Part shown: piece by piece, positions 1 through 64,000 of the stretch | Layout of the letters: every line of letters starts with the position of its first letter | How positions within the stretch are numbered: the stretch's first letter is position 1 | Assembly (NCBI GenBank): GCA_028532985.1 | Contig: JANCIK010000010.1 | Location: 2,356,001 to 2,420,000 of the forward strand | Length of the DNA stretch: 64,000 nucleotides | From: Stropharia rugosoannulata | Taxonomy: Eukaryota > Basidiomycota > Agaricomycetes > Agaricales > Strophariaceae | Direction of reading: 5' to 3' | Notes under the pieces: generated by a model | What the model saw: the letters and a program-made list of their open reading frames with translations, nothing else | The model's database searches: none | Told to the model about the DNA's origin: nothing | Made by a program: the position numbers and the translations under genes

Positions 1-705
1 GCAGTGGAGGCCGGTCGGCTGAGTGCGGCAGGTCTGGAGAGGAGCGGGGCACGGATCGAGAAGATGAAGATGCAGTTCTGCGGGAATGAGACTAGTGAGC
101 CTTGGGAGGCTCGGTTCGCCAAGATCCATCAAGAGAGTCTGCAGCTCAGCCGCGAAGCGTATCCCCGAAGCACGACGATTCTGTGGAACGCGGGCGTGAT
201 CCCGCTGGCGGCTGGCGATTTTGGGAAGAAACACGTCGCACTGCTGACGCCCAAGATTGAAGCTGTGAACCGGGCAGTTGATGGTGGCGATGGGACGCTA
301 GTGGACGAGCACGGGGTGAAGAACACGGCGGGGGCGGCGTACGCAGCGCTTGGCGAGGCGCTGGCGATGCGGGCGCCGGTGAGGCACGCCGTGTTTGAGG
401 AGGAGGGTGAAATTGACGAGGGGTTGTTTGATGGGGCGGGGTGTGTGGTCTGGGTAATGCGCAACGCGGACCTGAAAAGATGGCAACTGGAGCGCTTGGA
501 GCGCATGAATCTGAGGGCGCGCGGCGTACCGGTGATCCTCGTCTCGAGCTGTGGGCCGTACGACCTGGCTGGGCGTGCGTCAGAGTATGCGGAGTGGACG
601 GCGTGCGTGGCGACGTACGAGTTCACGCGCGAGGCACTGGGTGCGCTGGCGGCGGTGGCGTTTGGGGAGGCGGCGGGGACGGGACGGGTGCCTGTGCACG
701 TCTAA
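1..705 (+). CDS. Glycoside hydrolase family 3 protein, 3' end only
   Basis: The frame is open to the left edge, so the start lies outside; 234 codons are visible before TAA at 703-705. The segment with SLQLSREAYP near residue 45 and the later VILVSSCGPYDL stretch (about residue 178) followed by the TYEFT motif resemble the C-terminal part of fungal NagZ-like GH3 enzymes, which remove terminal N-acetyl-hexosamine or related sugars from glycosides. The catalytic N-terminal barrel is not in the window, so activity cannot be judged. No intron is seen. GC content is high, as in the next gene. The family call rests on motif memory; another GH3 subgroup is possible. Confidence 0.7.
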   Translation, partial: AVEAGRLSAAGLERSGARIEKMKMQFCGNETSEPWEARFAKIHQESLQLSREAYPRSTTILWNAGVIPLAAGDFGKKHVALLTPKIEAVNRAVDGGDGTLVDEHGVKNTAGAAYAALGEALAMRAPVRHAVFEEEGEIDEGLFDGAGCVVWVMRNADLKRWQLERLERMNLRARGVPVILVSSCGPYDLAGRASEYAEWTACVATYEFTREALGALAAVAFGEAAGTGRVPVHV

Positions 706-802
706 ATCTAATCTGATAGTAGCACGTGGTGTAACTAGACACAGCCCCCCTGTTGCAGGCACATCTGCGTTTCATCAGCTTTGCTCTCGTCCACCACTGA
801 GC

Positions 803-3781
803 ATGAAGCTCTTCACCCGCAAAACAAAGGGCGGCAAGCCCTCGAGGGAGTTTGCAGAGGTACGAGCGTCCTGGCCCTCTCAACGCCTAGCTCACCGTCG
901 TCCCAGGAGGCGGCGTCCAAGCCCCCGATCGCAACGCCTTTGTACCACAAGATGGCGACCCATGGCTGGCCCCACCCCCAGCCGCCGCCACCGACGCCCC
1001 CAAAGGTCGACGAGCCCTGGGAGGTCGTTCAGCAGCCGTCCGACTCGCCCCCGCTCCCCAATCCCCACCCCCTCCAGCACTTTGCCAACGGCCCGTCTCG
1101 CACGTCGTCCTTCAACTCGGGCTCGCTCGCTCCATCCCAGCCGCTGCCCAGCCCTCTGCCGCCCCCCAGATCAGCGTCGCCAATGAGCAACATGTCCACC
1201 CCCACTAACAAGCTGATCCGCCATCACGATCGGGACCGCGACGCGCGCAAGAGACCCCCCGCCAACGCCCCTGTCGCTCTGGGCATCCTGCGCGCCCTGG
1301 ATCCGCCGCGCCCACCAGAAGGCGCCCCCCTCCAGCCATCGCACTCCGAGGAGAGGTTCTCGGAGAGCAGCCACCAGCCGTATGCCGGCCGGGAATCGCT
1401 CGACAAGACGAGGGAGAAGCGCAGTTTTTGGGGTGGTCGCGACAAGGAAAAAGAGCGCAAGGACAAGGAGACCGTGCACCGCGAACGGGAAAGGGAGCCC
1501 GCTCATGATCGCGACCGTGAGCGCGGAAGAGAGCCCCGCAGGGATGATGACAGTCAGGCCGAGCTCACCCGCATGATTGGTGAGTTTTTCCAATCCACGT
1601 CGCAAAGCCGTGTTCATTTTATTCTCAAGGCTATCTCACCGCCACCGCGTCGGAGGACTGGAGCCTGGTTCTCGAGGTTTGTGATCGTGCATCGTCCAGT
1701 GAAAACAATGCAAAAGAGGCCGTCCGAGCAATCAGACGTGAATTCAAGTGCGCATGATGCTTTCCTGCAAAAAAAAAACATTCAATTGATTTTTTGCAGA
1801 TATGGCGAACCGCCGGCACAGCTTTCCGCTGCCAGGGTATTCGAACCACTTTCTTTTCCTCCATTCGGGTTTAACTGACAATTTTACCTCCCTAGTTATG
1901 GGCAATCATGCTGCGTAATTGTTCTGATGTCTTCATATCGCAATCGAGGACGCGAAAGTTCTTGGAGACTTTAGAAGAGCTGCTCATTTCTTCGAAAACG
2001 TCACCAGTTGTCCGTGAGCGCTTGCTCGAGGTGGTTGCTGCTGCTGCATACGCTAGTGGTAGTAGTGAGTCACGCTTTATCAAATAATTATATTCGTTAA
2101 TTGCGATACATCAGATCCTCGCCATGAACGAGACGGATTCCGTGGTCTGTGGAGACGTGTCAAGCCGTTTGACAAACCTGATGAGGTAAGTCCGAGCCAT
2201 TTCCATACTGATGGCACGTACTAAGCAAGCCCAAGGGCGTACCCTTTGATACCGACGATGCGATGTTCCAGCCTCCTGCGTCCGCAGGCGTAAGAATATC
2301 TGGATACGAGGTACCCCTAGTTTCGTACCAGGAACCGAGTCCCGTTGCTTCGGATTCTGCTGTGCTCTCTCCTACTCCTACTGTGGTAAGTGCCTGTTGT
2401 AGTGAATTTTAATTTTATATTCAAGTCCGTTTCAGGTTCCAGTGAAGAAGAAATCACCCGCTCGCAATCGCATCATACCTCCTGACGAGGATATTCGTCG
2501 CCTATTCCAGGAATGCAAGATCGGGCAAGGCAATGCTTCGCTGCTTTCCCAGGCACTGACACTTTCTAAACCTGAGGAGATGAAAAAGAAGGAAGTTATC
2601 AAGGTGAATGGCATATGTCGTTGTGCTAGATTTTTCTTTTTAAATAATTTTCTAGGAATTTGTGATGAGATGTCGCTCTTCCCAAGAACTCATATTCGCG
2701 CAAATTCCTTGGGCCTCAGCTGGTGCAGAGCGTTCTCGTGCCGAAAAAGACAGTCAAACCAAGCAAATTCCTAAGGAAGATGCCCTAGGCTTGAGCGAAG
2801 GTCTTGATGTTCAGGCCGAGCTAACCATCGAGGAGCAGTTGCTGGCTGCCCTTCTGGGCGCTAATGCTGAACTGATAGAATCATTGAGGCAGTACGAGGA
2901 TATGGAACGCATCGCCAGAGAGCGAAAGATAGAAGAACGGAGCAAGAGAGAGCTTCGTAGAGAAATAAGGGTATGTCGCCTTTGTGTCATACTTTGCTCG
3001 TACTGATCCCCTATAGAATCGTGAACAGTCTACAGTAGAACAGTCTATCGTACACGGCCGTAACGGAGGGTCCTCGTCAAGAAGTCCTTCTCCGGCACCA
3101 CGGAGGTCAAGATCTCGCTCCCCACATCATACTACTATTGTGCATCGTCATCAACATACCAATTCGCATTCACAATCTCATCATTCGCATCAGCTATCGG
3201 AATCAGACATCGACCATACTATGCCTCCGTCAGGTCTTGCTCCCCCGCCCGCGGCGCCTCATGGCCCTCGCTCACCCGCACAGATATCCTTGCATTCTCG
3301 CACACCATCTCCTACTCCCAGGATAGACCCATATGTCTACAGCAATAATATTGGAGGCGCAAACGGCCATAAACATGATTATACTGACCATTCTGCACTA
3401 TATGCAAACCACGACGAGGAAACGGACGAGGAAGATTATACCCCAGTGAAACCGAGTGCGAAAGCGTTGGGGAAGAGGAAGCTCGTCGAACCGGAAGTGC
3501 CGTCGCCGGGGCCGGACGGTATGTTTAGTTTTCTGTCAGTTGACGACTGTTTGATTGAAGACACTCTTTTAGTAGCAGCGTTTGACCCCGATGATATTTA
3601 CGATGACAGGGACCCTTCGTACGCTCAGGGTAATGGAACTGATCCCGACTTCGATGATGATGCAGACAACCGCTGGCGCCACCCTCCTCAGCAGTTTGTG
3701 TATGATGCACTAGCTGATCGCACACGCCAATTGATGGCAGCAAGCGTCCAGTCAACTCCTCTCACTAATGGATCCCATTAA
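803..3781 (+). CDS. VHS/GAT domain trafficking adaptor, 11 exons
   Basis: Exons read from splice sites and phase: 803-859, 907-1579, 1630-1747, 1800-1836, 1896-2064, 2115-2185, 2230-2385, 2436-2603, 2656-2970, 3017-3518, 3573-3781. They total 2475 nt, 824 residues. Residues 1-238 are Pro- and Arg/Asp/Glu-rich low complexity. About 238-370 form a VHS domain (GYLTATASEDWSLVLE, then SAARLWAIMLRNCSDVF). About 440-580 are a GAT-like helical region (DIRRLFQECKIGQGNASLL, SSQELIFAQIPWASAGAER). The tail is His/Ser-rich and acidic. VHS-GAT proteins of the GGA/Lsb5 type bind ubiquitinated cargo and act in Golgi-endosome sorting or actin-linked endocytosis. The intron at 3519-3572 is 54 nt and open in frame, so a retained-intron form is possible. 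The start is the first ATG giving a basic N-terminus typical of relatives. Function inferred from the family. Confidence 0.85.
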
Positions 3782-4198
3782 CGCACTCTATATCTTCTAC
3801 AGCCCCGCTGACAAGATCGAAACAGCTGTTTTGGATACAGTTACGCGACTGCATCTCGGCCTCATATCTATCTAGTATTTGATATTATAATTTACATTTA
3901 AGGGCTGGTTAGGTATATGCATTGCTTTCACTAATGTTGCCCATTGTATACCCTGTTTTCTCTCTTTTTATGTGGATATCCATTGAATTCTTACTATAAA
4001 AGCTGCCATTTGTTGATTTAGAAGATGTTAAGGCGTCCGATTAGAGTGTGATCAGAGTGTGATCCAGGGAATTAAGTCGGAGTGCGGAGTCACAGTGTTA
4101 CACAGTCTGACCCGTGTCACAAGTTCCTGTAAATCCCCAACCACGACCATCCTTCCCCTTCCCTCCCACCTCTCTGCTTCTTTGTTCCTGTCTTTACC
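3782..4198. promoter_or_regulatory. Intergenic region with probable promoter of the RRM gene
   Basis: 417 bases without a gene. A TATA-like ACTATAAAAG lies near 3993 and a long pyrimidine-rich block (about 4137-4197) directly precedes the ATG at 4199. CT-rich blocks before the start are common in basidiomycete promoters. The 5' part probably holds the 3' UTR of the VHS gene. Confidence 0.4.
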
Positions 4199-6241
4199 AT
4201 GGCTGAAAACACAGTTGACTCTGACCTCTACGGTGGTATGTTTTGGGATTCAGACAGGACATTCTTGGCTCATGCGCGCGTTTATGCAGACATTTACGGA
4301 GACGACGAAGAGAACGAATTCGAGATCCTTACGGAGGAGCCTAGTAACGACGCACAAAGTACTGAAGAGAGTAAAGCAGAACATAGCGACACAACGTCGT
4401 CCTCGACAGCGAAAACCGATGAGACGCCAGCGACGTCGCATTCATTGACACAAGACGCGCCTCGCGGGCTGCCACCCAAGCCCACTGTGGCCACGCCTTT
4501 AGCTCTGTCGTACTCTGCTCAAGTGGCAAAGCAGTTCTCTGCGTACCAGCAGACACCTAGCCAGGAGCGTCAGCAAAGAAAAGAGTTCCCTCTGCCGCCA
4601 AATCCTCGCGCGAACAGCGCGCGGACGGCATTCTCGACCTCCGCTGAGAAACCCGCCTCGATTGTTACTTCGAACGACACTGTTTTCGGTAAGAAGCCTT
4701 CTGAGATGCACGATGCCGGGTGAGTCGTCTTTTCTTTGTTATGTCATGTGCTTGGAGGACTAGTCCGCTAGTGTGACGATAGCGCGTATATATGCATATG
4801 TTGATATCATGATGATACCTACATTTCTCTCTACTCTACCTGCTACTTCTTTGATACTAATAATCGCTTACCATATCGCGTTTCCTCGACTACAACCTCG
4901 TCTACCTTGCTTATCCTACCTTTACGATTACGATCAATGGATACTTCATTCGCCGGGCTATCCAACTTGTACGACCTCTAGCAAAATGTTCATCGGAGGT
5001 CTGAACTGGGACACTACAGATGGTACATTTCTCTACGGAATCAGTCTATACATACTAATCAATCTTTCCATTTGCGATTTCTGCTTGGTGATTTCTTAGA
5101 GGGTCTCAGGGATTACTTTTCTCAGTTTGGCAAGGTGATCATTGCCTCGAGCACTCTGCGCGGACTACAGCTAACATCCATGGAAGGTCGATGCATGTAC
5201 TATAATGCGAGACCCTTCAGGGACCTCTCGTGGTTTTGCGTTTATGACATTTGAGGATCCGAATGCCGTAGATGTAGTGCTCTCGAAGGAGCATTCTTTG
5301 GACGGGAAAATAGTATGTGTCATCACCTTCGTACTACGCAACTTTTTTTTACACATACATCATGTAGATTGATCCGAAACGTGCAATCCCCCGTGAAGAA
5401 CACCTCCGCAATACGCGCTATTTCGTAGGTGGTCTCTCGTCAAATACTACCCCGGATACCATGCGTCAATTCTTCTCGGATTACGGCAAAGTGGTCGATG
5501 CCACTGTTATGCTTGACCGAGAGTCCGGGCGGTCGAAGGGATTCGGATTTGTAACGTTCGAGGATGCTACCAATGCCGACCAACTCATTGGGAAGCCAGG
5601 GCTTATGTTGGACGATAAGCAAGTGCGTCGTAGATCAGACATGTTTGAACAGCGGGCACGTAGCTGACCTGATCCGAATATTAAAGATTGAAGTGAAGGC
5701 CGCTCAACCGCGCAGCCAGCGCGATCAAGCCCGTTCATCAGCCACGCAAATGAGTGTGCCTGAGACGTTCGATACACGCACGCAGGTGGCCCCTGCGATG
5801 AACTTCCCGCTTGCACAGCAGCCTCAGCAGCCAAATCCTATGGCCATGATGTACCAACGATCTATGGCGCAAGCACCATTGTCGATGATGGGGATGAACC
5901 CCATGATGAACATGATGATGAATGGATACGGTATGGGCAACATGATGCCGGGCATGAACATGATGGGCGGCGGCGGGATGGAGGCTATGGCAAATATGGG
6001 GAATGTTGGAATGGGCACCGGCATGCGCCTCGGTGTTGGGCCAGTTGGAAACATGGGCATGCGACATCCGGGCATGATGGGTGGCATCCAGCAATTTGGC
6101 GGGGCAAGGACGGGCGGGATGGGGCTGCGGCCTATGAGTACTGGCACGAATTTTGCTGCTGGTATGATGGGCAACAGCGGTTTGGGTCCCACCCGTGCTA
6201 CAACTCGTGGCCAACACAGTTTCCATCCTTATTCGAGATAG
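4199..6241 (+). CDS. HRP1: Two-RRM RNA-binding protein, Hrp1 type, 6 exons
   Basis: Exons: 4199-4719, 4982-5022, 5100-5134, 5187-5312, 5368-5622, 5687-6241, giving 510 residues in one frame. The N-terminal 173 residues are acidic/Ser-rich. RRM1 (about 175-250) has RNP2 MFIGGL and RNP1 RGFAFMTF. RRM2 (about 255-330) has YFVGGL and KGFGFVTF. The linker IDPKRAIPREE closely resembles that of yeast Hrp1, the cleavage factor IB subunit that binds UA-rich 3' end signals and shuttles between nucleus and cytoplasm. The last 150 residues are very rich in Met and Gly, a likely disordered tail. Exons 2 and 3 are only 41 and 35 nt. The domain call is strong; orthology to HRP1 rather than a Musashi/DAZAP-like relative is inferred. 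Confidence 0.85.
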
Positions 6242-6660
6242 CAGTAATTTACATCCAAGGTTGATGATAATGCTGTAGCTTTAACATTATATTTGTACAT
6301 ACAGATGGTGCCTTATTTTTGTTCTTTCTTTTTTTTAACTTCTCCCAAATTTGGTGCTCCCCTCTTGCTCACATTCAACTTTGATATTTAAATTGGAGAA
6401 TATTTTAGTGCTAAGGTTTGGGTAAGGCCAACTTGGTAAGGCAGACACATCTTATATTCCACCAGCATTGTGACATGTCCAAATCAAGCCAATAGGGAAG
6501 GTCAAAGTTGAAGCCCAGTAAAAATTGACATGATTCAGGTATGTTCAGATCTATTCAGATATATTGATCTAGACAAATCTATTCTTTTGAGCCAGGAATA
6601 TACCTGAATAGACAAATTTCTATTCAGCTCTACAGAATCTCTTTCATGCTTGAACCACTA
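6242..6660. other. Intergenic, 3' UTR and AT-rich DNA
   Basis: No gene recognised. It should contain the 3' UTR of the RRM gene, then AT-rich sequence with a few overlapping copies of an ATTCAGRTATATT-like motif near 6530-6630. The final TA (6659-6660) is the target-site copy of the next element. Confidence 0.5.
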
Positions 6661-6996
6661 TGGTTGCCTGTTTGCACATTTATTATTCTGCACATATACA
6701 TTGAATTTTTTCCCTGCACACTTCAAAATATTGTGCACACTTAACTTTTTGATGCTGCACACTTGTATTTTTGTGCTGCACAATTGAGAAAGTGCACACA
6801 CATATCAAAAACATGCTGCACACTTTAAGAAAAGTGTGCAAACATATGAAAAAAATGCTGCACACATCCAAAATCTGGTCTGCACACTTGAAACTTGTTC
6901 CGAACACTTCAAAAATTGTCTGCACATATCAGTTTTTGACCTGCACATATTTTTTGCAGGTCTGTGCACACTTCAAAAATCGAGCACACACATATA
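6661..6996. repeat. Left terminal inverted repeat
   Basis: Made of imperfect units of roughly 20-25 bp built around TGCACACTT and TGCACATAT, separated by A/T-rich spacers. It matches the reverse complement of 8428-8723 with scattered changes and one insertion/deletion of about 40 bp. Confidence 0.75.
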
Positions 6997-7501
6997 CTGT
7001 ACGTAATCGGGAACTCAGTCAGGTAAAACTATTTTCTCTATATCTGTGTAAGCACTTGTTTACATGCTTTGAAACTTTGTCAGGAGGCTGGAATACAATT
7101 TCAATAATAGATAAAAGCTTTGTTTAGTCTGTAGTATGCCTGAGGGAACCAAGAAAATTGAAAAGTGTAAAAGCGGTGAAATTGGCTCATTATCGCATAC
7201 TCAGTCAGTCCAATTTTGGCTTACTTATGTGCAAAAAATCATCACATGTTACTGCAAGTTGACTTCACTTCTAATTATAGTCAGCCGGATTAAGGAAATA
7301 GCCGAATTCCAGGAATCTCACATTTTTTAAGACTTTTTACACATGAAAAAGAGAGTAAATAGCCTGATTCTTTTGACACATAAAACTAAAGAAAACTTAT
7401 CTAGAGTACTTCGGAAAAAAATAGGCATTCCAGCTTGAGAAACTCTCTGAATCATGTACTGACTGAGTACATGGTGTGACCAAGTACTTGATTACATACA
7501 G
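6997..7501. mobile_element. 505-bp MITE nested in the left arm
   Basis: Ends are inverted: CTGTACGTAATC on the left and GATTACATACAG on the right (one mismatch), with flanking TA at 6995-6996 and 7502-7503. The right arm of the host element lacks this DNA and serves as the empty site. The frame at 7136-7330 is not recognised and is probably chance. Confidence 0.7.
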
Positions 7502-8427
7502 TATCACTTATTGCTGTGACTTGGCATCAGCGGCTTCTGGCTGGGGCTCGGCAAACACAGCTGGGCCTGCTGTTTGTAGGCCGAGTTCTCATGCCTACCA
7601 TCTGGGAGAATCAAGGCTACTTGAAGACTACTTCAACAGCATTGAATAAGAAAATTGTACAAGTTATGCTATTGGTAATGTCAGTAGACATAATTAATTT
7701 AATACTTTGCCAATTGGATGTGGCCAACTACAGTGATTTTTAATTGGCAGATGCTTGAAATACTACAAACAGCTAAATAACAGATCATCAGAACTACCCT
7801 TATGTTGAAATAAGCAACGGAGTGTGGAAAAGAGGATGAATTTCGTTTGTCCGAGTGAGCTCGATGGACAAATGGATGGGGGGTACATTACAGGATACAA
7901 GCAGATATGTATAGCTACGATTATGTAAGTGTCCAAATGCGTAATAGCTTGATTTGTATGAAGGTCCCAAAATTCCAACACCTTATACAGTTACTCTGCT
8001 TATCAAGCACCTTCCATATCTCATGATTAACAGGACTGGAGATCAGGTTGCACTGTGCATATTGTAATGCAGTAAAATAATTATCAATACACTGGTCCCT
8101 CACATAGTATTGTCATAGTATTGAGACAAGTACTACAGCTATGATCTATTTCTTTACACATAAGGTAGATAATTAGCATAAAAATTGATTTGTTACATTA
8201 TTGGACCTTAGGTAAATGCCCTTCTATGTTTTTGTGCTTCATCTCTGTTGAGTTAGCCAGGCAAGAGCAGCACATCTATTGGTCACATGACTAAGTGATG
8301 GGGGAATTCATTGGCTGCAGCACAGCAGTGCTCTAACATAATCAGGCTACTGTGCCACATGCTGTGCTGCTGGGCATGAGCCGGAAATGGCAAAATGCTG
8401 CTGATGCCAAGTCATAGCAATAAGCAA

Positions 8428-8723
8428 TATATGTGTGTGCTCGATTTTTGAAGTGTGTGCAGACCTGCAAACAATATGTGCAGGTCAAAAATTGATATGT
8501 GTGTGCAATTTTTGAAGTGTGCAGAACAAGTTTCAAGTGTGCAGACCATATTTTCGATGTGTGCAGCATGTTTTTGATATGTGCATGCACTTTTCTCAAT
8601 TGTGCAGCACAAAAATACAAGTTTGCAGCTTTGAAAAGTTAAGTGTGCACAATATTTTGAAGTGTGCAGAACAAAAAAATTAAAGTATATGTGCGGAATA
8701 ATAAATGTGCAAACAGGCAACCA
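8428..8723. repeat. Right terminal inverted repeat
   Basis: Inverted partner of 6661-6996, same outer end and same TGTGCA-based degenerate units. It is followed by TA at 8724-8725. Confidence 0.75.
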
Positions 8724-8789
8724 TAAGCTATAGCATCTGTGAGGTAGTCAGTTAATTAATTGGTAAGAATAAATTCAAATCAGCACACC

Positions 8790-10028
8790 AGAACAGCAGC
8801 ATAAGCAATTGACTGTGAAGTAAACACTCCATTCATACCAAGAATGTTAGCAACATTACACTTGGTGGCCTTTCTCTGTGACAGTGATGTACACTGTTTC
8901 TTTCTTGCTAAACCATCTTCATCTTCATCATTAAAGGCCTCAGACGATGAAGGTGAGATAAAAATACTGGAATATGTCTACTATATATTAGATATACACC
9001 AACCAAAAGTATTATATAGTAAACAGACCTTGACAAGCAGCTCACTTTGAAGAAATCCTTTCTCAACATTTTCAGCATCTCCTTTTCCATAGGGGTAGAA
9101 ACATTGAAGGAAATAATCTTCTGATATGTTGATACTACCATCTCGAATTTGGTTACAGGTCCTATAGGTGGTCACAATATATTAGTAATGCAATAGAAAT
9201 AAAAATTATAAGAATTAAAAATCATTGTCCCAATCTTGTTTAATTGGACAGAGAAGGTGGCCTGTCACATTATTGTGTATTCCTCAATTGCTTCAGCACT
9301 TTGTATTCAGAGGAGGAGTGGGGGCATACTCTGCATTAAGCCATAATGCAACCTCTTCTTTGATTCAACAAACATCATCACTGTGTGCATCATTTGCTCC
9401 CTTCTGCAACTACAAATAGTAGTAGGAAGATCCAGTTTAATCATTATATATATAGAAGGAAAGTGTTGGAATGCAGACAAACCGGTGACAAGTAGGCATC
9501 AGCATCAATATTTGGGTCTTCAATCACAGCTTGGACTGATGGAATTACTTGCAGAAGAATTTTGAATGCAGCAAATCAACTTTCAGACCTAGAAAAGAGT
9601 GTGTAAGAACTTTGATATGCCATAAATTAAACAGACTGTTGACATACTCTTCATGCCTTTTTTGTCCCTCCTCATCCAACTCCACATTATTGGTTTCATC
9701 TTCATTGTTATAATGATCATCAGCTGCTTGTACCAGATCATCCAGTGAGTCATATAATGTCACTAGTTGTTGAATGCTGTAACCCATCATTACATTTGTC
9801 CTGCAGGTTAATTAGTATTGAAGTGATTTAAGTTAAGCCTTGAAAGCCAGACTCATATGGAGGTTTCTTAGCTTTCCCCTGGGATAGTTCTTTGACTTTC
9901 TCCTCTAATGCAGCAAGGCAACATTTATATAGAGCCAACTGAGAGGTTGCATTGGTACAGGGTTCCTCCAATGGTGTGGATGGAGTGCTCAGAGTGAGTT
10001 CAGTCTGTGATGATTGAGTTGCAGACAT
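8790..10028 (-). pseudogene. DUF6698-type gene remnant
   Basis: Read on the minus strand in pieces: a coiled N-terminus ending ELSQGKAKKPPY (10028-9830), then LVTLYDSLDDLVQAADDHY (about 9770), a segment with LQKGANDAHSDD and LLCPIK (9430-9240), NQIRDGSINISEDYF (9160-9110), and a Lys-rich stretch leading to QSIAYAAVL near 8800. This order is what I recall for the multi-copy Agaricomycete DUF6698 family, whose function is unknown. At least three in-frame TGA codons sit where relatives have Arg, so it is dead. The long-TIR element starts at 8723, next to its 3' end. The family name is from memory; the remnant itself is clear. Confidence 0.55.
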
Positions 10029-10725
10029 TCCTGGCAGCTAGTAGCAGAAGGGACTTTTTGGATGTAACTTAGTAATGGCAACCATATATATATATACTAG
10101 TCAGCCAGGTTGCTTAGGCTAATCCAAAATAACTTGAAATAACTTGTACTGACAGTGTAAGTAGCAAGTAAGTAGTACATTTGGACACTGGATTATCAGT
10201 AAATAGTATGATGAGTCCTACTACTTATGACATTCCCTGGCTTGCAAAGGTTCCGACAGACAGTGCAGAGGCCCGACATGTAGAACAGAAACTATACAGA
10301 TGGTAGGATGGCATGGCATCAGGGCACAGGGGAGGGGTGGAAAGGACTGTGCTGCTGCAGGGTGTCAGATATGCATGCCAGGACATACCCAACATCCTGG
10401 CATGTGTTGTAAGTGGTGGGGTGGGGGTGGTGTTATGGCATATCAGAGCAGCTATGATTTGGGTGGATTTCATGTCCCAAAGTGACGAAGTTATTGTTCA
10501 GTCTTCTTTCATGCAGACAAAAGGTCTTTTATTGGTAGTACATGATCAGATTGTTATCAAAATGCATTATAATGAACAGAAGAATACAACCTGAGATGCC
10601 AGGATTGAAGTCTAATACATAGAAAAGGTGCACATCTAATTTGTTGGCCTTCTCGTGAACTTCTTGTCAAGAGCTGTCTCTCCTAGTGCACATACTTCAT
10701 GGTGAGATAGCCGGTTGAAGGCTTG
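10029..10725. other. Intergenic, no gene recognised
   Basis: Contains a short TA run near 10088-10098 and a GC-richer island at 10290-10440 whose core (TCAGATATGCATGCCA near 10366) recurs inverted near 38020-38035. Nothing codes convincingly. Confidence 0.4.
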
Positions 10726-11171
10726 TCAAGTTTGATGTTTGGGGATCTTCACCCCTGGAATGCAAGGTAGCATCCTTTTCCCGGCACTATCTGCTAAAGC
10801 CAATTCCCATTTACTGATGTCCCAGTCAAGTTCATGGATCGCTGAAAGACATAGGTCCAATACATCCCTGGTTAATGTTAGAACTGCTTTTGGACTTTGA
10901 GACATTGCAGGGTGATGTTTGGTGAGCATAACCACTTGGTTCTATTGAAATTCCACTTGTAGTTGACCAGAATCTTGCAAATATCAATCAGGTTCATTGC
11001 AAATAATTTTGCAATGGGACAATTGGGAATCCCAGAGTCATACATCATGTCAAGCCAAACAATGAGTTCAAGAGAGAACCTGCAAGTCAGACAAAACAGT
11101 TTCCGCTGGTGATCTGATAGGCTATTTAGATCAAACTGCAACCATAATTTAGCTTGGTGGACAGTCATTTT
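10726..11171 (-). pseudogene. JmjC-type gene remnant, 3' piece
   Basis: Two minus-strand blocks: 11168-10878 (reads MTVHQAKLWLQFDLNSL and on) and 10935-10726 (ends HELDWDISKWELALADSAG before a stop). A GT...AG intron of about 80 bases could join them. This piece follows the segment at 18947-19335: taking out the copia element and one ATTTT copy makes codon 18948-18947/11166 an ATG and the frame continues. It is therefore the C-terminal part of the split gene. Confidence 0.6.
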
Positions 11172-11414
11172 TGTTGGAATACAACCCTCAGTCGCTACAA
11201 TACCTGCTATGGCCAGTGGCCCAGCATGGACTTTTTGTGATCCATAAGCGCCTTATGTGCTTGTACCTTCCACTGGCCATCTGTACATTATGGCCATAGT
11301 TTCTATTATACTTATTGTTTACTTAGCCTACAATTAGTGTACTCCCTATAAATAGTACACTTGTATACCCGTATACCTTAGTCAAATCATATCTCTTGTC
11401 TTATATTCTCACAA
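11172..11414 (+). repeat. Copia 5' LTR
   Basis: Begins TGTTGGAATACAACC and ends TTCTCACA(A); one base of uncertainty at the end because of the A shared with the target site. CTATAAATAGTACAC near 11348 is a good TATA box. The copy at 18704 differs by a few transitions, several at CpG. Confidence 0.9.
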
Positions 11415-11426
11415 GGTTATGAGCCC
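11415..11426 (+). other. Primer binding site, initiator tRNA-Met anticodon half
   Basis: GGTTATGAGCCC directly after the LTR is complementary to the anticodon stem-loop of eukaryotic initiator tRNA-Met (GGGCTCATAACC). Copia-type elements that prime from a cut half-tRNA use this region. Confidence 0.75.
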
Positions 11427-11484
11427 TGTCTTGCCTAACTTAAACCTCGAAAGCAACTCTATTATTATCAATAACCTTAACTCT

Positions 11485-12945
11485 ATGTCTACTATTACAA
11501 AAGACGAATTCTTTAAAGTACCCAAGCTGCTTGCCAATGGGAGCAACTGGGTGACTTACCATGATCAACTCCGGTGGGCACTTACTGCTCAAGGATACCT
11601 CAAGCATATTGACACTGTTATCCCTGAGCTAGTAAACATCAACACAGGTGCCACTATGCCCACCACATCGGAAGTTGCTGCCTATGCTGCCCACATTGCT
11701 GCAGACAGCACCTACAAAGCACATCTCCAGAAACATGAGACAGCAGAAGCTATCGTCAAACAAAGCATTGCAAGCTCTGTCCCTGACTCGATATTCAACT
11801 GCATCAAATCAAAGAAGACCATGAAGGATGTCTGGGATGCCATCACAGAGATCTTCGAGTCACGCTCCACCATGGTTGCAATCGACCTATGCCTCAAACT
11901 CCAGAACATCAAATGCAGTGCATCTGAGGACATGTGCACACACTTCAACAAACTCGCTGATATGTGAGAGCACCTTGCATCATATGGCATTAACCTCGAC
12001 AACCACAAGTATGCATCCATACTCGTAGGATCGCTCCCATCCACATACAACCCCACCTTATCCTCCATTCTTGTGGCCTCCAAGCTCAGCAAGATGAAGC
12101 TTGAGCCCGAGACTGTCACCGACCTCATCACCGACAACTACAACAGGTGCAAGTTATCCAAGAAAAGGAAGAACAATGATAAGGATGTTGCTTACCACGC
12201 AGGGGAAGGGAAGTGGAAGAAAAGAGGGGGCAGCAGAGGAAAGGGGGACAAAGAGTGCCACAACTGCAAGAAAAAGGGGCATTTCAAGGCAGATTGTTGG
12301 GCCAAGGGTGGAGGCAAGGAGGGCCAGGGACCCAAGGGAAAGGCAAAGGGTGATGGGAAAGGCAAAGGGTGATGGGAAAGGCAAGGATGAGGGGAAGGCA
12401 CAGGGTGCATTGGCGAACACGGCTGTGGGTGAGGAGGATGAGGGTGTGTGGGCGATTGTTGACGAGAATAGGCAGATGAGTGATTGGGCAAATGACAACA
12501 GTGCAGACACCGATTGGTCAATTTTGAGTGACTCAAGTGACATGGACAACTGCAAGGACTCACCTGTGCCTAAAACCATCCCTGATGCCAGCACAAAGGA
12601 TGCTGAGTGCCTCCGCAACATTCTTTTCTCCCAGAATGCAGAGCACACTGCTGCTGCATCTCTTCACAACTCCATGCCCGGCCTGCAGACTGTCACAGCT
12701 AGCTCAGATGCTAGCAGTGAGTACAAAAATGACCACATGTACCTCAACAATATCCACATCCCTGGACTACTTGAAACCCCCAGTGTCCCGTACAAGGATA
12801 CAGAGACAACTGCATATGTCAGTGCAGTTGTGCTGGGCACAGCAGCGACAAGGGATGCTGAGAGTGACCTCTATGACTCGGGCATGTCCTGACACATGAC
12901 CCCATTCCGTCACCGCCTCATCAACTATGTTGAGATTGAGGGCCA
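11485..12945 (+). pseudogene. Copia gag and protease, broken
   Basis: Start chosen at ATG 11485 (MSTITKDEFFKVPKLLANGS, typical of copia Gag); the frame is also open upstream to an ATG inside the primer site. TGA at 11965 stands where MREHLA would be expected. The Gag zinc knuckle CHNCKKKGHFKADC is at about 12256-12297. An exact 19-bp tandem duplication (12342-12360 and 12361-12379) shifts the frame; coding continues one frame over to the protease motif YDSGMS at 12873-12890, followed by another TGA. The reading then runs to about 12930, where block R1 begins. Confidence 0.8.
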
Positions 12946-14943
12946 CATCACGAAAAAGACTTTTGATCGGAGGGCACTTTAGGAAAGTGCGATCAGATCA
13001 TCAATTGATGGGGCCTTTAACTACTTTAGGATGTCATGAGATGCCTTGGCACGTCCTGGCATGCCCTGGCGTGCTTTGAATTTCCATGCAACGTGGGGAA
13101 ATAAAGCCAGCTTGAACGACTTTTCCCACCTTCATTGTTGATTTTCAAACATTAAAATTATACACATTATGTGGGTGACATGCCCATTTAAGTACTTCAA
13201 ATAGTGCGATAATTTGATTATGTAAGCCTATCCAATATCGCACTAAGTCGACTAAGTCCTCTAAGTTCACTTGCACTGCACTCTTGTGTTCCCCACCCCC
13301 CTCACCCAACTTTACTTGTATGCTTGGGCTTCACTCTACTCAGGCAGTTTTGATGGCTGCTACCTTGTTGGATCCTGACCTGGGCTTAGGGCAGACAAGG
13401 ATGGATCATGGAATGGGCCTGTTCCAATAGAGATTGCTGTATATCGTCGGAACGGTGAACCGCATTATAAAGCGGTTTTTTGGTACGTTTTTAGCCCGTC
13501 TATACGTTTCTAACGCACCCAAGAACACTCCAAACGAACCAGTATTCGACGTGCAAACTTAACACCATCTGGAGACCCCTATTGGTACAGTTCACCATTT
13601 CCCTTCTCATCTGTTTATTCCGAGCCTTCGGTCGCCCCAGATTCAGAATGTGGGCAATTATGCGATTCTAACGAGCTCAATACCAATGGATTTGGTCGCC
13701 TGGAAGGCGAGAACCGGCTATGTTACCCTCCTTCCCCCAATTTCCGATGTTTTATCGATTTTAAAGGTATGTGTTGAATTTATTGCGTCGTTCTTTTCAC
13801 ATATGAGCTCCTGAAGATTAGGGGATTCCATAGAGTGCTTGAACGTTCGATTCCGACGCCTGGAAGCCATACAACTGTGATGTGCTCCTCCTGCCCCTGG
13901 ACTGCCTCTGCTTGTAGTAAGTGCCATAACTCCAGATCCTGTCCACCTTTACTCTCAATTCTTTTTGAACCTTCAAGAGCATTTTAGTTCCCTGCCAACC
14001 GTCTCCAAGATCATGCCAATTCATCCAGTACTTGCCAAGTATCATCTTATAGGTGTCAAGTCCCCCTAGGACGCATTTTCCCTCATATATCTGTCAATAC
14101 CCGGCCAAACAGTATGATCTTTGCATTTCCTGGTTCGTCTCATTAATACCTATCGAACAGTACCATTAATTGCGCGATTTGACAAGCTTGAGGGCGATCT
14201 CACTCTGTGTGTCCTCCTACCCCTAGGTGGGACAAATTAATTCATAGGTGCGCTTCTAGATGTCCTGAGTGTCTGAAACTTTGGGAAAACTTACTCAACT
14301 ACATAAGGTACCCTCTCCTGCGACGGATTAATTTTTGGGGCCACCAAGCGTCCTTCATCTCAAGTTGCTAGTCAACTTCGGAGTTTTGGAGTATTTCTTT
14401 GATTCTGACATAGGTTCGTCTCCAATCTCCTTAATTCTTTCTATGATGAACTCACCTTGATTGTAGCTTTCTAACGAGCCCTCAAACGCTATATATCGTC
14501 GCTTGGAATCCAAAAATCCGCCATGTGCTCCTCCTCCCCCTCCCTCCTCCAGGTAAAGTACTTCATATCTTGGGTTCCAGTTTGTATTTTTGGCTAATTC
14601 TTTTTGGAGTTTTTTACTATAGATATGTATCGACTAATCGACCAGTTTACGGCGTCCGATACGCCCTCAATATCTGATGTCCCTATTGACCATATGACTA
14701 CTATTGCAGACTTATATATCATCTCCCTCCTTCAATTTTCAACAAAGGCTTTCGCAACTTGGCATGTTTATTCACCATTTATGTGGGGTTTGAATGCATT
14801 CCTTACACAAATTTTAAGACTCCTGGATGCCTGTGAGTAGCCATGTCCTCCTCCATCTCCCTGTCTTGGACTAATTTTGCTCTAAGTCAAGAACAACTTC
14901 TTCAATTGCATCGCAGTTTTTTTTAGCTTCTTCACATTAATTT
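12945..14943. mobile_element. Inserted block R1 in copia pol
   Basis: Interrupts copia coding between NYVEIEG (about 12935) and PITAADKQVFHAI (14944 on). From about 13255 to 14942 it is homologous to 15640-17330 in R2. It is non-coding apart from a 78-codon frame at 14604-14840. It contains several related units with TTTCTAACGAGCCCT and TCCTCCTSCCCCT cores. The first 300 bases are not shared with R2. The left boundary is approximate and no clear inverted ends were found. Confidence 0.6.
14604..14840 (+). other. 78-codon ORF in R1, matched in R2
   Basis: Same length, same start and same stop position as the ORF at 17000-17236, sharing ASDTPSISD, LQFST and LDACE. It matches no family I know. 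The conservation may only reflect the shared age of the two repeats; as coding sequence it is doubtful. Confidence 0.3.
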
Positions 14944-15201
14944 CCAATAACCGCTGCTGACAAGCAGGTTTTTCACGCCATCAGGATGGGGGACCTGCGA
15001 GTCAAAGTGCCAAATGGTCAGACAACAACCACTATCTTGTTGAAGGATGTCCTTTACGCACCGGCAATGGGACTTACCATTATCTCCATCAGTTGCATAG
15101 CTGCTGCTGGCTATGCTGCTCTCTTCCGTGCCAATTTCTGCCGCATTTTCAATGCTAAGCAGAAGTGTGTTGGGCACATCCATGTCACACCCAATGGCCT
15201 A
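14944..15201 (+). pseudogene. Copia protease/pre-integrase fragment
   Basis: Reads PITAADKQVFHAI, then MGDLRVKVPNG and TILLKDVLYAPAMGL, a standard stretch between protease and integrase in copia Pol. It is cut at 15201 (HVTPNGL) by R2, and the sequence resumes at 17740 after the CTA target-site copy. Confidence 0.8.
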
Positions 15202-17739
15202 CATCAGCAAATCTGATCATTTTCTCATAGCGTGTCATAATAATAGCACTTGATGTCATAGTGTCACATAATACTTAGGCTAAGCTCATAATAGCTCATA
15301 GTATCATAACACTATATAGTAAAGTATACTAGTTATATAGTATGTTATATTACTTCATAATTCATAAAAACCCTTAGGCTTAGCACTATTGAATTTAGTA
15401 TACCAGTAGAGCAACAATAGAGTCAATCTGATACAGGTGGAAGGGTGTTTATCTGAGCTTTGAAAGTTGTGCAATTCAGTATCCATATAATTAAGCATTA
15501 CAATGCCAAAATTTCTAGATTATTGGTTGAAAATTGACTGAGATACAGGGAAAATACTGTCATTGTACCTTAGTGGTGAATTGACTTAGAGTCGACTGCT
15601 CCGGAATTATCACGTGACTTGTCAAAGCTCGCAAATCCTAAGTCCCCTTCGGACTTCACTTGCACTTCACTCTCATGTTCCCCAACCCCCTCCCTCAGCT
15701 TTACTTGTATGCTTAGGCTCCACTCTACTCAGGCATTACTTTGTGGATGCTACCTTGTTAGATCATGAATAGGGCTTGGCTTTATGTCAGGAGGGCAAAT
15801 GTGGATAGAATGAGTGTATACTCCTATAGAGATTGCTTCATATCATTGAAACTATTTACCGCATTATCAAATGGTTTCTTCGTACGTCTTCAGCTCATTT
15901 ATACGTTTCTAACGCACCCAACAACGTCCCAAATAGACCTGTATTCAATCCGCAAACTGATCATCATTTTGCGACCCCTATTGGAACATTTCACCACTTT
16001 CTATCTTGTCTGTTTCCTCCGAGCCCTCGGTCACCGCATATTCATATTGTGGGCAATTATGCAGTTCTAACGAGCTCAAGACCGATGGATTTGGTCGGCC
16101 GGAAGGCGAGAACCGGCTATGTTGCCCTCCTTCCCCCAATTTCCGATGTTTTATCAATTCTAAAGCTATGTGTTGGGTTTATTGTGTCGTTCTTTTCACA
16201 TATGAGTTCCTGGGCATTAGGAGATTCCATCGAGCCCTTAAACGTTCGACTCTGACGCCTGGAAGCTGTCCAACCGTGATGTGCTCCTCCTGCCCCTGGA
16301 CTGCCTCTGCTTGAAAGTGCCATAACTCCGGACACTGGCCACCTCTATCCTCAATTCCTTTTGAACCTTTAAGACCTATTTATTCCTCTGCTAACCGTCT
16401 GCAAGATCACTGTAATTCATCCTGTACTTGTTATGTACCATCTTATAGATATCAAGTGCCCCTAGGACGCATTTTCCCTCATATATTCGTCAATACTCGG
16501 CCAAACAGTATGATTTTTACATTTCCTGATTTTTCTTATTAATACCTATCCAACAGTACCATTCATTGCGCGATTTGACGAGTTTAAGGGTGATCTTAAT
16601 CTGGGTGTTCTCCTTCCCCTAGGTGTGACAGATTAATTCATAGGTGCGGTTCTAGTTGTCCTGAGCACTTCAAACTTTGGGAAATCCTACTTAACGTTAT
16701 TAGCTACCTGCCCCGGCAACGGCTTTATTTATGGAGCAACGAAGCGTCCTCCATCTCAAGTTATTGGTCAACTTCGGAGTTCTGATGTATTTCAGTGATT
16801 CTGACATAGGTTTGTCTTGCATCTTTTCAATTCTTGGAATGCTGAATTCACCTTGATTGTAGCTTTCCAATGAGCCCTCAAACGCTCCATATTGCTGCTT
16901 GAAATCCAAAAAACCTCCATGTGGTCCTCCTCCCCCTTCCCCCTCTAGGTAAAGTACTTCATATCTTGGGTTCCTGTTCGTATTTTTGCCTGATTTTTTT
17001 TGGAGTCTTCTACTACAGATAGTAATAAACTAATCATCCAGTTTGCAGCGTCTGATACGCCCTCAATATCCGACCTCCCTGATGACCATATAACTGCTGT
17101 TGAAGACTTGAATATCATCTCCCCCCTTCAGTTTTCAACAGAAACTTTCGTAACTTTGCATGCTTATGCACCCTTCAATTGGTCTTTGAATGCGTCCCTC
17201 ACACAAATTTTGGGATTTCTGGATGCCTGTGAGTAGTCATGTCCTCCTCCATCTCTTTGTCTTGGACTAATTTGGCTCTAAGTCCGGAACGACTCCTGCA
17301 ATTGCCTCGCGGTTTTTTGGAGTGTCTTCGCGTCAATTCAAGCTTTCTAACAAGCCCTTAAACGCGTCATTCCGAGCAGATTTTCCATCTTCCTAAGCGT
17401 CCTATCATTAAGTACTTTCTTGATTACTCAACTAGTATGTATCCTGTATTAGTTTGGTAGTATGTCATATACATTATGTTCTCTGATATGAAAACAAATG
17501 AGGACTACTTGCTCTAATCAGCCATGGCAAGTACTCCTATTATGCTTGCATTATATAGAATATAGCCTAATGTATGTAGTACTACAGAGTGTTATACAAT
17601 ACTATGTAGAGTAGCCTGGATACTATATAGTGATGGGCCTATTCTATGGAGTATTAAATAGACAAGAACCCTTACTATGGTGCTATGGTGCTATATAATA
17701 CTACATAACAGTGTATAGTAAGGTCCAGATTTGCTGATG
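15202..17739. mobile_element. Block R2: DNA element with 14-bp perfect inverted ends
   Basis: Starts CATCAGCAAATCTG and ends CAGATTTGCTGATG, exact reverse complements. CTA is present on both sides (15199-15201 and 17740-17742), giving a 3-bp target duplication. Removing the block restores the copia reading across PNGL and Y-V-D-H. No transposase is seen. About 1.7 kb (15640-17330) is shared with R1; the left 400 and right 400 bases are AT-rich and specific to R2. Superfamily not assigned. Confidence 0.75.
17000..17236 (+). other. 78-codon ORF in R2, matched in R1
   Basis: Partner of 14604-14840: identical length and shared stop context (LDACE then TAG). Start is ATG in a Ser/Thr-rich context. 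No known domain, signal peptide or membrane segment. Confidence 0.3.
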
Positions 17740-18696
17740 CTATACTGAGTTGACCATAGCAAAGTTGCTGCAAGTGCCGGGAGCTCCAACTCGCACTTCA
17801 CGCTTTTGGAGTTGCACTGTTGTATGGGACATATTGTGCCGGGCACTGTATGCATGCTAGTGAAGGAGGGACGGGTGGAGGGAGTTGAGTTGGTGGATGA
17901 CAGGGAGATGGGAACCTGCAAGAGTTGTGAGCACACAAAGATGACAAGGAAGGCTGTGAGAAAGGAGAGGACGGATCCACGGGCTGCTGCATTCAGAGAT
18001 GAGATTCACTCTGATGTTTGGGGCCCAAGCCCAGTCAAAACAATGTGCAAGAAGGAGTACTATGCCTCCTTCACCGACAACATGACACACTGGTCTATGG
18101 TTGACCTCCTCCACAGCAAAGACAACACCTTCCAAGCCTACAAGGACTTTGCAGCATGGGCTAAGACCCAACACAATGCAGGGATCAAATGTCTTTACAG
18201 CAACTGCAGAGGTGAGTACACGAACCATGAGTTTTGTGATTACCTCAAGGCCCATGGCACAGAAAGGCAACTCACCACTCACGACACCCTGGAGCACAAC
18301 AGCATTGCAGAAAACCTCAACTGCTGCCTTCTTGAGTGTGTTCATGCCATCCTCCATCAGTCTGGCCTGCCGAAGTTCCTTTGGGGAGAAGCCCTGAAGC
18401 ATGCAGTATGGTTGAAGAATTGCACGTCAATGCATGTGCTCGAAGGCAAGACACCTTTTGAGGTGCTGTATGGGAGGAAGCCGGACTTGCAGGAGTTGCC
18501 AGAGTGGGGGAGCAGAGTGTGGGTGCACGACAAGGAGAACAGCAAGCTAGATGCTTGCTTGAAGGAAGGGAGATGGGTAGGGTTTGATGAAGAGAGCATG
18601 CACGCTCCTGCGGATACCTTCATGAAGGCATTGCCTAGCACAAAGGCAAAGCACTTTGCAGCTTCATTGGGACTACAACTAATGACTTTGGTTTGA
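17740..18696 (+). pseudogene. Copia integrase fused to the RNase H tail
   Basis: Contains the integrase zinc-binding part (HCCMGH and later CKSCEH), the catalytic Asp region (DEIHSDVWGPSPV), a second acidic site (NCRGEY, Asp lost) and Glu (SIAENLN). The frame is open from 17749 to TGA 18694-18696; TGA at 17746 replaces Arg of YRVDH. After WVGFDEESMHA (about 18609) it jumps to ADTFMKALPS...FAASLGLQ, the end of copia RNase H, so reverse transcriptase is deleted in frame. Many Arg codons are changed to Cys or His (NCCLLECVHA). Confidence 0.85.
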
Positions 18697-18703
18697 GGGG
18701 GAG
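18695..18703 (+). other. Copia polypurine tract
   Basis: GAGGGGGAG immediately before the 3' LTR, the expected plus-strand primer site. Confidence 0.8.
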
Positions 18704-18946
18704 TGTTGGAATACAACCCTCAGTCACTATGATACCCGCTGTGACCAGTGGCCCAGCATGGACTTTTTGTGATCCATAAGTGCCTTACATGCTTGTACCT
18801 TCCACTGGCCATCTGTACATTATGGCCATAGTTTCTATTATACTTATTGTTTACTTAGCCTACAATTAGTGTACTCCCTATAAATAGTACACTTGTATAC
18901 CCGTATACCTTAGTCAAATCATATCTCTCATCTTATATTCTCACAA
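18704..18946 (+). repeat. Copia 3' LTR
   Basis: Near-identical to 11172-11414, same TGTTGG start and same TATA box. Followed by the ATTTT target-site copy. Confidence 0.9.
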
Positions 18947-19335
18947 ATTTTCCTATGATGAGTTGTGCCAGGAGCTGAATACATCATATGGCAAAGGGCA
19001 TTAATCAGGACTCTGAGGGTGGAAATAACCAGAAGGTTAGCAAAAGACCCCTCTGTTGTAGGATCCAGAATATGGGATGCTGCAGATTCTTTTTTATTAT
19101 TGGGGGGTGGGGGGTAGAGTAAGAACAGGAATATGCAAGAAATTGAAATAAGAAACTCACCCACCATAACAACATTTTTTACTAGACCAGTGTGATAGAA
19201 ATTAACCATTGCCACCAAGATGAGATGAGACTCTATGTAAACAGCATTGGTGATGAATAAATCACACACAAAAGTGTGCACCATTGCTATGAATGTGTAT
19301 GAAATACTCAACATTGCATAGAAATGACCTCTATG
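18947..19335 (-). pseudogene. JmjC-type gene remnant, piece after the metal-binding histidine
   Basis: Minus-strand reading RGHFYAM...FIAMVHTFVCDLFITNA, then a hydrophobic run, to PGTTHHRK at 18952. In JmjC-like proteins of this type the GGHFYA motif follows the conserved His of TPHAVFTPEH. It joins in frame with 20989-22557 upstream (after removing element A and one TG) and with 10726-11171 downstream (after removing copia and one ATTTT). Confidence 0.65.
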
Positions 19336-20988
19336 CATCAGGAAAACCACTTTTTGGAAAAGAGACTTTTTAAGACATCAATATGTCTTTTGGTGAATTA
19401 TATGTCTTTTTTATACTTTTAAAGGTCTTAGAGACTTTAGGGAAATATGTAATTCTTTTTATGTCTTTTTAGGTCTTTTTATGTCTTTTAAAGTCTTTCA
19501 ATTTTTCTAAGTATTTAAATGTATTGATGTAATTGTATAAATCTTTTTATGTCTCTGAAATTTTTTAAAAATGTCTCATAAAGTGTATTAAAAAGCTACA
19601 AAAAGACTCAAAAAGACATTTAAAGACATAAAAACCTGGGAAAAAATTGACTTATGAATAGCTATTGTCAACTATTACTTGTAATCTATATTGTAAATCT
19701 TATATAAAATACATCTGAACATGACTAAATTCAATGACTTGTGATGTAATAAATTAATGTAGTCTAGAGCATTACCATCATATTTAACCTGCAGTGAGCC
19801 TATATACACAAGCACATGGTGTAGGGGAAAGTATGCTGGTTTTAAGTTATGCATGAAGCTGTTGGTTTAATTCCTGGCAAATGCAAATTAGTTCCACAAC
19901 ATAAGTTCCCCTTTCTATTGTACCAAGGTTAATGTGATGGTTTATTTGCTATTGTATGTCTATGTAATGTGCTGACTAATATAATTACTTCATGACAAAT
20001 CTTAAGTACAATTTAAATATACCTAATTACCTACTTACAAATACACTTATAAATACAATCTAATCTTTGTAGTAGTGATGTGGCTAAGATGAGGTCATGT
20101 TTTTAATGTTTTTATAAAGCAAAAATGTAACATTAAAAGACATTTGGAGACATCTAGGGACATTATGGACACACAAAAAGACATTAAAGAGACTCCTAGA
20201 GACATAAAAAAGTCTTTAAAAGTTTGATACCTAGAGACTTTGAGACCCAGGTCTCCTGGGGTCTTTTTACAGCTGTTTTTTGATAGCTTGGCACTCTGCG
20301 CGACATTTGAAAAGTAGTAAGAGCAAATTTGCTCATTTGCTACCACGTCTCGAGTTCAATCCAGCCCCAACATAATTTTAGCTTTTAGTCCGTAGCATGT
20401 TCTTGAACAACATATTCTACACTTTGTCATATTTATATTCTTGGGTACTATAACTATATTTTTAGTGTGCTTTGGAATGTGTTTATGCACCGTGTGTGTG
20501 TGCAACTTGTTGTTGGACTTTGATGTCAATGGATAATTGAACTGCCGGTTTTGGCCGCAGTTGCCTCAATAGAGTCAATACATTACTGAATCATTCGGCT
20601 CATAGGCTGTAGTAAAGCAGTATCAGAGGAAAATTGGCAGACTAATGAACTTCATTAGCATCTAATCGGCATTGGTGCTGCCCGAGTGCGCCATCCAAGC
20701 AGCATCACAAGAGTTGTGACCTAAACTACTTCCGACAGTTTTAGTACCTTTGTGTTGATAAAAAATAATGGTAGAGACAATACAGAATGTGTAATACTCA
20801 AGAGTATGTTGAATACTGCCTGTAAGGCATGAAATAAGGTGCGAGGAGCAAATTTGAGCAAATTTGCTCAGATGTTTCAGAATGACAAATGATGCAACTA
20901 GTGTCAACAATTATAAAAACAGCTGTAAGTCTTTTTGAGTCTTTTTAAAAATTAAAAGACTTTTTTCAAAAAAGTCTTTTTCCTGATG
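19336..20988 (+). mobile_element. Element A: TIR element with CATCAGGAAAA ends
   Basis: Outer ends CATCAGG (19336) and CCTGATG (20988), followed inward by A/T-rich DNA dense in AAAGACAT/ATGTCTTT repeats. TG flanks both sides (19334-19335, 20989-20990). Taking out the element with one TG restores codons V-C-H-R-G-H-F-Y of the JmjC gene, which confirms the borders. No transposase. Partial relatives are C (29002-29596, inverted) and B (37395-37871). It contains a nested MITE at 20270-20925. Confidence 0.8.
20270..20925. mobile_element. 656-bp MITE nested in element A
   Basis: Inverted ends CAGCTGTTTTT and AAAAACAGCTG, with flanking TA at 20268-20269 and 20926-20927. The related copy B reads straight through the site (GTCTTTTTAAGTCTTTT near 37801), so B is the empty site. 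No ORF of note. Confidence 0.85.
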
Positions 20989-22557
20989 TGGCACACTACA
21001 TGCTCAGGAGTAAACATGGCATGAGGTGTATTTGGGTGCATTATGCTAACAAAGGTAGTAATAATTAGCAGATGATGCAGACAAAGAGAACACAATTTTT
21101 TTAACATACAGTTCTGAACCAGGCTGCAGCAGAATAGCCTCCATGTCGAAAAGATCACTGCCTGCTTTATAAAGCCCAAACCACTCATCTAAGAGAAAGG
21201 AAGAGACATTGAAATCTTTGAATATTGAACTGTGTTTTGGACAAGCCACCATCAACCACTTAGAACCAGCTATAACTTTGACAAATGTGGTGTATCCATC
21301 ACTGTTGATATGGAAGACATGGAAAGCATCTTTGGTTGTAGCTAGACACCAGCAAAGATGCTTGGTTGGGATTTTTCCCTTAAACAATCCCTCCTGTTTA
21401 AAAATGCTGTGCAGTGTACAGGCATCTGATGAAAAAGGTAACAAGTCAATCCCAGCAAAAGGAAGTTTCAGACCTAAGCAATTCAAAATCTTTGAGCTCT
21501 CTGATCTTGATACCTCAAGGAGATTGTTGAGTGTCCCTGTCCGAGTCCAGTATGGCCCATTTTCAATACTTAAGTCTTAAAATTGAGTAAGTATGCTATA
21601 ACTAATTATATCAAACTAGGCCAATGCACCTCGGATATCAGTGACTGTGCTAGGTTTTTCGATGTCTAGGACAGCATCCTCAAAGCTGACATTCTCATGG
21701 TGTTTGTCTGTGACAACAATATGCTGCTTACATAGGATTTGCTGTACATTAGGTGGTCATAATTTGACAAAGTCTGCTTTGCTTATAATTTTGAAGATGG
21801 ATTCCTTCACTGACCTGTTTTGAGTGTTAGGACTACTGACATATAAGGGTTTACTGTTTTCATAACCCTCTTCTATTTTCTTGACAAAAGACTTGAGAGT
21901 GTTCATAGTTAAAGCATCCTAGAGATTGCTTTAGCTAATAGCAAGATCCTGTAAGTGCAAAAGACATACATGAGACAAAGGTTCAAATTTGAGTGTCTCT
22001 CCTTTGGGTCCCCAAGCTTTTACCAGATGCTTCATCTTTAGTTTTGGGTTTGGCAGTACAGATGTGTCAAGGTCAAGGACAGGCTGTTCAACCTTTTTGA
22101 AGTACTGTTATAACCATTCTGCAAGTTCCAACACTTAAAAACTTACAAACAGTTCCTCCTCAATTTGAGTCCATTGCATCTGATTTTGCTCTGAGGTGCT
22201 TTCCTCCACATCAGTGATACCAGAATCAACATTTAGGTTTACTGGTATCTACTCTTGACTGCTTTTGGACTTGTAGAGACTTTCCCTGCATAGCATTATT
22301 GCTCCCATGGAAAGTTGTGCTGCTTGATAAGATTCTATACCAACAATTGCTTCTGTCATTGGCCATTCTTTTGTCACTCAAATTCTCATTGTCATTCTGC
22401 ATATTATCAGCATCTGGCTCCATGGAATTTCCTTGCCTTTCTGAATTATCAATGGGGTCTTTGTCACTCGAATTATAATTTACATTCTTCATATTGACAT
22501 CAATGTCCAGTTCTGCAGGGTTGTGTGGCATGTCTCTGGTACAGTCTTTGTCCAATC
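20989..22557 (-). pseudogene. JmjC-type gene remnant, core piece
   Basis: Minus-strand segments: an acidic Asn/Asp-rich frame (22555-22226), KHLVKAWGPKGETLKFEPLS (about 22040-21975), FVKLWPP-type and VTDKHHENVSFEDAV stretches (21780-21650), then 21486-21046 with HVFHINSDGYTTFVKVIAGSKWL, WFGLYKAGSDLFDMEAILLQPGSEL, and NTPHAMFTPEHVVCH at 21030-20990. HxD in HINSD and the later TPH histidine match the Fe(II)-binding residues of JmjC oxygenases. In-frame stops (for example near 21935 and 21763) mark it as dead. Working relatives would probably be 2-oxoglutarate-dependent hydroxylases or demethylases. Confidence 0.65.
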
Positions 22558-23028
22558 TGTAAGGGGACGCCGTGCATCACCCTTTATTTTATTTTATTTC
22601 ATTTTGTCTTCCTTCACTTTCTTTTATTTTATTTTATTTTTATTTTTTCTTACACTGCACGCAGCCCGTGCAGTGTACACTATGCTCTGCAGTGTGTACT
22701 GTGCACAGGCGCGCGCAGTTTACATCATGTGACGTACTGATGGGACACGTCCATCATGTGTTGTGCATATGATGTATGATGCACATCACATGAGGACATG
22801 ATGTGGTGGCTTCTTGTGGCGGATCAACTGTATAGTTTATTCTCACGCATCAATCAACGCTTCTATTATGTACTGTGGCACCCGGCAGCGGGTTTCCTTA
22901 GGCTTTTGTCTTCGGAATCCCTCTGCTAGGTGTGCTTCTATTGTATTTATAGTTTACAGCTTAATAAACTTCGGAATCCCTCTGCTAAGTCTTGTGTGAG
23001 CTCGACACTGCGCAGAGTCGCCCTTACA
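22558..23028 (+). repeat. Gypsy-1 5' LTR
   Basis: 471 bp, starts TGTAAGG and ends CCTTACA. It has an ATTTTATTTTATTT-rich head and GTGCA/CATCATGTG-rich palindromic middle. Relative to the 3' LTR it has about 59 extra bases between two copies of CGGAATCCCTCTGCTA (22913-22928 and 22973-22988). Confidence 0.95.
22900..22909 (+). other. Possible self-priming sequence in the LTR
   Basis: AGGCTTTTGT is the exact complement of the primer site at 23031-23040. In Tf1/sushi-type elements the first bases of the RNA fold back and prime at the primer site. This would place the RNA start near 22900. Inferred. Confidence 0.5.
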
Positions 23029-23030
23029 GT

Positions 23031-23040
23031 ACAAAAGCCT
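23031..23040 (+). other. Gypsy-1 primer binding site, probably self-primed
   Basis: ACAAAAGCCT, two bases after the LTR. It lacks the TGG needed to pair with a tRNA CCA end and is instead complementary to 22900-22909. Confidence 0.5.
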
Positions 23041-23113
23041 CTGCTTGGGACCAGTTTTGGATGCCTATTGCCCTCGGAAACGGCCTAGGACTCCAACACC
23101 TCTCCCTGCTTCA

Positions 23114-24325
23114 ATGTCGATGGATACAGACGCCTCTGCGAGCCCTGAGGCGAGAAATACATTGTCCAGACCCGCCCTCACCCTCACATCGCTTCTGGAG
23201 TACGTCGACCACAATAACACGATTTTTCGGAAGGAATTGGCCGACGTTTCGAGCTCCCTTCACACTATCCGCACCCTCCTCGAGACTACACTTGCCAGCT
23301 CGCATTCTGCACCTGCACCCGCCCCTCCTGCGCCTCGTGATCCCCCTCCTCATCTCGACGCCCACACGACTCCTGCAGCTGCAGTTTCCACTGTCTCTCG
23401 CCTCAAACCCGCGTCTCCCAAACTCTTTGATGGTTCACACAAAAAAGGGCGCTCCTTCCTTAATTCTTGCACCATTTATTTCGCCCTGGCTGGCTCACAG
23501 TTTCCTGACGAATTCTCTCGAGTTCTTTGGGCCCTTTCTTTCATGAACGAGGGTCGCGCCGCCCAGTTCTCGAAACGCGCCATGATGTCTGGATTTTCCG
23601 ACTTCAATCTGCGCAGCTGGGACGCCTTTGAAGCCGTGTTCATTCGCGATTTTTGCGAGCAGCACGAGGCCGAGCATGCTCAGCTCGCCCTTGAGAGCAC
23701 CTCCTACCATCAAGGCCGCTGCTCTGCTGAAGAATATGTCGATGCCTTCAAGGACCTCGTCCTCAAGTCTGGGTACATTGACGAGAAGGCATTGATCATG
23801 AAGTTCCGTCATGGTCTATCCCCTTCGCTGGACAGTCAGGTCGCCAACCTGCCCTCGGAGAGTCGACCCGCCTCGCTTCAGGGATGGTACGAACGCGCTG
23901 TGGAGGTTGCTCGCAACCGCGAGACCAACCAGCTCTTCTGCGCGGCACACCCTACGCCTTCTGGTCCCCCCGCGGCTTCGCGTTCATCCGCCTCCCCTGC
24001 GACCGTCCCACGAGCTTCTCTGCCCATTATTCCTGCCCCTCGTGCGCCCGCTGCCCCGGCTCTTCCTCTGGGCGCTCCTATGGACATCAATCGTGCTCGT
24101 AGTGCTGGGAAGACACCCCCTACCTGCTATCGCTGTGGTAAACCTGGTCACATCTCTCGAGATTGTCCCCGGGCTTTTGACATTCGCCACATGACTCTCA
24201 CGGAGCTTCAGGAGCAACTCGAGCACATGCATGCTGCAGAGGGCCAGGAGGACGCTATTCTGGTGGATGAAGGGAAGGAGGATGATGTCCAGGAAGAGGA
24301 GGATTTTGTGCATCACGACAAGTGA
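23114..24325 (+). CDS. Gypsy-1 Gag
   Basis: Start taken at ATG 23114 (MSMDTDASASPEARN); the frame is open upstream to about 23045 but without ATG. 403 codons, no stop. N-terminal Pro/Ala-rich region, then the capsid-like region (KPASPKLFDGSHKKGRSFL, about residue 105; DFCEQHEAEHAQLAL), a Pro/Ala linker, and a zinc knuckle CYRCGKPGHISRDC at about 24124-24165, then an acidic tail. Gag packages the element RNA in virus-like particles. It ends in frame 2 while pol is in frame 1 and overlaps its end, so pol expression would need a -1 shift. Confidence 0.9.
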   Translation: MSMDTDASASPEARNTLSRPALTLTSLLEYVDHNNTIFRKELADVSSSLHTIRTLLETTLASSHSAPAPAPPAPRDPPPHLDAHTTPAAAVSTVSRLKPASPKLFDGSHKKGRSFLNSCTIYFALAGSQFPDEFSRVLWALSFMNEGRAAQFSKRAMMSGFSDFNLRSWDAFEAVFIRDFCEQHEAEHAQLALESTSYHQGRCSAEEYVDAFKDLVLKSGYIDEKALIMKFRHGLSPSLDSQVANLPSESRPASLQGWYERAVEVARNRETNQLFCAAHPTPSGPPAASRSSASPATVPRASLPIIPAPRAPAAPALPLGAPMDINRARSAGKTPPTCYRCGKPGHISRDCPRAFDIRHMTLTELQEQLEHMHAAEGQEDAILVDEGKEDDVQEEEDFVHHDK

Positions 24326-27300
24326 GCGGCATGCCTTCGTTCGCACGTGGCAGTCGTTATAGTGTACTGTCGGTAGAGCCCTGTGAATCTATTTCTGTTC
24401 CAGACCTACCTTCATGACTGCCTGACACGCCTAAATCCCCTGCTCCCAAATCTCTCTCCATTGCTGCATTACGCATCCAGGCCTGTGCTCGCCGCTGGGA
24501 GCACGCACTTCCCTCTCATTACACCATCGCCGCTACTCCGAGTCCAGTGGAGGTTGAGACCACGGACACGGGCCAGCGTTTTTGCCTCAGGCCTCTGGTT
24601 GACTGCAGCACTGACCAGTGCTTCATCAGTTGCAAGTATGTCCAGCAGCACAAGCTGACGGAACACCCTCTCTTGGTCCCCATTCCAGTCCACAACGTTG
24701 ACGGTTCGCTCAATGAAGACGGCTCTATCACGTCCATTGTGGAGCTCATCCTTCGCTACAAGGACCACACTGAACGCGCCGTCTTCCCCGTCACCAACCT
24801 CGGACGTCAGGATATGATTCTGGGCCACACTTGGCTTCGAGAACACAACCCTGAAGTGGACTGGATCACTGGAGAGGTGAAGATGTCACGGTGCCCGTGC
24901 CGGTGCTCCACATGCCGTGATGAGATCCGTGCGGAGAAGTCTAAGCTTCGCGCAGAGATCAGAGCAGTAGAGACCTGTACCCAGGGCCCTATGCCCCTCC
25001 TTATGGAACTGGAGGACAACGACGACGAAGTCCCCGAGATGGAGTTGGAGGAAGTTGAACCGCTGCCTGCTCCTAAGGATGCTTGCAGCTTACTAGAGGC
25101 CCTCCACTCTGTCTGGGAGGACGATGACAACCGGCTGTTTGCGGTGTCGTTACCCCCCGAGTCCCAGTTCATTCAGTCTACCTCCACTGTGTCCCAGCGG
25201 CTCGCAGAAGCCTTTGCGTCCAACTCTGGACAGAAGGACTTCCGCAACGACGTTCCTAACCATCTGCATGACTTCAAGGACGTCTTCTCAAAGGAGTCCT
25301 TTGATGTCTTGCCAGAACGTCGACCTTGGGATCACGCCATTGAACTGGAACTCGGAGCGACACCCAGCAACTGCAAGGTGTATCCTATGATGCTTCCTGA
25401 GCAGAAGGAACTTGATGTGTTCTTACAGGAGAACCTTGCCACTGGCCGTATTCGTCCCTCTAAGTCTCCAATGGCATCTCCTGTCTTCTTTATCAAGAAG
25501 AAGGACGGATCCTTGCGCCTCATCCAGGACTACCGTGTGCTGAACGCCATGACCATCAAGAACCGCTACCTGCTTCCTCTCGTCTCTGACCTCATTCAAC
25601 AACTCCGTGGTGCCAGCTACTTCACCAAGCTTGACGTGCAGTGGGGGTACAACAATGTGCGCATCAAGGAGGGAGACGAGTGGAAGGCAGTGTTCCAAAC
25701 AAACCGCGGTCTGTTCGAGCCTACAGTTATGTTCTTTGGTCTCACCAACTTGCCTGCAACGTTCCAGACCATGATGAACGAGATATTCAACGACCTCATT
25801 TTCGAGGGCATTGTCTGTGTCTACCTTGACGATATCCTCATCTACACCAAGACCCTCGAGGAACATTGTCGGGTGACACGTCTGGTCATGGAGCGTCTGT
25901 GACTTCACCGGTTGTATCTCAAGCCGGAGAAGTGCGAGTTTGAGAAGCATCGCATTGAGTATCTGGGGCTCATCATCTCGGAAGGTCAGGTGGAGATGGA
26001 CCTGGTCAAGATTGCGGGTGTAGCAGAGTGGCCAGTTCCCAAGTCATGCAAGGAGGTACAGAGCTTCTTGGGCTTCATCAACTTCTATCGCTGCTTCATC
26101 GAGGACTTCTCTCACCATGCCCGTCCGCTTTTTGAGCTGATGCATAAGGACACTCCCTGGTTGTGGTCCTCTGATGCTCAGGCCGCCTTTGACATGTTGC
26201 GTACTGCGGTGACTTCGGCTCCCATCCTGGCTTTCCCTCGTGACGACCTGCCCTACCGCGTTGAGGCAGACTCCTCGGACTTTGCTACTGGTGCTGTGCT
26301 CTCTCAGCAGTTGCATGAAGATGGGAAATGGCACCCTGTTGCCTATTACTCCAAGAGCCTCAGTCCCGTACAGCGTAACTACGAGATCCATGACAAGGAG
26401 ATGCTGGCAGTGATTCGAGCCCTGGAGGAGTGGAGACACTTCCTTGAAGGTGCAGCTCATCCGGTGGAGATCTGGACAGACCACAAGAATCTGGAGTACT
26501 TCATGACGGCCAAAAAGCTTAACTGCAGACAGGCCCGCTGGTCCCTCTACCTCTCTCGCTTCGACTTCACGCTCCGCCACTGCCCTGGCCGTTCCATGGG
26601 GAAACCTGATGCCCTCTCGCAACGAGCTGACCATGGAGACGGCGCTGGGGATAATGCTGAGATGACACTCCTCAAGCCTGCCTTCTTTGCTATCCGGGCG
26701 CTTGAAGCGGTGGAGTTGGTGGGCGAAGAGAAGGACTTGTTGCACGAGATCCGGAAGGGAAACCACCAGGGGAAACATGAGGAGATGGTCGCAAAGGCAG
26801 CAAAGGGTCTGTTGAGCAGTGGGGCCCGTTCTGTGCGATCCTCGGAGTGGAGGATGCAAGATGGTCTCCTCAGCTTCCGGGATAAGATCTACGTCCCCAA
26901 CGACCCTGATCTCCGCTGCTGTATTGTCTCCTTACACCACGACACCAAGGTGGCTGGTCATGCTGGACGTTGGAAGACACTGGAGTTAGTATCGCGCAAC
27001 TACTGGTGGCCCCAGATGTCTCGGTACATTGGACAGTACTGCAAGACCTGTGACCTCTGTATTTGCACCAAGATCCAGCGTCACCGCCCGGTTGGTGAGC
27101 TTCATCCTCTCCCTATCCCTGAGCAATGCTGGGCAGTTATCAGTGTGGACTTCATCATGGAACTCCCTCTCTCCAATGGGCATGACACCATCATGAACGT
27201 GATAGACTCAGTCTCCAAGCGCGGTCACTTTATCCCAACGACTACCACTGTTAGTGCACTTGGAGCGGCCCGGCTCTATCTCTGTTATGTCTGGCGCCAC

Positions 27301-28287
27301 CATGGTCTCCCTCGGATAGTCCTCTCAGATCGTGGGCCTCAGTTCATTGCCGAGTTCACTAGAGAGCTTTACCGGTTGTTGGGAATCCGCCTGGCAACGT
27401 CCACTGCCTACCACCCCCAATCTGATGGTCAGACGGAGCACGTTAACATGGAGTTGGAACAGTACTTGCAGACCTTCGTGAATGAGCATCAGGACGACTG
27501 GGAGGATCTCTTGCCTCTGGCCGAGTTCCAGTACAACAACCATGTCCATGCCTCCACCCAGCATATGCCTTTCATGCTCGACACTGGACGACACCCTCGG
27601 ATGGGCTTTGAACCTCATGAAGCTCCATCGTCTCTGGAGACTGTGAATGAGTTCAAGGAGCGGATGGCTAGTACATTGGAAGAAGCCAAGTCAGCGCTGG
27701 CTAAGGCCAAAGATGACATGGCTCGCTTCTACAACCGGTGACGTGACCCTCTCCTGGTGTACAAACCAGGTGACAAGGTCTACCTGGATGCATCAGACAT
27801 CCGTACCTCCCGTCCCTCCAAGAAGTTGTCCCACCGTCTCCTGGGCCCATATATGGTCGAGGCTGCTGTTGGATCTCATGCCTACCGTCTCAAACTCCCG
27901 GTTTCTCTCAAGCGTCTCCACCCTGTCTTCCCTGTCGTCAAGCTCACGCCCTGTCTCCCTGACCCTATTCCGGGCCGCATTGCAGCACCTCCTCCAGAGC
28001 CTGAGCTGGTGGATAACGAGCTGGAGTACGAGGTTGAGGCCATCCTCAACAGCCACATCCATCGAAACAGGCTTCAGTTCCTCGTCAAATGGAAGGGCTA
28101 TGGGTATGAGGAGAACTCCTGGGAGCATGTGGAAGACGTCTTCTCACCTCAGCTGGTGGCCAAGTTCTACCGGGAACATCCTGATGCTCCGCGGGTTATT
28201 GGCTCCCTGGCAATTGAACCTGGACGGTATAGAACAGTCAATGGTGGTGAGTGGATCACCTTACCACGCTGGGACGCCGTGTCTTGA
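24301..28287 (+). pseudogene. Gypsy-1 Pol, three in-frame stops
   Basis: One frame from the gag overlap to TGA 28285-28287, interrupted by TGA at 24415, 25900 and 27739. Protease: LVDCSTDQCFI (about 24595), with Ser of the usual DSG/DTG altered. RT: KDGSLRLIQDYRVLN, FFGLTNLPATFQ and the catalytic YLDD at about 25819. RNase H: YRVEADSSDFATGAVLS (about 26254). Integrase: HHCC zinc finger (HHDTKVAGHAG to CKTCDLC), Asp in SVDFIMELP, Asp in LSDRGPQF, Glu in QTEHVNMELEQ. Chromodomain: EVEAILNSHIHRNRL, VKWKGYG, NSWEHVEDV (28030-28140), which in this group guides integration to methylated heterochromatin. At 25900 Arg is expected from relatives. Confidence 0.9.
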
Positions 28288-28295
28288 AGGGGGGG
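28286..28295 (+). other. Gypsy-1 polypurine tract
   Basis: GAAGGGGGGG just before the 3' LTR; overlaps the pol stop codon. Confidence 0.85.
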
Positions 28296-28298
28296 TGA

Positions 28299-28710
28299 TG
28301 TAAGGGGATGCTGTGCGTCACCCTTTATTTTATTTTATTTCATTTTGTCTTCCTTCACTTTCTTTTATTTTATTTTATTTTTATTTTTTCTTACGCTGCG
28401 CGCAGCCCGTGCAGTGTACACTATGCTCTGCAGTGTGTACTGTGCACAGGCGCGCGCAGTTTACATCATGTGACGTACTGATGGGACACGTCCATCATGT
28501 GTTGTGCATATGATGTATGATGCACATCACATGAGGACATGATGTGGTGGCTTCTTGTGGCGGATCAACTGTATAGTTTATTCTCACGCATCAATCAACG
28601 CTTCTATTATGTACTGTGGCACCCGGCAGCGGGTTTCCTTAGGCTTTTGTCTTCGGAATCCCTCTGCTAGGTCTTGTGTGAGCTCGACACTGCACAGAGT
28701 CGCCCTTACA
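28299..28710 (+). repeat. Gypsy-1 3' LTR
   Basis: 412 bp, TGTAAGG to CCTTACA, near-identical to the 5' LTR but with only one copy of CGGAATCCCTCTGCTA. Followed by the CAATC target-site copy. Confidence 0.95.
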
Positions 28711-28983
28711 CAATCCTCTGTCGGTCTGCAACATTGTCCCCCCACTGGCATTATTTGAACAGTCCATATCATTGCCCAAGTCTGGCTCTGTATGCCTGCC
28801 TGTTCTGTGTGTACTAATATGCTCAAAATTATCTTTGTTAGACCCTGTGCCTGTCTGTAATGCTGGCCCCCAATTGGGACTATTTCCAATATCTATATCA
28901 ATGTTACTTGGACAGTCTGTGAACTTGCCAATAACATCGAGTTCTGATTCTCTGCCTGCCTCCAGATTGGTCTTGGCATGCAT
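28711..28983 (-). pseudogene. JmjC-type gene remnant, upstream piece
   Basis: Minus-strand frame MHAKTNLEAGRESELD... to LQTDRGL at 28711. Codon 28716 plus 22557-22556 gives Gly in either reading, and the frame continues into 22555-22226 when gypsy-1 and one CAATC are removed. Low-complexity, with two related GxxLQT-type segments. No domain. The upstream end abuts element C, so the true start is unknown. Confidence 0.5.
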
Positions 28984-29001
28984 ATCAGCAGTTATATCAC
29001 T

Positions 29002-29596
29002 CTTGGGTACAATGGGAAGGGAAACTTATGTTGTGGAACTAATTTGCATTTGCCAGGAATTAAACCAACAGCTTCATGCATGACTTAAAACCAGCATACT
29101 TCTCCCTACACCATGTGCCTGTGTATATAGGCTCACTGCAGGTTAAATATGATGGTAATGCTCTAGACTACATTAATTTATTACATCACAAGTCATTGAA
29201 TTTAGTCATGTTTAGATGTATTTTATATAAGATTTACAATGTAGATTACAAGTAATAGTTGACAATAGCTATTCATAAGTCAATTTTTTCCCAGGTTTTT
29301 ATGTCTTTAAATGTCTTTTTGAGTCTTTTTGTAGCTTTTTAATACACTTTATGAGACATTTTTAAAAAATTTCAGAGACATAAAAAGATTTATACAATTA
29401 CATCAATACATTTAAATACTTAGAAAAATTGAAAGACTTTAAAAGACATAAAAAGACCTAAAAAGACATAAAAAGAATTACATATTTCCCTAAAGTCTCT
29501 AAGAGACCTTTAAAAGTATAAAAAAGACATAAAATTCACCAAAAGACATATTGATGTCTCAAAAAGTCTCTTTTCCAAAAAGTGGTTTTCCTGATG
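29002..29596 (-). mobile_element. Element C: left-end part of the element A family, inverted
   Basis: Minus-strand copy of the first ~590 bases of element A, ending in the outer CATCAGGAAAACC at 29596. The inner end stops at about 29002, so the right half is missing. It abuts the JmjC remnant on one side and gypsy fragment F on the other. Confidence 0.75.
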
Positions 29597-32500
29597 AAGT
29601 ATTTTCAGCAGCATGAATGGCACAAGGAAGAGGTAGTCAAGGGAGAGCCTAGAGGACAGTTCCATGCATCGCATGAGGAACAGGTCCCTAGTAAAAGACA
29701 AGGAGTAACACATAAGCACTTGACTGGCAAAAGTGCCACAACTGTTACAGTGCCCACAGGAAAGAAGTATAAGCCAGTGGCTGAGAAAGTCAGGCCTGTC
29801 TATCAAGATTTACTAGAGAAGTTTAGAATAGTGAGGGAGATTAAAGGAGACCCACTAAAGGACATGCTGCAATTGTCACCACATCTGCCAGAGTTTGTAC
29901 CTACAGGTCAGTACACAGCTGAGCACATGGAGGGAATCAACAAGGCGCATGAAGGAGATTTCCTGTGGTCCGAGGAGCGCAAATTGGTGCATCAAATTTT
30001 CATGCAGCAGAATGAGGTGTTTGCATGGAATGACACAGAGAAGGGTAGATTCCATATGGACTTCTTCCCTTCAGTAGATATCCCCACCATAGAGCACACG
30101 CCTTGGGTATTGAAGAACATTCCAATACACCCTGGGATGTATGAGCAAGTATGTGAATTTATCGCTACCAAGATTCACACAGGCATGTTGAGAGGTCTGC
30201 CGCGGGGCTAGACTCGAATCACAAGAAACACAACACACACAACCCAGCAGAGCGAGATCCTATCCCCTAGATCGAGCAATGCTCTTCAGCTAAGCGGATT
30301 ATAGATGTCTATGCTTCTCCTGGTCCTCTCTGCTGAGCGGACTGTGATGTTTAAGAGTCTCGTAAGTTCAGTCCAGATATCCGCTGTACAGTGCCTGCAA
30401 GTTCATTTTTAAGGAGGGGTTTAATTCTAGAAGTCTTAGATTAATGTCTGGGCAACCTCTGCTGAGCACAGGGTATCGATAGTAATGTATAGTTTTGATG
30501 GTGGCTCCGCGGGGCTTATTCCGCTGAGTGGGTTTGAGGTCCGGTGACCGATGCAGATGCTCACACAAGCTGGTATTCCCGATTGTGCCTCGCTCTGCTG
30601 ACTATCCAAAGTCGTTCTGCTGGGACTGTCCAAAGTCCTATTCCGCTGAGGCTATCCAGAACCTCGTTCACCCGGTGGTGCAGTCTCAATTCACAAAACA
30701 CTACAGTGCAAGTTTTCGTACACGGTTGCACTGACTCCCCACTGAGCTCTCCAAATGACCCGGTGGCCAGAAGTTATCCAAAACTTCTATGATTCACAAT
30801 ACACTTCACAGTAAAGACCCTAACAAAAGCTAAACACAGCCTGCTGACGGTCTGGGACGGAGCCCAACACACAGATCTAGTGGGTAGACAATTGCTTAAA
30901 TTACTATAGACAAGGATACAGGTTTATATGTGATGTGCACATGTGTACTAATAATAAGGTAAAGTAAATACTAGCAATGTGCAGCCAAAGGTCTGCGCAT
31001 CGCATCCGGGCTTCCCTTCGAGTGTCCTGATCCCTTGGCATTCACTACATGCATGTCGTTTGTTCCCTCGGGCTTTTGCACATCTCTTTTGATGCGCACC
31101 ACCACGGTCACATGATGTGTGGACTTAGGCAAATTCTGCCTTTGCGATGCACACACATGAGATGCATGCACAGCCCTTCACACTGCCCTTGGTACTCGCT
31201 CAGCTGTACTCACACCGCACTTCGCTGGTGCTTAACCGTTCTATGCCTCTCCGATTGCTTGCACAGATGACCAGACTATGCACTTTAGGCTGTGCAGCTC
31301 GCTGACCGATCTCTCTCGCAATATGGTGCACGCAGGTGCTTATAGTCATAAAGCGCGCTGATAGCTATAGACTATGAGTCAGGCTCCACTCTAGTCCCTC
31401 TGTGTTTCCCGCGCGCAGCTATCCCACCAATGGGACTTCTAACTATTTACACCTGTAGCCAAAAAGCAGCCCTGTCAATGTATGAGCCATCGAGCTCATC
31501 ATACTGATTGTGCTGGTTTACAGTAACTAAGAAAGACAGGGTCTTGTTCAGAATTGTGCACAGTTTGGAGCTGTTAAATGCAGTAACCATTGCACATTCA
31601 GGGCTACCTCCAGCAGCAGAGAGCCTGGCGGAACACTTTGCAGGGCATGCATGTGGCAGCATTCTAGACTTGTACATTGGGTACAATGAGCAGCTGTTAG
31701 CTGAGTCCTCTTGAGATCTGACTACATTCCAGACACTGTTCAGTGCACTGTGCTTAGTAACCCTACCTATGGGATGGACGAACTCCATGCCCATCTTTCA
31801 TGAGGATGTCGTCTATATATTATGCAATGAAATACCTGAAGTTACAGAACCCTACATAGATGATGTACCTATTAGGGGACCCAAAACATGCTATGAGTTA
31901 GAAGGAGGAGGATACAAGACAATACCAGAGAATAAAGGGATAAGGAGGTTTGTGTGGGAGCATATGTTGAATGTCAACAGGATTGTGCAGCACATGAAGT
32001 ACTCAGGAGGAACATTTAGTGGAAAGAAGTCCATACTGTGCGCAGCTGAGATAGTAGTGGTGGGGCACTTGTGCACATACAAAGGGTGAAAGCCAGCACC
32101 AGATAAAGTGCATGCAATCCTCAATTGGGGGCCATGCCAGAATATCAGTGATGTGTGCACATACATGGGTACAATGGGTCTGCTACGTATTTACATCTCA
32201 GACTATGCAAAGCATGCAGAGCACATACAGCAGCTATTGCGTGGGAAAGAGCCCTTTGAGTGGGGGCCTGCTCAGCAAGCTAGCATGGACTCGCTGAAAG
32301 ATGGTGCGCACAACGCACATTGTGTGAAACCACTGGACTACATATTGCCAGGGCCAATTACTTTGGCTGTAGACACCTCATGGCGAGCAGTAGGGTTCTA
32401 TATTTACCAGCAGGACCCACAAGATTCAAAGAAAAGGGTATATGCACACTTCAGATCAATATTGTTAACAGAATGCGAGCAGTGCTTCTCATAGCCCAAA

Positions 32501-33513
32501 CAGGAGTTGTATGGACTCTTATGTGTACTACAAGCCTGTTATTACTAGCTCATCGGTGCACATAAGCTAGTGGTGGAAACAGATGCCAAATACTTGAAGG
32601 GCATGTTGGATAATCCGGGCATGGGCCCCAATGCAACTATTAATTGCTGGATAGATAAAATACTTATGTATCACTTCCAGTTGAAACATGTTGTGGGAAA
32701 GACTTTTGGTGCAGATGGTTTATCGTGCAGGGAAGTGCAACCTGGAGATGAGGCATACACACACTCCGAAGAAGATGATGATCAGGAGGTGGGACCACTT
32801 GAATACAAGAAAGTCTATGAAGATGACCCAGATCCCCTGGCTGTTTCCAGCAGGAGCTAGAGTGCACACAGAAAGAGACAGAAGTGGAAAAGCAGGCCGT
32901 GTGGGACTTCATACAGAAAGAGAGTGTGCCACTCGCGCAGTGTGAGTACTTAGAGAAATTCATACTAGTGCATGCAATACCTGACTCCAGAATAGAGGAT
33001 CTGGAGGATGAAGAGTACGATGAGTGCAACAGGATGTCTGCAGGAAAAGACATGGATGAGAAATTGCCGATGATACGCTACTGGTTGCAGAATCCAACCA
33101 CTAGGCCTAAAGGCATGACAGAGCGAGAATATCAGAATTTTACGAGGAACACTCGTAACTTCTTCCTAGACAAGGACGGACAGATGTACCGGAGGTCCAT
33201 AGATGACACGCATAAGTTGGTCATAGATCAGGCACAGCAGACATGCATGCTGTGCTTAGCACATGACAGCTTGGGGCACTGAGGAGCGTATGCTATGCAC
33301 AAACTGCTAGCTGAGCACTTCTGGTGGCCTGATTTGGAAAGGGATGTCTACTGGTATGTGAAAACATGTCATGTTTGTCAGTTACAGCAGAAGACAATCA
33401 TCCAGATCCCATGCACCGAGACACACACGCCGTCTATCTTCCAGCAACTACATGCAGACACTATGCATATGTCCCCGGTTTCCAATGGGTATAACTGCCT
33501 TGTGCACACCAAT
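29597..33513 (+). mobile_element. Fragment F: decayed internal copy of gypsy element E
   Basis: Homologous to E from about 53449 to 57405, truncated at both ends and interrupted by a solo LTR at 30189-31477. Segments: KGEPRGQFHAS and the RT N-terminus (29597-30188), RT core and YIDDVPIRGP (31478-31890), RNase H (32100-32720), and the integrase HHCC region (33195-33400). Stops and frameshifts are many. Compared with E, CG is replaced by TG or CA at most sites. It ends within the integrase at 33513, in the DUF6729-type gene remnant. Confidence 0.85.
30189..31477 (-). repeat. Solo LTR of the E family inside F
   Basis: Starts TGAGAGG and ends CCTGTCA on the + strand, i.e. in antisense orientation. 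ATGT flanks both sides (30185-30188, 31478-31481). Removing it with one ATGT joins KIHTGM to YEPSS in frame. 1289 bp, CpG-depleted relative to the copy at 54437. Single LTRs like this arise by recombination between the two LTRs of a full element. Confidence 0.85.
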
Positions 33514-36500
33514 ATAGAATAAGGCCTGGTGCTTTGGCATCTGCTGAGATAGCCATGTAAAGTGCAATGCCAGGAGGATCTGAGATAAAGCCATTTTTAA
33601 TGAGCTCTAGGACATTCTTTGCTGTTTTCCAATTGTCACAAGAAAACAGCAGCTTTTGACTGATGGGATTGCACAGTGGTCTGTATGTCTGGAACACCTC
33701 TGCCACAAGAGGATAGAGCAAATGTGGTGGCAGAACAATATGCTTACACTGCTTTCTTAACCATTCTCTTGACATATTGCAAAGAATCTCGTAAGTAGTT
33801 GGAGGTTCTTGAAGGGCACTCCATACATTAATTCAAGCTTTATCCTCAGCATCAGGGATAAATATAGCATCCTGTAAGTTGCATGCAAATTGTTTTTGAC
33901 GGCTATGTGTAGCAGAGATATAGAACATGTGAAATACATGCCAGATATCTTTGAGAACACAGCTGTGAATTTGGAAATCCCATTCCAGTGGATCTTGACC
34001 AAGTATTTCATGTCCAAGAGTTATACTCTCAGGATCATGCTCCATCATCAAGTCCACCCGTGTGTGTTGTATGTGCCCTTTTCTATCTGATTTCTGCGCA
34101 CACCGCACACCTGGGCATATCACCAATTCCTGTAGGGAAAGCAAGTTACATAGTGCAGAGGGCTCGGGTCCAATGGAAGTATTGTCAGGCATGGTTGCTA
34201 TATCAGGCACTGAGAAAAGTGGCTGGGATACCTGACAGCATAAATGACTTTGTAAACAAACTGCTGTAAAGGGTGTTGAGCCAAAGGTATTAAGCACATG
34301 CTTATGCAGTTGGAGAATAGCCCCAGGCACCAAGATCTTTAAGATGGAGACTAGAATACAGGTTGGTGAAATGTTAACTCTATCGAAAATGGTGCGGCAT
34401 GACAAGTTATTAGATATCTTGCCCTCTGCAATAATAGAGGTGTTATCCGAGCTGTAGATTAGCACTGGAGTATATGGCCGAGGTTCAAGTACCAGAGGTT
34501 GGGGAATGTTGAGTGCAGATAACTTGTGATAGATGAGGAGTGATGCATATGCATCTTTTGTTGCATAGTCAAGCTGCTCAGATGTTAGAGAATCTTTCTC
34601 CCAGTTTTGGCTAACACACTCAGAGAGACTCTTGTTAAGACACTTGTGCAAAACAAGTGCAGAAAGATCTGAGAGACTTGTTTTGCTGATGTTTGAGATA
34701 AGGCAGCAGTCTTTGGCATACTTGGCAAGATCAAGTGCTCCAGTGAATGTCATATCTGAGTAGCATGCTTGCTGTAGGTAAGAAAGGTTAGCATTAACCA
34801 TTCTACCAGCTTTTAGAATACAAAGATGTGCAAGGAGAATCTTGAGCTGATGTGGAATGGTTCTGTGTGCAATCATATTGACAATCTATATTTAGAACTT
34901 TAGTGATACATCAAGATAGAGCTTTGAAAGCAGAATAAATACCTGGAAAATGTATATTGTATTCCCATATGCAATCTGTATGATTGCTGTCTTCCCCTGA
35001 TCTTCAATAGCACCACAGGCAGAGATATCAACATTCCACTCTGTGTCAAAGCCAATCATGATAGTCCCATCAGCTGAGTCCAGGACATCATCCAAGATTA
35101 AACGTACAGCATCATTGATAGACACAGCATCATTCTTAGTTATGACTTGAGCAGTTAATGGAATTTCTAAGGCAGGTAAGTGGCTGTACTTCTTGATTGG
35201 AATAACACCTGCTTTCAAAGAGGGAAAGCACTGCTCAACCCATGCCTTGTCTACCATGTTGTTGGTGTACAGAACTTGTGGCTGAGAATGACCATACAGC
35301 ACGAGAGAGTTGTGTATTACAGTTAGTGTCAGCTCTGCTTGTGCTTGGGATTTGGTAGCAACAAAATTGCATCCACAAAGCTCACCCAAGCGATTTGTAA
35401 CAAAGAAAACTGCAGTAAAAATCTGCTCACCCTCGACTCGAGCTATATGCTTTGTGACCTAGATTGTATATATTAATATAAGTACAAATACAAGTCAAAT
35501 AGACATACTTTGTGGCTATGGTCAATTGCACCAATGTCGCATGTGAGCATTGCTGTGTGCTGATTAAAGTTGTCCTTATGACTTTCTATATAGCTGTCAT
35601 ACATATTAGCAAACCACTGCAAGTTGGGAATGTATCTGTGACGGCCATTTGAACTTGTATCAGTAAAAGGAAGAAAGCTTTCATATTTCTTTCCTTTCCA
35701 AGTGTCTAGAGATGACTTGTGACTGTTAATATGCTCCAAATATTGTACTTGAAGGCAGCCATAGGCCAGCAGATGTTGAACACAAAGAGAGTCAGAGAAC
35801 TGCTTTGTTTCCATCCCATTCTGCATACATGACCTCAACCACTCAAACACCGAGTTAGAAATGCCACTTTAATGACTAAGTCACACTGGGAACTCTGCAG
35901 CAAGAGAAGGGGGCAGCATCTTCAATATTTGGTCATCCCAGCTATGGTATGTGATTGTGTTTTTCTTGGATGTAGGGTGAATGCACTGGGGGCATTGATA
36001 TTGAAAATCAATAATCCAGAAAGTAGAGTCAATATCAACAACATGTCGTAGATGCTGTACATGAACATGTCACAGGAGGGGAGTTCTGCACCCAGGACAG
36101 GGTATTTTTTTGCATAACCGTTCTGGATCCCATAAATAAAATTGCAGGTCATACAGATCCATTGGTGAGATGTCATCGGATTGAAGAATAAACATGACTG
36201 CTTTCTGCAGAAACCAAAATGTATTAGAACTCCCATACAGTAGTGGTAAGCCATTTGAATCAAGCTGCCTCGTTTCCTTTAATTTTGCATGAAACTGATC
36301 CATCAGCCAAGAAGGTAAGGGAGACCATGCTTGTGTAGCCATACAATCAGGCACAGCCTTCACCATCATTGTCATCCTCCACAGCCTCATCTTCTTCTCC
36401 TAATCTGTCACCAATACTTCTTCTTTGTCAGTCTCCAGGTCTTCAATTGACTGCTGAGGATCTTCATGGGGCAAAATCATTTGATAAGCAACAGGCAGTG

Positions 36501-37080
36501 TAGATGATCTACCTGCGGCCCAGGTGCTAGTAACTGTGGGGGTACTGCTGATTCTGATTCTGATGGTGATGGTAGAGTGTATCTAAGTGGGCTGGCAGAT
36601 GGAGTGTATACAAGTGATGGCTGCTGTGGCACAGCAGAAACAACCTGACTTGGGCCTGCCTTGCTTGTAGCAGGGACAACCCAACTCGAACTTGGGGTTA
36701 CCTAGGATAACCGGGCTCATAAACACATAAGCCAATAACGAGGTAAATAGTGCACTACATACATTCCTGAATTCAACTGTCATACCTAATGGGGACAATG
36801 ACTTCTTTCTTGGCTGTCCCCTAGGGCGTACTGGCAGTTTTGGTGTTGCTGCATCAGAGGAATCTTCAAGCTGCCATTGCTTCTGTTTATGGCCTGTCCC
36901 TGGTGGTCGACCACAACACTTATGTGGTCTGTAAACAACTGCCTTTGGGTGACTACTTCCAGGTGGTTGTCCTTGTTGCCTACTAGGCTTAGCAGATGTA
37001 GGAAGATCCAACTCACCCTCATTCTTGCCCCCATTATCAAGATCTGCAAAGAAAGTTTTTTTAGATATAAACATTGAGAA
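33514..37080 (-). pseudogene. DUF6729-type protein with 3'-5' exonuclease domain, remnant
   Basis: Minus-strand order: N-terminal AT-hook-like stretches (GRPPGTGHKQK, then RPRGQPRK; 37074-36780), SNGLPLLYGSSNTFWF, SPMDLYDLQFYLWDPERL and CPGCRTPLL (36260-36070), FEWLRSCMQNGMETKQFSD (35850-35790), HTAMLTCDIGAIDHSHK (35560-35510), the exonuclease motif IGFDTEWNVD (about 35060-35030), SEQLDYATKDAYASLLIYHKL (about 34590-34530), and LFSCDNWKTAKNVLELIKNGF (about 33650-33590). I recall this as a multi-copy Agaricomycete family with a WRN-type DEDD exonuclease. Stops and frame breaks make it a remnant. The C-terminus is cut at 33513 by gypsy fragment F. Confidence 0.6.
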
Positions 37081-37394
37081 GACAAAATCATATGGCTTGA
37101 CAAGGCAGAGTGACTTGCTTCTCTACTTTGTTCAGCTTGAGATGTTGATAATAGTCTGATTCTAGTAAGTTGAATGTCATCATAGAAGACACTAGTACTT
37201 ACTCAAAGTGTGTATTTGACATGAGAGGCAGGAGAGGTAAAAAGATAGGTAATAGGCAAAACATGTGCTCTACATGCAGTTTATTGGGGTATGCAAAACA
37301 GTATCTAATTGATGATGTCATTACTACCTAATGAGGCAGTTCAGCCCGCCGGTATTTGCTATCACTATTTTCCACACACATGAATAAGCAGCCC

Positions 37395-37871
37395 AATTCC
37401 TGGCAAATGCAAATTAGTTCCACAACATAAGTTTCCCTTCCTATTGTACCCAAGTTAATGTGATGGTTTATTTGCCATTGTATGTTTATGTAAGGTGCTG
37501 ACTAATATAGTTACTTCATGACAAATCTTAAGTACATTTAAATATACCTAATTACCTACTTACAAATATGATCTAATCTATGTAGTAGTGACTTGGCCAA
37601 GATGTAGTGATATGAAGTAATATTTTTGATGTTTTTATCAAGCAAAAATGTAACATTAATAGACATTTAGAGACATCTAGAGACATTATGAACACTTAAA
37701 AAGACATTCAAGAGACTCCTAGAGACATAAAAAAGTCTTTAAAAGTTTGATACCTGGAGACTTTGCTTTAAAAATCTCCTAGAGACCCAGGTCTCCTGGG
37801 GTCTTTTTAAGTCTTTTCGAGTCTTTTTAAAAAATTAAAAGACTTTTTTCAAAAAACTGTTTTTCCTGATG
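37395..37871 (+). mobile_element. Element B: right-end part of the element A family
   Basis: Homologous to 19873-20988 of element A without the nested MITE, ending CCTGATG at 37871. The left half is missing. It gives the empty site that defines the MITE at 20270-20925. One extra segment of about 25 bases (near 37763-37786) is absent from A. Confidence 0.8.
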
Positions 37872-39854
37872 CATTGCACATGCCCTGCAGCAGTTACATG
37901 TGGCTGCAGGGTGTATGCACCTGCTATGCTCGCCCACCCATACATCATGCATGCCAGCCCTGCCTGCCTCCTTTCCTGCTCACTCATACATCACACATGC
38001 CAGGACATTAGGATCTTCTTGGCATGCATATCTGATGCCCTCCCTGATCCTGATGTCCTGCTCCACCTCTGAGCCTGGCTGCTTGGGAAAAGGAAGACTT
38101 TGACCATTTGTAGCCACCATACTGCAAGAAAAATTAAGGTTGAAGTCACCTGCTTCACCATGCTTAGGTTGCAATCCCCTAATAACAGAATCAGCTCTGC
38201 TCATCATGGCCACCAGTGAGTAAATTTCATTTTTGTTCATCATTCTCAGTACTTACTGTCTTTTTATTCACAGGATCCGAGTATAGCACTTACTGCTATC
38301 ACAGAATGTTGTCCTGCAACCAGGAAAAAAGAGAACAGGCTATCTCATGCCTGGTAAAGGCACTGGATGACATTCATGATAGAATTAAGCAATTCAGCTC
38401 AATTTCAAAAGTATGGCACATTGTCATGTAGTAAGTCTTAGTCTTTTGAAGTCTTTTCAGCACATACTTACTAGTTGAATCCACAGCTCAGATCTTCATT
38501 ATTCTGATAGTGAGGCCAGTGCCCTGTTGCCTCACTACACTGCATTTGGTTTCATGAGCATCAAAGGAAATCTGACTAGGAGGAGAAAATCCACCTGCTT
38601 ATACTGCAAAATGTGGTATATTCATGTGTAAGTCAACAATAAAGGGATCATGCAGCAAGTCAAATGTGACTTAATGAATCCAAAACAATAGTGTGTTGTG
38701 AAGGGACATAAGATGCATTTTGCTGCTGTAAGCTTACCTTGGAGACCTGACTGTAAAATCTTACTAACTTCTTCCAGGGCCCATACTATATTTGATAGTT
38801 AGATTAGTATATCATACAAAATAGCAGAATATTTTGTTGAAAAAAATGTCAGAGGCTAGTTTAGTATAGTAGTGACACCACCCAATGTGTATAGTATTAA
38901 TCTGTGAAACCTGTATACCATCCCTCTCACAATGTACATGATACCTACATGCTTGTATAATACTAATGATAAATTGTACTGTAGTTTAGATAAATTTATT
39001 ATATAATCAGACTAATGATCATTCTTTAGTATCACAGTAAGCATATACTACATATCTTGTAAGGCTGTCATTATCCTGAGATATGATAGCCAATTTTTCA
39101 TCAGGCCCTGTAACTCAAAACACAAATATGTTCCAATATATGTAAATACAGATTTGCTGGAATACTACTACAGGATCATCACCCAAAGGGCACTGTGGAC
39201 TTCTATGTATAATGTCCCATAAGGGCATATAACTCTGCATTATACAGCAATCATACTGTCAGAGTTAAAATGTCAAATCAATTTTCCTACTTTTTACTAA
39301 TGGCTTTGGTTCCTATTCTAGGCATACAATGTGTGCACCTTGTTTCCTATAGTCTTGGTAATAGCAAGTAGTGCCTGCAAGTTTGTTTGTAAGAATTCTA
39401 GTAAATCTCAGATAGACATCAGTAAACCAGCCAAATATTGGTAAGTACTTATAGCTTCTATAGGTTGCTATCAATGTGGCAGTGCTTAACAAGACTTTGT
39501 ATTAGTTTATAAAGTCAGTGTCATTACAGGTGCATATTACCAGAATGTACTGTAGGCAGATTGCATATGTAGCCACATGTAATATACTCCCATTCTAATG
39601 GAGTTTTATATCCATTATATATAATCCCTGTAGTATTGTAGGTCCTATACAAGATAGCTATCAGTCTTATGTACATAAGTGCTTATATGCCAGTTATCTT
39701 AATGATTTGGATTGGATATTTAGGGTAAAATACATTTAGATATCTATAATGCATTTATCAATTATCTAGTCAAATGTAAAGCAATGCTCTTATGGAAAGT
39801 AGCATACATTTCATTGTATGTATTTATGACAATGTAGTTTACAGGTACTACAAG
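37872..39854. other. AT-rich region, only coding scraps
   Basis: 38216-38640 has short + strand pieces that look once-coding (YCYHRMLSCNQEKREQ; then HYSDSEASALLPHYTAFGF) but match no family I know. 37995-38045 carries a motif shared, inverted, with 10350-10400. From 38640 to 39854 I see nothing but AT-rich DNA. Confidence 0.35.
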
Positions 39855-40620
39855 CTACAAGTCATCATATCCTAAATTGCCATCATCAAGGCTCAAATCT
39901 GTCAAGTCCATGTCAAGCTTGCTGTCCTCATTAGAAGCATCTTCATCATATGTGTTATTGTTCAAGTGTGTTAGGTCATCATCATCATCATCACTATCAC
40001 AGGTCAAAAGGCCCTCTTCTTCAATGTCAGGCAGCAACATTTTAGAACTAGTGTTTTGTGCATGCCAAATGCCCATGCCCATGAAGTGCATGAACATATC
40101 CTGATTTGCAAATCTGCAATAGAAAGTATATAAGATTAACAGCAATCACAAGTAGTAGAGTAGTAGTAATTGCAAAGTAATTGCATACATCCAAATGTAG
40201 TAATTTGTTCAATCCAATGTTTCACCTGGCCATCATGCTTCTGTTGGACCTTGTGTGGCAAGCAGAACATTTTTTTGACCTTCATGGAAAGCAGGAATGA
40301 GGTGGCAACCACAAATGACCAAGGCAGGATCTAGAAAACCAAACACTAGGGCATCAAGGCATTGGATACCACAACCTAAGGCAACAGTTGTACTAACAGA
40401 AACATTAGTATAGGATTTAGTATATACTTGTAACATTTGAAACACTACCAATATACAATGATTTCTTTGCCTTTCCTTGTGTAAGTTCTTGCACTTCCTT
40501 TTGTGAAGTAGCAAGGCAATGCTTTAGCCAAGCAATCTCTGCATCAACATGGCCTTGGGCATGACTGTCATTGCCTCCTTCATTTCTAGTTTGGGGTGAT
40601 AGGAACAAAGGCAATGACAT
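39855..40620 (-). pseudogene. Remnant of a dispersed TE-linked ORF, copy 1
   Basis: Pieces on the minus strand: an N-terminal coil ending ELTQGKAKKSLY (40620-40450), FGFLDPALVICGCHLIPAFHEGQ (about 40345-40275), then after a likely intron FANQDMFMHFMGMGIWHAQ (about 40110-40050) and an Asp-rich tail. The FGFLDP...RGCHLIPAF and VDRDMFMRF motifs recur across Agaricomycete genomes in transposon-linked proteins of unknown role. The N-terminal coil resembles that of the DUF6698 remnant at 9830-10028, so this copy may be mixed. Confidence 0.45.
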
Positions 40621-40816
40621 TCTAGGAGAAAGTGGCTTTCCTATATTCTAGCTATAAGTTTTTATTTAAAGTCACAGTAGTAACTATGATGACTTGGTAC
40701 CTTATAATTTATATGTACTAGTACTATACTATATCCTTGATAACTAGGCTGCCGGTGACTCAGTAACAATTTAGCAACCATTTGTATTCAGGGTCTTGTC
40801 AGGGTGTTGACTTTAC

Positions 40817-40843
40817 CTACTACTACTACTACTACTACTACTA
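40817..40843. repeat. CTA microsatellite
   Basis: Nine uninterrupted CTA units. Confidence 0.95.
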
Positions 40844-41745
40844 AGTATGCAATAGCCTATGCCACTGCTTTGAGAATCTAGACTTGGTGAAATTAATAGT
40901 ATATTGAATATGGGGTAGTGCCATATAATTGCCTTGTGATACTGGTCTCACTCATGCTCACATCCAAAATATATCTTTTACTATACTCTATGGGCATGTT
41001 CTGAGTTAGTCCCAAGAATCAGAATTTAAAGTTATAGCAACAATGTTTACAATTATAGCAATAATGATATAGAATTCAACATTTTGACATTTGGTGCTCC
41101 TGAATACCACTAAGTGACCTTGGCAACTGGTAGCCAGAGTGTTCTTTATTTGTCAGCAGATTCTCAGAATGCACTGACAAAGAAATTGTGATTGCTTCCA
41201 TAGGTGTCACAGCACTCTGACACATGGCTTGCTAGTGTACTGTTCCCTGAAGTGGGTGGTTCAGAATTGATTTTTAGACTATGTATTATATAGTGGCACA
41301 TAATATAAATGCATAAATTCAATGCCAACTTATCTATCTTTATTATATACTTTTCCAGAAACTGGGCCACCAACATGGCAGCAGCAGTTACTTAGTACTC
41401 ATACAATACTCATGCTGCCAATAGAACTTGTTGTCTGGCTTTTCTTTGTCCCTAGCCTCCCACACCCAACCTACACCACTCATTCCCTAATCTTGATAAG
41501 CTCTTTAATCTGTATATATAAACATTTCATTAGTCCTGTCCCAAACTCAAGTCAAACATGCCTTGCAAGTCCTGCAACACTAGGAGGGGCTCTGGGCAGC
41601 CTTCTAAATGAAAGAGTTGACATCCTTGCTAAAGCAATTTGGGAGAGAGATTTGGTTTGCTGCTATTTACTTTACCTAACACACCATGTATTCTCATAAT
41701 TTATTATACTAGCACCTGTTGTCTCTTGCCAAAATATGATTCAGG

Positions 41746-42231
41746 GTGCTTCATAATAAATGCAAGAGATTTATATTTGAAATTTTCTACCCTCCTTGTA
41801 ATGCCAGTATTCATATGCAACAACAGTATAAGAACTTGCATCTCAACTGGTGGTCAGAGTTTATTGGTATGGCCCTAGAGGTTCCAATCCTTCCAACAGC
41901 AGCACAAAAGGAATATATTAACAGATACTACTTCTTTGTCTGCCAGGCAGTTTTTCCAGTTCTAAACACCAACATAAATTATCCTGCTATCTCTGCCATG
42001 GACCCAATAACAATAAGATTTATCTCTGATGCCTACTCTGAATTTAGACAAAATGCCAACCAAGAGGCTCATAGCATCATTAACACCTCTTTCCATTGTC
42101 AGTATATTTTGGATTGCAGGCAAAGGAATGATACTCAGAAACTTGGATCAACTTCAATTATTGAGGCTTTTGAGGGGATGCTTAACCTGATGGATACACA
42201 TGCAGCACACACTCAGGGAAGGTGTATATAA
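41746..42231 (+). pseudogene. Coding-like fragment of unknown family
   Basis: 161-codon open frame, with natural-looking composition in NLHLNWWSEFIGMAL, EYINRYYFFVCQAVFP and GSTSIIEAFEGMLNLMD. It is not recognised. It ends at a stop three bases before the MITE at 42235. Upstream sequence from 41322 has shorter open frames on the same strand. Probably part of a decayed TE-linked gene. Confidence 0.3.
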
Positions 42232-42234
42232 TTA

Positions 42235-42695
42235 CAGTGGCAATTAAAAGTATTGCATGCCTATTGTCAAACCTGTAACTCAGTAACAGCTAAACTTTTT
42301 TTTTAAAATTCAAAATTATATATAAAATAGACCTTCTAATGAACATGTTTGATATAAATTTTTTTTGCTTAAAAATAGCTACTTTGAGGTCACATTTCTC
42401 CAAACTGGCTTGATCAACTTTCAAACTGTAACTTGTTCTATGCTTATATTATCAAGGACTATCTCCTCAAATATGTTTAGATTTTTTGAATGACTCCATT
42501 CCATAGGTGAAAAGTGCCCTCCTTGCTATTTTTCAAATTTTCATTAATATATGCATGCAAATGGCTCAAATTTATATCAAACATGTTCATTAGAAGGTCT
42601 ATTTTACATATAATTTTGAATTTTAAAAAAAAAAGTTTAGCTGTTACTGAGTTACAGGTTTGACAACAGGCATGCAATACTTTTGATTGCCACTG
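42235..42695. mobile_element. 461-bp Tc1/mariner-type MITE
   Basis: Long inverted repeats: left end CAGTGGCAATTAAAAGTATT, right end reading the same inward on the other strand with one difference, extending about 130 bp each side. TA flanks at 42233-42234 and 42696-42697. CAGTGGC ends and TA duplication fit Tc1/mariner relatives. Confidence 0.85.
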
Positions 42696-42742
42696 TATGT
42701 ATGACTTCATCTTTTAATAAATATGTTTTTATGCACTGGTGG

Positions 42743-43574
42743 TCAACTAGACAAATAATCATCTAAATTATACTGATTTTCTAACTTAGTGTCAGATATG
42801 TTGGAATCTCCTAATTGCAGGTCAATGTATGTTTCATCAGTGGTATTAAGTGGAACTTGCTGGGAATTCTTGTTTTGCTCTCCAAGTGGGAGCTCATTTG
42901 CACCAGTTTTGGAGTCATTTTGATTGCTGGCTACATGGAAGTACTCCTCCATACAGCCTACCTGGCCTTTGTGTCCAATACCATATCCTAGGAACCTCAT
43001 TAACATATCACAATCAACAAATCTACAATTAAGATAAGTAAAAGATTTTTGCTTGATATAAAGTGCAAGCATACATTCCAACATAGTAATATTTCCAGTC
43101 TTTATGATGCTCTTCATTGGATGGTCTTATGCTGAAGCTAGAAGAAGTTCTGAGTTGCAACCATCCACAAATGCTGGCATAAAGTGACATCCATGTAAAA
43201 CAGCTGATGGGTCAAGGAATCCAAAAGTACTTTCATCAGAGTCAGCAATGAACCTGACCTTTGGCAAGTGTCCTTGTTGTTGTCTGAAAGGATGACTTGG
43301 AACTATTTGCATCTATCTAACCCATAAAAATTCCATTCTCTGGATAGAATAGTCACAAGAGTGTTTTCCAATATGCTGAATATCTGCATGGAAGATACCC
43401 AGAACAGATGCATACCAATAGGGATGAGAGTTGGATGTGGATTCTGAGGATGCAACCATAACAAATGGATGTGGATTCTGAGAATGCAACCATAACAAAT
43501 GGATGTGTACAAGGATTGACAGTGTTGTATGCTTGTTGCATATCATACATATGTGGTGTAATTAAATCACACAA
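42743..43574 (-). pseudogene. Remnant of the dispersed TE-linked ORF, copy 2
   Basis: One frame from 43546 to 43127, with a TAG at 43313-43315 where relatives have Trp after FLWVR: PHPFVMVAS, HPYWYASVLGIFHA, MEFLWVR, then FGFLDPSAVLHGCHFMPAF. Then HHKDWKYYYVGM, a short GT...AG intron, and FVDCDMLMRFLGYGIGHKGQ with an acidic C-terminus to 42743. This is the better preserved copy of the family seen at 39855-40620. Function unknown. Confidence 0.5.
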
Positions 43575-44897
43575 TATGGACTTGGTATATGGTTTTATTC
43601 TTGAGGTGAACTAAGAGACAGTCCTCACTTGTATACTATTTGTCTGTATTTGTATTTAGGTCATGTTCAAGAAGCCATCCCAGAAGGTGATCCTTCAAGT
43701 TATTAATGAAGTTCTGTAGAAACAAAATGCATTTATACAAAGGATAGAAAACATAACATATAGCAACATACCTTCTTGGCTGGGTCATTTGGATTTGTGA
43801 GCACAAATGCAAATATGTTTATAGGCTTATTACAGGAAGCTGATATATGATGGTGATTCTTGAGTAAGCACTGGTTAGCATTGTCAATTTCCTGTTGCTC
43901 TGCAGGCAGGAAGGCCTGAAGTCAACTGTATTTCTTCCCAATTTGCTAAGTTGCATTCTGTTTATTAATTAGGCTATATGCCATTTGACAACTCAATGAG
44001 CAAGCTTGCCCTGCAATAAATGAGTGGACACCCTTTTTCCATGAAATAGAGTATGTACCAATTGTGTTGAATATGAGTCAGTGGTTCCCAATAAACAGAT
44101 GTGCTGAACATAATTGCTAAAAAAGTGGTACTTGACAGTTGATAAGTTAAGAGTCTTGTACTGTTGGAGTATATTAGCATATGCTCACCTTACAAAGCTT
44201 GATTAACCTGCCATATTGCAGCTTACTGCAACTTGTGAAGCTGTTGCATGTAGATAAGCCAATTTCCTCTGTAACAGATAAACATACAAGATGACCTGTC
44301 TTCTTTATTCCCCAATAGTAGCCTGTGTCATGTATGTACTATACTTTTATACCCATAAAACTGTTCTAACATTTGTTATCAACTCTGTAGTGTCTTGCAG
44401 TATGTATACAGAACTACAAGAAATCTCTCACCTTATTGACAGTGCTGGAATCCATCTAAATTTGCCACCTTCTTGGGGACATTGACCCTATGATTTGCAG
44501 ATATCTGGTAACAGGTAGTCTTGCTATAAGAGACAGTCTGAAGGTTTCTGCTCTTTTTTCCATTTACCACCTGCTTGATATAGAGTTGTTACTCAAGAGT
44601 CAAAGGCATCAAATCAGCCTCCCTCCTCCATTTCCAAATCAAATAACCTCAAAAATGGACTTGTTGCCAAAAATTAAGCCCTGTTGGAAGCAGCTCAGTA
44701 ATTGACAGGACCTGCTCTTTGATTTCCATGATTCATATCAGAACTTTGTCCTCAGAGATGAGGACATGGTGACTGTCACTAGGTCTCTATACAAGCAATC
44801 CCTAGTACACCTGCAAGGTCTTACAAACTTGCATTTGGACCAAAAGATCACTAATGCTGTGTAAAACTTCAGAGATGCTGCTTTTCATTGGTCCCTT
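43575..44897. other. AT-rich region, coding scraps on + strand
   Basis: A piece near 44396-44482 (SCSMYTELQEISHLIDSAGIHLNLPPSWGH) looks once-coding and could belong to the same decayed gene as 44898-45638. The rest is not recognised. Confidence 0.3.
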
Positions 44898-45638
44898 TTG
44901 CACAAAATGATAAATCTCAATAGTAGACTTCTGACCATTCCTGAAACTTTTGCAAATATTGTTGGCAAGAAGGACCTCTACAATATGATAATGTTCTATG
45001 AAGATCATACCCTACAAAAAATGGAGAACTACCTCAAAGAGCATCATAATGACAAGCTAGTGTTGCCTATACATTTGTCCCTTTTGTTGACACTCTGTTT
45101 TCTACTAATGCTGACACCTTTGGTGAAGAGCAATTTCCCTGGCCAAAGCAGTATAGAAGTTAACTTTATAGCCATGGATCACAAGAACCAACACAACTCA
45201 ATCCCCATATTGAAACTAATCAATTATACTCCTACAGACCCAAAGGGGGCAACAAATGAAGTAGTAGGTCCTCAGAACAAAGAGAACATTGACTGTATTG
45301 GAAATCATAGGTTGGAAGAGGCCTACTCAAACTTTGGGGATAGTCAAGAGACAATGGTTGGCAACATCAATAAGGGCAATGCATTTGGTGACTTGGTTAT
45401 GCCAAATATGCATAGCAGATATATGGACAGCACAAGTGGTGGTATGCATGTGGATATCATGGGTAGTGGCATGGATATTGTAGACAGCAGCATGCACAGT
45501 AGTATGAACATCAGGAAAATGACTTTTGTCCCTAGGGGCTTTGTATCTCCCTGGCACTGCCTTAGAGATCCTAAGACAGCCAGGGCATGCAAAGCAGCCA
45601 GGGTTCTTAGGTGCACTCAGGGTAAGGTCTCTTTGTAA
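44898..45638 (+). pseudogene. Unknown ORF, probably TE-linked
   Basis: 246-codon frame with a Leu-rich hydrophobic stretch (LPIHLSLLLTLCFLLMLTPL, one possible membrane segment), a long polar middle, a Met/Asp/Ser-rich repeat (GMHVDIMGSGMDIVDSSMH) and a basic end. It matches no family I know. Element G is inserted nine bases after its stop. Confidence 0.3.
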
Positions 45639-45647
45639 ATAACTAAG

Positions 45648-46175
45648 TGTTAGGACTTCGAAGACAGAGTCTATAAGTCCTGCACAATTGATCTAATCTC
45701 TTGATCGCAAAATCAAAGGTTCAAGGTAATCTCTTGACGAATGTCTTTGCAAGATGCGAAGACAGAGTCGTGAAGAGAGAGCTAGCTGACTTATGAGCCC
45801 TAAGTCAGGGAAAGGTATAAGAGGTATGATTCTCAAAGAACTAACTGGAGAGTTAGTTCGGTATCTACTACATCTTATATACCTATCGATGTATGTTATA
45901 AATAGTTATACGCACACATGGAGTCCAAAGGGGAAGAGTATCGTGGCGAGAAGTGAGTAATGCTCGGGTTCCTCTGCCACGGGTGTGGGATGGGGTTCCA
46001 CAAGCGCGGGAGAGAGAACTAGTAGTTGTTCTCTCTCTTGACGAGAATGTAGTTAGTAATACAAGCGCGAGATTGTTCGCTTAAATAAAGTAAGGCAGAG
46101 GCGATATGATAAGATGAAAGGATCGTATTGCAATAAGATAAAGGTAAAAGAAAAGATAGTACGAGTTTCGTAACA
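45648..46175 (-). repeat. Element G 3' LTR (minus orientation)
   Basis: 528 bp, TGTTAGG at the left and CGTAACA at the right, so terminal TGTTA/TAACA inverted ends. On the minus strand a TATATAAG box lies near 45885. It is next to a polypurine tract on the right, as expected for the 3' LTR of a minus-strand element. Confidence 0.8.
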
Positions 46176-46191
46176 TTACCCCCTTACTAAG
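46176..46191 (-). other. Element G polypurine tract
   Basis: Minus strand reads AGTAAGGGGGTAA up to the LTR, the plus-strand primer site of a minus-oriented LTR element. Confidence 0.75.
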
Positions 46192-46209
46192 ATCGGTGCT
46201 CTGCACTGA

Positions 46210-47859
46210 TTACTGGTCATTGCTCCATCTTGCAAGGATGTCGTAGAGAGTTGGGGTTTCGTCGTTGTCGTTTTCCTCAGGGTTCATTCGTGACGATGAG
46301 TTGCCGCTTGTTGGCTGTTCGAATTGGGCTATAAGATCCCTGATGTCTTCCACCGGTGTAAAGAAAGGAGTCATGAGTTCTGAAGGTATTTCAAGGGGTC
46401 TTTTGGTGGGAGGGGATCGTCGGTGAACTCGTTCATGGTGTAGAAGAGTTCGAGATGGGGGTCTCCGTTCTTCGGGGGGAACAGTACAGGTGATGATGAG
46501 GTGGCCGATTTGGTTACAGGCGCCGCATTGTTGTCTGCAGAGGCGCATACGGTGTCCATATGATCCACAATTGATACACATCGTTTGTCCTGGTTCCGGT
46601 GACGGTCTCGGTGGTCGTGCTGGGAGTGATTGTCGTCGGGTGGAGCGTCTGTATTGCACGGGGAGTAATGCTCTTCCTACTTGTGACGTGAGAAGATTCT
46701 CGGCTGTCCCTGTATAGGGCGTCGGTTGTAGATTGACCGGGAGACTGGGTGCGTGCGATGGTGGGAGTTGGGTCAAGATTTCGTAGGGGAACCTATTTTC
46801 TATTTCCTCCGGGCATGGTGAGAGTCGGATTAGTCTGGGCATGGGGGATGGAGGGGGCGAGTCTTCTAACGGATTCTCTTGAGGTGATGGAAGTGCATGG
46901 AATAGGTTTGTGGGGTGATCGTCAGTGGTATCTGGGCATGGGGTCTCGACAAGCGGGCATCTTGTGTCTCCAATGGGAACGTCCTCCTCCCCTAATGATT
47001 CGTCCCTAGTGGCGGGGTTTGGGTATGGTCGGTGTAGGAACCTGCGAGAGTAGCGTACGGAGGGGTTTCTCCGCTCGTGGCTGGTCGTTTGGAGGGCGTG
47101 TTGGGCTGTTCGGATGCGTCGTTGGAAGTTGGAGTGGCGATTCAACTCTTGCCACAACCCTTCCCTAGTCCTTGTGAGGATGGCTACTTCTATCCTGTGT
47201 CTTTCGATGGTTCTGTTGACGTCATCCAGGTGGTTCATCGTGGGTATTAGTTCACTTGGAACTCCGCTGGTCAGTGCTTGGAAGTTCCATCGGCGGTCGG
47301 TGATCTCGACGAATTCATTGAGGGACAGGTACAGGCTGGGGGATCTGCTGGGTAGAGACATAGGTGATGCAATCTCGACCTCGGGGTGCTCCTTGTCTTC
47401 GTCTTGGGTGAGCGGGTTCTGGTTTGCTCTGAGGTATCGCCTGACGGTGCTAAGGGTGGCACGAAGGTGCATTCGGTCCTGGAGCTCGATTGGTGTCTCA
47501 TGGTCGAAGGGTTGGTTGATGATTTGGAGGATATAGTCGATTTCGTCCATCCTTTCTCGGTAACTGAGGAGTTGGAATGAATTGGTGGTCTGGTTGTATC
47601 GGTGGGGGTCTAATGGGATCCAAGCTTCGTAGATAGCTGCTATCGCTGGTATCGGGCAGAGCCAGTCGCTTAGGTCGGGTGTCGGTATTTCGGCTGTAGC
47701 AAGGGCAAAGCGAAAGCAAATGATTCTGCTGAGTAATATGCAGCGGACTCGTTCTCCAGCGCAGAAGGTGTCGGCTCTGTTGGGGTCGAGTCTCCTGGTG
47801 ATGTTGTTCAGGATGTTGTCGAGTGTGGTGTTGGTATTGGGGAACACAAGGGAGGCCAT
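46210..47859 (-). CDS. Element G extra ORF with two zinc knuckles, after pol
   Basis: Start taken at the first ATG (47859, MASLVFPNTNTTLDN); stop codons close the frame upstream. 549 residues. Two CCHC knuckles lie back to back near residue 435 (CINCGSYGHRMRLC and CGACNQIGHLIITC). The middle is Pro/Arg-rich, and the N-terminal 150 residues are predicted helical by eye. Knuckles of this type bind nucleic acid and are normally part of Gag, but here the ORF lies 3' of the chromodomain that ends pol and directly before the 3' LTR. It could be a displaced Gag or an extra protein. No stops or shifts. Confidence 0.7.
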   Translation of the reverse strand: MASLVFPNTNTTLDNILNNITRRLDPNRADTFCAGERVRCILLSRIICFRFALATAEIPTPDLSDWLCPIPAIAAIYEAWIPLDPHRYNQTTNSFQLLSYRERMDEIDYILQIINQPFDHETPIELQDRMHLRATLSTVRRYLRANQNPLTQDEDKEHPEVEIASPMSLPSRSPSLYLSLNEFVEITDRRWNFQALTSGVPSELIPTMNHLDDVNRTIERHRIEVAILTRTREGLWQELNRHSNFQRRIRTAQHALQTTSHERRNPSVRYSRRFLHRPYPNPATRDESLGEEDVPIGDTRCPLVETPCPDTTDDHPTNLFHALPSPQENPLEDSPPPSPMPRLIRLSPCPEEIENRFPYEILTQLPPSHAPSLPVNLQPTPYTGTAENLLTSQVGRALLPVQYRRSTRRQSLPARPPRPSPEPGQTMCINCGSYGHRMRLCRQQCGACNQIGHLIITCTVPPEERRPPSRTLLHHERVHRRSPPTKRPLEIPSELMTPFFTPVEDIRDLIAQFEQPTSGNSSSRMNPEENDNDETPTLYDILARWSNDQ

Positions 47860-47947
47860 GTCTTTCTGAGGGTTGTACAATTGGGTTTTGGTGAGAGACC
47901 TGCATTCCTTTGGGGCGTTTTTAACTCTTCTGCTATCTTTTTTATTT

Positions 47948-48274
47948 TTAGGTTATCAGCACGCCTCTTTCTCCTCTCGCTTCTTTTTCCCTCAGGTTTT
48001 CTTCGACTCCCACAAGGTCTGCCATGATATCTTTGTAGATTTCTTTTAGCGGGTCTGCTGATTTGCTAGTTTCGCTGTGTTCTTTAAATATCTTGACTAG
48101 TTCCAGCGCTTGCTGTAAGTCTTGGGTTTGCAATGGCCATGGGACGTCTTCTGGTGAGAGCAGAGGAGTCCTCATGCTGCGCATTATGGGAAGATGGGGC
48201 ACTATGGTGGGATTTTTATTAAACCAACTAAGTATCGTTCTTTTGCAGTAGTGGTAGACTTTGGTGAGGGGCAT
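47948..48274 (-). CDS. Small ORF between pol and the zinc-knuckle ORF of element G
   Basis: 108 residues from ATG 48274, eight bases after the pol stop. Basic N-terminus, then a charged helical C-terminus (LKEIYKDIMADLVGVEENL). No family recognised. It could be joined to the next ORF by splicing or a shift, but no clear signal was found. Confidence 0.45.
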   Translation of the reverse strand: MPLTKVYHYCKRTILSWFNKNPTIVPHLPIMRSMRTPLLSPEDVPWPLQTQDLQQALELVKIFKEHSETSKSADPLKEIYKDIMADLVGVEENLREKEARGERGVLIT

Positions 48275-48281
48275 TTTTAAC

Positions 48282-48445
48282 TTATAGCTGGTGTTGGGTT
48301 CGATACTTGTTAAGTATGTCCGAGGTGTTCTTCAGGTTTGCAGGTGGTTCCCAAGAGTCCTCGTTGGCATCGTAGCCCTTCCATCTGACCAGGTATTCAG
48401 TTCTTTTGCCCTTCCTTCTATGGTGCATAATTCGTTCCACTTCGT
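48282..48445 (-). pseudogene. Element G pol, terminal chromodomain only
   Basis: Minus strand reads NEVERIMHHRRKGKRTEY, LVRWKGYDANEDSWEP and ends at TAA 48282-48284. This is a complete-looking chromodomain as found at the end of chromovirus integrase. Upstream pol is cut off exactly where the LTR of element E begins (48446). Confidence 0.85.
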
Positions 48446-49861
48446 TGACAGGCCTGCGTTTACACCAGGACTGTAAGTGGTCACAGCGGGCGTCTTGGGC
48501 TGGAGTGCAGGGGTGCAGCGGAGCGGTGACTAGCCTGGTCAGCCGTCTCAGTGCTCAGCGCGTGCATCACAAATCATCACGTGTGTGCTCAGCAGGCGAT
48601 TGTGTGGGGTTCAGCGGACTGTACGGGCCACAAGTACACAGTTGAAGTACCTGGAATAGCTGTCAGCGGAGCACATAACGGTTACTGTCTTCTCAGCGGG
48701 AGACAGGAGTACAGCTGAGCGGAGAATATCAAAGGCGACGAGCAGGACTGTGTGTAGACGGCGTCTCAAAGGGACTCAGCGGAACACATTACAAAGGCGA
48801 AATTTGCCTAAGTCCACTCGTCAGGTGACCGTGGTGTGCGCGCTGGAGCGTGTGATGCCCGAGGGAATGAACAATGCACACAGCACGGACTCCGCTGGGG
48901 AACTTTGGCAACGGTGACCAGACCTCGATGACCAAGAAGGAACCGCCCAGCGGAGTTTAACGGCGTCTCTCGGCGGAGGCTGGCCACACAACGGGGTCAG
49001 GTCGCGCTCAGCGGAGTAGCCATCAAAACGCCCAGCGGAGGCACATGTGCTCAGCGGACCTTTGGTCCGGCGTTGCTAGTATTTACTCTCCACCTAAATT
49101 AGTACACAGCGCGCGTCTATATAAACTTGTAATTGTAACTACGGAAATCAAGCAATTGTCTACCCACTAGATCTGTGTGTTGGGCTCCGTCCCAGACCGT
49201 CAGCGGGCTGTGTTTAGCTTTTGTTAGGGTCTTTACTGTGAAGTTATTGTGAATCATAGAAGTTTTGGATAGCTTCTGGCCACCGGGTCATTTGGAGAGC
49301 TCAGCGGGGAGTCAGTGCAACCGTGTACGAAAACTCGCGCTGTAGTGTTTTGTGAATTGAGACTGCACCACCGGGTGAACGAGGTTCTGGATAGCCTCAG
49401 CGGAATAGGACTTTGGACAGTCCCAGCGGAACGACTTTGGATAGTCAGCAGAGCGAGGCACAATTGGAATACCAGCTTGTGTGAGCATCTGCATCAGTCA
49501 CCGGACCTCAAACCCACTCAGCGGAATAAGCCCCGCAGAGCCACCATCAAAACTACACATTACTATCGATACCCGGCGCTCAGCGGAGGTCGCCCAGACA
49601 TTAATCTGAGACTTCTAGAATTAAACCCCTCCTTAGAAACGAACTTGCAGGCACTGTACAGCGGACATCTGGACTGAACTTACAAGACTCTTAAACATCA
49701 CAGTCCGCTCAGCGGAGAGGACCAGGAGAAGCGTAGACATCTATAATCCGTTTAGCTGAAGAGCGTCGCTCGATCTAAGGGATACTAGGATCTCGCTCCG
49801 CTGGGGTTGTGTGTGTTTGTGTCTCTTGTGATTCGAGTCTAGCCCCGCGGCAGACCTCTCA
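48446..49861 (+). repeat. Element E 5' LTR
   Basis: 1416 bp, TGACAGG at the start and CAGACCTCTCA at the end. Homologous in inverted orientation to 54437-55653 and 30189-31477, best over the last 800 bp. About fourteen copies of CAGCGGA by eye. TATA box TATATAAA at 49118-49125. Minus-strand frames here are not genes. Confidence 0.85.
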
Positions 49862-49863
49862 TC

Positions 49864-49880
49864 TGGAGCCCACCGCGAGG
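49864..49880 (+). other. Element E primer binding site
   Basis: TGGAGCCCACCGCGAGG, two bases after the LTR. It begins with TGG, pairing with a tRNA CCA end. The tRNA was not identified. Confidence 0.7.
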
Positions 49881-49936
49881 GGTAGGTTCAGAAATCTCAT
49901 ATAGTGTTTCGGGGACCACGGCTTAGCGCCTATTAC

Positions 49937-51990
49937 AAAACATTTCAAAAATTTCAAATACAACGGGGACGAGTAACAAGCGAGGCAAATTTCCTGCACC
50001 GTCGTCGCTAGCAGAACCAGCGGAGGCTAGACCATCATTTGGTATATTGCCTCCAAGCGGGCGATCGACTAGGAGCAAGAAAGACGCTGAGCTTGTGGAA
50101 CCATTGGTGATTACACCTACTCGAGATAGAAAAGCGAAGAGGAAAGCAAAGGAAGAGGCGTGGCTACAGATAGAAACACAGGATCTTGCTCAGCGCGTAC
50201 CAGGAGCGCTTACAGAGAGTGACTCAGAGCGGGAGGACGGGCCCAGCGGATTCTGGGGACCGCCTTCTGGAATTGAAACAGACGACCGCTCAGCGGACGG
50301 AGACATTACGCTTGAAGTTGCACCATTTGGCTCATCAGATAGCCAAGCTACTCAAGACACACCTCCTCCGTTTTCGGAAGTATTCGAGACTGCTAAGAGA
50401 TCCGCTCAGCGGACGACAGATAATAGTGAGAGTGAGGCCGAGCGCGTGGCCAGAGATATATTTGAAGGAGACTTGTCAGACCTTTCCACAAGTAAACACG
50501 AACCGCCCCCTGAAATTATCACCATGCCTAAGGAAACGTCTATGCCTGTGCGCGGAGCGCGCGGTGCACCAAGCTTCGACCCCTCTGCTGAGCGTGATGA
50601 ACTCCCACGCTACTTCGAGGACTTAGAGGACTGGTTCAAGCGCGCTGAGGTGACGGAGGATGATGAGAGGAGAGGCTATGTAATCAAATATGTACCCATG
50701 CAGACAGCGGAGGAGTGGAAGAATTTACCAGGCTATGACACCAAGAGTTACGCTGAGCTGAAGAAGATGATCCTCAATGAATATCCTGAGGTGATCAGTA
50801 TTCAGACGGGGTCCATCGCGCGCCTAAAGAAGCTGTGCAAGGAGAACCAGCGCATCTCGGAGGAAGACCTCCAGGTGCTGTTGGACTTCAAGCGGGCATT
50901 CTTAGCGGAGGCAGCGAAGTTGACCAAGGCGCCTACCTTGCTGGCCAATCATACACTGGTGACCTACTTCACCAAAAGTCTCACAGCGGGGTTCAGGGAG
51001 AGGTTGTTTAACAAGCTGGATATCGACTACACTACGAGAACGTCGTTTGACAAGTACCTAAAGGAACGCAATATACCCTTTACGGCGCCAGCGGGGATTC
51101 AGGTGGAAGCGCAGACTGAGGACATGTATCCGCTGAAGCAGGTGGCAGAAATGGCGGAGCAGATGGCGCGCACCAAGAATCCTAGCACTTCGCTCAGCCT
51201 GACTCGAGACTCAGCGGACAGGCTCATGCCTGTACCTGCCATCAAGACCGAGTCAGCGGAGGTGCATACGCTGTGCGGGAGATTGAGGACTTGAAGGGTT
51301 TTGTAGCGTCGTTTAAAGATACGTTGTCGCTGGTAGAAAAGACGGTGGCGAAGTCAAAGGAGACCAATAAGAAGGAGTTGGAAGATATTCTGTGCAATGT
51401 AATGTCATCGCGGGCGGCGCCTGTCGCTGCGCCAGTCCAGCCAGCGGTACCTATGATGCCAATGGGAGGACCAGGTTTCAGCGGAGCGACGCTGCGTCCG
51501 TTTCAATACCAACAGCGACCTGAACCGAGGTGCTTCTATTGTAAACAGACGGGACACATCGTAGCGGAGTGTATTGTGAGGCAACAGGATCTGTCCGCTG
51601 GGAAGATAATCATTACGGAAGCTGGAAGGCTCCAGCTGCCAGATGGATCGTCATTACCTTGGGACCCTTCGCGCGCTATCAAAGAACGTGTAGATGAGTG
51701 GCACAAGAAGAATGGGCCGCCAGCGCAGCAGACCTACATGGCGCCGGTACACCCAGCATACATGGGGACTCCGCCGAGCATGGTGTACGCCCAGGTCTAC
51801 CAACCAGCCAGCTCTCTCGATGAGACTTATGAGGAGCAAATTGAACGCTGAAACAGGAGCTGGACAGCCGGAAGGCGTTCTTAAAGGAGCGCTCAGCGGT
51901 CAAGACGCCAGAGGAGGTGATAGAGGAACAGCGGCAGCTGATCGCGACCATGAAAGCGGAGCGGGATGCAGCGCTGAGCCAGGGTTTCGA
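49937..51990 (+). pseudogene. Element E gag, two frame breaks
   Basis: Open from about 49937 without any ATG until 50524; relatives' start unknown. Acidic N-terminus, then capsid-like ELPRYFEDLEDWFKRAEV (about 50600) to LTAGFRERLF. The frame shifts near 51265 (next part: REIEDLKGFVASF) and again near 51850, after which LKQELDSRKAF...LSQGFD runs to TGA about 51993. One zinc knuckle CFYCKQTGHIVAEC at about 51534-51575. Both breaks look like single-base losses; they could be decay or sequencing errors. Confidence 0.8.
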
Positions 51991-51998
51991 TTGAGTCT

Positions 51999-54436
51999 GA
52001 TGAAGGGAAGTGCGGGCAGAGTTCAGCGTAGCGGCTCTGATAAACCCAAGAACCCGGAAGACGTAAATAAGAAGCTACCAGTAAGAAGTACACCAAGGAC
52101 AACTATCGAGGAGGTCGACAGCGGAGATGAGGAAGAGTTTATAGAAGAGATTAGTAGACAGGCGCCCAGCGGAGCGGAGAAAAAGAAAGTAAGCTTCGCA
52201 GCGCCAGCGCAGAAAGTTGGGGAGAATAAAAAGCCAGCACAGGTGCCGTATGTAATGGTTCCTCCGCTGCGCGTACCAGAAAAGAGTCGGCCGCCTGTAA
52301 GAGAAGCGCCGGTGCCAGTGATAGAGAAAAGGAAGCCAGCGTATAAGTTGCGCGCGGCCATTGAGGATGAAGCGCAAGCGGACGAAGTCCTTAAGCGTTT
52401 AGAGAGCCAGAAAATAGAGATCACTCAAGGGCAATTATTGGGGATCTCTACAGCGGGGTTTAGGAGGAAGTTTGTCGAGCGTATCATACCGCGCAAAGTT
52501 CCGCTGGATGTAAATACCATGCGGGTTTTGCAGCTGGATTATGAGGCAGAGGAGTGGGAGATGGACGAGGCCATCGCCCAGCTGAAGCAGGAGAATGAAG
52601 AAGAAGAGTTCATGCGAATGGACGAGCTCCCAGCGGCGACATTCCTCACTTGCGCGGAGGAGCGCGGTGGATTACAACCCGGCACAATAATCATGGAGGA
52701 TCCCTATGAGCAATACATCTCGACGTTACAACCAGGCGAAAAGCCAAAGGGATTAATTGTGGCACGAGAGTCGCACCATCTCAAGGCGGTATTTCCGCTG
52801 ATCAATGGGAAAGGCCGTGCGGAGACTCTGCTCGACAGCGGATCGCAAATAGTGTCTATGGCGCAAGATACTGCGGAGCGACTAGGCTTAAGCTGGGATC
52901 CTGACTTTACCATTAGGATGCAGAGCGCTAACAAACAAGTCGAGTCGACTAAGGGTTTAGCGCGGAATGTACCTTTTGTGTTCAGCGGACTGACAGTGTA
53001 CCTACAAGTGCACGTGATCAGCGCGACGCCTATGAGGTTCTGTTGGGGAAGCCGTTCGAAATTCTCACTGAAAGCAATGTGAAGACGCGCGGGGATGGCA
53101 CAGTGGAACTTACGCTGACGGACCCAAACACTCAGCGGAAGCTAGTGGTACCCACGTATAATTGAGGGTGCGGGCCGAAGATACTTCAGCGGGAACCAGA
53201 TGTGCAGGACTCCAGCGCAGCGGAGGAGCCGCACGCCGACCAGGATTTTCAGTCCTCGATGATTTGATGCGTCAAGGAGAGGTCGCGTTAATGTTCGAGC
53301 GGGATGATAGGACTGGAAAGATAGAGATAGCGGGGTATGCATTGCCAAAGAAGGGAGGGAGATTTGGCTCCGCTGAGCTGAGAGATGTGTACATGGCTCA
53401 AGCTGTGCACGAGGCTAAGATGGAGGATAAAGAGAAAGCATCAATTTATAAGTACTTTCAGCAAAAGGAATGGCGAGAAAAAGAGACGGTGAAAGGAGAG
53501 CCTAGGGGGCAATTCCGCTCAGCGGACCCCGAGCAAGGCCAGTCAGCGCGGAAAGGAGTAACTAGAAAGCGGTTAAGTGGTAAGAATGCCACTACTGTAA
53601 CCGTCTTTGCAGGAAAGAAATATAAGCCGGTCGCTGACAAGGTCAGGCCCGTTTATCAAGAGCTACCAGAGAAATTCAGGATAGTGAGAGAAATAAAGGG
53701 AGATCCGCTGAAAGAAATGCCTCCGCTGACGGTACACCCACCAGAGTTTGTACCCACGGGAAGGTACACAGCGGAGCGGAAGGAGGAAATAGATAAAGCG
53801 CACGGAGGAGATTTCCTGTGGCCAGAGGAGCGCAAGCTAGTACATCAGGTGTTCATGCAGCAGAATGAGGCGTTTGCGTGGGATGACACGGAAAAGGGGA
53901 GGTTTAGAACAGACTTCTTCCTGCCGGTAGATATTCCAACGGTAGAACATACGCCGTGGGTACTGAAAAATATACCCATTCCGCCAGGCATGTACGAGCG
54001 TGTGTGCAAGTTCATCACTACTAAGATCCGCACTGGGACTTATGAACCATCCAGTTCATCATACCGGTCGCGCTGGTTCACAGTAACGAAGAAAGACGGG
54101 GTGTCCTTTAGAATAGTACACAGCTTAGAGCCGCTGAACGCTGTTACCATCGCACACTCAGGATTGCCACCGGCAGCGGAGAGTTTGGCAGAACACTTCG
54201 CTGGGCGTGCGTGCGGCGGAATACTGGACTTGTATGTAGGTTACGACGAGCGGCTCTTAGCGGAGTCGTCTCGCGACTTAACAACATTCCAGACACCGTT
54301 TGGTGCGCTCCGCTTAGTAACCTTACCAATGGGCTGGACCAATTCTGTACCCATCTTTCATGAAGATGTAACTTATATTCTCCGCGATGAAATACCAGAC
54401 GTCACGGAGCCGTACATTGACGATGTGCCTATCCGC
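51999..54436 (+). pseudogene. Element E pol: protease and RT, 5' part
   Basis: Frame from 51999 to about 53027 holds a Lys/Pro-rich linker and the protease motif LLDSGSQIVSM (about 52827). A one-base loss near 53027 moves the reading into PYEVLLGKPF...PTYN, ending at TGA 53162. The next frame (from about 53165) contains KGEPRGQF, then RT motifs WFTVTKKDGVSFRIVHSLEPLN, LVTLPMGWTNSVPIFHEDV and YIDDVPIR at 54416-54436. The RT frame continues without change at 55658 once the solo LTR and one CCGC are removed. Confidence 0.8.
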
Positions 54437-55653
54437 TGAGAGGTCTACTGCGTAGCTAGACTCGAAATCGCGAAACACAACACACACACACACACCCAGC
54501 GGAGCGAGATCCTATCCCTTAGATCGAGCGAACGCCCTCAACTAAATGGTAGTATAATCTATGCTCTGCTCTGGTTCCCGTTCTGGGCGTGCGATGCGCG
54601 CACCTCGTGTCCTCTAGTCTTTGTAATAGCAAGTAGTGCCTGCAAGTTCGTTTGTAAGGAGGGGTTTAATTCTAGTAAATCTCGGATAGAGCCCGGTTGC
54701 TAGTGGCGTGCGCTAGGCAAAATGATGAATGAAATAAGTTGTGTTTAGCAAACGGCTTCGCTGCGCGCACTTCCGGGTCTGGTGACCTCGTGCGATGCGC
54801 GGACTCTCCAAAGTCCAACAATCCAAGACTCTCCAAAGTCTTTCACCCGGCGGTGCAGTCTCACAGTCTAAACACTACAGTGCGAGTTTCCGTACACGGT
54901 TGTACTGACTCCTCACTGAGCTCTCCAAATGACCCGGTGGCCAGAAGCTATCCAAAACTCCTATAATTCACAGAACACTTCACAGTTAAGACCCTAACAA
55001 AAGCTAAACACAGCCCGCTGACGGCCTGGGACAGAACCCAGCACACAGATCTAGTGGGTAGACAATTGCTTAAATTACTATAGACAAGGATACAGGTTTA
55101 TATGCGATGTGCGCATGTGTACTAATAATAAGGTAAAGTAAATACTAGCAACGCGCGGCCAAAGGTCCGCGCATCGCTTCCGGGCTTCCCTTCGAGTGTC
55201 CTGATCCCTTGGCATTCGCTGTGCGCATGTCGTTCATTCCCTCGGGCTTTTGCGCGTCTTTTGATGCGCGCCGCCACGGTCACATGATGTGTGGACTTAG
55301 ACAAATTCTGCCTTTGCGATGCGCGCATATGAGATACGCGCACAGCCCTTCACACCGCCTTTGGTATCCGCTCAGCTGTACTCACACCGCTCTTTGCTGG
55401 TGCTTAACCATTCTACGCTTCCCTGATCGCTCGCACAGACGGCCAAACTATGCACTCTAGACTGTGCAGCTCGCTGACCAATCCTTCTCGCGATACGGTG
55501 CGCGCAGGCGCTTGTAGTCATGATGCTCGCGCGCTGATAGCTATAGACTATGAGGCAGGCTCAACTCTAGTCCCTCTGTGTTTCCCGCGCGCAGCTATCC
55601 CACTAGCGGACCTTCTAACTGTTTACACCCGTAGCCAAAAAGCAGCCCTGTCA
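54437..55653 (-). repeat. Solo LTR of the E family inside E's own RT
   Basis: 1217 bp in antisense orientation, TGAGAGG to CCTGTCA on the + strand, flanked by CCGC on both sides (54433-54436, 55654-55657). Very similar to the solo LTR at 30189-31477 apart from CG/TG differences. It proves that another member of the family inserted into this copy. Confidence 0.9.
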
Positions 55654-58416
55654 CCGCGGACCGAAGACACGGTATGAATTAGAGGATGGAGGGTACGAGA
55701 CGATTCCAGAGAACAGCGGAATCAGGCGTTTTGTGTGGGAACACATGCAAAATGTGAATAGGATAGTTCAGCGGATGAAGTACTCAGGAGGGACTTTCAG
55801 CGGAAAGAAATCCATATTGTGTGCAGCGGAGATTGTAGTGGTGGGACACTTATGTACCTACGAGGGTCGAAAGCCAGCGCCAGATAAAGTACACGCTATC
55901 CTCAACTGGGGGCCGTGTAAGAATGTCAGCGATGTGCGCGCCTTCATGGGTACGATGGGGCTCCTGCGTATTTACATCTCAGACTACGCTAAGCGAGCGG
56001 AGCACATACAGCGATTGTTGCGTGGGAAAGAACCCTTCGAGTGGGGGCCAGCGCAGCAAGCCAGTATGGACGCACTGAAGGATGGAGTGCGGAACGCACA
56101 CTGTGTCAAGCCGCTGGACTATACACTGCCAGGACCAATCACGCTGGCAGTAGATACGTCTTGGCGCTGTAGGATTTTATATCTACCAGCAAGATCCGCT
56201 GAACGCGAAGAAGCGCGTACGCCCGCTTTGGGTCAATTCTGTTAACTGAGAGGGAACAGCGGTTCTCACAACCAAAGAGAGAGCTATACGGGCTATTGCG
56301 AGCGCTGCAGGCGTGCTATTACTGGCTCATCGGAGCGCGGAAGCTGGTAGTGGAGACGGACGCCAAATATCTCAAAGGGATGTTGGATAATCCAGGCATG
56401 GGACCTAACGCTACCATTAACCGCTGGATAGACAAGATCCTTATGTACCACTTTCAGCTGAAGCATGTAGCAGGCAAAACGTTTGGCGCGGACGGTCTGT
56501 CGCGACGAGAAGGACAACCAGGAGATGAAGAGTATGAGCACTCAGCGGAGGATGATGACCAAGAAGTAGGCCCGCTGGAGTACGAGAAAGTGTATGAAGA
56601 GGATCCCGATCCACTGAGTTTAGAAGAGTTCAAGGACCAGATTGACAACTGCGGAGGGTATCTACAAGCTGGATTCCTCAACGAGTTGTTTGATGGTCCC
56701 GCTGAGCCAGCTAGAACAGAGGCACATTCGGTTGACTGTTTCCAGTTAGAACTGGAGCAGGCCAGAAAAGAGACGAGAGAAGAACAGCGGACAGTGCGTA
56801 ACTTACTACAGACAGAGGAGGTGTCGCCCGCTCAGCGGGCGTACTTAGAGAAATTTGTTCTGGCACATGTAATTCCAGAGTCGAAGATAGATGAGTTGGA
56901 AGATGAAGAGTACGATGAGCGGAACAGAACATCAGCGGGGAAGGACATGGATGATAAGCTGCCAATGATAAGGTATTGGCTGCAAAATCCCAGTACAAGA
57001 CCCAAGGATATGAGCGAGCGGGAGTATCAGAATTTCATCCGCAACGCACGAAACTTCTTCTTAGACAAGGATGGACGGATGTACCGGCACTCAGTGGACG
57101 AGGCACATAAGCTGGTAGTTGATCCCGCTCAGCGGACGCGCATGTTGCGCGCCGCGCATGACAGTTTGGGGCACAGAGGCGCATACGCCACACGCAAACT
57201 GCTGATGGAGCGCTTCTGGTGGCCAGAGCTGGAGCGGGATGTCTACTGGTATGTCAAGACATGCCATGTGTGTCAGCTGAGGCAAAAGACGATCATCCAG
57301 ATTCCGCGGACAGAGACACATACGCCGTCCATCTTCCAGCAGCTACACGCGGACACTATGCACATGTCACCTGCCTCGAATGGGTATAACTACATAGTGC
57401 ACGGACGGTGTGCGCTGAGCTCATGGGTGGAAGGTCGTCCGCTGAAGAAAGAGAACGCAAGGGCGATAGCGCAGTGGATGTTTGAGGATATTATCTGCCA
57501 CTGGGGATGTCTTAGAGAGATAATCACAGATAACGGTGGACCGTTCCGCGCAGCGCTCAAGTACTTAGAAAAGAAGTATGGTATTACAGGGATTACAATC
57601 TCAGCATACAACTCTCAGGCGAACAGAAAGATAGAGCGGCCCCATTGGGACATCAGACAAATGTTGTGGAAAGTGTGTGGAGGTACCGAGGGCGCACATA
57701 AGCGCTGGAGCAAGTTCTTCTACCATGTGCTGTGGGCGGACCGCGTTACAGTGCGCCAGCATTTGGGTGTTCACCCTTCTTCATGGTCACTGGCGCGCAC
57801 CCAATACTACCGCTGGACATCGCTGAAGCGACGTGGCTGGTCAAGTTACCAGATCGGGTACTTACCACAGAGGAGTTAGTAGGGTATCGTGCGCGCGCGC
57901 TGGCCAAACATAGGGACACAGTGGAGGAGATGCGTCAGCGGGTGTCGAAGATAAAGCGGGATGCTATCAGAGAGTTTGAGCGAAAACACTCCGCTAAGAT
58001 TAGGGACTATGCGTTCAAACCCGGCGATGTCGTACTGATGCGTAACTCTGGCATTGAGTCCAGCTTAAATCGCAAAATGTTGGCGCGCTGGAATGGACCA
58101 TACATTGTTATCGCGCGGAAGGAAGGTGGCGCTTATCTAGTCGCTGAGCTGGATGGGTCGGTGCTGAAAGACAAAGTTGCAGCATTCCGCTTAATACCCT
58201 ACTTTGCCAGGCGCCAGCTGAAGCTGCCAGCGGACTTAGACGATATCATTGATCAAACGCGAGAACCTCAACAAGATGATGTCAGCACCAGACTACGAGC
58301 CGGCCATACCTAAAGACTATATCTTTGATGAACCAGGAGTGGCTTCAGGCAGCGGTCAAGTCTCAGCGGACGAAGAAGATGATGATGAGGATGGGTGGGC
58401 GGAGCCCGATGCTTAG
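55654..58416 (+). pseudogene. Element E pol: RT end, RNase H and integrase
   Basis: Continues RT (GPKTRYELEDGG), connection and RNase H (ITLAVDTSW at 56149; FGADGLSRREG at 56482). A two-base loss near 56171 shifts the frame relative to fragment F. Integrase: HHCC finger (HDSLGHRGAY, CHVCQLRQ), catalytic Asp in HADTMHMSP and ITDNGGPF, Glu in KIERPHWD. Another one-base shift near 57745-57765 precedes FGCSPFFMVTGAHPILPLD and a GPY/F-type C-terminal module (GDVVLMRNSG, MLARWNGPYIV). A last frame from 58276 gives an acidic tail to TAG 58414-58416. No chromodomain. Confidence 0.8.
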
Positions 58417-58487
58417 AAGCGCAAAGTAGAAAAGGAGACCACAATAGAGTATATTGGGTAAACTAAAGGAGAAAGGTACAAAAGAAA

Positions 58488-59850
58488 CTAGCTAAGGGCC
58501 ACTTTGAGGCGCTCAGCGGAGTAATTAAGAGGGCCATCACTGCGGCGCGGGCTCCTCAGCGGGCTGGTCCCAGTCAAATCCAAGCTGCGCTGTAAAGTCT
58601 CTAACTCTTTAACAAGCAGAGCGCGGCGCTTCAGGATGAAGTCAATCTTGTGCAAGTCACAGATGATCTCAGCTTGCAAGTCTCCGATGAGACGGCGAGT
58701 GACGAGCTCGGATGGGTTCCCGGTGTTCAGCGGTTCCTTAATGAGGTTGGTAGCAGCGTCGAGACAGGCATTGACTTTGTCATTCGAAAGAGTAAGATTG
58801 GTACCTAAAAGAAGATGAAGTAGTTCAGCGGACGCAACAGAGAAGAGTGAGGGCAAAGAGCGCACCCTGTACAATGAAAGGAGAATCGGCGAAAGTAGGA
58901 ACGCCGTCAGCGCCGAGACGGGCCTTCTTAGAGGAAGCGTCGTGGAACGGTGTGTCGCGCGGAGAGCGCCGGTTGTCAGAGGAGCAGAGTGTCATGCCGC
59001 GGCCAAGCGCACGAGTGCGATGTCCGCTGGCCTCAGTGCGCTCCCGCTGACATAGAAGTAAGAAAGTAACGAGGGAGGGAAGACGCAACAGAACGAACCT
59101 GACGAGGGGTGTCGGGAGGAGGCGCTGAGCGCTTCTTCGAAGGACTAGGCTCTGGGGTATTCTGGCAGCTAGGTACTCCGCCCTCAGTGGCAGCCTCGAT
59201 CTTGTCATCGAGGGCCATCTTTTTAAGGAGGAGGTACAGCTGCATGTTAGTAATATCTAAAGAGAGTGAAGGAAGTCAGTCACACCTTGTCATCATCGGA
59301 ATCGGGGGATGAGGTACCTCCAGGGGCAGAGACCGTCTCAGGATCGGCAGCGGAGCGCGAGAGGAGACGAACGTTGCGCTGAGCGGGCGGTTAAAAGAAA
59401 ATAAAAGGCAGCAAGTGCATAGCGTACTGGTCCAGTGGGAGTATGCATGCGCTGACGCGAGGCAGCGGCTTTCGCTTTTAAAACTTGCTCATGCAGAGTG
59501 ATAAAAGCGTTGGCAGCAGGAGAGAAAGTGCGGAAGTGGTGATCCGCCTCTAAGGAGGTGTAGATGGCACGCATCTCGTTGAGAATATCAACAGCCTCGC
59601 TGTTATTAATGATACGAGTAATGCCGCCGTGGGGATCACGCCAGCGGTTCTAAAAAGTTCGAGTGGTCAGCGGAGTAAAGGACCCAGCGGACCAGCTGAG
59701 TGTTGTGCGTACTAAGTCAATAGCCAGAAGCTCGAGGCTCCCGGTATAGTTGGAAGGCATGGCGGAAGCCAAGCCTCTGATATCTTGGATTAATGCCAGC
59801 TGATGCTTGACATTACTAAAGTTGTACAGCGGAGCGGGTGCGTTGGACAT
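58488..59850 (-). CDS. Antisense gene 4 of element E, 6 exons, unknown function
   Basis: Exons (minus): 59850-59713, 59649-59428, 59378-59286, 59239-59099, 59046-58866, 58804-58488; 1092 nt, 363 residues, phases agree throughout. Introns are 46-63 nt. Start ATG 59850 has a TATA box about 40 nt upstream. The protein is helical by eye at the start (YNFSNVKHQLALIQDIRGL) and end (DLHKIDFILKRRALLVKELETLQRSLD), with a Ser/Pro/Lys-rich middle containing PSPSKKRS, a possible nuclear signal. No known domain. CAGCGGA motifs occur in both exons and introns. Exon choice rests on splice sites and phase only. Confidence 0.6.
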
Positions 59851-59884
59851 GAGTGGCTGAGTGATTGAAAGTATGAGAGTGGGG

Positions 59885-59896
59885 CATATATATAGG
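59885..59896 (-). promoter_or_regulatory. TATA box of antisense gene 4
   Basis: CCTATATATATG on the minus strand, 35-46 bases before the ATG at 59850. Confidence 0.6.
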
Positions 59897-60301
59897 CTCA
59901 GCGGAGTGCAGAGGACCTAATGAGGGGCGGCCAGTGGCGAGGAATGTGGCATCCCAGCGGACCAGACTCCCAGCGGAGTTATGGTATGAACGCTGGAGGT
60001 AGAAACAGACCACCACATGCAGGCTCGCATAAAACGGGGTGCAGAGCGGGAGCAATTGGTAGACGAAATGAGATCCAGCAGAGAGGCGCGCTAGCTGAAA
60101 GCACTGAGCGGAGGCTGATCGTGTGATTACCGCATTTGGAAAAATTATGTCCGAATCAGGTATTGGCACCGACAATACATAGTGCCTAACTAGATACTTG
60201 TCATTTCAAATAGCTATGGAGGCACCACATGTAGAGCCATTTACTCTGGTTACTGTGACAAGGGTATTCTACGAAGTAAACCAAGGAAGGGGCGTAATAC
60301 C

Positions 60302-60846
60302 TCAAACATCCTGACATAATCCTGGTCTCAGCACAGCGGAGAAGGAAGAGAAAAGGGGACAGACGGGGAAGAAGTCCTCCTGGTAGAAATGCTGGGCGGC
60401 ATAATGGAGGCGTTGAAAGTGTTCGGTGTGATTAAGAACGCCGTAGCGCTCAGCGTCGTTGGTACCACACAGGCGAAGCACAAGTTCGGTGTAATACAGC
60501 TGAGCGCAGAGATGAGAAAGAAGCAGTGAATGACAGGTGGACTCGGTCAGCTCTAGGCCGCGCTGCGCGGACTACTCAGTGGGAGTACATGGACAGCGGA
60601 AAAGGGGCTTACGGCGTGATCTTGAACTCGGTTGAGCAGCGGGAGGCAGACGCTCATAGGTAGCTGTTCCTCCACAGCGGAGTCCAGGATATAGTGAAGG
60701 GCAGTTACATATATCCGGCAGACTCGAGCTAGGTCGATGGGAAGGATAGCACTCAGCGGACGCCTGGGCAGAGCGTCGAGACGAAGGATGCGAGGATCTG
60801 AATGGGCAACTAACAAGAGGTTACTCTCAGCGGACAAAGAGGGCAT
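60302..60846 (-). CDS. Antisense gene 3 of element E, 2 exons, unknown function
   Basis: Exons 60846-60613 and 60499-60302, intron 113 nt (GTAAGC...CTCAG), 143 residues. Begins MPSLSAESNLLLVAHSDPRIL and has a helical middle (IDLARVCRIYVTALHYILD); exon 2 reads LYYTELVLRLCGTNDAERY and is rich in aromatic residues. No signal peptide or known domain. A TATA box lies about 30 nt upstream. Whether 60130-60300 holds anything is unclear. Confidence 0.55.
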
Positions 60847-60874
60847 GTTTACGTATAGAAATACAAGGGATAGA

Positions 60875-60882
60875 ATTATATA
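60875..60882 (-). promoter_or_regulatory. TATA box of antisense gene 3
   Basis: Minus strand reads GTATATAATT, about 30 bases upstream of ATG 60846. Confidence 0.6.
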
Positions 60883-60909
60883 CGCAGAGTGCCAGCGCAG
60901 CGGGACATC

Positions 60910-61381
60910 CTAATCAGAGCTGACGTCGTCTACGACGAGCGCGGCATTGGGATCGACTTCGCGAATTTCGGCCTCATTTCGTTCGGAAGAAAGCAGCGGG
61001 TGGAAGGGCATGCCCAGATGACTGTATCGGTCAAGAATGCATAGAGCGGCATTACTGAGTAAGCGAGGATCGAAATGATCATCGCTGAACTTCCGCTGAG
61101 CACGGGCTTCGTAAAACACGACGGTCATGAGGAACGCCAGGAACTGGCGATTAAAGTCGATGAATCTCAGCGGAAGGGCGATGCGGTCCTGTGGAGATGG
61201 TCAGCGGAGGGGACTCTATGAAACGGAGCCTTACCAGCGCGCAGACAACGGCCTGCGCTGACTGCAAAGGCAGGTGAATCGTAGTTTCAGCGGAGTCTTC
61301 GTTGAGCTCAGCATGGACAGCCAGCTGTTTGAGGATGGAGGTGAACTGGCGTGCAACATTGGTACGCTGGTAGCGTTGCAT
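60910..61381 (-). CDS. Antisense gene 2 of element E, 2 exons, unknown function
   Basis: Exons 61381-61235 and 61188-60910, intron 46 nt, 141 residues. Start ATG 61381 (MQRYQRTNVARQFTSILKQL) chosen because the TATA box lies about 50 nt upstream; an ATG further up at 61483 would read through that box. Helical by eye, with LRFIDFNRQFLAFLMTVVFY as a hydrophobic stretch and an acidic C-terminus. Same size and similar helical make-up as antisense gene 3. Relationship not shown. Confidence 0.55.
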
Positions 61382-61794
61382 GACAGGTGGGATAAAAAGG
61401 AACAAAGAGCTGGTCAACTGAGGACAGTTGATTTTATAGTGAAGGGGAGAGAGCCCGCAAAAAAATATGGCAGTGGAGCACATGTGGGGAAAAAGAAGTC
61501 CACTGAGCGGACCTGAGAAGAAGATAAAAGTATACCAGCGAACACTCAGCAGAAGAGAAGTCAGCGATTGCTCAGCTGAGAGGAGTCTATAACTTGAAGG
61601 GACTTGAGGAACTTCAAACTCACTTCAGACTCACACAAAGAAGACAAGAACAAAAGAGGCATATTTGATTATAGCAATATCTAATTTACTTTACATATGC
61701 CAGATAAAGTAATAAGGAGCAGGAGAACAAGAAGTATAGAAAAGAGAAATAAGGGCCCCAAGGCCTGACAACCGGCGGAAGCGTGCGCCTGACC
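61382..61794. other. Spacer between antisense genes 1 and 2
   Basis: Besides the promoter of gene 2, it contains the 3' flank of gene 1. No other gene seen. Motif variants such as GAGCGGA and CAGCAGA are still present. Confidence 0.4.
61432..61438 (-). promoter_or_regulatory. TATA box of antisense gene 2
   Basis: TATAAAA on the minus strand, about 51 bases before ATG 61381. Confidence 0.55.
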
Positions 61795-63804
61795 TCAATC
61801 CCCCTCCGCGGGAACCTCGGCGGCGTCTACCTCGCTAGGGACGCGCGAAGGAGTCAAGAAGGTGCGAACCACAGCGGGGGCTTTGCCTTTGGAAGCAGTA
61901 GTGAAGGGCTCGAGGCGCGAAGTGCTCGCGAACGGAGTGGCGGGAAGAGAGCGTTCCGCGGGAGTTCCTCGCTTGGATGAACGATCCCGTGAGCGTTTGG
62001 CCTTCTCTGCTGCGATGATAGCGTCAGCCTCTTCAGCTTGGCGGAGGGCCGCGTCCTCGAAAGCTTGAGATTCGGCTGCATTGAAGGCTTCTAGAGTTAT
62101 AGCCTGATCAGGCTGGGGGGCGGGAATGAAGGTGGTGGGGTCAAAGCGCGGGTGCTTTGGGTCATAGAAAGAGGCGGCGGGGGCAACGATGAGGGGATCT
62201 TCCACGACGGCGGGGGCACAAAGAGAGGCGTAGGCCTCGTGCAAGCGGTTGAGGTCAAGGCAGCGGAGCGCGTCGAATGTTTCGCAATCACGGAAGCGCG
62301 GGCCAATAATGATCCCGGTGGGAAGAGTGAGCGCCATGGCGCGCGCCAGCTGTGAAAGTTCAATTAGTTGACCAAAGAACATGCGCTCAGCGGAGCGGCG
62401 CTGCTCTTCAGCCACATGAGCCTGCTCCGTGTAGGCGCTGAGGCGAGCGAAGCCAGACAGAAGGCCTGGAAAGAAAGATTATAAGTCAGAATGATAGATA
62501 GTGACGGAAAGTGGACTTACTGGTCAGAGAAGTACGATGCCACAGGGAGGAGTCTTCAATCGTTTTGTCGACCTCCGCGGGCTCGCAACAGAAGAGGCAT
62601 TTTCCCTTCTGCTGGGTACTGCAAGTGCAGCAATTCCGTGCCCACCCACGGCAGATGCACTGATGGAGGCCTTCGTTTATACGAGCGTTGAAAGGACGCG
62701 CGCAGTGGTTGCACACCATTCCTCGCTGGGGAAGAGTAAACAAGTCAATAAAAATAAAATAAAATAAAAAGCCCAGCGGGCAGATGAGACACGCACGATA
62801 ATAGCGCCTTCGAGGCGGGACTCGGAAGGGAGCATGCTCATATCAATGGCGTCGGGGAGGGGGGCACCAGCCAGGGCAAGCTTCGCAGAAAACACAGGAG
62901 GCAGGACGTCGAGAATCGGGTAGGTAGACTTGTAAGCAACCTTGTTACTGTCGGGACGGGTATTCGTGATCTCCTCGATTCTGCTGTCAGTCAGGGCCAA
63001 AGGAGGGCCGCCAGCGGAGCGGACGAAAGAAACCCCCGCTGAGGACTCGAGATCCGCCTGGGCTGTGGAAAGATCAGTAAAGAAAAGGGCAAGAAGGGCG
63101 TCGAGAAGAGACATACCAGCAATAGCGGCACTGGCAGCCAGTGCAGCTGGGCGCTGACGTTTGATTGGCTTGGGGAGTGGCGCGGAAGGAACGACGACAA
63201 CAGGGGGAGTGGGAAGGCGCTTCCGCTTATCCTTGCGCACAGCGGGCGACGGAGATGAGGGCCGCTGAACTTCGTCGTCGGAAATCATAATGACATCTTC
63301 TACGGCAGGGGCAGCGCTAAGCAAGAGGGGATCGGGGGAGGGGTGAGGAGCGGAACCCAACAGCGGGCGGGGGCCAGGATTGTCGGTACCGTCCCACTGG
63401 GTGGGGAAGGCGGTTGCGAAGAATTGGAGATAAGAAGCCAAGGGCTGGTAACCGCTGGTAAACCAGCGACGCGCTTGCAGCTTCGGAGCAAGAGAAGGGT
63501 CGTCCGCGATGAGCATGTCGGCCACCGCAGAAAGAAGGATGCACAGTTCGCGTACCCCGCTGTGGTAAAGGCCGTCGGAGCAATGGACACTCAGGTGGTC
63601 TTCGACAGTGTTGTCAATGACCCCCCGGAGATCCTCCAGACGAGCCAACCCATCATCGGAGAGGTCATCAGCGCCGGCCAAGATTTCAAATTCTTGATAG
63701 ATGGCGAGCGCAGGGCAGAGTCGACGGAAACGATCCTGGGCGTCCAATTGTGCGTCCGCGCGCTCTTGAGCACGGCAGCGGCGGTCGAAATTCTTGAGAG
63801 ACAT
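61795..63804 (-). CDS. Antisense gene 1 of element E, Cys-rich cluster protein, 3 exons
   Basis: Exons 63804-62797, 62725-62521, 62465-61795; introns 71 and 55 nt; 627 residues with all phases matching. Residues 1-336 are helical then Pro/Ser-rich with basic runs (RKDKRKRLPTPP, KPIKRQRP) that could be nuclear signals. Exon 2 encodes a compact Cys cluster (residues 341-387: CNHC, CIC, NCCTC, CLFCC), probably zinc-binding. Exon 3 is helical with EEQRRSAERMFFGQLIEL and a charged Ala-rich coil, then a Ser/Thr/Pro-rich end. I recall similar Cys-cluster proteins near transposons in Agaricomycetes but cannot name a family. Binding to DNA is a guess. Confidence 0.65.
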
Positions 63805-63890
63805 AGCAGCGAAGAAATTAGAAGAGCGTGCAGGTGGTCTGCAAACGAGGGAAGAAAGGGAATGAGCATCAAGGGAAAGCCAGACCCCTG

Positions 63891-63899
63891 CTTATAAAC
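63891..63899 (-). promoter_or_regulatory. TATA box of antisense gene 1
   Basis: GTTTATAAG on the minus strand, about 88 bases before ATG 63804. Confidence 0.5.
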
Positions 63900-64000
63900 G
63901 ATAACGCTCGCACTATGGAGGAATTTTCTGGAAGATAAACTACAGTGTGGCGGCGTCACATAAACTTTCAGGCAATCTACATAGAGGGCAGGGGTTTAGA

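What the first reader, a model, noticed from the sequence alone, without database searches (positions are those of the whole stretch)
48446..64000. Gypsy element that appears to carry four spliced genes on its antisense strand
After a gypsy 5' LTR, primer site, gag and pol on the + strand, four intact multi-exon genes follow on the minus strand with no 3' LTR between. Known basis: some plant Ty3 elements (for example Grande and Retand) carry antisense ORFs between pol and the 3' LTR. Inference: this would be a fungal counterpart, larger and with introns. Introns on the antisense strand are not removed from the sense genomic RNA, so such genes could survive retrotransposition.
Basis: partly seen in the sequence, partly recalled or inferred. 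Interest (0 to 1): 0.9.

Follow-up and report, generated by a model that had tools for sequence, protein, structure and literature searches.

The report
Jumping gene carrying four antisense genes
A family of retrotransposons, apparently fungal, carries four spliced genes on the strand opposite its own, and each related family is peppered with its own short DNA word, which suggests that the carried genes read the word to act only on their own kind.

Summary
Confirmed and extended. The missing 3' LTR lies 233 bp past the window end and differs from the 5' LTR by indels only; the 15.8 kb unit is repeated in tandem (LTR-unit-LTR-unit-LTR) with TSD TCGT. The order recurs in this genome: 30 of 31 E1 integrase rows have genes B-D within 3 kb, none an LTR, and other cargo-bearing copies have their own TSDs. 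Genes A-D are spliced (GT-AG), shared with sister family E2 (one full copy read) and under purifying selection. Gene A exists as very divergent haplotypes among closely similar copies. A third family, E3, has an antisense block of like layout, homology not shown.

New: E1, E2 and E3 are each rich in a different CpG-containing word (CTCAGCGGA; ATGCGCGCA; ACCGGGTTAA-like), 3.6-5.2 per kb, rare in the other two, dense in LTRs and B-D introns. This resembles Arabidopsis VANC anti-silencing targets. I propose that an antisense protein, most likely the Cys-rich gene A product, reads its family's word; no binding was tested. Insertions favour N-CG-N (11 of 13 perfect TSDs).

The parts
48442..48445 (.). 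target-site duplication TCGT (left); right copy follows the third LTR at C10:2437418
48446..49861 (+). 5' LTR of E1; 20 CAGCGG/CCGCTG words
49862..49882 (+). primer binding site TCTGGAGCCCACCGCGAGGGG
49927..53082 (+). gag and protease, in several overlapping ORFs (frame broken in this copy)
   Evidence: aspartyl protease
53162..54436 (+). pol, first part of RT, cut by the nested LTR
54437..55653 (-). nested solo LTR of sister family E2 (TSD CCGC at 54433-54436 and 55654-55657)
55658..58313 (+). pol, RNase H, integrase and tail (several frames)
58488..59850 (-). antisense gene D, 6 exons, 358 aa model, basic NLS-like stretches
60302..60846 (-). antisense gene C, 3 exons, 146 aa
60910..61381 (-). 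antisense gene B, 2 exons, 141 aa
61795..63804 (-). antisense gene A, 4 exons, 609 aa; hypervariable between copies; exon 3 (62521-62725) is the Cys-rich part
63805..64000 (-). region 5' of gene A, runs to PPT and 3' LTR at C10:2420233-2421644 (outside the window)
48446..64000 (.). dispersed E1 word CTCAGCGGA: 74 CAGCGGA (both strands) in 14.3 kb, + strand biased

Best explanation
E1 is a large Ty3/gypsy retrotransposon whose pol-3'LTR region holds a four-gene antisense block that moves as part of the element (shown by LTRs, TSDs and copies); its introns survive because they are antisense to the genomic RNA (follows from LTR-element replication). Mechanism (inferred): the block makes nuclear proteins that act in trans on the element's own DNA. 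A sequence-specific reader, most likely the Cys-rich gene A product, binds the family's dispersed CpG-containing word in LTRs, introns and, in E1, coding DNA, and keeps that family free of host silencing, as VANC does for VANDAL elements. My confidence is about 0.97 in the anatomy and 0.4-0.45 in the mechanism.
For: Anatomy: LTRs, PBS, PPT and TSD; same order at other loci; TSDs of other cargo-bearing copies GCGC, ACGT, CCGG, ACGT; GT-AG introns at matching places in E1 and E2 apart from one extra E2 intron in A (the models were made by hand with the other family as guide, so the match is not wholly independent); dN/dS about 0.11 for B, low dN with saturated dS for C and D; 0.08-0.19 in the six of eight gene A comparisons where dS could be estimated. 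Mechanism: word specificity, per kb of E1/E2/E3 word: E1 5.16/0.07/0.14, E2 0.38/4.27/0.00, E3 0.06/0.24/3.59, rest of window 0.19/0.08/0.06; top 7-mer z 29.0, 17.0, 11.2 against 4.1-9.6 in five control stretches treated alike; densest in LTRs and B-D introns (intron counts only 6, 5 and 3); E1 word 90:26 on one strand, as VANC21 motifs are arrayed in one orientation (PMC5735166, Results read). E1-word codons in gag-pol keep E2's amino acid in 102 of 142 cases against 1873 of 2199 elsewhere, p 1e-4, so the word seems to have spread at a cost to protein conservation. Exon 3 of gene A is 86-100% identical among most E1 loci examined, 70% in one class, and 33-43% to E2 copies, which share another signature.
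Against: No binding, methylation or expression data. Only three families, and the words were picked from the same sequences that were counted (applies the same picking to controls). No Pfam match above cut-off for A-D of E1, A of E2 or B-D of E3 (weak sub-threshold hits for E3: DUF7079 E 0.026, Transposase_24 E 0.033), no NCBIfam match for the three proteins tried, no PDB match for A (B-D not tried). VANC's domains were not found. Single-sequence AlphaFold models of exons 1 and 3 of A are at pLDDT 50. E2's word shows no cost to amino-acid conservation (64 of 74). In E2, three of the five B-D intron words are at the 5' splice site, so a splicing role is possible there. Word positions in E1 and E2 are not shared beyond chance (8 against about 5.7 expected). 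E3's B, C and D have no demonstrable homology to those of E1/E2. E3's z (11.2) is close to the best control (9.6).
Confidence: 0.45

Rival explanations
1. The antisense proteins are transcriptional regulators of the LTR (Tat- or HBZ-like, or as proposed for Retand TRP28 proteins), and the word is their binding site for activation or repression, without any role against silencing.
For: Highest word density in the LTR; NLS-like basic stretches in A and D (motif recognised from memory). A regulatory role is already proposed for plant antisense ORFs (PMC7264820, PMC11963269).
Against: The word is also spread through gag, pol and the antisense block, several kb from either LTR, which a promoter site does not need.
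Confidence: 0.25
2. The word is a cis signal in RNA: packaging, export or stability of the genomic RNA, or splicing of the antisense genes.
For: Sense-strand bias in E1, 90:26, p 2e-9, and for CGGGYTA in E3, 21:6; antisense introns are part of the genomic RNA; four E2 introns begin with GTGCGCGCA.
Against: E2's core word TGCGCGCA is its own reverse complement; VANC21 DNA sites are also in one orientation; density is highest in the LTR and low in coding DNA of E2 and E3.
Confidence: 0.15
3. The word is tied to integration: the integrase prefers N-CG-N, and bound words act as landing pads for other families or as protection from self-insertion.
For: 11 of 13 perfect TSDs are N-CG-N; one E1 solo LTR sits inside an E3 word (CTACCGGGCTAA).
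Against: Only that one of the insertions seen is plainly in a word; the E2 LTR nested in E1 is not (empty site in L047); a CpG preference alone does not explain why each family keeps one word.
Confidence: 0.07
4. The four genes are host genes trapped by chance between two LTRs.
For: None beyond the fact that only one copy was visible in the window.
Against: 30 of 31 E1 integrase rows are followed by B-D; own TSDs; sister family carries the same block.
Confidence: 0.01

Closest known systems
Retand / Grande / RIRE2 plant Ty3 elements with antisense ORFs between pol and 3' LTR
   Same: Long pol-3'LTR region with antisense genes, probably nuclear or DNA-binding products (PMC7264820 parts 1-2 of 3 read; PMC11963269 abstract and passages read).
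   Different: Here four genes with 1-5 introns each, no TRP28 (PF04195) match, family-specific dispersed word; the word 'intron' does not occur in the text of PMC11963269.
Boty of Botrytis cinerea
   Same: Fungal LTR element with an antisense additional ORF (named in PMC7264820; original paper not seen).
   Different: Not compared by sequence here; whether it has several spliced genes or a word was not checked.
VANDAL21/VANDAL6 with VANC anti-silencing proteins (Arabidopsis)
   Same: Short family-specific word at high density and in one orientation, mainly non-coding; related families have different words; fast-evolving accessory protein (PMC5735166 abstract and Results read).
   Different: VANDALs are DNA transposons (recalled); VANC motifs expand in tandem repeats, E1 words do not; E1 words are also in coding DNA; no match to VANC domains.
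Fungal DNA transposons carrying TET/JBP dioxygenases
   Same: Fungal transposons thought to carry a gene against methylation (PMC12730594, abstract read).
   Different: Enzyme of known family, DNA transposons; no word system is mentioned in the abstract.

Membership tests
Ty3/gypsy LTR retrotransposon | LTRs TG..CA, PBS, PPT, TSD | tested here: met
Ty3/gypsy LTR retrotransposon | protease - RT - RNase H - integrase order | tested here: met
   protease, then RNase H and H2C2 integrase; the RT piece gave no Pfam match but holds YIDD near its end
[quoted passage not shown]
Retand lineage | TRP28 (PF04195) domain in the antisense ORF | tested here: not met
   no Pfam family for A-D of E1; only sub-threshold hits for E3 B-D, none to PF04195
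VANC-type anti-silencing system | short word enriched in own family, rare elsewhere | tested here: met
   genome-wide rarity not tested
VANC-type anti-silencing system | word mainly non-coding, one orientation | tested here: inconclusive
   mainly non-coding in E2 and E3, everywhere in E1; orientation 90:26 in E1, E2 word palindromic
VANC-type anti-silencing system | DUF1985/DUF287 in the protein | tested here: not met
VANC-type anti-silencing system | protein binds the word and removes methylation | not testable with these tools
   needs EMSA/ChIP and bisulfite data
Boty | sequence relation to Boty gag-pol or its antisense ORF | not tested
   no Boty sequence at hand

The most novel reading that the evidence does not exclude
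A lineage of LTR retrotransposons in which each family carries, on its antisense strand, a spliced set of genes whose DNA-reading protein recognises a family-specific barcode written all over the element, so that activation is limited to its own kind; new families arise when barcode and reader change together, while very old gene A haplotypes are shuffled among copies by recombination.
Probability: 0.4. Interest if true: 0.93.

Novelty: new variant of a known kind. Interest (0 to 1): 0.8.

Why it matters
The role of antisense genes in LTR retrotransposons is an open question (PMC7264820 says their functions are yet unknown). Here three families with three different words, two of them with dozens of copies in one genome, make it directly testable: one gel shift per protein and word. 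If the mechanism holds, sequence-specific self-recognition against silencing arose in retrotransposons of a fungus as well as in plant DNA transposons, and this lineage would offer natural readers of CpG-containing words. The gene A haplotypes, old and still under purifying selection, would be an unusual case of long-kept diversity inside a selfish element.

Tried and rejected
Gene A variation as the cause of the word: rejected in its simple form, because E1 copies with gene A at 66-90% identity have the same word; what remains is that exon 3 is kept within a family and differs between families. Site-by-site replacement of one word by the other in the E1-E2 alignment: 8 co-located of 103 E1 sites against about 5.7 expected, not significant. 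Homology of E3 B/C/D to E1/E2 by profile comparison: not shown (best P 0.02 of 9 pairs, uncorrected). Homologues elsewhere: E1 gene D has one relative in the protein collection, 42% over 50%; E2 gene A residues 280-520 have none; B and C were not searched. A fourth family, E4 (L049), shows no dominant word, and I could not settle whether it has an antisense block. A script on E1 variants stopped half-way: four of eight copies done. The C7:848874 copy was first thought to share the nested E2 LTR; it does not. The nested E2 LTR was first thought to lie in an E1 word; its empty site in L047 shows that it does not, and I lowered the integration rival from 0.10 to 0.07 for that. The organism was not identified; 'fungus' is an inference from genome size, short introns and the kinds of elements, not a test. 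Literature: the listings (no paper), and the six papers opened, showed me no report of this lineage, of a word system in LTR retrotransposons, or of N-CG-N target choice in fungal Ty3 elements; only open-licence PMC papers are held and most listed papers were not opened, so this does not show absence from print.
Full report
What was given and what is there. The window is C10:2356001-2420000 of a 48 Mb genome in 20 contigs. The LTR at 48446-49861 has two further direct copies at 99-100% identity at C10:2420233 and 2436007, that is 233 bp and 16 kb past the window end. The stretch between LTR 1 and LTR 2 and that between LTR 2 and LTR 3 are 99.6-99.8% identical, the nested solo LTR included. LTR 1 and 2 differ by no substitution (4 gap positions), LTR 1 and 3 by 5 in 1411. 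TCGT lies before LTR 1 and after LTR 3; both flanks look like parts of another retroelement on the minus strand (read by eye). So one insertion event produced, or later became, an LTR-unit-LTR-unit-LTR array with the antisense genes inside both units.

Other copies. The LTR search listed 56 rows, 38 of them over the whole LTR at 90-100% identity. The integrase piece listed 41 rows, 32 at 92-100% (31 after joining two pieces) and 9 at 79-80%. Genes B-D listed 42 rows. For the order test I used 37 of these 42 (five short pieces left out), 42 of the 56 LTR rows, 33 of the 51 gene A rows (short second pieces left out) and the 31 integrase rows. Of the 37, 30 have an E1 integrase next to them in the right orientation, 31 have gene A, 27 have both, and 7 also have both LTRs in place (two of these are the tandem units). 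The other way round, 30 of 31 integrase rows have B-D within 3 kb and none has an LTR there (which used 27 of the LTR rows, those on contig stretches with integrase). The searches score a limited number of candidates, so counts are lower bounds. For 17 insertions of E1 or E2 type I could read both outer flanks: 13 have a perfect 4-bp duplication, 11 of these N-CG-N (TCGT, CCGG, GCGC, GCGT, CCGC, ACGT, ACGT, CCGG, ACGT, CCGT, ACGT) and 2 not (ACAT, TAGG); 3 differ by one base, in each case CG on one side and TG or CA on the other; 1 does not match (C3:3574694/3590708, CCGA/TCGT). One further LTR (C11:2567531) proved to be a 3' LTR and was left out. Five of the perfect ones bracket cargo-bearing E1 elements: the window array, C7:848874, C7:2539928, C5:305268 and C10:805477; the last has its integrase away from B-D, and the C7:848874 copy has gene A in pieces.

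The four genes. Spliced models: A 609 aa in 4 exons, B 141 aa in 2, C 146 aa in 3, D 358 aa in 6; every intron is GT-AG and 46-71 bp long. E2, read from one full copy (L038/L039, LTRs 98.8% alike; TSD ACGT), has the same four genes in the same order; the introns of B, C and D match, and A has one more. The models were made by hand with the other family as guide. Identity E1-E2 is 41% (A), 70% (B), 68% (C), 78% (D); dN/dS is 0.11 for B, and for A, C and D dS is saturated with dN 0.66, 0.24 and 0.17. In six other E1 copies (L032-L037) plus the second unit, B and C are open in 7 of 7 (one C intron in L035 lacks GT-AG in the alignment). For D, 5 of the 6 others were aligned base by base: against the window they have only one exon indel, about 25 codons from the end, and the sixth (L033) gives the same frame result; the second unit has in addition a one-base deletion. 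I did not recheck every D codon upstream of that point beyond the indel scan. None of the proteins tried has a Pfam or NCBIfam match above cut-off.

Gene A. Among E1 copies whose integrase is 92-100% and whose B-D are mostly 91-96% identical to the window's, gene A matches range from 100% down to 64%. E2 gene A behaves the same way, 100% to 67% over its longer matches. In eight comparisons with the window gene A, dN/dS is 0.08-0.19 in the six where dS could be estimated and undefined through saturation in two (L052, and E2's L039); one (L053) has a stop in exon 4. So these look like old, still constrained haplotypes placed into younger elements, best explained by recombination between copies or between co-packaged RNAs (inference). 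The Cys-rich exon 3 is the most conserved part: 86-100% among most E1 loci, 70% in the class of L054/L058, but 33-43% to four E2 copies (L039, L055-L057; two of the alignments cover 44 of 67 residues) and 34% to an E2-like piece with a stop in L006. The E2 copies share their own signature (CxLRGPGRKC..CR....GPC). In the E1-E2 comparison exon 3 (43% over 44 residues) is no longer more conserved than exon 4 (52%).

The words. E1 holds 74 CAGCGGA in 14.3 kb; the other 48.4 kb of the window hold 9. First-order expectation for the LTR is 0.25 against 16 seen. E2 holds 95 GCGCGCA in 15.9 kb against 19 expected from trinucleotides, E3 an ACCGGGTTAA-like word (counted as CGGGYTA or CCGGTATA). The matrix shows each family rich in its own word and poor in the other two. 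The top 7-mer z is 29.0, 17.0 and 11.2 for E1-E3, and 4.8, 7.4, 9.6, 4.1 and 4.8 for five control stretches. E1 words per kb: LTR 14.1, B-D introns 13.8 (6 words in 436 bp), B-D coding 8.7, gag-pol 7.5, A coding 6.0; E2: LTR 9.1, B-D introns 11.4 (5 words, three of them at 5' splice sites), B-D coding 1.0, A coding 2.2; E3: 7.6, 5.3 (3 words), 1.0, 0. The E1 word is on the element's sense strand in 90 of 116 cases. Codons that overlap an E1 word agree with E2 in 102 of 142 cases, other codons in 1873 of 2199 (p 1e-4); codons overlapping an E2 word show no such loss (64 of 74). E1 words are not in tandem repeats; E3-type DNA flanking the E2 copy has two short tandem repeats that contain its word.

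E3. A 16.4 kb element with 1.85 kb LTRs, 99.1% alike, integrase 53% identical to E1. On its antisense strand are a long gene with a Cys-rich part nearest the 3' LTR and three further spliced genes of about 147, 170 and 356 aa. The layout is that of E1/E2, but sequence homology of B, C and D was not detectable, and I did not obtain a clean model of its gene A.

Reading. That the element carries and moves a spliced-looking antisense gene block is shown. That introns persist because they are antisense to the genomic RNA follows from how LTR elements replicate. That a block product reads the word, and that the effect is against silencing, is inferred from the parallel with VANC (PMC5735166: word enriched in one family, dense, in one orientation, mostly non-coding, different in related families) and from the behaviour of exon 3. 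The decay of CG to TG or CA in three TSDs agrees with CpG methylation in this host, but is only three cases. Regulatory (non-silencing), RNA-level and integration-related readings remain open and are listed as rivals.

Place among known things. [quoted passage not shown] Anti-methylation genes on fungal DNA transposons are known (PMC12730594, abstract). In the listings I saw no report of several spliced antisense genes with a family-specific word in an LTR element. I therefore file it as a new variant of a known kind, with a possible new mechanism.

Noticed in passing
window 48442-48445 and loci L004-L008, L038/L039, L059-L078: E1 and E2 insert at N-CG-N: 11 of 13 perfect target-site duplications have CG in the middle; three more show CG on one side and TG/CA on the other.
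   Followed up: partly
window 54437-55653: Solo LTR of sister family E2 inserted in RT (TSD CCGC); it is present in both tandem units but not in four other E1 copies checked.
   Followed up: yes
window 30189-31477: What looks like another solo LTR on the minus strand, with an E2-type start and an E1-type end, TSD ACAT.
   Followed up: no
window 19404-20974, 29313-29521, 37698-38258: The word AAAAAGAC recurs in clusters, sometimes 10 bp apart; its core AAAAGAC has z 9.6 in window 16-32 kb.
   Followed up: no
L039 1-700: A second, truncated gene D of E2 type lies beside the full E2 copy.
   Followed up: no
L004 1480-1500 and 2916-2936: An E1 solo LTR sits inside an E3 word (empty site CTACCGGGCTAATTAGC, TSD CCGG).
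   Followed up: no
L039 4696, 6561, 7512, 8368: In E2 four introns of the antisense genes begin with the word itself (GTGCGCGCA at the 5' splice site).
   Followed up: no
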